Below are positions 1-43,569 of a stretch of 43,569 nt of DNA, piece by piece. A program made the position numbers and the translations under genes. Numbering within the stretch: position 1 is the stretch's first letter; every line of letters begins with the position of its first letter. Location of the stretch: NCBI GenBank assembly GCA_017432325.1, contig JAFRJJ010000012.1:1-43569 (forward strand). Reading direction: 5' to 3'. The DNA comes from Solobacterium sp. (GTDB taxonomy: Bacteria > Bacillota_I > Bacilli_A > Erysipelotrichales > Erysipelotrichaceae). The notes beneath the pieces were generated by a model, which saw only the letters and a program-made list of their open reading frames with translations, was not told the origin of the DNA and searched no databases.

Positions 1-2
1 AC

Positions 3-131
3 TTCTACAGGTGTCAGATGATTAATGAATTCCTGGTTGATCAACATATTCTCGACCTCTCTATGTTAAGAATATGTCTTCCGGCATTTATCACTATACC
101 TAAAAAGGGACACCATCAACTATTTCTTTGA
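3..131 (+). pseudogene. possible Fic-family C-terminal remnant
   Basis: An open frame from position 3 reads INEFLVDQHILDLSML. After a 16-base stretch (about 69-84) the next frame continues HLSLYLKRDTINYFF. Joined together, this resembles the C-terminal helix pair of Fic/DUF4172 proteins, which carries a PILYLS-Y-I-K motif. The 16 extra bases shift the frame. The fragment is cut by the window edge and runs into the 3' end of the convergent ATPase gene. The match is by eye only and short, so this is a tentative call for a decayed gene. Confidence 0.35.
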
Positions 132-1277
132 AAATAGCGTGTCAGGAATCTTATCCAGAACTTCATTAGCAGAGGCCATGGCTGCTTTCGGATTGCCGGT
201 CATCTTTATTTCAACAGGATATAATATCCCGTTTTCATTGATCACCAGATCAATCTCGTTTTCGCCTGAAGCCTTTCGGTCTTTTCCCCTGTAATAAAAT
301 ACACTGAATTTATAATTTTCTCCTGCGTTGCTGTAGGATTTCAGAATCTCAGAAATGACAAATGTTTCAAACATATTGCCGGCAACGGCAGAATTTTTTA
401 AAGCATCGGAGATAAGCCATCTGGTCAGATAGCAGGCAAGCCCCGTATCCCTGAAATATATCTTCGGTGTTTTTATGGCGCGGTTCAAAGCACTGGCACT
501 ATATGGCTGCAGAATATAGACGATTCCTGTACGCTCCAGAACAGATATCCAGCTTTTTACTGTCGGTTCACTGACACCTGTCTCACTTGCAATGTTAGCG
601 TAATTAAGCATCTCACCCGTTCTTGCTGCAACAGCAGTCATAAATTTGGTGAATATCAGACTGTCTGCTGTGATCAGTTCATTGATATCCCGCTCAAGAT
701 ATGTTGCAACATATGAGGAATAATAGTCCTGCCAGTCCCGCTCTGTATCATACAATTCAGGATAAGATCCTTTGTGAATGATCTTCCATATATCAGAATA
801 TGTTTTCAAATCTTTTTCTCTGTCCTGCAGATACTCTTCCGTCGGAACAAAATGGCGGTTGAAAGCAACGCCAAATATTTCTCGCAGAGATAACCCAGAA
901 AGTTCCAGAATCGAGACTCTGCCGGCAAGAGATTCACTCATACCTTTCATCAGTTCAAGTTTCTGTGAACCGGAAAGAATAAAGTCACCTCTGTCATCAG
1001 AGTTATCGACAATCAACTTCAATTCCTCGAGGATACTGCTTTCTTTCTGTACTTCATCAATAAAGAGAGGTCTCGGGTTATTCAGGAAGAAAAGCTTCGG
1101 CTCTTCCTTTGCCTGCAGCCGTGTAAGCCTGTCATCAAAATTTGCTCTATGATAATCAGGAAAAACATGCTTGATCAAAGTTGACTTCCCGACCTGTCTG
1201 GCGCCTGTAAGCAACAGACATTTACTGGAAGTTACTCTTCTTTTCAATACAGATGTAATCGCTCTTTCGATATACAC
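120..1277 (-). CDS. AAA family ATPase with DUF4143 domain
   Basis: A 385-residue ATPase of the AAA_14/DUF4143 family. The N-terminal third carries a Walker A loop (GARQVGKST, about residues 25-33) and a Walker B segment (PLFIDEVQK). A sensor-like SGSQ follows. The middle holds a winged-helix-like segment (NIASETGVSEPTVKSWISVLE), and the C-terminal DUF4143 part ends with a nuclease-like D/E-x-K arrangement (NEIDLVIN...PVEIKMT). Family members are common in Bacillota and archaea, and their physiological role is not settled. I start at the GTG at 1277 because AAAGGAGG lies 8 bases upstream. A GTG at 1286 would sit on top of that site. The gene stands alone, with two inverted repeats around its promoter that suggest autoregulation, perhaps through the winged helix. 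The family call is firm, the function is unknown. Confidence 0.88.
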   Translation of the reverse strand: MYIERAITSVLKRRVTSSKCLLLTGARQVGKSTLIKHVFPDYHRANFDDRLTRLQAKEEPKLFFLNNPRPLFIDEVQKESSILEELKLIVDNSDDRGDFILSGSQKLELMKGMSESLAGRVSILELSGLSLREIFGVAFNRHFVPTEEYLQDREKDLKTYSDIWKIIHKGSYPELYDTERDWQDYYSSYVATYLERDINELITADSLIFTKFMTAVAARTGEMLNYANIASETGVSEPTVKSWISVLERTGIVYILQPYSASALNRAIKTPKIYFRDTGLACYLTRWLISDALKNSAVAGNMFETFVISEILKSYSNAGENYKFSVFYYRGKDRKASGENEIDLVINENGILYPVEIKMTGNPKAAMASANEVLDKIPDTLFSKK

Positions 1278-1293
1278 TATATACACCTCCTTT

Positions 1294-1326
1294 CGACTAA
1301 TCTAAAATTCAATTTTATTATAGTCG
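1294..1326. promoter_or_regulatory. inverted repeat over ATPase -10 and start region
   Basis: CGACTAATCTAAAA (1294-1307) faces an imperfect inverted copy TTTTATTATAGTCG (1313-1326). The second arm contains the minus-strand -10 hexamer TATAAT (1322-1317), and the first arm abuts the ribosome binding site. It shares its half-site with the perfect dyad at 1355-1389. This is a probable operator. Confidence 0.65.
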
Positions 1327-1345
1327 GACTATCATGCTGATTCAA
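1317..1345 (-). promoter_or_regulatory. promoter of the DUF4143 ATPase gene
   Basis: On the minus strand, TTGAAT (1345-1340) and TATAAT (1322-1317) are separated by 17 bases, a near-consensus sigma-A promoter. It lies between and partly within the two inverted repeats. Confidence 0.65.
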
Positions 1346-1354
1346 CGAAATAAC

Positions 1355-1389
1355 GCGACTAATCTAAAGCCTAAATTTAGATTAGTCGC
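1355..1389. promoter_or_regulatory. perfect 14-bp inverted repeat upstream of ATPase promoter
   Basis: GCGACTAATCTAAA (1355-1368) and its exact reverse complement (1376-1389) are separated by 7 bases. There is no T-run, and the repeat is upstream of the promoter, so it is not a terminator for the ATPase gene. Its centre lies 62 bp, about six helical turns, from the centre of the related dyad at 1294-1326. The rest of the gap from 1390 to 1670 shows only AT-rich sequence with a short direct repeat (AAGTCTTT, near 1640-1662) and no gene I can support. Confidence 0.7.
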
Positions 1390-1670
1390 AATTTCTGGAA
1401 AATAAAACGACGGAATCATGCCGGTGTTCTCTTGATGCGCTTTTTGGCATTTTTTCATATACTCAAATCTGCGTTGGCACCGGCTTCGGAACCGACTTTC
1501 AGGACCGACTCTAAAAAATATAACTCGTATATGTCAAAATACAGCAGTAATTGAAAGATTTCAAACGCTAAAGAGGGTATAAAACAGTATAAATCACATA
1601 GATGAACACTGTTCCAGACCCCCTCAGCTCCACTATCTAAAAAGTCTTTATTTAAAGTCTTTTTTAGTTT

Positions 1671-2027
1671 TTGGCAACAAACAAAATGACACTTCAGAAT
1701 AAGATATGCCTGATGGAACTCCGGAGGGCAGGAAGAATTAAAATCATCACCAACGCAAAGATATCGGAAATTACCGTAAACAGCATCAGATATACAGACA
1801 CAGCAGGCAATATGGTGACTGTTCCGGCAGCTGCTGTTGTCTCTGCTTTCGGATACAAAGCACATAATCCGTTTCAGGAAACAGTTGAAAAACTGTGCAG
1901 TGAAGTATATACGATCGGCAGTAATGTAAAGGCAGGCGCAAAAAAACTTCTGGAAGATCTCAGATACGGCAGACTGTTCACAAAGATCATCTCTGAACTT
2001 ACACCTGAGGAAAGTGCTGATCAGTAA
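1671..2027 (+). pseudogene. C-terminal fragment of an NADH:flavin oxidoreductase (OYE/dienoyl-CoA reductase type)
   Basis: This 118-codon open frame matches only the last part of the FAD/NAD(P)-binding half of Old Yellow Enzyme-type oxidoreductases. It runs from the beta strands before the ATVVSA-like element (AAAVVSAFGYKAHNPF) to the conserved EVYTIGSNVKAGAKKLLED segment, where intact proteins read VYVIGD. Intact relatives are about 640-680 residues, so more than 80 percent is missing, including the TIM barrel, the iron-sulfur cysteines and the first dinucleotide fold. An in-frame stop (TAG at 1665-1667) precedes the fragment and there is no ribosome binding site. The glycine-aspartate of the FAD motif (IGD) has become IGS. 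It is a degraded gene, and the flanking region to 2155 holds only a small hairpin. Confidence 0.75.
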
Positions 2028-2107
2028 CGCGAAAGTATCCCGATCAGATCATTTCCTGTGATTACAGGGCATTTATCCGGATCATTTTTTTATTGGCTGC
2101 CAGCATG

Positions 2108-2139
2108 CAGGACTGTAAATGTCCTGTTCTTTGTATAAT
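2108..2139 (+). promoter_or_regulatory. dyad and -10 element upstream of the acetyltransferase
   Basis: CAGGAC (2108-2113) and GTCCTG (2121-2126) form an inverted repeat just upstream of a consensus TATAAT (2134-2139). No good -35 hexamer is seen, so the dyad may be an activator or repressor site. It is the first promoter-like signal before the 2156-3374 genes. Confidence 0.4.
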
Positions 2140-2155
2140 TAAGAGGACAGATGAT

Positions 2156-2227
2156 ATGTCGATTTACAGAGAGGAAAACGCAAAAGAGTCTTGGGATGCA
2201 GGTATGAAACTTGCAGAACTACGCTGA
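2156..2227 (+). CDS. possible 23-residue peptide or gene remnant
   Basis: A short ATG frame encodes MSIYREENAKESWDAGMKLAELR. It sits 17 bases downstream of the TATAAT element and is preceded by AAGAGGAC, a passable ribosome binding site. It ends 23 bases before the acetyltransferase start. The peptide is charged and helical-looking, but I do not recognise it. It could be a leader peptide coupled to the downstream genes, the surviving N-terminus of a decayed gene, or chance. Confidence 0.3.
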   Translation: MSIYREENAKESWDAGMKLAELR

Positions 2228-2250
2228 TCCTCAGATCATGGAGTAATAAA

Positions 2251-2775
2251 ATGACAGTAATTATTCGAAAAGTCCGGCAGGGTGATGCAGATACCCTGGC
2301 ATATATTCAGACAGAAAGCTGGAAGGCAGCATTTTCGGATATTCTTGATGCTGAGACATTGAGGAAATGTACGAATATCGACCGGGCGGCTGCTATGTAT
2401 CAGAATCTTTTAATTGAGAACAAAGGAAACGGATACATTCTTCTGGCTGATGGGAAACCTCACTGTATTGCATATTGGGATGCGGCACGGGATGCTGAGT
2501 TTGCCGGCAAAGCAGAGCTGATCTGCATTCACAGCCTGCCTGATAACTGGCATAAAGGGTATGGCAGTCAGATGATGGACCGGGTCCTGGAAGACATCAT
2601 GAAAGCCGGATATTCCGAAGTGGTACTGTGGGTGTTCAGGGACAATAAACGTGCCAGAGCATTTTACGAAGCAAAAGGGTTTTCATTTACGAATATTTCA
2701 AAACCGGCTTTTGATACGGAAGAAGTACTTTACTCAAAAGAAACAACCCGGATGGGAGAAGAGAGAACATTATGA
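2251..2775 (+). CDS. GNAT family N-acetyltransferase
   Basis: A 174-residue GNAT-fold acetyltransferase, which would transfer an acetyl group from acetyl-CoA to an amine. The N-terminal strand and helix read IIRKVRQGDADTLAYIQTESWKAAF, a typical GNAT start. The acetyl-CoA pyrophosphate loop appears as IHSLPDNWHKGYGSQMMDRVLE (the usual R/Q-x-x-G-x-G/A is here K-G-Y-G). The C-terminal VLWVFRDNKRARAFYEAKGF is the classic motif B region. I chose the ATG at 2251 with GGAG 8 bases upstream. A longer reading from TTG at 2191 adds 20 residues unlike the family. It overlaps the next gene by 4 bases (ATGA), implying translational coupling. The substrate is unknown. Confidence 0.88.
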   Translation: MTVIIRKVRQGDADTLAYIQTESWKAAFSDILDAETLRKCTNIDRAAAMYQNLLIENKGNGYILLADGKPHCIAYWDAARDAEFAGKAELICIHSLPDNWHKGYGSQMMDRVLEDIMKAGYSEVVLWVFRDNKRARAFYEAKGFSFTNISKPAFDTEEVLYSKETTRMGEERTL

Positions 2776-3374
2776 ACATCAATACACTTAACATATTGGC
2801 AGATGCTATATCTGAAGTCGGGTCATGGCACTGGTGGGTTATAAAAGATGACATGGTTCAGGTACAGTTCTGCGACATTCTGCTCTATGATGAAACGAAG
2901 TCTGAGAAAGAACCTCATACAACAGATGTTTTAGCGGTTCGCTTCTATGGTCATGCATTTGCGGTTTTTCTGGATAATCTGGATGAAGATGACTGGTATG
3001 TTCGCCTGTATGATGACGATTCTGATATTTATCCTGTTGATACATATGATCTGGTATTTGATGATATAAAAACAGCCGGACTGCTGCTGGATGATTATAA
3101 GAACACAATACCGATCAAAGACTTTGACGGCCCGGAAACTCTCTCTGCCGCGAAGCATCTCCTCTGTGCCAGATGCGACAATGTCGGGTTTATCGTTGGA
3201 GGAGATGAGATCAAGGCTGTCGGGAAAAACGGGAAATATACAGAAGAAGAAATCGAAGCAGCCTCCGGGAAATGGTGGGACTATTGGAAAGATTATTGGA
3301 AATTACGGGGAACAAAAGACGCATATGAAAAAGATTATGCGTGTGAAATAACGATTCCTATCAGAAATAACTAA
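2772..3374 (+). CDS. hypothetical protein coupled to acetyltransferase
   Basis: A 200-residue soluble protein, rich in aspartate and tryptophan, that I do not recognise. It has no signal peptide or membrane helix. The middle is strongly acidic (LDNLDEDDWYVRLYDDDSD, then LVFDDIKTAGLLLDD). One CARC pair (about residues 132-135) is present, but there is no full metal-binding motif. The C-terminal part contains a tryptophan repeat (WWDYWKDYWKLRG). The start ATG overlaps the stop of the acetyltransferase by 4 bases, so the two are probably translated together. It could be an immunity-like or substrate partner protein, but nothing in the sequence shows this. It is real as a gene because of its length, its coupling and the absence of a better frame. 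Confidence 0.7.
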   Translation: MNINTLNILADAISEVGSWHWWVIKDDMVQVQFCDILLYDETKSEKEPHTTDVLAVRFYGHAFAVFLDNLDEDDWYVRLYDDDSDIYPVDTYDLVFDDIKTAGLLLDDYKNTIPIKDFDGPETLSAAKHLLCARCDNVGFIVGGDEIKAVGKNGKYTEEEIEAASGKWWDYWKDYWKLRGTKDAYEKDYACEITIPIRNN

Positions 3375-3377
3375 CTG

Positions 3378-3514
3378 ATGGAAACAGAAATAATATTGTC
3401 ATTCAGAACATATCTGCTGGAAGAGCACGGTCATATGAACTTCCTGGCAGGTGTTACAGCACTATGCGTTTCGCTGACTCATTATCATCTGAAGAATATG
3501 TAAAGAAGTTGTAA
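3378..3514 (+). pseudogene. short frameshifted open frame of unknown origin
   Basis: An ATG frame at 3378 encodes a peptide containing YLLEEHGHMNFLAGVTAL and stops at 3503 after a run of atypical residues. A one-base shift near 3462 instead gives MRFADSLSSEEYVKKL, ending at 3514. The joined peptide reads smoothly, which suggests a small gene with a one-base deletion. There is no convincing ribosome binding site. I do not recognise the family, and this may be chance. Confidence 0.25.
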
Positions 3515-3543
3515 GAAACGAAATCGGGATCTGTGGAGAGGTT

Positions 3544-4191
3544 ATGAGCAATATCATAAGGCTGAACAAAGCAGCACCAAATGACGAATGGATAGTCATG
3601 TCTAATCAAGGAACGGATTGCTTTCTTGATCTTTTGATCGCTGCGGCAGACAATTTTGAAAAGACCGAACAGCAGAAGGAACTTATCTCTTTTCTGAAAG
3701 ATCAGAAAGACATCAACACCGCAGCTCCGGGAACAGCCGGTTTTGACCTGGATGAATTGCCCTGGAGTAAAGATACACTTTCTGAAGATGTTTCATTTAT
3801 GCTGGAAATCATACGGAAGGCAGGGACAGTGGAAGCTGCTGAAAAACTTGACTATCGTCCGAACCTCAAAATCGTTACTCCATGGCTGGATCGATTTTCA
3901 CTGATGATCTGGAAACTGGATAAGGATTATCTCTATGGAACAGAAGAAAAGGATCTCGTTAAGCACGGAATTGAAGCGATTCGGACGATTTTGTGCGGAA
4001 ATAACTGCAATGCAAAACGCCGGCTTCTCTTTTATCTTGATAAGTACCTCGATCCGTATTATCAGAATGACTTGTCTGAACTGTATAAACCCCTAAAGGA
4101 ATTGCTTCAGGAGGTGGTGATATCCGACAATGAAGCTGATGTTATTGAGGAAGCGCGTTACCTCCTGGAAGCATATATGGAGATGGAATAA
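3544..4191 (+). CDS. hypothetical protein
   Basis: A 215-residue, mostly helical, soluble protein without a recognised domain. The N-terminus (IIRLNKAAPNDEWIVMSNQGTDCFLDLLIAAADNF) is followed by predicted alternating helices and a TPR- or HEAT-like C-terminal half (KHGIEAIRTILCGNNCNAKRRLLFYLDKYLDPYYQNDLSELYKPLKELLQE). A GGAGAGG site lies directly upstream of the ATG. It stands between the acetyltransferase pair and the small barrel protein, all on the same strand, but the gaps are 169 and 53 bases, so co-transcription is uncertain. No signal peptide or catalytic motif is visible. It is coding by length and helical pattern, function unknown. Confidence 0.65.
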   Translation: MSNIIRLNKAAPNDEWIVMSNQGTDCFLDLLIAAADNFEKTEQQKELISFLKDQKDINTAAPGTAGFDLDELPWSKDTLSEDVSFMLEIIRKAGTVEAAEKLDYRPNLKIVTPWLDRFSLMIWKLDKDYLYGTEEKDLVKHGIEAIRTILCGNNCNAKRRLLFYLDKYLDPYYQNDLSELYKPLKELLQEVVISDNEADVIEEARYLLEAYMEME

Positions 4192-4244
4192 ACAGATATA
4201 TTCCGGTTTGCAGAGAATAGAAGAAACTTTTGGGGGAACACATA

Positions 4245-4589
4245 ATGAAAAAGACCTTTATTGAGATGAAACTCTTTCAGGTAAAGCCCGACAGACTTGA
4301 GCAATTTGAAGCAATGATTAAGGAAATGTCCGCAGATCAGCTTAAATGCGAAGGCTGCATATCGCTAAAGTATTTCAAGCGGTTTTATACCATAGACGGA
4401 ATCGAACCCGGTGAACCGCCAAGAGAGTTAACCAGGATCGTAAAGTGCGTAAAGTACTACTCATACTGGGAATTTGACACAAAAGAAAACTATGGCAGGG
4501 CTATAAAATTCTTTTTTGAAAACTACAATAAGGATCTGCAAAAACTGCTGACAGCACCTTTTGATATTAATTTAGGATATTCTGTTTGA
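4245..4589 (+). CDS. dimeric alpha/beta-barrel (antibiotic biosynthesis monooxygenase-like) protein
   Basis: A 114-residue protein with the order expected of a ferredoxin-like dimeric alpha/beta barrel. It has a strand (FIEMKLFQVKPDR), a helix (LEQFEAMIKEMSADQLKCEGCISLKYFKRFY), an inserted loop, a strand with an aromatic cluster (KYYSYWEFDTKENYGRAIKFFFENYNKDL) and a last strand. The segment V-K-P-D-R-L-E-Q-F and the C-E-G-C-I-S-L-K strand resemble ABM/YgiN-type proteins. The loop IDGIEPGEPPRELTRIVKCVKYY is longer than usual. I start at the ATG at 4245, since GGGGGAAC sits 5-10 bases upstream. A TTG at 4230 would bury that site. The reaction is unknown. Confidence 0.55.
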   Translation: MKKTFIEMKLFQVKPDRLEQFEAMIKEMSADQLKCEGCISLKYFKRFYTIDGIEPGEPPRELTRIVKCVKYYSYWEFDTKENYGRAIKFFFENYNKDLQKLLTAPFDINLGYSV

Positions 4590-4692
4590 GAGATCTGCAG
4601 ATCCGGTCTGCGGAGGTGTTATCCGGAATATGAGAATCACGATCGGCAGGACAACGATAATACAGAGGTAATTGATGATTTAAGGAGAGTTT

Positions 4693-6306
4693 ATGTATTT
4701 GAATTATGATGGCCTGAAACAAAGAGAAGACTGGGAAAAGGCCGGCATCCGGCTGCCTTCCTACGACCCCGGACAGATGACTGAAAGAACAAAAAAGGAA
4801 CCGGTCTGGATCCATTTCGGCATCGGCAACATCTTCCGTGTTTTTGTGGGCTCTATCGCTGATGAGCTTGCGGAAAAAGGACTGATCGACAAAGGCATCA
4901 TCTGTGCCGAAACATTCGACGACGAGATCGTGGACGCGATCTACAGACCCTTCGACAATCTGTCACTGAATGTGATCCTGCACGGGAACGGAGACGTTGA
5001 CCGTAAGGTGATCGGTGTCTTCTCGGAAGCCATCAAAGCAAAGTGCGCTGATAAAGAACAGTGGGAAAGACTCAAAGAAGTATTCTGCAGTCCGTCACTG
5101 CAGATGGTCACGATGACGATCACCGAAAAAGGCTATGCACTCAAAGATGAAAATGGGAACTGGTATGGTTTTGCGCGGAAAGATCTGGAAGAAGGACCCG
5201 AAACTGTCAGCAGCGCGCCGGCTGTTTACGCGGCAATGCTGAAAGAACGTTTTGAAGCAGGGGCCTTCCCGCTTGCCCTTGTATCCATGGATAACTGTTC
5301 ACACAATGGTGAGACACTGCGCAATGCCGTGCTCAGTGTTGTGCAGGAATGGCATCGTGACGGCAAGGTCAGCGATGCATTCCTGGCATATATCAGTGAT
5401 GAAAACATCGTTGCTTTCCCCTGGACAATGATCGATAAGATCACGCCGAGACCGTCTGAAGCGATCGCGGCAGACCTGGAAGCGCGGGGTGTTGAGAGAA
5501 TGCGCCCGGTGATCACGGCAAAGAGCACATTCATTGCGCCGTTTGTCAATGCCGAAGGACCGCAGTACCTGGTTGTGGAAGATCATTTCCCCAACGGCAG
5601 ACCGCCGCTGGAAAAAGCAGGAGTCTATCTGGCTGACCGTGATACCGTAAACAAATCAGAACGCATGAAGGTAACTGCCTGCCTGAACCCGATCCATACA
5701 GCACTGACGACATATGACTGTATGCTCGGCTATGAACTGTTTGCGGACGGTATGTCTGATCCGGAACTGTCAAAGCTGGCTCATCTCATCGGTTATATCG
5801 AGGGCATGAAGGTCGTTCCTGATCCAGGTATCCTTTCCCCGAAAGCTTTCCTGGATGAACTGTTCACAGAACGTTTCCCGAACAAATATCTGGGAGACAC
5901 CTCACAGCGTATAGCAGTGGATATTTCCCAGATGGTAGGGATCCGTTTCGGTGAAACCATCAAGTCCTATGTCGAACGATGGGGAACAGCCGAAGAACTG
6001 ACAGGCATTCCGCTGGCGATTGCCGGCTGGCTGCGGTATCTGCTGGGAGTTGATGACAACGGGGAACCGTTTGAGATCGCTCCGGACCCCAGAGGCGAAG
6101 ACATCAGGGCGTATATTCAGAAGAACTTCTCTTTTGGAAATGCGCAGAATACAGGCGATCAGCTGAAGCCTGTTCTGTCCAACGCAAATATATTTGGAAT
6201 CGATCTGTACGAAGCAGGCATCGGAAAGAAGATCGAACAGATGTTTGCGGAAGAAACCGCAGGACCGGGTGCCGTCAGGGACACGCTGCGCAGATACCTT
6301 CAGTAA
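4693..6306 (+). CDS. mannitol dehydrogenase family protein (fructuronate reductase-like)
   Basis: A 537-residue polyol-specific long-chain dehydrogenase. It would interconvert a sugar alcohol or aldonate and its keto form with NAD(H), as mannitol dehydrogenase and fructuronate reductase (UxuB) do. The N-terminal Rossmann segment reads IHFGIGNIFRVFVGSI, and the family catalytic motif K-x5-N-x2-H is intact (K326, N332, H335 within KVTACLNPIH). The C-terminal helical domain follows (about 320-537). The protein is about 50 residues longer than E. coli UxuB, as in other Bacillota members. TAAGGAGAG precedes the ATG. No hexuronate isomerase or dehydratase lies nearby, so substrate is not shown. The gene ends in a bidirectional terminator shared with the convergent glycosidase. 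Family call is firm, substrate inferred. Confidence 0.88.
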   Translation: MYLNYDGLKQREDWEKAGIRLPSYDPGQMTERTKKEPVWIHFGIGNIFRVFVGSIADELAEKGLIDKGIICAETFDDEIVDAIYRPFDNLSLNVILHGNGDVDRKVIGVFSEAIKAKCADKEQWERLKEVFCSPSLQMVTMTITEKGYALKDENGNWYGFARKDLEEGPETVSSAPAVYAAMLKERFEAGAFPLALVSMDNCSHNGETLRNAVLSVVQEWHRDGKVSDAFLAYISDENIVAFPWTMIDKITPRPSEAIAADLEARGVERMRPVITAKSTFIAPFVNAEGPQYLVVEDHFPNGRPPLEKAGVYLADRDTVNKSERMKVTACLNPIHTALTTYDCMLGYELFADGMSDPELSKLAHLIGYIEGMKVVPDPGILSPKAFLDELFTERFPNKYLGDTSQRIAVDISQMVGIRFGETIKSYVERWGTAEELTGIPLAIAGWLRYLLGVDDNGEPFEIAPDPRGEDIRAYIQKNFSFGNAQNTGDQLKPVLSNANIFGIDLYEAGIGKKIEQMFAEETAGPGAVRDTLRRYLQ

Positions 6307-6332
6307 CAGAAAGACACAAACAGACAGAAAAA

Positions 6333-6363
6333 CCCCGCTCATTTGCAATCTGAGCGGGGAATT
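6333..6363. terminator. bidirectional terminator
   Basis: CCCCGCTCA (6333-6341) pairs with TGAGCGGGG (6351-6359). A-rich sequence precedes it and T-rich sequence follows, so it can serve both the dehydrogenase gene and the convergent glycosidase gene. Confidence 0.85.
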
Positions 6364-6366
6364 TTG

Positions 6367-7866
<1,500 letters not shown>

Positions 7867-7955
7867 TCATTCACAGTATAATTCATATCTTATATAATTA
7901 AAAATATATATTAAATGTATTAAATATCTGTCTATGTGATATTTTGGGGTGTGAA

Positions 7956-8876
7956 ATGAACAAGGATAATCTGCATGTGTTCCTGACCATTGTGCAATAC
8001 GGAAGCATCTCTTCAGCCGCAAAACAACTGTTTACCAGCCAGAGCAATCTGTCCGCAAAACTGCAGAACCTGGAGGAAGAAGTCGGACATCCGCTGATCA
8101 TCCGCGGACGCGGCAGAAAAACGATCGAACTGACTGCGCACGGTGAGAAACTGCTGGATATTGCCCGGCGTATGGAATCATTGGACAGTGAGCTTGATGA
8201 ACTGAAAAAAGACAGCGGCAGGCAGACACTTGCAATCGGAATGATCGAGGCACTGTGTACGGTAACGCTTCTTCCGTTTCTGAGGGAATTCATGTTAAAA
8301 CATCCGGAGATCTGTCTGACACTGCACACCTATCATTCCAGGGAAGTCTGTTCCATGGCGGAAAACAGAATGATCGATCTCGGACTGGCCGGCCGTTCAT
8401 CTGTTTCCGGCGCAGTACGCTCTGAATACCTGCTGTTCGAACCGATGACTGTCCTCGTTCACCGGGACAGTGATGATCAGGCCGGCGTCAGTCTTTCAGA
8501 TCTTCCGGCAGACAGGGAGATCTACATCCGCTGGAGCGCCGCATTTGAAAACTGGCACAATGAGATCTGGCAGCCGGGACAGTTTCAGATCCAGGTCAGC
8601 ACCAGCAGTATGGTCGGTGATTATATCTGCAGCACCGGGAACTGGGCGATCGTCGGAAAAAGCACAGCGCTTCGCATGACGGAACGATATCCTTTGCGGA
8701 TGATCTGCTGCCGGGAAGAACTGCCTGTACGGGCGTTTTATATCATGGAAAACAGGTATCCCCGTCCTTCCCGTAAGTCTGCCATGGACCTGTTCAAACA
8801 GGAACTGCAGGATTGGATCAGCGGAAGTCAGATCCTTCTGGATGGCAGATCACATCCGGCCGGAGTTATTATCTGA
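7956..8876 (+). CDS. LysR family transcriptional regulator
   Basis: A 306-residue LysR-type regulator. Residues 1-60 form the winged helix-turn-helix (NLHVFLTIVQYGSISSAAKQLFTSQSNLSAKLQNLEEEVGHPL), followed by the linker helix and a substrate-binding domain from about residue 90. The ATG at 7956 has GGGGTG just upstream. The TTG at 7944 is not needed. It faces away from the 6-phospho-beta-glucosidase gene, the usual arrangement when a LysR protein controls its divergent neighbour. The intergenic region is very AT-rich and contains several T-N11-A candidates, so I cannot single out one operator. The effector is unknown, with a phosphorylated sugar possible by context. The gene ends in a terminator that overlaps the convergent RpiR gene. 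Confidence 0.9.
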   Translation: MNKDNLHVFLTIVQYGSISSAAKQLFTSQSNLSAKLQNLEEEVGHPLIIRGRGRKTIELTAHGEKLLDIARRMESLDSELDELKKDSGRQTLAIGMIEALCTVTLLPFLREFMLKHPEICLTLHTYHSREVCSMAENRMIDLGLAGRSSVSGAVRSEYLLFEPMTVLVHRDSDDQAGVSLSDLPADREIYIRWSAAFENWHNEIWQPGQFQIQVSTSSMVGDYICSTGNWAIVGKSTALRMTERYPLRMICCREELPVRAFYIMENRYPRPSRKSAMDLFKQELQDWISGSQILLDGRSHPAGVII

Positions 8877-8952
8877 GCAAAACAGATCATGGCAAATATG
8901 AAAAACGGCTTCCGCCGTTTCTGCTGCAACATGTTTCAGAATGAGATCAATG

Positions 8953-8992
8953 AAACAGATCCGCAGGATCATTCCTTCGGGTCTGTTTTTTT
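8953..8992 (+). terminator. terminator of LysR gene
   Basis: AAACAGATCCG (8953-8963) pairs with CGGGTCTGTTT (8978-8988) with one G-T wobble, followed by a T-run. The right arm also encodes the last residues of the convergent RpiR gene. A smaller hairpin without a T-run (AAACGGC/GCCGTTT, 8903-8920) lies just before it. Confidence 0.75.
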
Positions 8993-9721
8993 CAGTTCCT
9001 GCGCGACGATGTCATTGAACATCAGGAATGCAAAGGTGTCCGAAAGTACCGTATTTGATGTTTCGGAAAGGGAGACGGAAGGCAGTGTGATCACTTCATC
9101 AAAATTGTGACGCAGGGGATGTTTTGAATTGATCGTGATCAGAACAAGGTATGGTCTCTCATCGTTCGCTGTACGGAACTTCCGCATCAGATCCTGATAG
9201 GAAGAACCGCTGATCGCAGAATATATGATGACCATATCATCAGATGACAGATGATGCGGAATGAAATCCAGGGGCGGCAGCACAGCAGTGATATTGCTTT
9301 CAAAGTTCAGCGCTATCAGCATCTCTTCTGCCGGAAGTCTGGAAAGGTTTGCACCGAACAGCAGTACTCTGCGGCTTTCAGCCATTTTTGCGATCAGATT
9401 CCGTACTGTATCACGGTCAGTCGTTTCATATACCTGTTTCAGCAGTTTTCCGTATACGTCCGCATTGCTCTGACGGTCAGATCTTCCGGAAAGCTCACGG
9501 ATATCCTGGGCAAACTGATACTGGAACTCGGCAAATCCGCCAAAACCAAGCTTCTGCGCAAACCTGGTCAGAGCCGGTTTGGAAAAATTGCCCTGATTGG
9601 CTATTTCACTGATCGGAAGTGAAGCGTACTCTTCGGGAAATTTTTTGATCGATTCATAGATCTTGCGGTCATTTTTGGAAAAGGATGTTTTTCGGGAATC
9701 CATCAGATCGATTACATTCAT
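8969..9721 (-). CDS. MurR/RpiR family transcriptional regulator
   Basis: A 250-residue RpiR-type regulator. It has an N-terminal helix-turn-helix domain (about 1-75, ISEIANQGNFSKPALTRFAQKLGFGGFAEFQYQFAQ) and a C-terminal SIS domain (about 115-240, RRVLLFGANLSRLPAEEMLIAL ... DMVIIYSAISGSSYQDLM) that in this family binds a phosphosugar. I place the start at the ATG at 9721, because AGGAGA lies 8 bases upstream. A reading from 9745 adds eight residues over that site. It is divergent from the beta-glucoside PTS operon, and an inverted repeat plus the operon's promoter lie in the shared region, so it most likely represses or activates that operon. The effector is unproven, with glucose-6-P-type or glucosamine-6-P-type ligands plausible. 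Confidence 0.9.
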   Translation of the reverse strand: MNVIDLMDSRKTSFSKNDRKIYESIKKFPEEYASLPISEIANQGNFSKPALTRFAQKLGFGGFAEFQYQFAQDIRELSGRSDRQSNADVYGKLLKQVYETTDRDTVRNLIAKMAESRRVLLFGANLSRLPAEEMLIALNFESNITAVLPPLDFIPHHLSSDDMVIIYSAISGSSYQDLMRKFRTANDERPYLVLITINSKHPLRHNFDEVITLPSVSLSETSNTVLSDTFAFLMFNDIVAQELKKTDPKE

Positions 9722-9767
9722 AAATACTGTCTCCTGCGATGACATTATACAACAAAATAAAACGAAA

Positions 9768-9784
9768 TATGTTTCAAAAACATA
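9768..9784. promoter_or_regulatory. inverted repeat, candidate RpiR operator
   Basis: TATGTTT (9768-9774) and AAACATA (9778-9784) flank three bases. The repeat sits between the RpiR start and the -35 of the PTS operon. By position it is the best operator candidate for the RpiR protein. Confidence 0.5.
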
Positions 9785-9793
9785 AATTTATTA

Positions 9794-9822
9794 TTGACAC
9801 ATGTTTTAATTGGTACTATATT
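9794..9822 (+). promoter_or_regulatory. promoter of beta-glucoside PTS operon
   Basis: Perfect TTGACA (9794-9799), a 17-base spacer and TATATT (9817-9822). Transcription would start near 9829, directly before the cre site. Confidence 0.8.
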
Positions 9823-9833
9823 ATGGACGTGAG

Positions 9834-9850
9834 ATAAAAGCGCTTTCACA
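9834..9850 (+). promoter_or_regulatory. cre site (CcpA binding)
   Basis: The sequence ATAAAAGCGCTTTCACA agrees with the catabolite-responsive element consensus at all but two of 17 positions and contains the AAAGCGCTTT core. It lies just downstream of the predicted start of transcription, where CcpA would block the polymerase when preferred sugars are present. Confidence 0.75.
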
Positions 9851-9907
9851 AGGGAGGGTGCCGCGGCCCGATCAGCCCGGCATAAATAAAACAGGAGAAA
9901 AGAAAAC

Positions 9908-11167
9908 ATGGACAACTTTATGGATAAACTGATCTCGGTATCAGGAAAGTTTGCACAGAACAAAGCGTTGAATATTATTCAGGGGGCTTTCATGATGATG
10001 ATGCCTATCACCATGGTCGGAGGCTTCACAGCACTCTTCAACGGCATCGGGATTGATGCCTATCAGGCTTTCATCGCTTCCGCGGGAATCAAGGATGTTC
10101 TGAGTGTGATCTATCAGTGGACGATCGGAATGTTCGGTGTTTACGTATCATTCCTTGTCGCTTATCAGTTTGCAAATGTATATAAATGCGCTAAATCAAA
10201 TATCGCAGTCGGTCTGACTTCACTGGTCAGCTTCATGATCGTAACGCCGTTTATCGTGCCGGAAGAGCCGTATGCCGCAAGCACACTGCCTCTGAACTGG
10301 CTTGGATCCAGCGGCTTGTTTACAGCAATTATCATCGGCTTTGTGACAGGATTTATCTTCCTGTTCTGCCATAAAAACAATATTGTCATCAAACTGCCGG
10401 ATCAGGTTCCGCCGATGGTTTCCGCACAGTTTACAAGTATTATCCCTGCCGCACTGACGATGATCCTCTTCGGGATCGTCGGAAAGATCTTCGCGGGAAC
10501 ATCCCTGGGTTCTTTCCACCAGCTGATCTATACACTTGTTTCCACACCGCTTCACGCTGTAGGTTCCAATATCTTCGGACAGTGGATCCTGATGGTCGTA
10601 CTTTACGGCCTCTGGTTCTGCGGTATTCACGGCGGCATGACATGCGGACCGATCATCATGATGCTGTTCATGCAGCTTCAGATGGAAAACATGACAGCTT
10701 ACCAGGCTGGTCAGGCACTGCCCAACATGGTAGCGGGCGACGCGCTTTCCTTCGGAACAGGTTCTCTTCCACTGATCATTGCTGCACTGATCTTCTGCAG
10801 ATCCGAATCCTGCAAATCAATTACAAGACTTGGCTTTATCCCGGCATTCTTCGGTGTCGATGAACCGATCTATTTCGGACTTCCGATGATCCTGAACCCG
10901 ATGTTCTTCATCCCCTGGGTCCTGGTCGCTCCGACAGTTTCCGTTTTCGGAACACATCTGCTGAAGATGATCGGACTGCTTTCCTACAGCAACTGCACAG
11001 CCGGCTCAAATGCTTCGAACCTGCCGTTCTTTGTAGGAAACATGATGAACTACGGCGTATCCGGACTGATCTGGGGCTGCGTTCTGTTCGTGATCATCGT
11101 CCTTGCATACATTCCGTTTGTCAAAGCATATGACAAGCAGATGCTGGAACAGGAAAACGATCAGTAA
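9908..11167 (+). CDS. PTS sugar transporter EIIC, lactose/cellobiose family
   Basis: A 419-residue membrane permease of the LacE/CelB EIIC family, which carries a beta-glucoside or oligosaccharide across the membrane for phosphorylation by EIIB. About ten hydrophobic segments are visible. Family motifs include the N-terminal ALNIIQGAFMMMMPITMVGGF, the central HGGMTCGPI region and the active-site loop GVDEPIYFGLPMILNPMFFIPW. AGGAGAAAAGAAAAC precedes the ATG. It is the first gene of a four-gene operon with a deacetylase and two GH1 enzymes. No EIIA or EIIB is encoded in the operon, so those must come from elsewhere in the genome. Control by cre and the RpiR candidate operator is inferred from the upstream region. 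The substrate is probably a beta-linked disaccharide. Confidence 0.92.
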   Translation: MDNFMDKLISVSGKFAQNKALNIIQGAFMMMMPITMVGGFTALFNGIGIDAYQAFIASAGIKDVLSVIYQWTIGMFGVYVSFLVAYQFANVYKCAKSNIAVGLTSLVSFMIVTPFIVPEEPYAASTLPLNWLGSSGLFTAIIIGFVTGFIFLFCHKNNIVIKLPDQVPPMVSAQFTSIIPAALTMILFGIVGKIFAGTSLGSFHQLIYTLVSTPLHAVGSNIFGQWILMVVLYGLWFCGIHGGMTCGPIIMMLFMQLQMENMTAYQAGQALPNMVAGDALSFGTGSLPLIIAALIFCRSESCKSITRLGFIPAFFGVDEPIYFGLPMILNPMFFIPWVLVAPTVSVFGTHLLKMIGLLSYSNCTAGSNASNLPFFVGNMMNYGVSGLIWGCVLFVIIVLAYIPFVKAYDKQMLEQENDQ

Positions 11168-11186
11168 TAATCAATAATAAAATGAC

Positions 11187-11215
11187 AGGCGGAGGGGGGA
11201 ACTTCCGCCTTTTTT
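11187..11215 (+). terminator. intra-operon hairpin with T-run
   Basis: AGGCGGA (11187-11193) pairs with TCCGCCT (11204-11210), followed by six Ts. It lies between the EIIC gene and the deacetylase gene and may reduce rather than stop read-through, since no promoter is seen for the next gene. Confidence 0.7.
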
Positions 11216-11236
11216 GAAAATAGAAGGAGAAAGACC

Positions 11237-12028
11237 ATGAAATTATTAGTTCAGAGCGATGATTACGGTATAACAAGAGCAGTATCCCTCGGATGCATTC
11301 ACGGCATCAGGAATGGTGTGGTAAGAAATACAGGCATGTTTGCCAACATGCCCTGGATTGAAGAGTGTGTGGAGTGGATCCGTCCGTATCTGGATCAGAT
11401 CGCTTTCGGCATTGACCTGAATGCGTCCACAGGACCTTCGATCCTCGGACATGACCGTCTCCCAACACTGACGCATGAAGATGGAACGTTCCTTGGCTCA
11501 AAAGAAAACAGAGCGCTGGATACAGATGAAAACGATCATGATCACCTGGCTGCGCACAGGGATGAACTGTATGCGGAGTTCAAAGCACAGATCGAGCGTT
11601 ATATTGAACTGGTCGGTCATAAACCGGACTATATCCACAATCATGCATATGGAACCGCAACGACTGATGAAGTGACCAGAACTCTGGCAAAGGAATACGG
11701 TGTGCTCTGCTCTGTCGCGTTCATGGACAGGCCGGAAGTCAAAGAAGCAGGCATGGGCTGGTATGTCTGGGGAGGACCGGAAGCACAGCTGAAGGAAGAT
11801 CCCATTTCCTATATCACAGAAGATAAGGGCGGCATTCTCGGAAAAGAATACGGCTATATCGTTTCCCACTGCGGTTATGCGGATGCTGAATTGTTTGAAC
11901 TGACAAGTTTCTCCACCTGCAGAGTGAAGGACCTGGAATGCATGACCAGCGAACAGGTGAAAAACTGGGTCAAAGAAAACAATGTTGAACTTGCTTCATT
12001 CAACGATCTGCCGGAGGACTGGAAATGA
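11237..12028 (+). CDS. ChbG/YdjC-type carbohydrate deacetylase
   Basis: A 263-residue protein of the YdjC/ChbG family. Characterised ChbG removes an acetyl group from chitobiose-6-phosphate. The metal-binding start motif SDDYG (residues 7-11) and the HNHAYG motif (H134, H136) are present. The middle ligand motif, usually G-x-H-L, reads FGIDLNAS, placing Asp60 where a His is expected. I believe this form recurs in related Bacillota proteins, so it may be a subfamily feature rather than damage. AGAAGGAG lies before the ATG. Its stop overlaps the next GH1 start by 4 bases. In this operon it may trim acetylated beta-disaccharides before hydrolysis. Confidence 0.87.
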   Translation: MKLLVQSDDYGITRAVSLGCIHGIRNGVVRNTGMFANMPWIEECVEWIRPYLDQIAFGIDLNASTGPSILGHDRLPTLTHEDGTFLGSKENRALDTDENDHDHLAAHRDELYAEFKAQIERYIELVGHKPDYIHNHAYGTATTDEVTRTLAKEYGVLCSVAFMDRPEVKEAGMGWYVWGGPEAQLKEDPISYITEDKGGILGKEYGYIVSHCGYADAELFELTSFSTCRVKDLECMTSEQVKNWVKENNVELASFNDLPEDWK

Positions 12029-13407
12029 TGAAACTTCCGGAAAGCTTTCTCTGGGGGGCATCCACAAGCGCTTTTCAGATCGAAGGAGCTTACAACGTCG
12101 ATGGAAAAGGACTGGCAACCACAGACGTTAGAGAAGTCCCTGAAGGGATGGCAGATACGAAAGTAGCGTGTGACCATTATCATCATTGGAAAGAAGATGT
12201 GGATCTGATGGCAGAGCTCGGTCTGAAGGTATACCGCATGGGGTTCTCATGGAGCCGCATCATGCCGGATGAAACGCTTGTACCGAATGAAAAAGGACTG
12301 GCTTTCTATGATCAGCTGATCGACTATCTGCTGGAAAAGGGGATCGAACCATTTGTGACGCTCTATCATTTCGAATGTCCGCAGGCGCTGGTCGATGCGT
12401 TCGGCGGATGGAAGAGCAGGAAGATGATCGACGCATATGTAAAATATGCGGAAGTATGCTTCCGTCATTTCAAAGGAAGAGTTACGAAATGGGTGACGGT
12501 CAACGAGCAGCTGATCGCAACAGCTGCACCGGGACTGGCAATGGAATACCTGAAGGATCCGCATGAACGCGCGAAATGGATCTGGCAGATCAGCTATCAT
12601 GTATCCCTGGCAGAACACCGTGCATTCGATCTGCTCAGAACGATCGATCCGGATGCTGCCATCGGTCCGGTATGCGCTATTCAGGTCGTTTATCCCGCAT
12701 CCTCTGATCCGGAAGACATCCGGGCAGCACAGGAAGCAGAAGAAATGATGGAATTTGCCCTGCTGGATATGAGCGTATACGGAGAGTATTCCCCGTCTGC
12801 ACGTACATGGCTGAAAGAACGTGGTCTGCTTCCGGAAACAGAAACAGCAGATGAAGCAGTCCTGCATGGCTCAAGACCTGATTTTATTGGTGTGAACTAT
12901 TATTTCAGCACATGCGCGAAATATGAACAGAAGCCATTTGATTTCAACACATCATTCTTCTGGGCATCAGATGACTGCCGCATCATTCCGAATGAAAATC
13001 TGAAGAAGACCGAATGGATGAATATGGGGATCGATCCTCAGGGACTGTATAACGGCATGAGAAAGGTGTGGGAACGGTACCGTCTGCCGATGATCGTGAC
13101 GGAAAACGGAATGGCCGTGAGTGAGACACCCGATGAAGATGGCAGAATTCATGACACATACCGTATTGAGTATCTGAGAGATCATATCAATGCAGTGATG
13201 CGGCTGAGAGAAGAAGGCTATCCGGTATTCGGATACTGCCCGTGGAGCTTCATCGATGTTCTTTCATCTCATCAGGGTTTTTCCAAGCGGTACGGGCTGG
13301 TATTTATCGACCGTACGGAAACAGATCCGAAGGACTGCCGCAGGATCAAAAAGGACAGCTTCCGGTGGTATCATGATGTCATTGAAAAGGATGGAAGGGA
13401 TCTATGA
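12025..13407 (+). CDS. GH1 glycosidase, probable 6-phospho-beta-glucosidase
   Basis: A 460-residue family 1 glycosidase. The N-terminal signature LPESFLWGASTSAFQIEG is intact, the acid/base glutamate is E161 (TVNEQ) and the nucleophile is E360 (MIVTENG). The loop SSHQGFSKRYGLVFIDR gives Ser414, Lys421 and Tyr423, the Ser-x6-Lys-x-Tyr spacing used by LacG-type enzymes to hold the 6-phosphate of the substrate. It therefore likely hydrolyses the phosphorylated disaccharide delivered by the EIIC. GGAGG lies 7 bases upstream of the ATG. It overlaps the deacetylase gene and the third GH1 gene by 4 bases at each end, so the three are translationally coupled. Confidence 0.9.
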   Translation: MMKLPESFLWGASTSAFQIEGAYNVDGKGLATTDVREVPEGMADTKVACDHYHHWKEDVDLMAELGLKVYRMGFSWSRIMPDETLVPNEKGLAFYDQLIDYLLEKGIEPFVTLYHFECPQALVDAFGGWKSRKMIDAYVKYAEVCFRHFKGRVTKWVTVNEQLIATAAPGLAMEYLKDPHERAKWIWQISYHVSLAEHRAFDLLRTIDPDAAIGPVCAIQVVYPASSDPEDIRAAQEAEEMMEFALLDMSVYGEYSPSARTWLKERGLLPETETADEAVLHGSRPDFIGVNYYFSTCAKYEQKPFDFNTSFFWASDDCRIIPNENLKKTEWMNMGIDPQGLYNGMRKVWERYRLPMIVTENGMAVSETPDEDGRIHDTYRIEYLRDHINAVMRLREEGYPVFGYCPWSFIDVLSSHQGFSKRYGLVFIDRTETDPKDCRRIKKDSFRWYHDVIEKDGRDL

Positions 13408-14666
13408 CAAACAGATTTCTGGTCGGTGCTGCGACAGCAGGACATCAGGTAGAAGGAAACAATACAAACAGTGACACCTGGGCGATGGAACAGATGAAAT
13501 ACGGCGGTTATTCGGAAAAGTCCGGAATCGCCTGTGACCACTACAACCGCTGGAAGGAAGATATCGACATCATGAAAGCTGCCGGTCTCAATGCATACCG
13601 CTTCTCTTTGGAATGGGCACGTATTGAACCGCAGGAAGGTGTCTTTGACCGGGAAGCGACAGAACATTACCGCAGGATCCTGCTCTACTGCAGGGAATGC
13701 GGGATCGAACCGGTCGTTACGCTCGTTCATTTCACCTGTCCCAAATGGCTGATCGAACGGGGCGGATGGGAAGCAGATCAAACGGTTGAATATTTCCGCA
13801 GATATACGGAATATGTCTGCAGACAGTATGGTGATCTCCTGCATTACATCTGTACGCTTAATGAAGCTAATATGGGTGTTCTCATCAGTATCTTCATTGC
13901 CCAGGCAATGGCACACAGCCAGGAAGAAGGCGGAGCTCTGCAGATCGGCATGGATGTTGAAGCTATGGCTAAGGCAGATGCAGAAAAGAAAGAGGAAGAG
14001 CTTCAGGTCTTCGGATGCGAAGATCCCGCAGTCTTCACATCACCCCGTACAAAGCACGGAAATGATGTGATCCGCAGAGCACATATGGCAGCGGTCAGGA
14101 CGATCCATGAACTGCTTCCCAACGCAAAAGCAGGCATTACGCTGAGCCTGCGTGATATCCAGGCAGCTCCGGGCGGTGAAGCACGTGCTGCCCAAAGCTG
14201 GGAAGAAGAATTCCGCCAGTTCCTGCCTGCTATGCAGGAAGATGACTTCTTCGGACTGCAGAATTACACGCGTACCGTCATGGATGCCAGCGGGGAACTG
14301 GCACCGGAAACAGGCGCGGAACTGACCCAGATGGGTTATGAATATTATCCGCAGGGACTGGAACATGTGATCCGTACAGTTCACAAAGACTTCAAAGGAG
14401 AGATCCTTGTCACAGAGAACGGCGTTGCGACAGACGATGATACGCGCCGCGTGGAATTCATCAGGACCGCATTGGAAGGCGTCAGGGCCTGCCGCAGGGA
14501 TGGTATTCCGGTCAGCGGCTACTGCTATTGGTCACTCATGGACAATTATGAATGGCAGTCCGGTTATTCCATGCGTTTCGGACTGATCGGAGTAGACCGT
14601 AAGACACAGGAGCGTATTCCCCGTGAAAGCCTCTACTTCCTTGGTGAACAGCTGAGATCATTCTGA
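13404..14666 (+). CDS. GH1 beta-glucosidase, non-phosphorylated type
   Basis: A 420-residue, compact family 1 enzyme. The acid/base glutamate is E154 (CTLNEAN) and the nucleophile is E338 (ILVTENG). The C-terminal substrate loop reads SLMDNYEWQSGYSMRFGLIGVDR. The Glu-Trp pair (E383, W384) is what ordinary beta-glucosidases use to bind the free O4/O6 hydroxyls. The Ser-Lys-Tyr phosphate pocket of the upstream enzyme is absent. It is therefore likely to act on an unphosphorylated glycoside, unlike its two relatives in this window. A tract of about 35 residues rich in Glu and Ala (around 175-210) is inserted in the middle. It overlaps the preceding gene by 4 bases and ends the operon. Confidence 0.88.
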   Translation: MTNRFLVGAATAGHQVEGNNTNSDTWAMEQMKYGGYSEKSGIACDHYNRWKEDIDIMKAAGLNAYRFSLEWARIEPQEGVFDREATEHYRRILLYCRECGIEPVVTLVHFTCPKWLIERGGWEADQTVEYFRRYTEYVCRQYGDLLHYICTLNEANMGVLISIFIAQAMAHSQEEGGALQIGMDVEAMAKADAEKKEEELQVFGCEDPAVFTSPRTKHGNDVIRRAHMAAVRTIHELLPNAKAGITLSLRDIQAAPGGEARAAQSWEEEFRQFLPAMQEDDFFGLQNYTRTVMDASGELAPETGAELTQMGYEYYPQGLEHVIRTVHKDFKGEILVTENGVATDDDTRRVEFIRTALEGVRACRRDGIPVSGYCYWSLMDNYEWQSGYSMRFGLIGVDRKTQERIPRESLYFLGEQLRSF

Positions 14667-14676
14667 ACAGCCGTAT

Positions 14677-14716
14677 AACAGATCATTCTTCCGGTAAGGA
14701 GAACGGTCTGTTTTTT
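14677..14716 (+). terminator. terminator of beta-glucoside operon
   Basis: AACAGATC (14677-14684) pairs with GGTCTGTT (14705-14712) with a wobble pair, extended by an inner TTCTT/AAGGA stem, and is followed by a T-run. Confidence 0.75.
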
Positions 14717-14740
14717 GTTTAGGTAAGTGTGATCATTAAT

Positions 14741-14770
14741 AGTTAGTTATAACTAACTTTGTGCTATGAT
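14741..14770 (+). promoter_or_regulatory. 18-bp palindrome at the gpmA promoter
   Basis: AGTTAGTTATAACTAACT (14741-14758) is a perfect palindrome. A -10-like TATGAT follows at 14765-14770, so the palindrome covers the -35 position. It resembles MarR-type operators in general form, and no MarR gene is in this window. Confidence 0.6.
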
Positions 14771-14792
14771 AAATCCATGGAGGTTAATTGCT

Positions 14793-15542
14793 ATGAAACT
14801 TGTATTGATCCGTCACGGAGAAAGTGAGTGGAACAAACTGAATTTATTTACCGGCTGGACAGATGTGGATCTGAGTGAAAAAGGACATGAGGAAGCGAAG
14901 AATGCAGGAAGGCTGCTGAAAGCGGAGGGATTTGATTTTGATGTCTGCTATACGTCGATCCTCAAGCGTGCCATCCATACACTGGATCATGTGCTTGATG
15001 AAATGGACAGGGTATGGCTTCCGGTAGTGAAATCCTGGAAACTGAATGAGCGTCATTACGGTGCGCTGCAGGGACTGAACAAGGCGGAAACTGCTGAAAA
15101 ATACGGAGAGGAGCAGGTAAAGATCTGGCGCAGGTCCTTTGATGTCAAACCGCCCGCACTGGATCTGACAGATGAAAGAGCGCCGCAGAACCAGGCTATG
15201 TTCCGGGAGATCCCGGCAGAAGAACTCCCTCTTCATGAATCACTGGAGACTACGATCGAGCGGGTCGTACCTTATTTTGAGCAGGTGATCAAAGAAGACA
15301 TGAAAGCCGGAAAACGCGTGCTGATCGCTGCGCACGGAAACTCGCTCAGAGCACTGGTCAAGTATTTTGACGGTCTTTCAGATGATGAGATCATCGGTGT
15401 GAACATTCCGACAGGCTCCCCGCTTGTCTATGAATTCGATGATGAATTCCACGTGATCAGGCATTATTATCTTGGAATGAGTGAAGAGGAGCTCAAGGCA
15501 AAAATGGATGCTGTGGCAAAACAGGGCTCCGCTCAGAAATAA
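14793..15542 (+). CDS. gpmA: 2,3-bisphosphoglycerate-dependent phosphoglycerate mutase
   Basis: A 249-residue phosphoglycerate mutase that interconverts 3- and 2-phosphoglycerate in glycolysis. The N-terminal [22 protein letters not shown] is diagnostic, with His8 as the phosphohistidine. [34 protein letters not shown] and the second catalytic region [14 protein letters not shown] follow, and the length is typical of GpmA. The ATG at 14793 has GGAGG nine bases upstream. A longer frame from 14766 adds nine residues and would pass through the ribosome binding site. It appears monocistronic, and a perfect palindrome covers its promoter, so it may be regulated by a dedicated repressor, which is unusual for a core glycolytic gene. 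Confidence 0.96.
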
Positions 15543-15625
15543 CAGTATAAAAATATATCCGGGATCAGAATGAAAACTGTTTCTGTAATTCTTTCTGTTT
15601 TTTCTGTTTTGTGCGGATAATCAAC

Positions 15626-15654
15626 TTTTGATTTGCAGTCCTCTGTATTATAAT
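15626..15654 (+). promoter_or_regulatory. promoter of aminotransferase gene
   Basis: TTTTGA (15626-15631), 17 bases, then a consensus TATAAT (15649-15654), about 50 bases before the start codon. Confidence 0.5.
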
Positions 15655-15707
15655 CTCACTGTCTGTCAAAAAAATGATCGATAAGTGACAGTTCTGGAGG
15701 AACTACG

Positions 15708-17009
15708 ATGAAACCATATATTGAGATGACTTCTGAAGAACTCATTGAAGAACGTGCAAGACTGAAAGCACAGTATAAAAAAATACAGGCACAGGGCCTG
15801 ACTCTGGATATGAGCCGCGGAAAGCCGTGCCAGGAACAGCTTGACCTTTCCATGGGAATGATGGATGTTCTGAATTCATCAACGGACCTGACATGTGAAG
15901 ACGGTACGGACTGCCGGAACTACGGTTCTCTGACAGGCATCGAAGAAGCGCGTGAACTGCTCGGAGATATGATGGAGAACAATCCGAAGGATATTATCAT
16001 CTACGGAAACTCTTCACTGAATGTCATGTTCGATACAGTCAGCAGATGCTGGACACACGGTGTCATGGGAAATACTCCCTGGTGCAAACAGCCGGAAGTC
16101 AAATTTCTCTGCCCGGTACCCGGTTATGACCGCCATTTCGCGATCACCGAGTACTTCGGCATCAAGATGATCCCGGTACCGATGACGCCGACCGGACCTG
16201 ATATGGACATCGTAGAGAAACTGGTTGCGGAAGATGAGACCATCAAGGGTATCTGGTGTGTACCGAAGTATTCCAACCCGCAGGGTATCTCCTATGATGA
16301 TGAAACTGTCCGCAGGTTTGCCAGACTGGAACCGGCAGCACCTGATTTCCGTATTTTCTGGGATAATGCCTACGGCATGCATCATCTGTATGATCACCAT
16401 CAGGACTACCTGATCGAGATTCTGGCGGAATGCAAACGCGCAGGAAATCCTGACCTTGTATATAAGTTCGCTTCCACATCCAAGATCACGTTCCCGGGAA
16501 GCGGTATTGCGGCATTTGCGACAAGCCCGAACAATATGGACGATTTCACATCCTATCTTCGTCATCAGACGATCGGCCATGATAAGGTCAACCAGCTGCG
16601 TCATGTCCGCTTCTTCGGAGATATTCACGGCATGGTGGAGCATATGCGGAAACACGCGGATATTATCCGTCCGAAGTTTGAAGCGGTGGAAAACATTCTT
16701 GAAAGAGACCTGGAAGGTCTGGGGCTCGGTACATGGACAAAACCGCTGGGCGGATACTTCATTATGTTTGATTCCTATCCGGGATGCGCAAAAGATATCG
16801 TGGCACGCGCAAAAAAAGCAGGTGTTGTCATGACGCCAGCAGGTGCTACATGGCCTTACGGAAAGGATCCCAACGATTCCAACATCCGTATCGCACCGAC
16901 TTATCCTTCCATGGGTGAGCTGGAGAACGCGATGAACATCTTCACATTGTGCGTCAGGATCTCGGCAGCGAAAAAGATCCTCCAGGAACGCGGAGATTAC
17001 AACCGGTAA
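15708..17009 (+). CDS. aspartate aminotransferase, type Ic (AspT-like)
   Basis: A 433-residue PLP-dependent aminotransferase of fold type I. The sequence follows the type Ic aspartate aminotransferases (Corynebacterium AspT, Mycobacterium Rv3722c) rather than AspC. Diagnostic segments are LTLDMSRGKPCQEQLDLS, DGTDCRNYGSL, CPVPGYDRHFAITEYFGI, IWCVPKYSNPQGISY, and the PLP lysine in FASTSKITFPGSG (K259). It would make aspartate from oxaloacetate and glutamate. CTGGAGGAAC precedes the ATG. The gene stands alone between its own promoter and a strong terminator. Family call is firm and activity well supported by family knowledge. Confidence 0.93.
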   Translation: MKPYIEMTSEELIEERARLKAQYKKIQAQGLTLDMSRGKPCQEQLDLSMGMMDVLNSSTDLTCEDGTDCRNYGSLTGIEEARELLGDMMENNPKDIIIYGNSSLNVMFDTVSRCWTHGVMGNTPWCKQPEVKFLCPVPGYDRHFAITEYFGIKMIPVPMTPTGPDMDIVEKLVAEDETIKGIWCVPKYSNPQGISYDDETVRRFARLEPAAPDFRIFWDNAYGMHHLYDHHQDYLIEILAECKRAGNPDLVYKFASTSKITFPGSGIAAFATSPNNMDDFTSYLRHQTIGHDKVNQLRHVRFFGDIHGMVEHMRKHADIIRPKFEAVENILERDLEGLGLGTWTKPLGGYFIMFDSYPGCAKDIVARAKKAGVVMTPAGATWPYGKDPNDSNIRIAPTYPSMGELENAMNIFTLCVRISAAKKILQERGDYNR

Positions 17010-17018
17010 TACCAATCA

Positions 17019-17051
17019 CGTTTATCTGTATATGGCAGGTAAACGTTTTTT
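17019..17051 (+). terminator. terminator of aminotransferase gene
   Basis: CGTTTATCTG (17019-17028) pairs with CAGGTAAACG (17036-17045) with one wobble, followed by six Ts. Confidence 0.85.
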
Positions 17052-17076
17052 GATGTTCATCGTGATACATTCCTCG

Positions 17077-17106
17077 TTGAATGTCAAATTAGCGCTAATG
17101 TATAAT
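17077..17106 (+). promoter_or_regulatory. promoter with palindrome in the spacer
   Basis: TTGAAT (17077-17082), an 18-base spacer, then TATAAT (17101-17106). The spacer contains the 12-bp palindrome ATTAGCGCTAAT (17088-17099), placed where a repressor would block polymerase. Confidence 0.6.
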
Positions 17107-17129
17107 CGGATTACACGGAGTGCTGTCAG

Positions 17130-18344
17130 ATGAAAGTCAAAAAGAAACTGCTGCTGATATGTCTTTCGATCATGACTGTTTTCAGCATGTCCTGTTCTTC
17201 ACCGGAACGGAAATATGACCGTTATCTGGATCTCAAGCCATATGAAACAGCATTGAAGGAACTGATCAGGGCGAACAGAGAAGGCAGGAAGAACAATGAT
17301 CCTGTCCTGAAGAAATATCCTTATTATGCAAAGAGCACCAGCTATGACAAAAGTCCGGGCACTTCCGGCGGAGGCTGGTCTGCTTACCATGCGTATTCGT
17401 TTTATGAAAGCGGACAGCTGAAAACAGATATGCTTTATACAGAAAGCAGGTATCTGAAACGCCGCAGGCTGGAATATGCGGCAGAGTATTATGAATCCGG
17501 AAACATCAAAACCTACAGTGTTTTCAGTACCAGCAATGCTGAGATCAGGGAATACCGTGATAGAAAACACTATCTGGAAACACCGGCGGATATTCAATAC
17601 GCGATCAATATTTACCTTCGGCCGGATGACCCGTTTGAAATTGAAAGACAGCTGCCCCCTGGCCACAACAGCATTCTCCGAACAACAGAGATCTGGGAAG
17701 GCGGGAAATATGTTACGGAATTCGATGAAAACGGGCTCGTCGTTTCTTTTGAAGCGGTGTCCGCATCTGCGATCGAACCGATCATGGAACAGGAACAGGA
17801 CGGGGAGATCCGGACAGTCCGCTATGGGTACAAACGTGAGTATTTATCCGGAGAGAAACGGATGCAGTTCCGTGAGCAGATCTCAAAGAACGGCAGGCTG
17901 CTCACACGTTCGGACCAGGAATATAAGACGATGGATCCGCCTCATGTCATACACAGATATGATTATCAATATGACGATGACGGGAAACTCTGCGGGTATC
18001 GCTTTCTGATCGGTGAAGATGAATCCGATCCTTATGAGACGGTTGAATTCCATGTCAATGACAGAGGACAGCTGCTGGATCATACCAGGGAAGATGCATT
18101 CGCAAGATCGTTCTTTACAAACTTTTATTACGATTCTGATGGTTATCTGATCAGAGCGGAAGGTCACAGAAATAATGATTATGAACTGCTGTTCGAATAT
18201 GATGCAGATCACAGACTGCTGAAGGCATATGACAACGGCGGGAAAGTGATCGAATTCTCATATGATGAAGAAGGAAGAAAGAAAACAAGATCATTTATCA
18301 TTGATGGTACATGTTATTTGCTTGATGAATATGTTTATGAGTGA
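17130..18344 (+). CDS. lipoprotein with MORN/YD-type repeats
   Basis: A 404-residue predicted lipoprotein. Residues 1-22 form a signal peptide ending in a lipobox-like SMSC, so the mature protein would be anchored on the outer face of the membrane. The body carries short repeats of the form YESGQLKTDMLY and YYESGNIKTYSVF, like MORN_2/YwqK proteins. Later come YD-type repeats (YDDDGKLCGYRF, YDSDGYLIRAEG, YDADHRLLKAYDNGGKVIEFSYDEEGRKKTR). Such repeats build beta-sheet surfaces, and no enzyme motif is present. ACACGGAG lies before the ATG. The next gene, a broken phosphoesterase, begins 20 bases after the stop. Its role is unknown. Confidence 0.8.
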   Translation: MKVKKKLLLICLSIMTVFSMSCSSPERKYDRYLDLKPYETALKELIRANREGRKNNDPVLKKYPYYAKSTSYDKSPGTSGGGWSAYHAYSFYESGQLKTDMLYTESRYLKRRRLEYAAEYYESGNIKTYSVFSTSNAEIREYRDRKHYLETPADIQYAINIYLRPDDPFEIERQLPPGHNSILRTTEIWEGGKYVTEFDENGLVVSFEAVSASAIEPIMEQEQDGEIRTVRYGYKREYLSGEKRMQFREQISKNGRLLTRSDQEYKTMDPPHVIHRYDYQYDDDGKLCGYRFLIGEDESDPYETVEFHVNDRGQLLDHTREDAFARSFFTNFYYDSDGYLIRAEGHRNNDYELLFEYDADHRLLKAYDNGGKVIEFSYDEEGRKKTRSFIIDGTCYLLDEYVYE

Positions 18345-18364
18345 TTGCAGAGTATAATACGCAT

Positions 18365-19466
18365 ATGGATACTTTGCATTACATAAAATGGTTTTTCTGG
18401 GCGGCAGCCATGTTTGCGCTGCTGCAGGCTGTACAGATCCCTGTCAGAAAAACAAACAGTCATCTGCTGAAACTGTTTGTATGGGTCATAAAAGCTGGTC
18501 TTAATGATCGCACTGGCGTTTGCGCTGATCGCTTTTGCGGCACCGGTATTCTGGCGTCACGGCTATCCTTTTGCGGCACTTTATATCGCGCTTCTGGCAG
18601 ATGTTCTGTGTGATCCGCTGAAGGCGGTTCTGTATGGCTTCAGGAAGAAAACAGATCAGAAGATCTCACTTCTGCTCAGTCTGCTGTCCATGGCAGCAGT
18701 GCTGATCTACGGTACCGTCAACATGGAAAGAGTTGTACCTTCCCGCCACGTTTATACATCCGGCAAGCTGAAGCAGTCTTATACAGCCGTATTCATTTCC
18801 GATCTGCATATCGGTTCTTCACAGAGTGAAGCAGTCGTAGAAAAAGCCTTCAATGAGATCCGGGAGCTCCATCCTGACTTCATTATGCTTGGCGGAGATA
18901 TCAGTGATGAACAAAGTGAAAATGAAGAAATGAAATGGACGTATGCGCAGTTCGGGAAGATGGGTGTACCGGTCTACTATATTTACGGAAATCATGACCG
19001 TCAGCCTCGGTCTGCCTATATGTACGGTCCGACTTATTCCAGAGATGAACTGGCCAATATGATCACAGACAACGGCCTGATCATCCTGCAGGATGAACTC
19101 GTAAAGATCGGGGACGATCTGTATCTGCTGGGAAGAGAAGATACAAGCGAGTACACAAGAAAGAATGTCACCGAGCTGTAAAAGGCACCGGAAGATGCCT
19201 ATGTGCTTGTTGTCGACCACTCTCCATATGAGGATGAAGAAATCATCGCCTATGGGGCAGACCTGCAGATCTCCGGACATACCCATGCCGGACAGTTCTT
19301 CCCGTTAAGGATGATCTACGACATGCTCAATTACCATGCGTATGGTGATTATCAGATCGGAAACACCAATCTGCTGGTCTCGGCAGGGATCTCGGGCTGG
19401 GGTTATCCGTTCAGGAATGAAGCACATACCAGTTATGATGTGATTGAACTGAGACCTGCTGAATAA
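18365..19466 (+). pseudogene. membrane-anchored metallophosphoesterase, disrupted
   Basis: Three open pieces together encode one calcineurin-like phosphoesterase of about 366 residues. The N-terminal piece (from the ATG at 18365) gives the first membrane helix. Two to three more helices and the catalytic domain follow in the next frame: SDLHIGSS (metal ligands D, H), GGDISDEQ, YGNHDRQ, then VDHSPYE and SGHTHAGQFFP. Two lesions are present: an extra base near 18502 (CTTAATG where CTTATG would keep the frame), and an in-frame TAA at 19179-19181, possibly from CAA. All family motifs survive, so decay is recent or the lesions are sequencing errors. TATAAT lies at 18353-18358, exactly 6 bases before the ATG, and there is no ribosome binding site. 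Confidence 0.8.
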
Positions 19467-19533
19467 ATATAGCTATGGAGGACCTTGCTGTTTGGTGAGG
19501 TCTTTTCATATGCACGGAAAAGCATAAAGAAAA

Positions 19534-19557
19534 AAACTGAACGGATTCAGTTTCTTT
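19534..19557. terminator. bidirectional terminator
   Basis: AAACTGAA (19534-19541) and TTCAGTTT (19546-19553) flank a 4-base loop, with an A-run before and Ts after. It serves the phosphoesterase region and the convergent YoaK-type gene. Confidence 0.8.
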
Positions 19558-20224
19558 CAGTTACGATAGCAGACGCAGCCAGCAGCAGGGCACAGGTGAC
19601 CCAGATCGTTCTTTCTCCGATGTATCTTGCCAGGATCGCCGCAAATACGGCGCCTAACAGGAAACCGAGAAGGATCATCGTATACTGTTTTGCCCGTTTT
19701 AGATTCTCAGGCCGTTTCAGGACAAGCCCCATATAGTAATTCTCTGCACAGGAACGCATGTTTCCGCTGGCAAATACGGAAGAATAGGTTGCTTTGTCAT
19801 CCAGTTTCCGGAAACAGCAGTACTGCAGGGCTGCTGTAAATGAGATCAGTGAGTTCGGCACAAGATTGATCGTTGAATCCGGGATTAGGCCCACCACAAG
19901 CAGAAGGACCGTTTCCGCCCAGAGGATATAACGCTTCCACCGGACATCGCGTATCTCATGGTCAGGCTCTTTCAGAATGACGTGGAAGAGATGTTCTGCC
20001 GCGAAGATCCCGAGCCAGAAACCGATGATCGGAACGATGGATTTGACGAACAGTGTCCTGTCCAGATTGACCACGCCAAGACCGAGCTTGATAAAGTTGC
20101 CGGTCTGTCCGTTGGCAAATACGCCTCCCCGCACAACATAGGAATACCCGTCCATCATTCCTCCGATGAAGATCATCAGAACACTGAAATATATCGTCTC
20201 AGCAACATTTTTCTTAACTGTCAT
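19547..20224 (-). CDS. YoaK family (DUF1275) membrane protein
   Basis: A 225-residue integral membrane protein of the DUF1275/YoaK family. Six hydrophobic segments are visible. The N-terminal signature GGMMDGYSYVVRGGVFANGQTGNFIKLGLGV matches the family, where the G-F-x-N-x-Q-T-G-N element is the most conserved part. A second family block is TYSSVFASGNMRSCAENYYMGL. GGAGG precedes the ATG by 8 bases. Members have no established function, and transport has been suggested. It lies between two genes unrelated to it and has its own terminator. Confidence 0.87.
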   Translation of the reverse strand: MTVKKNVAETIYFSVLMIFIGGMMDGYSYVVRGGVFANGQTGNFIKLGLGVVNLDRTLFVKSIVPIIGFWLGIFAAEHLFHVILKEPDHEIRDVRWKRYILWAETVLLLVVGLIPDSTINLVPNSLISFTAALQYCCFRKLDDKATYSSVFASGNMRSCAENYYMGLVLKRPENLKRAKQYTMILLGFLLGAVFAAILARYIGERTIWVTCALLLAASAIVTERN

Positions 20225-20328
20225 AAGTCATCCTCCACCGTCATTTATATTGGACGGATCTCTATGTTTTTTACAGCCGCCACTATTTTATAACTTTATC
20301 GGACACAGACTGAAGCAGTATCCGAAAA

Positions 20329-20364
20329 GAAAAAACGCGCTGAGGATATTGCCTGTTCAGTGCG
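20329..20364 (-). terminator. terminator of decarboxylase gene
   Basis: On the minus strand CGCACTGA (20364-20357) and TCAGCGCG (20343-20336) form an 8-base stem with one mismatch, followed by TTTTTTCTTTT. It lies just after the decarboxylase stop. Confidence 0.55.
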
Positions 20365-20375
20365 TGATACAGTGA

Positions 20376-21839
20376 TTATTTCTTTGAACTGACGACTGTC
20401 AATGTTTCCATTGTTTCATCGGAAAGTCCGTGTATATATCCTCCCGACGACCGGATCTGTTTCAGATAGTCCAGTATTTCAGCAGTGAATATCTCACCCG
20501 GCCGGATCACCGGGATCCCCGGAGGATATGGAGCGATCATTTCAGCGCTGATACATCCCTGTGCTTCTTCCCAGGGGATGATCTTTTTCTTTGCGAAGAA
20601 AGCATCCCTGGGTGACATAACGTATTCAGCCTGATGAGGAACCTTGCATGTTCCGGAAAGCGGTATTCCGTCTGAATGCTGTGCAGCGATATCACTTAAC
20701 GCGGACACAAGCGTCTCAATATCTTCCTGCGTATTTGCGTTTGACACAATGGCAATGATATTTCTGCTGTCTGCCATTTCAACTTCGATATTGTGGTCAT
20801 CAAGCAGAATGGATTTGAGTTCGAATCCCGTCAGGCCCAGCTGTAAAGCGCTGATGATAAGCCTTGTTTCATCGATGCGGAATACTGATCCTGTTCCTTC
20901 AAGGTCCCGTCCGGCACATTTCAGTCCGGGTATGGAGTTGATCCTGTTCCTTGCAGTACAGGCTAGCTCCAATGCGTTTTCAGCCATTTCTGTTCCATGC
21001 AGGGCCAGATCTCTTCTGGCTGTGTCGATGGATGTCATCAGGATATACGACGGACTGCTGCTCTGTACGATCTGCAGGCTTCTTTTCAGCAGTTCAATAT
21101 CCACAGAACTGCTTTTGACATGCAGAAGGGAACTCTGCGTCAAAGCGCCGGCAGTCTTGTGCAGGCTCTGTACGCACATATCCGCGCCGCATGCCAGCGC
21201 TCCTTGAGGAAGCTTTTCGGAAAAGTAACAGTGCGGTCCATGTGCTTCATCCACCAGCAGAAGCGCACCGTGTCTGCGGCATATCTCCGCCAGCGCACGG
21301 ATGTCAGAAACGATCCCGTAATAGTCGGGGCTTGTTACGAGCAGTGCCCTGCAGTCAGGATACTTCTCAAACAGCCGCCCTGCCTCAGCAGGGGAGATGC
21401 CTCCGGGGATATCCCATTCATCGATCGTCTCAGGCATGATATAAACAGGTTCCGCTCCGCTCAGGATCAGCGCGTTGTACACAGATTTGTGACAGTTCCC
21501 GGCGATCATGATCTTTTCCCCGGGTCTGACCGCAGACAGCACCATTGCTTCATTGCCGCAGGTACTGCCGTTGACCAGGAAAAATGTCTGATCTGCTCCC
21601 CAGAGAGCTGCCGCAAGTTCCTGTGCTTCCTTGATCGCGCTGACCGGACAGTGAAGGTCATCTGTGACCACTGTTTCCGTGATGTCGATCTTGAAAATAT
21701 TGTCACCTGCAAATGATCTGAAGCCTGCTTCGACACCGTTCTCATAACGGTGCCCGGGCACGCAGAAATAAGCAGGTCTCAGATCTGCATATTTCATGGC
21801 TGCTTCAAAGATGGGTGCTCTGTTCTGGTCACGGTTCAT
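20376..21839 (-). CDS. Orn/Lys/Arg decarboxylase-type PLP enzyme
   Basis: A 487-residue fold type I PLP enzyme of the Orn/Lys/Arg decarboxylase major domain family (SpeA/YaaO/Cad-like short form). Diagnostic parts are FCVPGHRYENG, DITETVVTDDLHCPVSAIKEAQELAAALWGAD, the substrate-channel FLVNGSTCGNEAMV, VTSPDYYGIVSDI, the cofactor aspartate in LLVDEAHGPHC, and the PLP lysine K228 in SLHKTAGALTQSS. The C-terminal domain (about 400-487) contains APYPPGIPVIRPGE, typical of the family. It lacks the N-terminal wing domain of the large E. coli enzymes, like Bacillus SpeA. It probably decarboxylates arginine or lysine, which would support polyamine synthesis or acid tolerance. AGAGG lies 7 bases before the ATG. 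It is a single gene. Confidence 0.92.
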   Translation of the reverse strand: MNRDQNRAPIFEAAMKYADLRPAYFCVPGHRYENGVEAGFRSFAGDNIFKIDITETVVTDDLHCPVSAIKEAQELAAALWGADQTFFLVNGSTCGNEAMVLSAVRPGEKIMIAGNCHKSVYNALILSGAEPVYIMPETIDEWDIPGGISPAEAGRLFEKYPDCRALLVTSPDYYGIVSDIRALAEICRRHGALLLVDEAHGPHCYFSEKLPQGALACGADMCVQSLHKTAGALTQSSLLHVKSSSVDIELLKRSLQIVQSSSPSYILMTSIDTARRDLALHGTEMAENALELACTARNRINSIPGLKCAGRDLEGTGSVFRIDETRLIISALQLGLTGFELKSILLDDHNIEVEMADSRNIIAIVSNANTQEDIETLVSALSDIAAQHSDGIPLSGTCKVPHQAEYVMSPRDAFFAKKKIIPWEEAQGCISAEMIAPYPPGIPVIRPGEIFTAEILDYLKQIRSSGGYIHGLSDETMETLTVVSSKK

Positions 21840-21979
21840 GTCAAGGCCTCTGATAGCCTTAACAGTATAACATGTCTGCGTCCGATGAATGAAAAGAATG
21901 GTCTTTTATGAAAACCCATACTGACGGTATAAAAAATAATATTATTTCAGTATTGATGGTGTCTTCAGTCTGTGTTTCA

Positions 21980-22002
21980 TTCCAAATATAATGACATTGG
22001 AA
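21980..22002. promoter_or_regulatory. dyad around the -10 of the XRE/MFS operon
   Basis: TTCCAA (21980-21985) and TTGGAA (21997-22002) are 11 bases apart, and a consensus TATAAT (21987-21992) lies between them. GTTTC (21974-21978) and GAAAC (22000-22004) extend the symmetry. This is a likely autoregulatory operator for the XRE protein. Confidence 0.55.
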
Positions 22003-22024
22003 ACAGACAAAGGAGGCACTGAAT

Positions 22025-23098
22025 ATGAAACTGATGCTTGCTGAAAATATCCGCATGTTCCGGAAACAGCGGAAACTGACACAGGAGAAACTGGCCGAAG
22101 CGCTTGGCGTAACGGTAGGCGCAGTATATAAATGGGAATCCGGATTATCGCAGCCTGAACTGAATCTGGTTGCGGAGATGGCAGATTTCTTTGACACGTC
22201 CGTGGATGTGCTGCTTGGCTACAGGATGAAGGACAACAATCTGGACTCCGCCATGGAACGGATCATCACGTACTGCCGGACGATGGATCCGGAAGCACTG
22301 ACAGAAGCGGAAAAAACATTAGGAAGATATCCCAATTCATTTAAAGCGGTATATGCCTGCGCGGAGATCTATCTTGTCTTCGGGGCAGGCAGTCATGATG
22401 CCGGTCAGCTCAGGAGAGCACTGGAACTGCTGGAACGTTCAAAGGTACTGCTTCCCCAGAATACGGATCCGCGCATCAGCGAAGCAACGATCAGCGGAGA
22501 TATATCGACTGCGTTTCTTCTGCTCGGAGAGACAGAAAAAAGCATTGAACTTCTGAAACAGAATAATGCCGGCGGTATGTTCAGCGAAAACATCGGAGCC
22601 CTTCTGACAGTCTTCAAAAACGATCCGGAACAGGCTGCACCGTTTTTGTCGGAAGGACTGATGATCTGCATATCCGGCCTGCTTACTGCGGTCTTCGGTT
22701 ATGTATTTTTGTTCCGGTCCAGGAATGACTGGAAACAGGCAATGAATATCCTTACCTGGGGACTGGATTTTCTGGCCGGACTGAAAACAGAAGATAAACC
22801 AGATGTACTGGAAAAAACACAGGCGGAAATGCTTGCACTGGCTTCATATGTGCAGATGAAGCTTGGCAGGCAGGCAGAAGCACAGGAGTCCCTCAGACAG
22901 GCAAAGGCACTTGCTGTACATTTTGATTCCATGCCTGATTACACAGTGAAAACAATGCAGTTTATTGACCGCAGTGATCAGCCGGTCATCTTCGATATAT
23001 TCGGTTCGACTGCTTCCGACAGCATAGGCCGTCTGATCGGCCTTCTGGATGATCGGAAATTATCCGAACAGTGGAAGGAGCTGGAAGAACATGAGTGA
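22025..23098 (+). CDS. XRE family regulator with long helical C-terminal domain
   Basis: A 357-residue regulator. The N-terminal HTH_3 domain (residues 4-62: LAENIRMFRKQRKLTQEKLAEALGVTVGAVYKWESGLSQPELNLVAEMADFFDTSVDVLLGY) is textbook. The remaining 290 residues form TPR-like helical pairs (for example ALELLERSKVLLPQ, DISTAFLLLGETEKSIELLKQ, ALASYVQMKLGRQAEAQESLRQAKAL). In this class the TPR-like part senses a ligand or peptide. AAAGGAGG precedes the ATG. The last codons overlap the MFS gene by 8 bases, so regulator and transporter are translated together. A dyad spans its -10. The likely job is ligand-controlled expression of the exporter, which is inferred from the arrangement. Confidence 0.85.
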   Translation: MKLMLAENIRMFRKQRKLTQEKLAEALGVTVGAVYKWESGLSQPELNLVAEMADFFDTSVDVLLGYRMKDNNLDSAMERIITYCRTMDPEALTEAEKTLGRYPNSFKAVYACAEIYLVFGAGSHDAGQLRRALELLERSKVLLPQNTDPRISEATISGDISTAFLLLGETEKSIELLKQNNAGGMFSENIGALLTVFKNDPEQAAPFLSEGLMICISGLLTAVFGYVFLFRSRNDWKQAMNILTWGLDFLAGLKTEDKPDVLEKTQAEMLALASYVQMKLGRQAEAQESLRQAKALAVHFDSMPDYTVKTMQFIDRSDQPVIFDIFGSTASDSIGRLIGLLDDRKLSEQWKELEEHE

Positions 23099-24392
23099 AA
23101 CGATCCATAAAGACAATGTCTTCCGGAACAGGAACTTCCGTCTTGTCTTCTTCGGGGCATTGGTATCCGAGCTTGGAGCGATCCTGTACAGTTTCGCCGT
23201 CAGCTTCTATATTCTGGACATCAGCCGCAACAACGCGTTCCTGCAGGGTCTGTATCTGGCATTGTGCAGTATCGCGATGCTGGTGCTGACACCGGTTGGC
23301 GGTGTGCTGGGAGACCGCATGAGCAAAGCCAGAATCATGTATCTCTGTGATTATCTGAAGGGCGGAATGATCCTGCTGGCCACAGGTCTGATGGGACTGT
23401 TTCCGGAATCTTCACAGCAGCTTGTGATCCTCTTTGTACTGGGGATCCTGGCAAATATGGTCAGCGGTATCTTCAATCCTGCAGCAGGCGCGCTCTTTCC
23501 GCATATCGTATGGGAGGACCAGCTTCAGCAGGCAAACTCATACTTCACGATGAAAAACGCGCTTGAGAACATCTTCGGCATCATTCTTGCCGGCGTCCTG
23601 TACGCAGCCATGCCGGTCCGCGCATTGTTCGCGTTTGTAGGACTCTGCTACATTGCGTCCGGAATTTCGGAAATGCTTATACGTTACGAGTTTCATCCTT
23701 CCGCTGACCGTCTGACACTGAAGCTTGCGTTATCCGACATGGCAGACGGGATCAATTACCTCAGAACAAAGAAAGCGATCCTGACACTTCTGATCGCGAC
23801 GCTGTTCATCAATTTCTTCTTTTCGCCGGTGACAGGAAACTTTCTCCCGTTCTTCATCAAAACAGATCTGGCAGGAGCGCCGCATTATCTGCTGGACGAT
23901 CTGCTGACACCGGAACAATGGTCATCTCTGTTCTTCGCATCTTTCGGAGTCAGTTCACTTCTGGGAGCGGCAGTCCTGAGCGGACGGCCGCAGAGCGATA
24001 AATGCGGCAGGAAAGTATCCCTGCTCCTGTGTGCGGTGGCTGCTGTTATGGTCTGCATAACAGGCTGTTATCTGATCTTTGTGGACCGCGGCACACAGAT
24101 CAGTTACTTCCTGATCGCGTTCAGCCTGGGATTCTTCGCGATCGGTATCCTGATCACAAACACAAATATTCCCATCAATACGACTATCATGCGCATCGTT
24201 GACAGGGATAAGCTGAGCAAGGTCAGCAGTATCATCAGTATCGGGTCTCAGGGAATGATCCCCATTGCCTCAGTGCTTGCAGGCATCATCCTGAGAGCGT
24301 TTGGAAGTACCGCGCTTCTAGCCTTCTGCACGCTGGGCTTTACAGTCACTGCTGTTGTGCTGCTGCTGAATCCGCAGATCAAAGAACTGTAA
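23091..24392 (+). CDS. MFS transporter, probable efflux pump
   Basis: A 433-residue major facilitator with about 12 membrane helices. The N-terminal NFRLVFFGALVSELGAILYSFAVSFYILD and the loop 2-3 motif GVLGDRMSKARIM (the MFS G-x-L-D-R-x-G-R/K element) resemble the macrolide/multidrug efflux group that contains MefA-like proteins. A second short loop (GRPQSDKCGRKVS) sits between helices 8 and 9. I start at the ATG at 23091, preceded by AAGGAGCTGG. A longer reading from 23049 lies within the regulator gene and lacks a signal. The 8-base overlap with the XRE regulator indicates a two-gene operon. The exported compound is not shown by the sequence. Confidence 0.88.
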   Translation: MSETIHKDNVFRNRNFRLVFFGALVSELGAILYSFAVSFYILDISRNNAFLQGLYLALCSIAMLVLTPVGGVLGDRMSKARIMYLCDYLKGGMILLATGLMGLFPESSQQLVILFVLGILANMVSGIFNPAAGALFPHIVWEDQLQQANSYFTMKNALENIFGIILAGVLYAAMPVRALFAFVGLCYIASGISEMLIRYEFHPSADRLTLKLALSDMADGINYLRTKKAILTLLIATLFINFFFSPVTGNFLPFFIKTDLAGAPHYLLDDLLTPEQWSSLFFASFGVSSLLGAAVLSGRPQSDKCGRKVSLLLCAVAAVMVCITGCYLIFVDRGTQISYFLIAFSLGFFAIGILITNTNIPINTTIMRIVDRDKLSKVSSIISIGSQGMIPIASVLAGIILRAFGSTALLAFCTLGFTVTAVVLLLNPQIKEL

Positions 24393-24401
24393 ATGAATCA
24401 G

Positions 24402-24430
24402 TGCCGGTTTATGAAGAGCCGGCATTTTCT
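24402..24430 (+). terminator. terminator of XRE/MFS operon
   Basis: TGCCGG (24402-24407) pairs with CCGGCA (24419-24424), followed by TTTTCTTT. Confidence 0.75.
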
Positions 24431-24530
24431 TTGGGAATGTATTTCTGCCGGATATGTGATATATTGCGTTTGCTGAAGAATGACGATTGCAGATATTTAG
24501 CAGTCAAAAAGAATCTGATACGGGGAAGCT

Positions 24531-24947
24531 ATGATGAGATTTGAACATACCAACAGACATGGATTTCTGCTTGGATTCATTGATTTTTTCACAGCAGGAT
24601 TATTCTTTGTCGTATATATGAAGCTTGACCTGCAGGATGAGCTGGATGAGATCCTCGGCAGGAAAACGCAGCGCTATTACGTTGCCTATCTGGTCGGTAT
24701 CCCGACATTGTTTATTTATACACTGGTGTGGATGGCAAGGATCTCCGAGGAACTGAAGGAGAAAGCGATCGAACTGGGGATACCCGGCAAACACACATCG
24801 TTCAGGCATATGTTCGGATGGAATACACTGGGAATGCTGGTGCTGGTCGGTCCGATGGTCGCCACACACAGGTTTTTCAATACATTGAATCAGGTCGAAA
24901 AGGAATTGAACAGAAGGAACGGATATTCTGAAAGGAACACAATATGA
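24531..24947 (+). CDS. DUF4234-like small membrane protein
   Basis: A 138-residue membrane protein with about three hydrophobic segments (GFLLGFIDFFTAGLFFVVYM, YVAYLVGIPTLFIYTLVWMARI, HMFGWNTLGMLVLVGPMVATH). The pattern of a short N-terminal helix after a charged start, W-M-A-R-I-S-E-E-L, and a C-terminal N-x-L-N-Q-V-E-K segment resembles DUF4234 proteins. GGGGAAGC precedes two adjacent ATG codons. The second (24534) is equally possible. Its stop overlaps the start of the GH4 gene by 4 bases, so the two are probably coupled, though a functional link is not obvious. Function unknown. Confidence 0.6.
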   Translation: MMRFEHTNRHGFLLGFIDFFTAGLFFVVYMKLDLQDELDEILGRKTQRYYVAYLVGIPTLFIYTLVWMARISEELKEKAIELGIPGKHTSFRHMFGWNTLGMLVLVGPMVATHRFFNTLNQVEKELNRRNGYSERNTI

Positions 24948-26386
24948 GGTACACGGAAAACGGGAAAGTTGAAAACATTCAGATCGCGTATATCGGCGGA
25001 GGATCCAGGGGCTGGGCATGGACATTCATGACAGACCTGGCCATGGAAGACAGGATCGGCGGGACGATCAGACTTTATGACATTGATGAACAGGCTGCCG
25101 GGCGCAATATGGTGATCGGCAATCATCTGATGTCACGTGAAGACACCAGAGGAGACTGGACATTTGAAGTCAGCACCAGCTTGAAAGACGCACTGACAGG
25201 AGCGGACTTTGTTGTGATCTCGATCCTCCCGGGAACATTCGATGAGATGGAATATGATGTTCATCTTCCGGAACGGCTGGGCATCTGGCAGTCGGTCGGA
25301 GACACAGCAGGACCCGGCGGGATGATCCGTGCGCTGCGCTCTATCCCCATGTTTGTTGAGATCGCGGAAGCGATCAAAGCATATTCCCCTGACGCATGGG
25401 TGATCAATTATACGAATCCGATGTCACTGCTCGTGAAAACACTGTATACGGTATTCCCTGATATCAAAGCGTTCGGGTGCTGCCATGAAGTATTCGGAAC
25501 ACAGAAGGTACTGAAGGGTATCTATGAACTCGAAACAGGTGATCCTGTTGAGGACTGGCATGAAGTCATGGTCAATGTCATCGGTATCAATCATTTCACA
25601 TGGTTTACGGAAGCTTCCTGCCACGGCAGGGATCTGTTCCCGATATACAGAAAATATATCGACGAGCATTATGAAGAAGGATATACACCCGGTATCGCGC
25701 CTCAGGATAAAGGCTGGATGGACGATGTATTCAAATGCGGTCACAGGGTCAAGATGGATCTGTTCAACAGGTATGAGGCCATTGCGGCTGCCGGTGACAG
25801 ACACCTGGCGGAATTCATGCCGGGAGACGAATACCTGAAGGATCCGGAAACTGCGCGGTCCTGGCTGTTCAGCCTGACGCCGGTCTCATGGCGCAAAGAG
25901 GACCTGAAGAGACGTCTTGCCCGCAGTGAACGGCTGCTGAAGGGTGAAGAAGAGATCCCGCTCGTATCTACGGGTGAAGAAGGGATCCTCCTGATCAAGG
26001 CACTGCTCGGACTGACCCGTGTCATATCCAACGTCAACATTCCCAATGATGCCCTGCAGATCCCGAATCTTCCGCAGGATGCGGTCGTGGAGACAAATGC
26101 CGTATTCTCTCATAACAGTGTACGGCCAGTTGCTGCAGGAAAACTGTCCGATGAACTGAAACAGCTGATCCTGCCGCATGTGGAAAACCATGAAAGGATC
26201 TACCGGGCAGCTGTTACGGCAATGGAACCGGGACATGCAGAGGAGTGCAGGAAACTTGTTGCCGAAGCATTTATGCATGATCCGCTGATCATTGGACATC
26301 ATCTCTCGGAAGAGGATATTCAGGCATTGGTCAATGATATGATCGATCATACATCTGCATATCTTCCGGAAGGCTGGAACCGTTAA
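24944..26386 (+). CDS. GH4 family glycosidase (alpha-glucosidase/alpha-galactosidase type)
   Basis: A 480-residue family 4 glycosidase, which cleaves glycosides by an NAD+- and metal-dependent oxidation-elimination mechanism in the cytoplasm. The N-terminal NAD loop reads AYIGGGSRGWAW (residues 15-26). TNP (157-159) is present, and the metal ligands are Cys180 and His181 of GCCHEVFG with His217 of GINHFTW. The R-A-L-R-S-I-P segment (129-135) is typical of the unphosphorylated alpha-galactosidase/alpha-glucosidase branch. The length fits AglA/MelA-type enzymes. GAAAGGAAC precedes the ATG. It overlaps DUF4234 upstream and ends in a terminator before the PTS operon, so it is a separate unit. The substrate linkage is not certain. 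Confidence 0.9.
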   Translation: MRYTENGKVENIQIAYIGGGSRGWAWTFMTDLAMEDRIGGTIRLYDIDEQAAGRNMVIGNHLMSREDTRGDWTFEVSTSLKDALTGADFVVISILPGTFDEMEYDVHLPERLGIWQSVGDTAGPGGMIRALRSIPMFVEIAEAIKAYSPDAWVINYTNPMSLLVKTLYTVFPDIKAFGCCHEVFGTQKVLKGIYELETGDPVEDWHEVMVNVIGINHFTWFTEASCHGRDLFPIYRKYIDEHYEEGYTPGIAPQDKGWMDDVFKCGHRVKMDLFNRYEAIAAAGDRHLAEFMPGDEYLKDPETARSWLFSLTPVSWRKEDLKRRLARSERLLKGEEEIPLVSTGEEGILLIKALLGLTRVISNVNIPNDALQIPNLPQDAVVETNAVFSHNSVRPVAAGKLSDELKQLILPHVENHERIYRAAVTAMEPGHAEECRKLVAEAFMHDPLIIGHHLSEEDIQALVNDMIDHTSAYLPEGWNR

Positions 26387-26405
26387 AATAGAAATCAGTC
26401 ATACG

Positions 26406-26436
26406 ATCTGCTTTCAGAAATGGAGGCAGATTTTTT
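26406..26436 (+). terminator. terminator of GH4 gene
   Basis: ATCTGC (26406-26411) pairs with GCAGAT (26426-26431), followed by a run of six Ts that separates the GH4 gene from the mannose-family PTS operon. Confidence 0.75.
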
Positions 26437-26475
26437 AGTTTTGTTTCCGGCAGGGGGCAGACACCTTCTGAAATA

Positions 26476-26555
26476 TATAGATAAATTTATGCAAATATAT
26501 ATAGACAAATACCGCAAAATAATATATATTAAAAGCGCGAAAGGTATAGATAAAT
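26476..26555 (+). promoter_or_regulatory. three TATAGAYAAAT direct repeats at the PTS operon promoter
   Basis: TATAGATAAAT occurs at 26476-26486, TATAGACAAAT at 26500-26510 and TATAGATAAAT at 26545-26555, the last touching the start codon. The second copy contains the -35 TAGACA (26502-26507), and TATATT (26525-26530) follows after 17 bases. The same core recurs before the divergent SIS gene and the GntR gene. HutC-type GntR operators usually have a GT-N-TA-N-AC-like core, which this resembles. A weak cre-like AAAAGCGC lies at 26531-26538. Confidence 0.7.
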
Positions 26556-26984
26556 ATGAAGCGAGTAGTTCTACTGACACACGGGGAGCTCGGCAGAGGA
26601 TTCATGAGTGCCATGAAGGTCATCTCAGCTGAGGATGCCGACATCCAGACGATTGCACTTCAGCCGGAGGATTCTCCGGAAACACTGACGGGAAAGATCG
26701 CAGAAACACTTGGGAAATATGAGGTTTCTGATCTGAAGATCCTGATGACTGATGTCCCGTTCGGTTCAACAACACAGACAGCCATACCGTTTCTGATGGA
26801 AACAGAGAACCTGTACATCGTAAGCGGAACAAACCTCGGCCTGCTGATGGGTGTGCTGATGGATACGTTTGAAGACTGCAGCGTAACTGAAAGACTGCAC
26901 GATCTGATCGCCCAGAGCAGGGAGACAGTCTCACTGATCAACGACATGCTGGATAACAGCGACGAAGACGAAGAAGAATTGTAA
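26556..26984 (+). CDS. PTS EIIA component, mannose family
   Basis: A 142-residue mannose-family EIIA. The phosphorylation site is His9 in LLTHGELGRGF. The conserved MTDVPFGST segment and the helix ETENLYIVSGTNLGLLMGVLMD match the Man-type EIIA fold. It takes the phosphate from HPr and passes it to EIIB. The C-terminus is acidic (DNSDEDEEEL). It is a free-standing EIIA, not fused to EIIB. Its start codon is contacted by the third regulatory repeat, and AAAGG at 26540 serves as ribosome binding site. It is the first gene of the A-B-C-D-SIS operon, with 11 bases to the EIIB gene. Confidence 0.92.
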   Translation: MKRVVLLTHGELGRGFMSAMKVISAEDADIQTIALQPEDSPETLTGKIAETLGKYEVSDLKILMTDVPFGSTTQTAIPFLMETENLYIVSGTNLGLLMGVLMDTFEDCSVTERLHDLIAQSRETVSLINDMLDNSDEDEEEL

Positions 26985-26995
26985 GGAGGAGAACA

Positions 26996-27481
26996 ATGAT
27001 TCAATTACTGCGCGTAGATGACAGATTGATCCACGGACAGGTTGCTGTGTACTGGGTAAAGGCTGTCAATGCATCAACGATCGTTGTGGCCAGCGATAAG
27101 TATGCAGAAAATTCTGTTCTGAAAATGTCCCTGAACGTAGGAAAGCCTGCAGGTGTAAAGATGCCTGTACTGACGATCGAAAAGGCGATCGAGTATCTGA
27201 ATGACCCGAAGAACGATAAGAAAAAGATCTTTGTGGTCACAGGCAGCTGCGCAGACGCACTGGCGCTCTGCAAAGGCGTAAACGGTATTGAAGCAGTCGA
27301 TATCGGCGGCATCAGACATGCCGAGGGACGCGTCAGTGTATCTTCCCAGGTACATCTGCTGCAGGAAGATATGGACGCCATCGAATCCATGGCGGAACTG
27401 GGAAAAGACGTGTATGTCCAGGAAGTTCCCAGTAAGTCAAAAATGCCGCTGAATGAGATCCGCGCAAACTTCACAAAATAG
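26996..27481 (+). CDS. PTS EIIB component, mannose/sorbose family
   Basis: A 161-residue mannose-family EIIB. The active-site loop RVDDRLIHGQV holds His13, the residue phosphorylated by EIIA. KMPVLTIEKAIEYL, IDIGGIRHAEGRVSVSSQVHL and the C-terminal IRANF are typical of the family. AAGGAGGAGAAC precedes the ATG. It lies between the EIIA and EIIC genes in the same operon. It would transfer the phosphate to C6 (or a terminal hydroxyl) of the incoming sugar compound. Confidence 0.93.
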   Translation: MIQLLRVDDRLIHGQVAVYWVKAVNASTIVVASDKYAENSVLKMSLNVGKPAGVKMPVLTIEKAIEYLNDPKNDKKKIFVVTGSCADALALCKGVNGIEAVDIGGIRHAEGRVSVSSQVHLLQEDMDAIESMAELGKDVYVQEVPSKSKMPLNEIRANFTK

Positions 27482-27539
27482 TGCAAACACGAATGAACAT
27501 CTATGAAAAGAAATCTGTAAAAGGGGGTAAGTAAAAAGT

Positions 27540-28283
27540 ATGTTCTTAATTCAGTGTATTCTGATCGCTCTGGTCCATGTCCTGGGTATTCTGGACGGCC
27601 GTATTTTTGGTCAGAATCTTCTCAACACACCGATCGTTGAGGCAACTCTGGTCGGCATTATCTGCGGTGATGTTGTTACCGGTCTGACAATGGGCGCAAC
27701 GCTCCAGCTGATCTTCATGGGATTTGTCGGCATCGGAGCTACAAGCCTTCCCAACTCTTCGGCAGGAACGATCCTGGCTGTCTCATTCGCTATCCTCTCA
27801 AAGCTTGAACCGGAAGCAGCTATCGCGCTTTCCATGCCGATCGCTCTGCTGTTCCAGCCCTGCGGGATCATTCCCCGTATCTTCAACAACATCTGGAACG
27901 TCAAATGCGATGAAGCAGCTGACAAAGGTGATTTCAAGGCTGTTGAAAGATACTTCTGGTATGGTGTATGCGCATTCGCAGTCGTTTACTTTGTACCGAT
28001 GTTCCTTGCGGTATACTTCGGTTCCGGTGCTGTAGAAGCGATCATCAATGTGATCCCGAAAGTTGTTCTGGCCGGTCTGAATAAAGCATCCAGCCTTCTG
28101 CCTGCACTTGGTATTGCTCTGCTGATGAATTATATCGTTGACAAAGATGCAATTCCGTTTATGATTCTCGGCTTCGTCCTGGCCGCATTCATGGGTGTCA
28201 GCTCGCTTGGCATCGCTCTGATCGGTCTGGCGATCGCACTTGTTTACTACAACTTTAAAGGCACATCTGAGGAGGATTATTGA
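27540..28283 (+). CDS. PTS EIIC component, mannose/sorbose family
   Basis: A 247-residue membrane permease of the mannose/sorbose EIIC family, with about seven hydrophobic segments. Typical blocks are the N-terminal LIQCILIALVHVLGILDGRIFGQNLL, GVVTGL-like DVVTGLTMGATLQLIFMGFVGIGA, and the C-terminal domain ending in FKGTSEEDY. AAAGGGGGTAAG precedes the ATG. The stop lies 2 bases before the EIID start, so C and D are translated as a pair. Together with EIID it forms the membrane channel. It contains no cytoplasmic phosphorylation site, as expected. Confidence 0.92.
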   Translation: MFLIQCILIALVHVLGILDGRIFGQNLLNTPIVEATLVGIICGDVVTGLTMGATLQLIFMGFVGIGATSLPNSSAGTILAVSFAILSKLEPEAAIALSMPIALLFQPCGIIPRIFNNIWNVKCDEAADKGDFKAVERYFWYGVCAFAVVYFVPMFLAVYFGSGAVEAIINVIPKVVLAGLNKASSLLPALGIALLMNYIVDKDAIPFMILGFVLAAFMGVSSLGIALIGLAIALVYYNFKGTSEEDY

Positions 28284-28285
28284 TC

Positions 28286-29146
28286 ATGACAACAGCAGAA
28301 AACAAGAATGAACTGGTTGCAGGAAAGATGACAAAACAGGAATTCAAGAGCGGATTCTGGCGTTCATGCGCACTGCAGGGCTGCTTCAACTACGAGCGCC
28401 AGCAGGGCCTTGGCTTCGGATACGCAATGATTCCTCACCTGAGACGCATTTACAAGGATGATGAAGAAGGGTTCAAAGCAGCTCTGAAGCGCCACCTGAC
28501 GTTCTACAATATCACTCCTCAGTGCACGACCTTCGTACAGGGCATCGCTGTTGCCATGGAAGAAGAAGCGTCAGAAAACAAAGAGTTTGACGCAAGTTCC
28601 ATCAACGCTGTCAAAACAGCTCTGATGGGTCCTCTGTCCGGTATCGGTGACTCCATTTTCTGGGGAACACTGAGAACGATCGGACTTGGTGTAGGTCTGT
28701 CATTCTGCATGCAGGGCAATATTCTCGGCCCGATCATGTTCCTCCTGATCCACAACATCCCGCACTGGATCGTCCGTTATAAGGGCCTTGAGATCGGTTA
28801 TACACAGGGCATGAGCTTCATGGAGAACGCAACGGAAAGCGGTGTTCTCGAAAAGTTCACAGTCGCTGCAAAGATCCTCGGTGCTACAGTCGTCGGCAGT
28901 ATGATCGCTACTATGATCAGCTTCACAACAACGATCACCCTGAACATGGGCAACTATCAGACACTTGCGCTGCAGTCTGTATTTGATCAGATCATGCCGA
29001 AGTTCCTTCCGATGGTCCTGGCAGTAACATGCTTCCAGCTGATCAGAAAAGGAAAGAAGACAACGACCGTCATGCTGATCCTGTTCCTTGCCGCATTCGT
29101 CATCGCATTCCTCGAAGGATTGGCTATCTTCGCGCCGGCTGCGTAA
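28286..29146 (+). CDS. PTS EIID component, mannose family
   Basis: A 286-residue mannose-family EIID. Family-defining parts are the N-terminal MTKQEFKSGFWRSCALQGCFNYERQQGLGFGYAMIPHLRRIY, PLSGIGDSIFWGTLR, GNILGPIMFLLIHNIPHWIVRYKGLEIGYTQG, and the C-terminal membrane helices. I start at the ATG at 28286, with GAGGAGG 10 bases upstream. A TTG at 28280 would overlap the EIIC stop. It partners EIIC in the membrane. The mannose family is the only PTS class with a D subunit, so all four components are present here. Confidence 0.93.
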   Translation: MTTAENKNELVAGKMTKQEFKSGFWRSCALQGCFNYERQQGLGFGYAMIPHLRRIYKDDEEGFKAALKRHLTFYNITPQCTTFVQGIAVAMEEEASENKEFDASSINAVKTALMGPLSGIGDSIFWGTLRTIGLGVGLSFCMQGNILGPIMFLLIHNIPHWIVRYKGLEIGYTQGMSFMENATESGVLEKFTVAAKILGATVVGSMIATMISFTTTITLNMGNYQTLALQSVFDQIMPKFLPMVLAVTCFQLIRKGKKTTTVMLILFLAAFVIAFLEGLAIFAPAA

Positions 29147-29155
29147 TAAACTGCA

Positions 29156-30235
29156 ATGACATACGATATCTATAATTACATTCTTGAGTCTGCAGAAACC
29201 GTCAGGAATCTGATCGCTTCAAAAGAAGAAACGATGCATGATGCTGTAGAGTACCTGGCAGACAAAGATGTCAGAAGAGTAGTGATCCTGGGATCCGGAA
29301 CCAGCTACCATGCGTGTGTCGCAGCTAAACGCAGTATGGCAAAGTCCCTTGGCATCCCTGTGGAATGCATGTATCCGATCGATTTCAAAGATGGAGAAGT
29401 TGTCCGTCAGGAAGGTACGGCAGTTATTGGAATCAGTCAGGCAGGCAGAAGCACATCTACGATCCTCGCTCTCCAGAAGGCAAAGGAACTAGGATATTAC
29501 ACGATATCCTGCACTTCCGAGAGAAACACACCTGTTCAGGAAGAGGGCGAATGCTATCTTCATCTGAATGTCGGTGAGGAACTGAGCGGTCCGAAAACAA
29601 AAGGCTTTATCGGATCGATCGCCGAGCTGGCACTGTTTGCGGCAGTACTGGCATGCAGAAAAGGCAGAATGACTCCGGAAGAAGTCAGCGCGCTCGAGAA
29701 CAGACTGATCGCGTCCTCCGAGAACATTCCGGATATTGCGGAAAAGTCCAGAGCATGGGCGGAAAGCAATATCGAAGAACTTGAAAAATGCCGGAGACTG
29801 ATCATTGTCGGCTATGGCGGCTGCATTGGTGCGATGATGGAAGGAAGCCTGAAGATCCTGGAAGGTGTCAGATGTTCTGTTACGGGATACCAGATGGAAG
29901 AGTTCATGCACGGCATCTATCATTCCGTTTGGGAGAATGATTACATCATTTACCTGGCAGAACCGGGAGAATATTACAGCCGTCTGAAAGGCATGCTGAG
30001 ATACTTTGATGAAGAACGTCACGCGCATCAGTTCGTGGTTACTTCGGACAAAGCATTCGAAAACAGCAGGAACGCATTTGTATATCCGTTCAGGGACGAT
30101 GAAGACTTCGCCACGATGGAATATGTTGTTCCCCTCCAGGTCATCACAAAGGTCGTTTCAATGAGACTTGGTATTGACTGCAATATTCCAAGTGACACAC
30201 AGTTCCATCAGAAGATGGGAAGCTATCGTTACTGA
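29156..30235 (+). CDS. SIS-domain sugar-phosphate enzyme, Amadori deglycase-like
   Basis: A 359-residue protein with two SIS domains (about 30-165 and 200-340), the build of GlmS's isomerase half and of the fructoselysine/glucoselysine-6-phosphate deglycases FrlB, GfrE and GfrF. Phosphosugar-binding motifs are ILGSGTSYHA and ISQAGRSTSTI, and VGYGGCIGAMMEG starts the second domain. EEFMHGIYHSVWEN carries the glutamate and histidines that in such deglycases do acid-base catalysis. In context it would split the phosphorylated compound brought in by the PTS into a sugar phosphate and an amine or amino acid. There is no clear ribosome binding site, so it may rely on coupling to EIID, which ends 9 bases upstream. 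Isomerase activity is an alternative. Confidence 0.82.
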   Translation: MTYDIYNYILESAETVRNLIASKEETMHDAVEYLADKDVRRVVILGSGTSYHACVAAKRSMAKSLGIPVECMYPIDFKDGEVVRQEGTAVIGISQAGRSTSTILALQKAKELGYYTISCTSERNTPVQEEGECYLHLNVGEELSGPKTKGFIGSIAELALFAAVLACRKGRMTPEEVSALENRLIASSENIPDIAEKSRAWAESNIEELEKCRRLIIVGYGGCIGAMMEGSLKILEGVRCSVTGYQMEEFMHGIYHSVWENDYIIYLAEPGEYYSRLKGMLRYFDEERHAHQFVVTSDKAFENSRNAFVYPFRDDEDFATMEYVVPLQVITKVVSMRLGIDCNIPSDTQFHQKMGSYRY

Positions 30236-30250
30236 TCGGGCAAATACAAA

Positions 30251-30312
30251 GAAGGAGTTGTGGAAAACCTCCGGTTAAAAAGCCGGAAGCTGCACAACTT
30301 CTTTTTTTTTCG
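30251..30312 (+). terminator. strong terminator of PTS/SIS operon
   Basis: AGTTGTG (30256-30262) pairs with CACAACT (30293-30299), extended inside by CTCCGG/CCGGAAG, and is followed by a run of ten Ts with one C at its start. Confidence 0.85.
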
Positions 30313-30333
30313 TCTGCACCCGGGTCCCTGCCA

Positions 30334-30492
30334 TCAGGTAAAGGGGATCGTCGGATAGTCCATTTCGTAATTTCTGCACAGATCCATGAATTTTTTCACA
30401 CTTTCAGTCAGATGTTTTTTCCGATGTCTGACGATCGAGCAGTATCTTGCAAATTCCAATCCTTCCACATGGATTTCAACCACCTGTTTCTT
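30334..30492 (-). pseudogene. C-terminal remnant of a LysR-type regulator
   Basis: On the minus strand a 52-codon frame, bounded by stops, contains GLEFARYCSIVRHRKKHLTE followed by SVKKFMDLCRNYEMDYPTIP. This resembles the last strand and helix of a LysR effector domain. No helix-turn-helix or earlier part is found upstream in any frame. It is a truncated relic in the gap between the two SIS genes. Confidence 0.5.
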
Positions 30493-30524
30493 TCATCCTT
30501 CTGACAGTCATAAAAGGGGAAACC

Positions 30525-30734
30525 ATGAAATACAAACTTATGAGTGATACACTTTACAGTTCTGATGATCAGCAGTTCACAATGATCCGTTCCTAATTCT
30601 GCACTCAGGAAAAGAAGATCAGCGCTGTTGAGCCTGAATATAAAGAACATGAAGAACCTACTGAGGTCGGATGGCTTATCAACAGGATGCCGGTGGTGAA
30701 TCATGCTTTGCTGAAAATGTCCGGTACCAGCTGA
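30525..30734 (+). pseudogene. degenerate open frame of unknown family
   Basis: An ATG with AAAAGGGG 4-11 bases upstream starts a frame encoding MKYKLMSDTLYSSDDQQFTM, interrupted by TAA at 30594-30596. It then continues in frame through EPEYKEHEEPTEVGWLINRM to a TGA at 30732. The good ribosome binding site and protein-like composition on both sides of one stop suggest a small inactivated gene. I do not recognise the family. The overlapping minus-strand frame is not convincing. Confidence 0.35.
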
Positions 30735-30769
30735 TAAAGGAAAACAGCCCTTTTCTTACGCCTGTCACA

Positions 30770-30800
30770 AAAGAAAAGCAGCCGCTGGGACTGCTGCTTT
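30770..30800 (-). terminator. terminator of the minus-strand SIS gene
   Basis: Read on the minus strand, AAAGCAGC and GCTGCTTT form a perfect 8-base stem (30800-30793 and 30782-30775) followed by TCTTTTGT. It lies 24 bases after the SIS stop codon. Confidence 0.7.
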
Positions 30801-30823
30801 CCGGAAAGTGGGGGTACAGATTC

Positions 30824-31894
30824 TTATCTGGCTTTGGTCGCCATCTTCTGCATGAAGCGCCATGTATAGATGGTGATCCCGCTTGCACGTGTATCGTCAC
30901 AGATCCGTGAAGCGATCACCTGGAAGGGAATGACAGCCAGCAGGGGCAGAAGTACAGGATCGATATCCGTATCCAGAGTCAGTACCCTGCTGCCTGAAGC
31001 CTGGGCGGATACAAGATACACATGATCTGTCAGCTGACGCATTGCGTCGAAGATCTGCAGCGCACGGTCATGGCTTTCCCGGTCAACGTCTACCAGGAAG
31101 ATGCTGTGCGGTTTTTTGATCTCATAAACGGGACCGTGGAGGAACTCTTCCATTTCATAGAAATTGGACGGGAGACCGACAGTCTCTTCAAGCTTCAGCG
31201 CACCTTCCTGGGCGACTCCCAGACCCGGACCGATCCCCACTGTCATGACACGCTCCATGCTGCAGAGGTCAGTTTTGTTTGCCTCATAGAACGCATCAGC
31301 CTTTTCACGTACAGCAGGCATCAGCTCGACTGCTTTTTTCAGATCACTGACTGCCTTTTTGTACTGTTCTTTCGTGCAGCTGCCTGTTTTTACACCGGCA
31401 TCCAGCGCGAACAGGATCAGGAACAATGTGGATGTCGGAACACCTCTGCAGACAAATACGTCTTTTCCTGCTTCATGTGATCCATACAGGAATGTATGCT
31501 CACAAGCCTGCTCCAGCGGAGATCCGGGCTCTGATACCAGTGCCGCAACATCGTTCCCGCACTGCTTTGCCCGGTCGAGAGCAGCCAGCGTATTTGTGCT
31601 TCTGCCGCCCTGTGAGAGGCAGATGACCAGTGCACCTTCATGGAAGCGGTAATCGTACTTTTCGTATGTTACGGAATGAATGACTTCAACTTTTTTGCCG
31701 AGATACTTTTCCATTGCGTATTTTGCGCATGACGCAATATTGAATGAGGAACCTGATGCAGCGATCACGATCTTCGTATAGTTTTTCGAAGTATAGATGT
31801 CAGTAAGTCCGCTGACCAGTTTGTCTTTGTTCTGCAGGATCTGCCGGCAGTTTTCCGGTGCTTCAAGCACACAGTCGTACATCCATTTTTTCAT
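30824..31894 (-). CDS. second SIS-domain sugar-phosphate enzyme, Amadori deglycase-like
   Basis: A 356-residue, two-SIS-domain protein clearly distinct from the enzyme at 29156. The first domain shows IAASGSSFNIASCAKYAM and ICLSQGGRSTNTLAAL. The second shows VGIGPGLGVAQEGALKLEETVGLPSNFYEMEEFLHGPVYEI, with the catalytic Glu and His in EEFLHGP as in GlmS-like and FrlB-like enzymes. AAAGGAGG lies 7 bases before the ATG at 31894. A frame to 31930 passes through it. Salmonella's glucoselysine/fructoselysine system likewise has two such enzymes (GfrE, GfrF) with different substrates, so the pair here may split two related PTS products. Its promoter carries the same TATAGAT motifs as the PTS operon. 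Confidence 0.82.
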   Translation of the reverse strand: MKKWMYDCVLEAPENCRQILQNKDKLVSGLTDIYTSKNYTKIVIAASGSSFNIASCAKYAMEKYLGKKVEVIHSVTYEKYDYRFHEGALVICLSQGGRSTNTLAALDRAKQCGNDVAALVSEPGSPLEQACEHTFLYGSHEAGKDVFVCRGVPTSTLFLILFALDAGVKTGSCTKEQYKKAVSDLKKAVELMPAVREKADAFYEANKTDLCSMERVMTVGIGPGLGVAQEGALKLEETVGLPSNFYEMEEFLHGPVYEIKKPHSIFLVDVDRESHDRALQIFDAMRQLTDHVYLVSAQASGSRVLTLDTDIDPVLLPLLAVIPFQVIASRICDDTRASGITIYTWRFMQKMATKAR

Positions 31895-31934
31895 GTTTGG
31901 AACCTCCTTTGGAATACATATGCTGTACACAAGT

Positions 31935-32018
31935 ATTATAGATTATATAGATATATAAATCAACATAAATATATAGATAATATATGAAATAATCTTGCTA
32001 AATATATAGATATATGAT
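31935..32018. promoter_or_regulatory. TATAGAT motif cluster and SIS promoter
   Basis: On the minus strand TTGATT (31963-31958), 17 bases, then TATAAT (31940-31935) forms a near-consensus promoter for the SIS gene. Four TATAGAT cores lie at 31937, 31946, 31972 and 32005. AAATATATAGATAA (31967-31980) is identical to 26471-26484 before the PTS operon. The cluster lies between the divergent SIS and GntR genes. The rest of this gap to 32217 holds a further AT-rich patch near 32180-32195 and no gene I can support. Confidence 0.7.
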
Positions 32019-32217
32019 AGATTGTTGCCATGAACAGATCACTGCAGAATGACAGAAGAAAAGTTGGAAAAACAGCGGATTACTGCAATAATATGCGGTC
32101 TGCCGGCGGCTTTTTTGACGGAAGGACATCAGGAAAGGGACTGCATGACATTGATATGGATTTATCTGCATTGAGTCTGATAATATATATACGTAAATCG
32201 GTCCCAAACGGGTATAC

Positions 32218-32961
32218 ATGAAAGAGCAGACTATGAAACAGAAAGCTAAATATCAGATTATTGAAGACTATGTTATTGAGGAGATCAAAAACAAGCACCT
32301 GAAGCCGGGTGATCAGATCGAAACGGAAATGCAGCTGAGCCAGAGATTCGGTATCGGCAGACTGACAGTCAACAGGGCACTGATCAATCTTGCCAATGCG
32401 GGGTATATTACCCGTATTCCGGGAAAAGGCTCATTCGTCCAGCAGGCAACCATCAGCAAGAATCTTATAACAAGCAAAGGAAGCTTTTCGGAAGATATGC
32501 GTTCGATCGGACTGAAACCGGGTTCCCGGCTGATCGAATACAGGCTTGTTACGGGAAAAGAAGCACCTGAAGCCGCAGGCTTCCTCAGGCTGGGCCCCGA
32601 ACAGAGAATGCATTACTTTGTAAGGGTCAGGACCGGAGATGATACGCCGATCGCGGTGAGTTATACATACCTCTCGGCGGAGCTGATCCCTGTGCTGGAT
32701 GTACGTGCTCTGGATGGTTCACTGAACGAATATCTGCGTTCGATCGGGATCGATTCCAGCGGCGGTGCCGAGTATAAGATGTCTGCACATCTTCCGACAG
32801 AGCGGCAGAAGGAACTGCTGGGGGTCGATGAGGCAGCACTTCTCAGGAATGCGCATGTTACGTACAACGCCGATGACGTGCCATATGAATATATTGAAAC
32901 GTATTATCTGTGTACCAGATATGAATATACGTTCTCGACCCGAGGTAACAAGGATTCATAA
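32218..32961 (+). CDS. GntR family regulator, HutC subfamily (UTRA domain)
   Basis: A 247-residue GntR/HutC regulator. The N-terminal winged helix (about 8-78) reads QIIEDYVIEEIKNKHLKPGDQIETEMQLSQRFGIGRLTVNRALINLANAGYITRIPGKGSFV. The C-terminal UTRA domain (about 95-240) is the phosphosugar-type sensor (RVRTGDDTPIAVSYTYLSAELIPVLD, YEYIETYYLCTRYEYTF). The ATG at 32218 or 32233 may be used, and neither has a strong ribosome binding site. FrlR, which controls fructoselysine use in other bacteria, belongs to the same subfamily. It probably binds the TATAGAT repeats in front of both SIS transcription units and releases them when a phosphorylated substrate binds. This is inferred from motif sharing and position. 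Confidence 0.88.
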   Translation: MKEQTMKQKAKYQIIEDYVIEEIKNKHLKPGDQIETEMQLSQRFGIGRLTVNRALINLANAGYITRIPGKGSFVQQATISKNLITSKGSFSEDMRSIGLKPGSRLIEYRLVTGKEAPEAAGFLRLGPEQRMHYFVRVRTGDDTPIAVSYTYLSAELIPVLDVRALDGSLNEYLRSIGIDSSGGAEYKMSAHLPTERQKELLGVDEAALLRNAHVTYNADDVPYEYIETYYLCTRYEYTFSTRGNKDS

Positions 32962-32980
32962 AAATGGATCCTTTTATTTT
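32950..32980 (+). terminator. terminator at the end of the GntR gene
   Basis: AAGGATTCAT (32950-32959) pairs with ATGGATCCTT (32964-32973), one wobble, AAAA loop, followed by TTATTTTATG. It overlaps the GntR stop codon and may limit read-through into the HAD gene. Confidence 0.75.
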
Positions 32981-32997
32981 ATGATCAGGAGAAGAAA

Positions 32998-33672
32998 ATG
33001 AATCAGGAATCATATTATGAACTTGTAATAACCGATGTTGACGGTGTTCTGTTCAATACGGAACATATCTTCCGGAGTGCCTACCGGATAATCGGCGAGA
33101 AGCACGGCATTCCTGCCTTGAACGAAGATCTGTTTGTCAGGACCACAGGGATCAGCGGTGCAGATACCGAGAAACTGTTTGACCGTGTTCTTCCGCACAT
33201 ACCTGACAGAAGAATGCTTCTGGAAGAGATCAGGCAGCTTGGAATAGAGATGATCCGGAAAGATCTGCAGCTGCTTCCGGGCGCCCGGGAAATGCTTGAT
33301 TACTGGCATCAGAAAAAAGTCCCTCTCTGCGCGGCAACATCCACGATACGGTCATTGACGGAAGAGCGGTTCGGCAGGATGGATATCATGCATTATTTCA
33401 GCTTTATTATCTGCGGTGACGAAGTGCGTCATAAGAAACCAGATCCGGAGATCTACAGAACGGTGATGGACCGCATGAATAAGCGGCCGGAAAGAACGCT
33501 TGTCTTTGAGGACACGGGTTACGGCGTCAGAGCTGCATACTCTGCCGGCGCAGACTGTGTATGGATCCCGGCTGTAACAGAACTTACGGAAGAAGAAAAG
33601 CAGATGACCAGATATATGGCCGGAGATATGTATGATGCCATCACTTTCATTGAAAACATACGGGCAGACTGA
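32998..33672 (+). CDS. HAD-superfamily sugar phosphatase/phosphoglucomutase-like
   Basis: A 224-residue HAD subfamily IA protein. Motif I is ITDVDGVLFNTE (nucleophile Asp13, Asp15), motif II is CAATST, motif III is the lysine in RHKKPDPEIY, and motif IV is VFEDTGYGVRAA. The cap domain of helices (about 20-95) is typical of beta-phosphoglucomutase-like and small-sugar-phosphate phosphatases. CAGGAGAAGAAA precedes the ATG. It follows the GntR regulator and overlaps the MATE gene by 41 bases. In this locus it might remove phosphate from a sugar phosphate by-product to relieve its toxicity, but the substrate is unproven. Confidence 0.87.
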   Translation: MNQESYYELVITDVDGVLFNTEHIFRSAYRIIGEKHGIPALNEDLFVRTTGISGADTEKLFDRVLPHIPDRRMLLEEIRQLGIEMIRKDLQLLPGAREMLDYWHQKKVPLCAATSTIRSLTEERFGRMDIMHYFSFIICGDEVRHKKPDPEIYRTVMDRMNKRPERTLVFEDTGYGVRAAYSAGADCVWIPAVTELTEEEKQMTRYMAGDMYDAITFIENIRAD

Positions 33673-34981
33673 CAGCAGGATCATCAGGATTCTGATCCCT
33701 GTCATCATCGAGAACGGATTGATGACATTATCAGGCATGGTCCTGACAGGATATATCGGAAGGCTACCGGTCATGGATATCAATGCGTACGGATTGTGCA
33801 CAAGGATATACAGTATTTACGGAGCACTGATCAGGGGCATGGCTGCGGCAGTGCTTGTTCTGCTTGCGAAAGAACTCATGAAGCGCAGACGGCATTTGGT
33901 CAATCACCTGATACAGGAATGCTACATGGAGATACTGTTTGTTTCCGTGCTGCTGTCTGTTCTGATCCTGATCTGTTCCGGATGGATCCTGTCATTTATG
34001 AGCAGGGATCCAGTACTGCTTGCCGGGGGAAAACGTCTGCTTCTGCAGACAGTTTGGTTTTATCCGCTGTTTGCGCTGATCCGCCTGAATGCCAGCGCAT
34101 TCCAGGCTAAGGGTAATACCGGAACACCGATGAAGATCGCTGTTGCGGGCAACATCGTCAGTATCATCTTCGGATACATCTGGATCTTCGGGATCGGTTC
34201 TTTTCATGGATACGGGATCAGCGGGGCAGCTATGGCACAGAATCTTTCGCTGTGTGTGATGTTTCTGCTCGGTACATTTCTGCTCTATGGAAAAGGCGGT
34301 GAATATGAGGGCGCCTTTGAAAACTGGAAAATGCAGGATTTTTCCGGCAGTTCAAAGCTGATCAGAATGGGTATTCCTGCTGCGCTGGAAGACTCGTTCT
34401 GGCAGTTTGCGGCAGTAATGATCAGCAGGATCATACTCGGATACGGCCAGGAATATTACGCGTCCTACCAGCTTGGTCTGCAGGCAGAGGGCTTCTGCGA
34501 TACGATGTCAGCAGGCTTTATGACTGCTTCACTGTCCCTGGCTTCCGGATCATCGGAAGAACAGAACGGTGTATACCTGAAACGCCTCAGATTTTTCTGC
34601 CGGATCGTGATCATGATCACGATGCTGTTTCTGCTGACGCTGTCGTCAAAAGTTCTCGGGCTGCTCACAGACAAGCCCGAACTGATCAGGATCGCGTCCG
34701 GGTACCTGCTGGTCATGGTCTTTTCCCAGTATCCCACGCATATGCAGAAGATCTCCAACGGATTTATCAAGGCTTCCGGCCGTGCAGGTACGACAATGAC
34801 AGTCAACCTGGTCGGTCTGTGGCTGATCAGGGTCCCGCTTGTGTACCTGCTTGGCAGTGTACTGAATGCGGATATTATGATGATCTGGTGGGCGTTCAAT
34901 GCGGATCTGTGGTTCAGGTTCATCCTGCTGGAGATCATACTCAAAAGGCAGAGATCCACAGCAGCACAGCAGATGCGATAA
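33632..34981 (+). CDS. MATE family efflux transporter
   Basis: A 449-residue membrane protein with about 12 hydrophobic helices arranged as two similar halves, the hallmark of MATE transporters. The N-terminal half begins IIRILIPVIIENGLMTLSGMVLTGYIGRL, the second half begins LIRMGIPAALEDSFWQFAAVMISRIILGYG. MATE proteins export cationic drugs or metabolites in exchange for Na+ or H+. The ATG at 33632 follows CCGGAG by 6 bases, so the gene overlaps the HAD gene by 41 bases. A later start is possible but would shorten the first helix's lead. The cargo is unknown. Confidence 0.82.
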   Translation: MMPSLSLKTYGQTDSRIIRILIPVIIENGLMTLSGMVLTGYIGRLPVMDINAYGLCTRIYSIYGALIRGMAAAVLVLLAKELMKRRRHLVNHLIQECYMEILFVSVLLSVLILICSGWILSFMSRDPVLLAGGKRLLLQTVWFYPLFALIRLNASAFQAKGNTGTPMKIAVAGNIVSIIFGYIWIFGIGSFHGYGISGAAMAQNLSLCVMFLLGTFLLYGKGGEYEGAFENWKMQDFSGSSKLIRMGIPAALEDSFWQFAAVMISRIILGYGQEYYASYQLGLQAEGFCDTMSAGFMTASLSLASGSSEEQNGVYLKRLRFFCRIVIMITMLFLLTLSSKVLGLLTDKPELIRIASGYLLVMVFSQYPTHMQKISNGFIKASGRAGTTMTVNLVGLWLIRVPLVYLLGSVLNADIMMIWWAFNADLWFRFILLEIILKRQRSTAAQQMR

Positions 34982-35019
34982 AAGGCCATGTTTCATCACA
35001 GGCACAATATACAAAAAGA

Positions 35020-35065
35020 AAACGGCAGCTGCTCCTGCTCATATCACAGAGGGCATCTGCCGTTT
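35020..35065. terminator. bidirectional terminator
   Basis: AAACGGCAG (35020-35028) pairs with CTGCCGTTT (35057-35065) with a 28-base loop. A-rich sequence lies before it. It serves the MATE gene and the convergent small gene. Confidence 0.65.
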
Positions 35066-35076
35066 AAATAACCGTT

Positions 35077-35433
35077 TTACTGCTGTTTTCGTCCTGCTTC
35101 GGCAAAAAACCCGCTGAGTTTGAAATACCTGCCGTCCTGATCTGCCAGGCTGCGGTACATTTTCCACGATGTATTCTTCACAGCATTGCTGACTGCCCGC
35201 TGAGCAAAGCGGATACATGCACCGGTGCGCAGACGTTCCGGTGTTATGCAGGGCAGTTTATACGCATCGGAATCATTCCGATCCTGGGCACGGATGATCT
35301 CACGGAAAATATCACGCCCGGAAAGAATGCTGTGTATGACTTCCAGCTGTCCGCTGTTCAGAGATCCCGTGATGTCCGGACGCAGGGTGTGAAATATCCG
35401 ATTCAGTTCATGACTGCTGCAGGTGATCATCAT
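35077..35433 (-). CDS. hypothetical protein
   Basis: A 118-residue protein without signal peptide or membrane segment, which I do not recognise. It is helical and basic at its C-terminal half (TPERLRTGACIRFAQRAVSNAVKNTSWKMYRSLADQDGRYFK). GGAAAGGATAATC precedes the two ATG codons at the start. It is convergent with the MATE gene and divergent from the carboxypeptidase gene, with a terminator at its 3' end. The composition, the ribosome binding site and the lack of a competing frame support it as a gene. No function can be suggested. Confidence 0.6.
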   Translation of the reverse strand: MMITCSSHELNRIFHTLRPDITGSLNSGQLEVIHSILSGRDIFREIIRAQDRNDSDAYKLPCITPERLRTGACIRFAQRAVSNAVKNTSWKMYRSLADQDGRYFKLSGFFAEAGRKQQ

Positions 35434-35592
35434 TGATTATCCTTTCCATATTATTCTGACTGAAAAAAGCAATGCTGAACGTCTATTTTATTGTTCTGGT
35501 TTTTATGACGGACATCCTGTCCGTGGTCCGGCATGAATTTTTAAAGATTGCAGTCAGGACATAAAATAGTGAGCATGATTCATCTGAAACGA

Positions 35593-35604
35593 TATAATAC
35601 ATAC
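35593..35604 (+). promoter_or_regulatory. -10 element 6 bases before a start codon
   Basis: TATAAT (35593-35598) lies exactly 6 bases before the carboxypeptidase ATG. Transcription would begin at or next to the start codon, so the mRNA may be leaderless. No ribosome binding site or good -35 is seen. Confidence 0.4.
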
Positions 35605-36882
35605 ATGCGGAAAACGATCATAGCAGCAGGCATCAGCCTGCTTACAATATGCAGTCTCACATTGACAGGGATCGCGGAAGACGAACATCCGGAAGACGCG
35701 CCGGATGTTGCCAGTGAATATGTGTACCTGATAGATACCGGAAACGGGCAGGTGATCTGGTCGCTGAACTCTGAAGACAGGATGTATCCGGCTTCCATGA
35801 CCAAGCTGATGACGGAGATCCTGGCGATCGAAGCGCTCACCGATCCGGATGAACGGATCATGATCACGCCTGAAATGACAGCCGGACTGTATGAGGCAAA
35901 TGCGTCCGTAGCCGGTTATCAGATCGGGGATGAGCCGACCGTACGCGACCTGCTGTACGGAACTGCCCTGGCATCCGGAGCGGAATGCGTCAATGCTCTG
36001 GCGATCCGTACCGACGGATCGGTACAGGCTTTTGTGGATCATATGAACCGCAAGGCAGAAGAACTGGGAATGCAGGGCACGCATTTTGTGAATCCTACCG
36101 GACTGCATGACGGGGATCACTACAGTACATGCCGGGATATTGAAACACTGTTCAACTATTGTTATCAGAATGAATTCTTCCGGGAACTTCTCAGGAAACG
36201 GACATATTTAAGCACGCCTGTTGCGTCTAATCAAAACGGGATCCCGATGGAATCTACCGTCTGGAGCATGATCCAGGACACACCTGTACCGGGATTTATC
36301 GGCGGAAAGACAGGGTTTACCTATCCGGCGGGAAGATGCCTGGCATCCGGCGCGGAGATCAACGGCATGGACCTTGTGCTTGTCACAGGAAAAGCACCGA
36401 ACGATCCTGCTTCGGCAGTCAATGACGCAATGACGGTCTACGGGTGGCTTTCCGAACATATGAGCCGCAGGGAACTGATTCCGGACAATGACTTCCTGGC
36501 GAAGATAGCTGTGGTCGATTCGGAGACACGGTATATCGCCGTTTACAGTGAAGAATCATTCTCCCGGGATGTCCTGGATACGGAAGACATCCGGGTAGTG
36601 GTTGATTTCCCTTCAGAACTCATTGCCCCTGTCAGTCAGGGAGAGTATCTCGGCAATATAATTGTTTATTCCGGTGACACATTATTGTATGAATACGACT
36701 TTGATGTGATAGAAGATATTCCCTACAGCCGTTTCGTCCATATCAAACGGGTCCTGAATGAATTCTACAGCAGTCATCCGTTTCTCTGCAGAGGAGCCAT
36801 CGGGGCTGCAGGGCTGCTGATCGTCTTCCTGATCAACAGGATCACAGCAGGCAGAAAGAGAAGACGCAGAAGAAGACGCTAA
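35605..36882 (+). CDS. D-alanyl-D-alanine carboxypeptidase (DacA-type)
   Basis: A 425-residue low-molecular-weight penicillin-binding protein that trims the terminal D-Ala from peptidoglycan stem peptides outside the membrane. A signal peptide covers residues 1-23. The active-site SxxK is SMTK (S64, K67) in MYPASMTKLMT, and the KTG triad is in IGGKTGFTY (K235). The usual SxN (SGN) reads SGAECVN (S124), so its asparagine is replaced or shifted. A C-terminal domain (about 290-380) follows, then a single membrane helix (AIGAAGLLIVFLINRI) and a tail of nearly continuous arginines. The start is set by the signal peptide. The 3' neighbour, a lipoprotein phosphatase, begins 27 bases on. Confidence 0.9.
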   Translation: MRKTIIAAGISLLTICSLTLTGIAEDEHPEDAPDVASEYVYLIDTGNGQVIWSLNSEDRMYPASMTKLMTEILAIEALTDPDERIMITPEMTAGLYEANASVAGYQIGDEPTVRDLLYGTALASGAECVNALAIRTDGSVQAFVDHMNRKAEELGMQGTHFVNPTGLHDGDHYSTCRDIETLFNYCYQNEFFRELLRKRTYLSTPVASNQNGIPMESTVWSMIQDTPVPGFIGGKTGFTYPAGRCLASGAEINGMDLVLVTGKAPNDPASAVNDAMTVYGWLSEHMSRRELIPDNDFLAKIAVVDSETRYIAVYSEESFSRDVLDTEDIRVVVDFPSELIAPVSQGEYLGNIIVYSGDTLLYEYDFDVIEDIPYSRFVHIKRVLNEFYSSHPFLCRGAIGAAGLLIVFLINRITAGRKRRRRRRR

Positions 36883-36909
36883 ACTTCTGAAACGATACGG
36901 AGGAATGAT

Positions 36910-38091
36910 ATGAAACACCAGTACAGGATCCTGACAGCAGTCATGATAGCTGCAGTATCTCTCTGTGCCTGTCAGAAAGAAGAACAGGTACAGGAAGACC
37001 CGAAGATCGAAAACTACGCCATCATCCATGAAACGGAATTCGGCGGAGTCTACATCAAATCCACGATCGATGATTTCAACAAGCTTGGATTCACCTATGG
37101 AGACAGTGTGAACGTAGAATTCTCCAACGGATTCAAGCTGGAGGATGTACCGTACTACAGCGGATATTATGTAGACGCGGGACAGCCGCTGCTCATCGCT
37201 TATCCCGGATATGATTACATCAAGGCAGCAGTCAACTACGGCGATGATCTGTGGGAGACAGCAGGTCTTCAGCAGAAGAATGATCCGCAGCTGAACCTGT
37301 GGCTGCAGTCAGACCTCGATGAACACGATACGGCATCGGTATACCTGAATGAACGCGGCAAATACGCGGATATCCAGGCAGCGCGTGATATTCACTACTA
37401 TGATGAACGTGAACGGTATACGACAGATGAAGAGTTTGCGAATTTCCGCAGTATCTATATGGGCAATCTTGCGGAGAATCGACTGTACCGTTCCGCGTCT
37501 CCCTGTGACAACCAGCATAACAGGGCACCCTATGTTGATAAACTCATGGAACAGGCCGGTGTGAACGGTATCCTGAATCTATCCGACAGCCATCTGAAGA
37601 TCAGGGGATACATCGAAAAGGAAAACTTTGATTCGCCGTATTTCCTGTCCCTGTACCGGAATGACAAGGTCATTCCGCTGGCACTGAATATGAATTATCT
37701 TTCGGATGAATTTGCCGTAACAGTTGCCCAGGGAATCACCGCACTGACAGAGACAGAACCGCCGTATCTGGTCCACTGCACAGAAGGAAAAGACCGTACG
37801 GGATTTGTATGCATGCTGGTGGAGGCTCTGGCAGGGGCAGAGTATCAGCAGATCGCGGATGATTATATGGTGACGTATGACAATTACTACGGCATCACTG
37901 CGGAAAGTGAACCGGATAAGTATAAAACGATCCTGGAAAAGAACCTGGATGCCATGATCCGTTCCATTGTCGGTGATGAGAGCGTGGACATCACAACTGC
38001 GGACCTGTCTGTATATGCGAAGAACTATCTGATCAAAGCAGGCATGAGTGAAGAAGAGATCGCGGCATTCCTGAGCCGGATCTGTGATTGA
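36910..38091 (+). CDS. lipoprotein tyrosine phosphatase
   Basis: A 393-residue predicted lipoprotein. Signal peptide with lipobox-like SLCAC (cysteine 21), so it is anchored outside the cell. The C-terminal half is a protein-tyrosine/dual-specificity-type phosphatase. The active-site loop is HCTEGKDRTGF (Cys290, Arg296), followed by helices. The form H-C-x-E-G-K-D-R-T is typical of the Bacillota Y-phosphatase 3 group (PTP with phosphoinositide-like activity). The first part (about 45-140) is a beta-rich domain (DSVNVEFSNGFKLEDVPYYSGYYVD) often found before such phosphatases. CGGAGGAATG precedes the ATG. It lies 27 bases after the carboxypeptidase and may be co-transcribed. The target is unknown. 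Confidence 0.88.
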   Translation: MKHQYRILTAVMIAAVSLCACQKEEQVQEDPKIENYAIIHETEFGGVYIKSTIDDFNKLGFTYGDSVNVEFSNGFKLEDVPYYSGYYVDAGQPLLIAYPGYDYIKAAVNYGDDLWETAGLQQKNDPQLNLWLQSDLDEHDTASVYLNERGKYADIQAARDIHYYDERERYTTDEEFANFRSIYMGNLAENRLYRSASPCDNQHNRAPYVDKLMEQAGVNGILNLSDSHLKIRGYIEKENFDSPYFLSLYRNDKVIPLALNMNYLSDEFAVTVAQGITALTETEPPYLVHCTEGKDRTGFVCMLVEALAGAEYQQIADDYMVTYDNYYGITAESEPDKYKTILEKNLDAMIRSIVGDESVDITTADLSVYAKNYLIKAGMSEEEIAAFLSRICD

Positions 38092-38113
38092 AATACTGTG
38101 TATGATCCAAATC

Positions 38114-38143
38114 AAGGTACCTTGCGGAAAAGGTGCCTTTTTT
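38114..38143 (+). terminator. terminator of carboxypeptidase/phosphatase unit
   Basis: AAGGTACC (38114-38121) pairs with GGTGCCTT (38132-38139) with a wobble, followed by Ts to 38143. Confidence 0.75.
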
Positions 38144-38180
38144 ACCGGCAGTGATATAAGATGATAAGTGAGGCACACAT

Positions 38181-38918
38181 ATGAACAATGATCTGATCAT
38201 CCGCAGCATCTATATTGATTGGGATAAAATCGAATCTGACAGCTACCTGAGAAACATTGAAGCGATCAGGGCTAAAGACAGGATCGACTTTCATGCGCAG
38301 GCAACGATCCTGACCGGTGAGAACGGCTCTGGGAAATCAACGCTGCTGGAAGCTGTCGCGGTCGCCTATGGCTTCAATCCTGAAGGCGGTTCAAGAAATT
38401 ACAGTTTTTCCACGTATGATTCCCATTCAGAACTGTCCAACGCGCTCACACTGTCCAAAGGATACCGTAATCGCAACGGATGGGGTTACTTCCTGAGGGC
38501 AGAGAGTTTTTACAATGTCGCTACAGCTGAGGAAGAGTATTCAAAAGACACTGAAAAAGGACCGATGTATTACCACAGAAGGTCACACGGCGAAAGCTTT
38601 CTGGCTCTGGCACAGGAAAACTTCCGTTCCCGCGGTCTTTATCTCCTGGATGAACCGGAAGCTGCGCTGTCACCGCGCAGACAGATGACACTGCTGGCAA
38701 TGATTATGGAGAGTATCAAACTCGGTTCCCAGTTTATGATCGCTACGCACTCACCGATCCTTTCCGGCATACCCGGTGCTGAATTATGGTCGTTTGACGG
38801 ACCGCTTCATACATGTACTTATGAGGAAACAGACGCATATACCGTTACGAAGATGTTTATCGACAGACGGGAACAGGTCCTGAAATATCTGTTGGACGAT
38901 GAACCTGAAAATATATAA
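38181..38918 (+). CDS. predicted ATPase of the ABC/RecF-like type (COG3910-like)
   Basis: A 245-residue stand-alone ATPase. Walker A is GENGSGKST (46-54), the ABC signature-like SHGES lies at 135-139, Walker B with catalytic Glu is LYLLDEPEAAL (153-163), and the H-loop is ATHSPIL (His190). The fold is that of SMC/RecF/ABC-type cassettes, as in the short family of predicted ATPases COG3910. It has no membrane partner next to it and no coiled coil. Role unknown in this family; nuclease or DNA-repair partners are sometimes present but none is here. No strong ribosome binding site lies before the ATG, and GTGAGGC is the nearest. It ends in a strong bidirectional terminator. Confidence 0.85.
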   Translation: MNNDLIIRSIYIDWDKIESDSYLRNIEAIRAKDRIDFHAQATILTGENGSGKSTLLEAVAVAYGFNPEGGSRNYSFSTYDSHSELSNALTLSKGYRNRNGWGYFLRAESFYNVATAEEEYSKDTEKGPMYYHRRSHGESFLALAQENFRSRGLYLLDEPEAALSPRRQMTLLAMIMESIKLGSQFMIATHSPILSGIPGAELWSFDGPLHTCTYEETDAYTVTKMFIDRREQVLKYLLDDEPENI

Positions 38919-38966
38919 AACTGTAACCTGTGCTGATCACCTGATGATCAGAGGGTTACAGTTTTT
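38918..38966. terminator. bidirectional terminator
   Basis: AAACTGTAACC (38918-38928) pairs with GGTTACAGTTT (38954-38964), with an inner CTGATCA/TGATCAG hairpin and Ts after it. Confidence 0.85.
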
Positions 38967-38978
38967 GTATGAACAGTC

Positions 38979-39869
38979 TCAGAGTTTTTCCTTCAGGAAG
39001 CTGCGTATGATCGTCCTTGTTTCTTCCTGGAAGAACTCATCAGAGCCGTGGTCAGCTCCTTTCAGTACATAATAACTGATATCTTTACCCGCTTCGGTCA
39101 TGGCATGATAATACATCTCGCTCTGTTCGATATTGACCGCGCGGTCATCGCTGCCGTGCATGACGAGGACAGGACATGTATGTTCACAGATACCGTTGAT
39201 CCCGCCAGCCTGCTTCGCTTTTTCGGGAATGTCATCCGGCAGTCCGCCGAGCATCATGCATTCCGGAAATTCTTCGGGAATATTAGAACGCCCCGGGCGC
39301 TTTCCCTGTTTGACGGCATTGAGATTGAAACGATAGATCGCTTCGATATCGGCGATGCCATAGAGATCGACGGCACATTTGACATGGCTGCTTACGCTGC
39401 TGTATGTCTGTGTGTCAAACTGTCCGTCATTGTTTGCGGCAAGCAGTGTCAGATGTCCTCCTGCGGAAGAACCGATGATACCGATGCGTTCCGGATCGAT
39501 ATGATACTTTTCCGCGTTTATCCTCAGGAATCTGACTGCGGTCAGGACATCGCTGATCTGTGCGGGAAACACTGCTTCACCTATGATGCGGTATTCAGCA
39601 GCAGCGATAATGATCCCTTCTTCAGCCAGATACATCAGTTCCGGCAGCATCTCCGCAGCCCGCTCCCGTCCGCCGCGCCAAGCGCCGCCGCATACCCATA
39701 CCATGCACGGATATCTGTTCGTGTCTTTTGTACGGTGTCCGACAGGAGACAGCAATGACACATGCTGGTCACGCTTTTCCCCGTTCAGCACAGGCTGTGT
39801 ATCGTAAACGATCCCCTGATGCAGATAGATATGTTTCCGTTTGATCTCCGGTCTGATGACTGTCTTCAT
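38979..39869 (-). CDS. alpha/beta hydrolase (esterase-like)
   Basis: A 296-residue alpha/beta hydrolase of the BD-FAE/HSL-like esterase group. The oxyanion segment is WVCGGAWRGG (a variant of HGGGW, about 58-67). The nucleophile elbow is GSSAGG with Ser135, the acid is in HGSDDRAV (Asp241 or 242) and the base is His274 in GADHGSDEF. All three catalytic residues are present. No signal peptide is seen, so it acts in the cytoplasm. GAGGGAGGC precedes the ATG. It probably hydrolyses acetyl or carbohydrate esters, but the substrate is not shown by context. It is a single gene. Confidence 0.88.
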   Translation of the reverse strand: MKTVIRPEIKRKHIYLHQGIVYDTQPVLNGEKRDQHVSLLSPVGHRTKDTNRYPCMVWVCGGAWRGGRERAAEMLPELMYLAEEGIIIAAAEYRIIGEAVFPAQISDVLTAVRFLRINAEKYHIDPERIGIIGSSAGGHLTLLAANNDGQFDTQTYSSVSSHVKCAVDLYGIADIEAIYRFNLNAVKQGKRPGRSNIPEEFPECMMLGGLPDDIPEKAKQAGGINGICEHTCPVLVMHGSDDRAVNIEQSEMYYHAMTEAGKDISYYVLKGADHGSDEFFQEETRTIIRSFLKEKL

Positions 39870-39954
39870 AGCATTGCCTCCCTCTTTCAGAAAGATTATA
39901 GTCCGGCATCCGGATATCCATGAATCTGATATGTTTATGATTCATTCGGACAGC

Positions 39955-39983
39955 AAAAAAGCCATAACATGTTCTGTTACGGC
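39955..39983 (-). terminator. terminator of cytidylate-kinase-like gene
   Basis: On the minus strand GCCGTAAC (39983-39976) pairs with GTTATGGC (39968-39961) with a wobble, followed by TTTTTT. It lies 26 bases after the stop codon at 40010. Confidence 0.8.
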
Positions 39984-40009
39984 TTCGTTCATAAGCTGAA
40001 CCAGTATTC

Positions 40010-40669
40010 TTACAGTTCTTTCATCGTGCTGGCAAGAATGACTGCGGAATAGTCCCTGACAAACATATCCGTGTTGATCAGAAGATCATATGTTTCTTTC
40101 TTTCCCCATTCCGTATCACTGTGTACCTTGTGGTAGTTATAGCGGATCATGTCCTCTTCATGGATCTTTGCCTTGACCAGTTCATCATTCGTCAGATCAT
40201 GATAGAGCGGTGATATCTTTGCGCGGACGATCTTTGCAGGAATATCCAGCGCATAGGTGAGGGCACTCACGCATGTATATCCTCTTTCCAGGATCATTTC
40301 CCTGGTGGCACGGTCATGGATCAGGCAGGGACCTTTTGCGAGGGCGATATCGATCGCTTTGTCAAATGCGGCAGAGATGCGGGCATATTCCGGATCATTG
40401 ACGATCTCTTCCTTTGTGATCGTATCGCTGCGCAGTTTTGTTTCAAACGTTTCCACATCTGCCTGTGTGACACCGCACTCGGGAACCAGTTCCAGCAGAA
40501 GGACGGCGTCCCAGTAAGTGTAGCCGCCGGCTTGGCAGGCTCTTACGGCGATCATTCTTCCCATTGAGCAGTATTCACTGTCCAGAACAATACAGTGGGG
40601 TTTATTATATTGTGCTTCAAACTCTTTTGCGCCTTTCGTATCAAACGCTTTTCTGACATCTTCAGCCAT
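40010..40669 (-). CDS. cytidylate kinase-like protein with degenerate P-loop
   Basis: A 219-residue protein of the Cytidylate_kin2 family. The N-terminal segment reads IVLDSEYCSMGRMIAVRAC, where family members have ISREYGSGGREIA. The glycines of the nucleotide loop are largely lost and the lysine is absent, as in much of this family. The rest fits: GYTYWDAVLLLELVPE, a helical lid, GPCLIHDRATREMIL (where others have GRCADYIL), VRAKISPLY, and the C-terminal NYHKVHSDTEWGKKETYDLLINTD, which is strongly family-like. CAGGAGAGAC-type spacing precedes the ATG (ribosome binding site AAGGAGAG at 40676-40683 on the minus strand). Catalytic kinase activity is doubtful; a sensor or ligand-binding role is possible. 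Confidence 0.78.
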   Translation of the reverse strand: MAEDVRKAFDTKGAKEFEAQYNKPHCIVLDSEYCSMGRMIAVRACQAGGYTYWDAVLLLELVPECGVTQADVETFETKLRSDTITKEEIVNDPEYARISAAFDKAIDIALAKGPCLIHDRATREMILERGYTCVSALTYALDIPAKIVRAKISPLYHDLTNDELVKAKIHEEDMIRYNYHKVHSDTEWGKKETYDLLINTDMFVRDYSAVILASTMKEL

Positions 40670-40887
40670 GTTGGTCTCTCCTTATATCGTTAACCTAAAT
40701 ATATCCCATGCTTCACCTGCCGGTAAAGCCTGTACAGACAGAATGTTTTGCAAAAACAGTGCTGCAGTAAAAACATTCCTGTCACTGCGTAATATTCGGA
40801 ATTATTTATGAATCATAAAATTTACCTACGCTTGGTGTTTCTTACTTTTTTTATAATATATGAAAAGAACGGAACGGGAAGGAATGT

Positions 40888-41754
40888 ATGAATACCAGGG
40901 ACTTGCAGATCTTTATCAAGATTGCCGATTACCGCAGTATTACAAGAACTGCTGAAGATCTTCAGATGACACAGCCCGCGATCAGCAGCGCATTGAAACG
41001 GCTGGAAGAAGAACTGGGCTATCCCCTGTTTATCAGACGCGGTAAATGGCTGCTTTTAAACAGTCAGGGAGAACTGTTTTATCATGCGTCTAAGGATTTT
41101 CTGGCAGAGATGGATCATATGCGGAGCGGTCTGCAGCTGAATGATCATCAGAAGAAGGAGATCGTGATCGAAATGTATCTGCACAGCGACAGACTGTACA
41201 GTCTGCTGGGAATGTTTACACGGGAACATCCGGATATCCGTGTCACGCTTCAGCTGAGATCACATTCCGAACTGGAAAGTTACCGGACCGGTGACTTTAA
41301 AGTGCTTTTATCTCCTGACAAGGACGAATCTGATGAATTCCTTCCGCTGGAGCATATGGGAGGGCTGTACGCGATCCTGCCTGTTCATCATCCGTTCTCA
41401 TCTTATACGCACCTGACGATCGATGATCTGAAGGACGAACAATATGTATTTATGACTGTGTCCGATTCAGCAGGCATTGAATCGGTCTATCATACCTGCA
41501 TCAGTGCGGGTTTTACACCAAAGATCGCTGTCATCACCAGCGGAAAGACCAGCAAGTTCGCGGCGATCAGGAAGGGCTGCGGTATCGGACTGGCATATGA
41601 CAACGCATTGTCCCTGGCTCCTTTGATCAAGGACTGCCGCGTGATCCCTGTGGAATTCCCCCTGAAGATCAGCTGGCTCGGCCTGACATGGAAACCCGAA
41701 GAGATGACTGAAGCGGCAGAGCGCTTTCTGACGTTCGCAAAGGAGAATATCTGA
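40888..41754 (+). CDS. LysR family transcriptional regulator (first of tandem pair)
   Basis: A 288-residue LysR regulator. The winged helix-turn-helix covers residues 1-60 (LQIFIKIADYRSITRTAEDLQMTQPAISSALKRLEEELGYPLFIR), then a linker helix and a type 2 periplasmic-binding-like effector domain (about 88-288, with DLKDEQYVFMT and GCGIGLAYDNAL). GGAAGGAATG precedes the ATG, and a TATAAT lies at 40852-40857. Its stop is one base before the start of a second LysR gene, so they form one operon. No other gene is in that operon or directly divergent except the cytidylate-kinase-like gene, which could be its target. The effector is unknown. Confidence 0.9.
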   Translation: MNTRDLQIFIKIADYRSITRTAEDLQMTQPAISSALKRLEEELGYPLFIRRGKWLLLNSQGELFYHASKDFLAEMDHMRSGLQLNDHQKKEIVIEMYLHSDRLYSLLGMFTREHPDIRVTLQLRSHSELESYRTGDFKVLLSPDKDESDEFLPLEHMGGLYAILPVHHPFSSYTHLTIDDLKDEQYVFMTVSDSAGIESVYHTCISAGFTPKIAVITSGKTSKFAAIRKGCGIGLAYDNALSLAPLIKDCRVIPVEFPLKISWLGLTWKPEEMTEAAERFLTFAKENI

Positions 41755-41755
41755 T

Positions 41756-42649
41756 ATGGAACTGGAATCGATCAAGTCATTTATCAAGATCGCCGAAACG
41801 AACAATATGACCCTGGCTGCGGAAGAACTGAACATATCTCCTTCCGCATTGAGCAGCGCGCTTCAGAAATTGGAAAAAGAACTGGGATACAGCCTGTTTG
41901 ACCGTTCGGTAAAAGGTATGAAGCTGACCGCAAACGGGAAGTATTTCCTGGAGTGGGCAAAGAAAAACGAATCCTTCAAAGACAGGCTCATCGCTGATAT
42001 GGACCGCTCTGCTCAAAATAAAGGAAAGATCCGGATCGGGACGATGATCAACAGCGATACGCTGTATATCATGCTGTCGGCATTTCTGGAACGATATCCG
42101 GATATCCAGATCGAACTGTATGATGAAAAAGCGATCCTGGATAATTACCTGATGTCAGCTCTGGATGCGTTCCTGATTCCGAAAGAGGATATGCAGGGAC
42201 AGCCGGGCATTAAAATGGCTCAGCGTACCTCATTGCTTGTAATGATGAACGACAGGAATCCTCTGGCAGCCCGGGAACATCTGACTCTGGATGATCTGAA
42301 GGATACAGGCTTTGTATTTACCGCCCATAACGGGAGGCTGGACTGGACCTATGACTACTGCACAAGTCATGGCTTCAGTCCGGATGTAAGGTTTGTATGC
42401 GAGGAATTCGACGACAAACTGGACCTGATCGCGAACTCCGATGCTGTGGCGATCGGATACAATACGATGCGCCTGCTGAGGGCACAGATGCGGAAGATCA
42501 AGGCGATCCCTCTGCTGACGGAAGAAAAGGTCAATATGGAATTCTGGTTCGTCTGGCGGAAAAAGCCGCTCAATCCGCTGATGGACAGGCTCAGCGCATT
42601 TGCCCTGGAGTTTGATCAGAAAGGCCGTGATTATTTCAGCAGGAACTAA
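41756..42649 (+). CDS. LysR family transcriptional regulator (second of tandem pair)
   Basis: A 297-residue LysR regulator, similar in plan to its upstream neighbour. Residues 1-60 hold the helix-turn-helix (SFIKIAETNNMTLAAEELNISPSALSSALQKLEKELGYSLFDRS), and the effector domain (about 90-297) contains IRIGTMINSDTLYIMLSAFLERYPDIQIELYDE. It shares the N-terminal pattern S-F/I-K-I-A-x-x-x-S/N-x-T and DLKDxxxVF with the first protein, suggesting an old tandem duplication that has since diverged. AAAGGAGAATATCTG precedes the ATG. The two proteins could form heterodimers or act in sequence. Its target is unknown. Confidence 0.9.
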   Translation: MELESIKSFIKIAETNNMTLAAEELNISPSALSSALQKLEKELGYSLFDRSVKGMKLTANGKYFLEWAKKNESFKDRLIADMDRSAQNKGKIRIGTMINSDTLYIMLSAFLERYPDIQIELYDEKAILDNYLMSALDAFLIPKEDMQGQPGIKMAQRTSLLVMMNDRNPLAAREHLTLDDLKDTGFVFTAHNGRLDWTYDYCTSHGFSPDVRFVCEEFDDKLDLIANSDAVAIGYNTMRLLRAQMRKIKAIPLLTEEKVNMEFWFVWRKKPLNPLMDRLSAFALEFDQKGRDYFSRN

Positions 42650-42657
42650 CAGTATGA

Positions 42658-42685
42658 TGTGGGGAAAAAGCTTCCTCACATTTTT
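42658..42685 (+). terminator. terminator of LysR pair
   Basis: TGTGGGGAA (42658-42666) pairs with TTCCTCACA (42672-42680) with one wobble, followed by five Ts. Confidence 0.8.
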
Positions 42686-42689
42686 ACGT

Positions 42690-42720
42690 AAAAAGATCTT
42701 CCGGAGGTTCCGGAAGATCT
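42690..42720 (-). terminator. terminator of TIGR00266/AIM24 gene
   Basis: A perfect 11-base stem (AGATCTTCCGG/CCGGAAGATCT, 42694-42720) with a 5-base loop. On the minus strand it is followed by TTTT, so it terminates the leftward gene. Confidence 0.8.
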
Positions 42721-42726
42721 CAATGA

Positions 42727-43401
42727 TCAGTTATTGCCGGTATTGACAGGAAGGTACGGGATGAGTGATTTTGCAAGGTTCGGGATCGTCATGGTCTGCA
42801 GCCAGACGGTGCCGGGACCTGTCAGTACGGTATTGAAGAGTCCTTCACCGCCGAGCAGTTTGTTCTTCAGACCTTTGACGGGAACGATATCCATCGTGAC
42901 TCCCTCAGTGAATCCTGCGACATTTCCTGTGTCGACGATGATCTGCTCACCGCGTCCCAGCTGGCGTTCTACCAGTGCGCCGTCGATCTCTACAAAAGCG
43001 ATACCGTCTCCCGACAGCTTCTGCATGATGAAGCCTTCGCCGCCGAACAGACCGCTGCCGAGCTTTTTGTTGAAATATGTACTCAGGACAACGGATGATT
43101 CCGAAGCCAGGAAGGAGCCTTTCTGGAAGATCCATGAACCGTTTCTCAGATCCAGGGCAACGATCCTGCCGGGGAAGCTTGCGCCGAACGCAATGTAGGA
43201 ACCATCTGTTCTGGCTGTATAAATGTTCTTGAAAATGCTCTCACCGGAGAACAGTCTTCCCAGACCGCCTGCGCCGGTCGTGTGCATCTCAATATCATTT
43301 GACATCCATACCATAGATCCGCCTTCCGTGACCATTTCTTCTCCGCGTTCCAGTCTGCATTCAACGACAGGAAACGGTGTGCCGGTTATTTCAAATTTCA
43401 T
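42727..43401 (-). CDS. TIGR00266/AIM24 family protein
   Basis: A 224-residue protein of the TIGR00266/AIM24 (DUF124) family. The sequence opens with MKFEITGTPFPVVECRLERGEEMVTEGGSMVWMS, followed by repeating beta-strand blocks with GGEGFIMQKLSGDG and GGEGLFNTVLTGPGTVWLQTMT, the two most typical glycine-rich elements. The fold is a double-stranded, trimeric beta-helix-like structure in family members, and the role is not established. I start at the ATG at 43401, with AAGGAGATTTG upstream. A longer frame to 43536 adds 45 unrelated residues. On the minus strand TATAAT lies at 43434-43429. It is a single gene ending in a strong terminator. Confidence 0.92.
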   Translation of the reverse strand: MKFEITGTPFPVVECRLERGEEMVTEGGSMVWMSNDIEMHTTGAGGLGRLFSGESIFKNIYTARTDGSYIAFGASFPGRIVALDLRNGSWIFQKGSFLASESSVVLSTYFNKKLGSGLFGGEGFIMQKLSGDGIAFVEIDGALVERQLGRGEQIIVDTGNVAGFTEGVTMDIVPVKGLKNKLLGGEGLFNTVLTGPGTVWLQTMTIPNLAKSLIPYLPVNTGNN

Positions 43402-43534
43402 AGTTTCAAATCTCCTTATGCTGTATGAATTATACCATTGTTCATGTCTGATACCCGGTAGCCCGGTGAATATTAAACTTTGCGGAACCCGTTTTATCTG
43501 AATGTATGGCATTCTGTGACGCAGGAGATCCCTC

Positions 43535-43569
43535 ATGAAAATAAATTTTCATTATATGCCTGAAAAATC
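43535..43569 (+). CDS. start of a gene running off the window
   Basis: An ATG at 43535 preceded by GCAGGAGATC (AGGAG 7 bases upstream) begins an open frame MKINFHYMPEK that continues to the window edge. It is divergent from the TIGR00266 gene. Too little is present to name it. Confidence 0.4.
   Translation, partial: MKINFHYMPEK

Follow-up and report, generated by a model that had tools for sequence, protein, structure and literature searches.

A mannose-family PTS locus of Solobacterium with two GlmS/GfrE-side SIS enzymes, predicted to import and cleave C2-amine-linked glucose

The DNA analyzed here, referred to as the window, is a 43,569-nucleotide stretch from Solobacterium sp. that contains genes for a mannose-family phosphotransferase system (PTS) and two SIS-domain enzymes of the GlmS/GfrE type. 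We tentatively favor a reading, with prospects just short of even, in which this locus mediates the uptake and cleavage of glucose that carries an amine at carbon 2. The features of the locus are as follows.

26474-26485 and 26498-26509 (within 26473-26511), + strand: two TATATAGAYAWA copies before EIIA, candidate GntR operator
26556-26984, + strand: EIIA, mannose-family PTS (PF03610, 43 bits)
26996-27481, + strand: EIIB, mannose-family PTS (PF03830, 152.6 bits)
27540-28283, + strand: EIIC, mannose-family PTS (PF03609, 231.5 bits; 80% identity in the Holdemania-like locus L147)
28280-29146, + strand: EIID, mannose-family PTS (PF03613, 322.6 bits; 83% identity in L147)
29156-30235, + strand: SIS1, GlmS/GfrE-side, predicted 2-amino-2-deoxyhexose-6-phosphate deglycase (from tree, residues and models)
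30824-31894, - strand: SIS2, GlmS/GfrE-side, predicted glucoselysine-6-phosphate-type deglycase (groups with GfrE-position proteins)
31944-31955 and 32003-32014 (within 31943-32015), + strand: two TATATAGAYAWA copies in the SIS2/GntR divergent control region
32218-32961, + strand: GntR/HutC-family regulator with UTRA domain, predicted to repress both transcription units (PF00392, PF07702)
32998-33672, + strand: HAD phosphatase (beta-PGM/YqaB kind), recurs with SIS1 homologues
33632-34981, + strand: MATE exporter, recurs with SIS1 homologues within the genus (TIGR00797, 163.1 bits; cut-off 147.4)

All of the genes named in a preliminary description of this DNA are present in the window: the PTS genes A to D followed by SIS1, SIS2 on the opposite strand, and the genes for the GntR/UTRA regulator, the HAD phosphatase and the MATE exporter. 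The four PTS subunits, which form one run, pass their Pfam cut-offs, as does the regulator for both PF00392 (GntR wHTH) and PF07702 (UTRA). The start of SIS2, listed at 31930, was moved to near 31894 because of its homologues (e.g., P0121, 356 amino acids) and a Shine-Dalgarno-like AAAGGAGG. SIS2 contains the two Pfam SIS stretches that had been ascribed to both enzymes; SIS1 has one stretch above the cut-off and a second below it. Gene order is identical in two other assemblies, L028 (= G090:C153) and L029 (= L152 = G102:C76), and the proteins from EIIA to MATE are 98–100% identical across the three, which argues that the arrangement did not arise by chance. The Solobacterium source is a cattle-gut bacterium. 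A GH4 gene at 24944-26386 was excluded from the system as unproven. It is followed by a terminator-like hairpin (26405-26432), no exact copy of the motif lies upstream of it, and no match to GH4 was found in the compared loci outside the species.

By sequence, both SIS proteins lie on the GlmS/GfrE side of the family and neither is FrlB/GfrF-like. The two proteins (356–359 amino acids) contain SIS stretches only and, unlike GlmS, have no glutaminase domain in the Pfam scan. NCBIfam ranked GlmS first and NagB-II second for both, at scores far below the GlmS cut-off. The two proteins scored 68.9 and 88.6 bits with the NagB-II model NF046059 (cut-off 430), 31.2 and 30.8 bits with the AgaS model TIGR02815 (cut-off 529.2), and 23.5 and 51.0 bits with the FrlB model (cut-off 430). 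The GfrE-position protein of E. faecium, a label that reflects gene order and similarity and not the protein's record, behaves as the window SIS proteins do, with GlmS as its best model (133.5 bits) and scores equally far below the NagB-II and AgaS cut-offs. The best model for the E. faecium GfrF-position protein is FrlB (79.4 bits).

A tree of 76 SIS proteins places FrlB and GfrF in a single branch of 16 rows (100/99). SIS2 belongs to a 10-row clade (97/96) that includes the GfrE-position proteins of E. faecium and Klebsiella, to which it is 27–28% identical. SIS1 falls in a separate clade of 39 rows (98/96), also on the GlmS side, within which no characterized member was found. The preliminary description had set grouping with AgaS/GlmS isomerases against grouping with deglycases. 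This opposition holds in part: both proteins are indeed on the GlmS side, but so is GfrE, which the accessible part of a 2025 paper identifies as glucoselysine-6-phosphate deglycase (PMC12675984), and SIS2 groups with GfrE-position proteins. Glu481 and Lys485 (GlmS numbering) are found in 58/58 rows on the GlmS/GfrE side and in 0/16 on the FrlB side; the remaining two rows of the alignment, E. coli GlmS and AgaS, carry both. The stretch between 481 and 485 of the FrlB-side rows was aligned differently in two alignments, and the Glu/Lys pair is absent in both. SIS1 and SIS2 each retain Glu481, Lys485, Glu488 and His504. Their predicted structures (pLDDT 93.5 and 88.2) match 3g68, 2aml, 3knz and the isomerase domain of GlmS.

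These features are consistent with a model in which the PTS imports glucose with an amine at carbon 2, either a Heyns-type compound (glucoselysine, for example) or a different N-substituted glucosamine, and phosphorylates it at carbon 6. The SIS enzymes would then split the 2-amino-linked glucose 6-phosphate, releasing fructose 6-phosphate and the free amine; SIS1 and SIS2 may act on different conjugates or epimers. The local GntR protein would bind the motif described below and presumably represses EIIABCD-SIS1, SIS2 and its own gene until the phosphorylated substrate occupies the UTRA domain. It is tempting to speculate that the HAD and MATE proteins, whose roles we infer from neighborhood alone, provide a relief valve. 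The phosphatase would strip phosphate from uncleaved, toxic 6-phospho-conjugate, and the exporter would expel the conjugate or the released amine. Toxicity of the uncleaved 6-phospho-conjugate is reported for fraB mutants (PMC4941530, accessible part). Substrate and reaction are predictions, and the sequence does not settle which substrate is used or which amine leaves.

Because NagB-II and AgaS, which are deaminases, also fall on the GlmS side of the family, the reaction could be simple deamination of an amino sugar. The substrate of the PTS would then be glucosamine, N-acetylmannosamine or a relative, with the SIS proteins as glucosamine-6-phosphate deaminases of the NagB-II/AgaS kind that yield fructose 6-phosphate and ammonia. 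This alternative, which we regard as possible though rather unlikely, agrees with the ranking of GlmS and then NagB-II for both proteins and with the NanE-like epimerases and NagB-like proteins that adjoin close kin of SIS1. At L151, a member of the SIS2/GfrE clade and NagA (NCBIfam 262.6; cut-off 225.65) are encoded in one operon. The NagB-II and AgaS scores far below cut-off argue against deamination, though the GfrE-position protein scores equally low. Moreover, NCBIfam and Pfam scans revealed no NagA among ten genes at the locus, a NagB match above cut-off (its reading contains one in-frame TGA) exists already in the genome, and deamination would not require a phosphatase, an exporter and two SIS genes.

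The preliminary description had proposed Amadori products or another amino-linked sugar as the substrate. Our results agree with the second part of this proposal and make the first improbable. In a true Amadori (fructoselysine-type) system, SIS1/SIS2 or a FrlB-type enzyme encoded elsewhere would release glucose 6-phosphate and an amine from C1-linked fructosamine 6-phosphate. Operons of gfr order are similar in gene content, and FraR sets a precedent for GntR-type control of a SIS deglycase (PMC4941530, accessible part). The available text of PMC12675984 adds that a gfrF mutant shows residual growth on fructoselysine, for which relaxed specificity of GfrE or another deglycase was suggested. 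However, neither SIS protein is on the FrlB/GfrF branch, and both carry the residue pair that all 16 FrlB-side rows lack. Three queries (E. faecium GfrF, a GfrF-like protein of the genus and a FrlB-type protein from assembly G102) found no FrlB/GfrF-type gene in the window's genome, G000, which is 94.7% complete; they matched SIS2 itself or a 652-amino-acid frame with two SIS stretches taken as GlmS. As positive controls, the genus GfrF-like query recovered its gene in G004, G099 and G110. No such gene was found in the sister assembly G090 (84% complete). The sister assembly G102 has a stand-alone FrlB-type gene on a separate contig, 47% identical to an E. faecium one. Together with the near-identical locus in G102, this indicates that Amadori products may be an additional substrate in some strains.

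Two subunits together form the GlmS active site, and the run of a SIS1 homologue often contains a further SIS gene from a different clade, as would suit a phosphosugar isomerase or obligate heterodimer that acts on a non-amine sugar phosphate without deglycation, but we consider this very improbable given that amino-sugar-type genes adjoin SIS1 kin and that the full GlmS catalytic set in both proteins makes neither look like an inactive partner.

Analysis of the control regions revealed a motif that likely acts as a private switch of the importer and the two SIS enzymes. The genome (3,335,006 bases) contains four matches of the 12-base TATATAGAYAWA, every one of them in the control region of EIIA or in that of SIS2/GntR. 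The sites that this search recovered had themselves served to define the motif, and the count of four is not itself above chance because the backwards control of the motif gives eight matches. The second copy before EIIA (26498-26509) overlaps a -35-like hexamer at 26502, and a one-mismatch copy of WTATAGAYAWAT is located at 26544-26555. In the divergent region, the -35-like and -10-like hexamers on the SIS2 strand flank the copy at 31944-31955, and a related word occupies 31969-31983. A sigma-70 promoter scan returned 14 matches versus 15.5 expected, and promoter matches were therefore used for position only. The 9-mer WTATAGAYA, set before the Holdemania-like loci L147 and L149 (18–19 kb) were read, matches once in each, in both cases directly before EIIA. 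Beside more distant GntR genes the motif is mostly absent. Apart from the Holdemania-like pair and the species itself, 32 more rows (29 distinct loci) have a GntR with 39–49% identity; in 4 of them (L032, L039, L040 and L171) a site occurs in a gap next to the GntR gene or a pathway gene. A 15-base motif and its Markov null were defined after L147 and L149 were known and are not independent of them.

Homologues of SIS1 were found at 73 loci, of which the 49 with at least 31% identity were annotated (L028-L076); L076, just under the 31% line, was dropped from the neighbor tally. The 64 rows of this tally include the window, count two genes at three loci, and omit seven duplicate loci as well as three rows from the same species. 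In 56/64 rows (21/29 at 41% identity or above, 35/35 at 31–40%), EIID is found no more than about 8.5 kb from the SIS1-like gene. For these two identity classes, the same run contains MATE in only 6/29 and 4/35 rows and a GfrF-like gene in 4/29 and 5/35. Close kin of SIS1 are accompanied by a NanE-like 2-epimerase of 2-amino-sugar 6-phosphates in 12/29 rows (assigned by HMM in two rows and by BLAST in the rest), by a SISbac-type gene in the same run in 10/29, and by a PfkB kinase, a NagB-like protein and an ABC importer in 3/29. The TPR-like neighbor L038:7286-7936 had no match in a search of solved structures. At 13 other loci of the genus, the gene run includes HAD in 12 and MATE in 10; in 8, PTS genes and a GfrF-like gene are in one run with the SIS1 homologue. 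A HAD gene also terminates an E. faecium plasmid operon of the Gfr kind. The earlier view that HAD and MATE stand outside described systems overlooks these occurrences. A plasmid tblastn search gave no close homologue (all <60%), and the reference operons came from these matches.

The Gfr system (gfrABCDEF plus GfrR; Salmonella and Enterococcus faecium) likewise consists of a mannose-family PTS A-D and two SIS enzymes, one of them directly after EIID. In the window locus, however, SIS2 is on the other strand, SIS1 belongs to another clade, and HAD and MATE are attached; a GfrF/FrlB-type enzyme is neither present here nor was found elsewhere in the genome. Gfr is controlled by GfrR, a sigma-54 activator of the LevR type, whereas this locus has a GntR/UTRA protein with its own motif. 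No open reading frame in the window exceeds 537 amino acids, and GfrR-like frames elsewhere span about 880. The preliminary description had anticipated this combination of a Gfr-like scheme with GntR/UTRA control. As for its comparison to FrlR, the regulator shows weak kinship to that protein (22% identity).

Eight gfr-type operons of the genus (L155 = L051, L107, L154, L157, L158, L159, L163 and L164) resemble the window locus in that a SIS1 homologue, HAD and MATE share one run, and differ from it in carrying a GfrF-like SIS. A sigma-54 activator lies upstream in five (L154, L155, L157, L163 and L164), and a divergent GntR is present at L159. No regulator lies upstream at L107, and L158 has none in the stretch examined. 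Their EIIC proteins, where retrieved with the SIS1 gene, are 29–32% identical to that of the window. The Holdemania-like GntR-SIS2-EIIABCD loci L147 and L149 are closer (GntR 57%, SIS2 55–56%, EIIC 80%, EIID 83%) and share the motif in its shorter form before EIIA. Their run lacks SIS1 and MATE; downstream of EIID come a threonine-aldolase-like gene and a distantly related HAD (27–28%). This order in the nearest SIS2 operons, with no second SIS, suggests that the amine need not be lysine. The window's own genome gave no match when searched, without positive control, for the aldolase of the Holdemania-like loci. By these comparisons, the locus is a mosaic whose PTS, SIS2 and GntR resemble the Holdemania-like loci and whose HAD and MATE resemble the gfr-type operons of the genus.

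The seven-gene fructoselysine operon of Faecalibacterium prausnitzii also combines a Gfr-like PTS, a gut Firmicute host and a regulator unlike that of Salmonella; it has gfrF without gfrE, the reverse of the present locus, in the accessible account (PMC12136445). Fra and Frl share the SIS deglycase, and FraR, as noted, is of the GntR family. These systems phosphorylate through kinases (FraD, FrlD) and this locus through its PTS; no kinase was found among the ten locus genes scanned with NCBIfam and Pfam. In the literature, mostly at the level of abstracts, we found no description of a system with GfrE-side enzymes only or of a HAD/MATE partner.

Interest in how gut bacteria degrade Amadori compounds stems from the delivery of such compounds by heated food. 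For the fructose-derived branch, GfrE is the sole deglycase mentioned in the accessible texts; PMC12675984 set glucoselysine aside because of its description as a poor nutrient for Salmonella and because its synthesis was problematic. A bolder and rather unlikely extension of the model predicts a dedicated pathway for C2-linked (Heyns, fructose-derived) products, with two distinct GlmS-like deglycases, no Amadori enzyme and its own HAD/MATE detoxification valve. The SIS1 clade would then be a new deglycase family, and the pairing of some members with NanE-type epimerases would make both epimers of Heyns products usable. With two GfrE-side enzymes, no FrlB of its own and one private motif, the locus would offer a clean test of the fructose-derived branch. 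The tree and the Glu481/Lys485 pair together provide a candidate for a simple rule that separates C2-amine from C1-amine SIS enzymes, which would be useful in operons whose genes are named merely "SIS domain-containing protein."

Both SIS proteins of the locus fall with the GlmS/GfrE side of the family, which is predicted to act on C2-linked amines, and not with the FrlB/GfrF side, which is predicted to act on C1-linked (Amadori) amines. Every gene listed in the preliminary description was found in the window through ORF calls and NCBIfam/Pfam profile searches. The source assembly spans 3.34 Mb and is 94.7% complete; the window lies on its contig C67. SIS1 is 98–99% identical in near-identical loci of Solobacterium sp. 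MAGs, one of which derives from dairy-cattle duodenum. SIS2 most likely starts near 31894, because homologues begin there and a Shine-Dalgarno-like sequence is present. In locus L028 of a sister assembly (about 4178–7108), the distance between SIS1 and SIS2 is about 2.9 kb, compared with 0.6 kb in the window, which indicates that DNA was gained or lost between the two genes. The window also contains a short Lys/Orn/Arg-decarboxylase-like gene (20376–21839, minus strand), which is located roughly 5 kb away from the locus and scores far under model cut-offs, and a separate sugar cluster (9908–14666) composed of a lactose/cellobiose-family PTS IIC, a ChbG-like deacetylase, and two GH1 phospho-glucosidase-like genes.

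GlmS was the top curated model for SIS1 and SIS2 (126.9 and 107 bits, both below cut-off), and the fructoselysine-6-phosphate deglycase model gave low scores (23.5 and 51 bits, also below cut-off). For reference, we used the E. coli frl operon, E. faecium and Klebsiella operons in gfr gene order, an E. faecium plasmid operon in which two SIS genes accompany a HAD gene, and operons of Lactobacillus amylovorus and Collinsella. GfrE and GfrF labels were assigned by position and similarity, as the records outside E. coli read only "SIS domain-containing protein". The E. faecium GfrE-position protein shows the same pattern as the window's SIS proteins, with the GlmS model scoring best (133.5 bits); for the GfrF-position protein the FrlB model scores best (79.4 bits). 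In a tree of 76 SIS proteins, the FrlB/GfrF group forms a single branch of 16 rows (support 100/99). SIS2 belongs to a 10-row clade that includes GfrE-position proteins (97/96) and SIS1 to a 39-row clade that contains no GfrE (98/96); the deepest joins are unsure owing to the long branches of AgaS, GlmS, FrlB, and others. A third GfrE-side SIS gene occurs in the same genome (L106:4025–5104, contig C21). It is 43% identical to an E. faecium plasmid GfrE-like protein and adjoins PdxA and a gene encoding sugar-binding and nucleotide-binding domains.

GlmS acts on a C2 amine and FrlB on a C1 amine. Ser303, Gln348, Glu481, Lys485, Glu488, and His504 of E. coli GlmS all align with identical residues in SIS1 and SIS2. 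Glu481 and Lys485 together occur in 58/58 GlmS/GfrE-side rows of the 76-row alignment but in 0/16 FrlB-side rows, a consistent signature that is not independent proof because the side labels themselves derive from similarity; the two other rows, AgaS and GlmS, carry both residues. The solved structures nearest to the predicted SIS models are C. difficile CD3275 (3g68), Listeria Lmo0035 (2aml), Salmonella NP_459565.1 (3knz), and the GlmS isomerase domain, and the predicted folds fit placement on the GlmS side. Substrates of GfrE and GfrF are described in PMC12675984, whose Figure 1 legend gives them reversed relative to the text. In the gfr-type operons of the genus, the GfrF-like SIS protein lies on a long branch and has Asn at the position equivalent to His504 in 7/8 loci (L107, L154, L157, L158, L159, L163, and L164), with His retained in L051. 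The Asn-bearing proteins are perhaps no longer ordinary fructoselysine-6-phosphate deglycases.

Does the genome encode an Amadori-type enzyme elsewhere? E. faecium GfrF matched only a 652-amino-acid two-SIS frame in the window's genome, which we take as GlmS. A GfrF-like query from the genus, which recovers counterparts in three other genomes (G004, G099, and G110), gave only a weak match there, to SIS2 itself (34.8 bits). The sister assembly G102, in which the locus is nearly identical, contains an FrlB-type candidate (L177:1913–2968, contig C100). It shares 47% identity with an FrlB-like protein of E. faecium, and its highest-scoring model is FrlB (69.7 bits against a cut-off of 430). This gene stands alone, the 9 kb examined around it containing no gene for a PTS, a kinase, or another SIS protein; as a query, its product matched only the GlmS-like frame in the window's genome and nothing in the other sister assembly, G090. 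Within its 94.7% completeness, the window's genome thus shows no FrlB/GfrF-type enzyme in similarity searches. The species as a whole may nevertheless possess one, since G102 carries the candidate. The best NagB match in the window's genome (L172, C56:89925–90653) contains one in-frame TGA.

Neighborhoods were annotated for 49/73 loci of named genomes and for loci from the order, in which 31/315 genomes have SIS1-like and 8/315 have SIS2-like matches (E ≤ 1e-60; these counts include the window's genome and its two sister assemblies). Outside the window's species, the genus has 13 SIS1-like loci in 12 genomes, all of which were retrieved. The HAD gene lies in the same run as the SIS1 homologue in 12/13 of these loci, the MATE gene in 10/13, and a GfrF-like gene is present in 8/13; in L131, L153, L156, and L161 the contig ends close to these genes. 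An EamA exporter stands in place of MATE in L160 (=L036), and two EamA genes follow SIS1 in Collinsella L045. In the full tally of SIS1-like rows, HAD shares the run in 11/29 rows at ≥41% identity and 17/35 at 31–40%, and MATE in 6/29 and 4/35. A phosphatase therefore often accompanies SIS1, and within the genus an exporter does as well. NanE-like epimerases adjoin close SIS1 kin in 12/29 rows, mainly beyond the genus (two are within it); a PfkB kinase, a NagB-like protein, and an ABC importer do so in 3/29 rows beyond the genus. In many operons, a small protein whose TPR signals are weak and below cut-off is encoded between NanE and SIS1 (L038:7286–7936; L034:7221–7973). Other small proteins without a Pfam match are encoded near the end of the genus gfr-type operons (L107:7686–8150; L163:9752–10285). 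In L107, SIS1 is followed by an AstE/AspA-family amidohydrolase gene (6547–7689; 67.9 bits to DoeB, cut-off 402.7), and ORFs of the same length occur in L153 and L159. The presence of this gene hints at a possible N-acyl group on the released amine.

When same-species loci are excluded, the window's GntR, SIS2, and EIIA–D are nearest to those of the Holdemania-like loci L147 and L149, HAD and MATE to those of the genus gfr-type operons, and SIS1 to L030 (62%) and L162 (57%). The locus is a mosaic. The gene 3′ of EIID in L149 encodes a PLP aldolase that scores above the GntG cut-off (410.6 bits) and barely above that for low-specificity L-threonine aldolase (317.8 versus 312); a similar frame after EIID was seen by eye in L147. 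These genes hint that the amine released there may be a hydroxy amino acid.

The motif TATATAGAYAWA, a pattern derived from the very sites it then matched, has four copies in the window and no others in the rest of the genome. The count is unremarkable, since the reversed pattern has eight genome-wide matches; what is unusual is the placement, with all copies in the region before EIIA or in the SIS2/GntR divergent region. A shorter form, set before L147 and L149 were read, has a single match in each, directly upstream of EIIA; their GntR proteins are the nearest to that of the window among those compared (57%). Among 32 other rows whose GntR is more distant, 4 have a site next to GntR or a pathway gene. 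In the window, the sites overlap promoter-like hexamers of EIIA and SIS2 or fall between them, as expected for repressor binding, and we infer that the GntR protein binds them.

These family assignments suggest a model in which the PTS would import the substrate and phosphorylate it at C6, SIS1 or SIS2 would cleave the product to fructose 6-phosphate and an amine, and a phosphorylated ligand would lift repression by GntR. Phosphatase plus efflux is one answer to sugar-phosphate stress. By that analogy, and given the gene neighborhood and the finding that 6-phosphofructose-aspartate is toxic to fraB mutants (PMC4941530), HAD and MATE may form a relief valve against such stress. PMC4941530 also describes control of a SIS deglycase by a GntR-family protein, FraR, and PMC12136445 describes Gfr-like PTS operons in gut Firmicutes such as F. 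prausnitzii. As far as the literature searched for this arrangement goes, the enzyme pair drawn solely from the GfrE side, the private motif, and the HAD and exporter genes that recur beside SIS1 are new.
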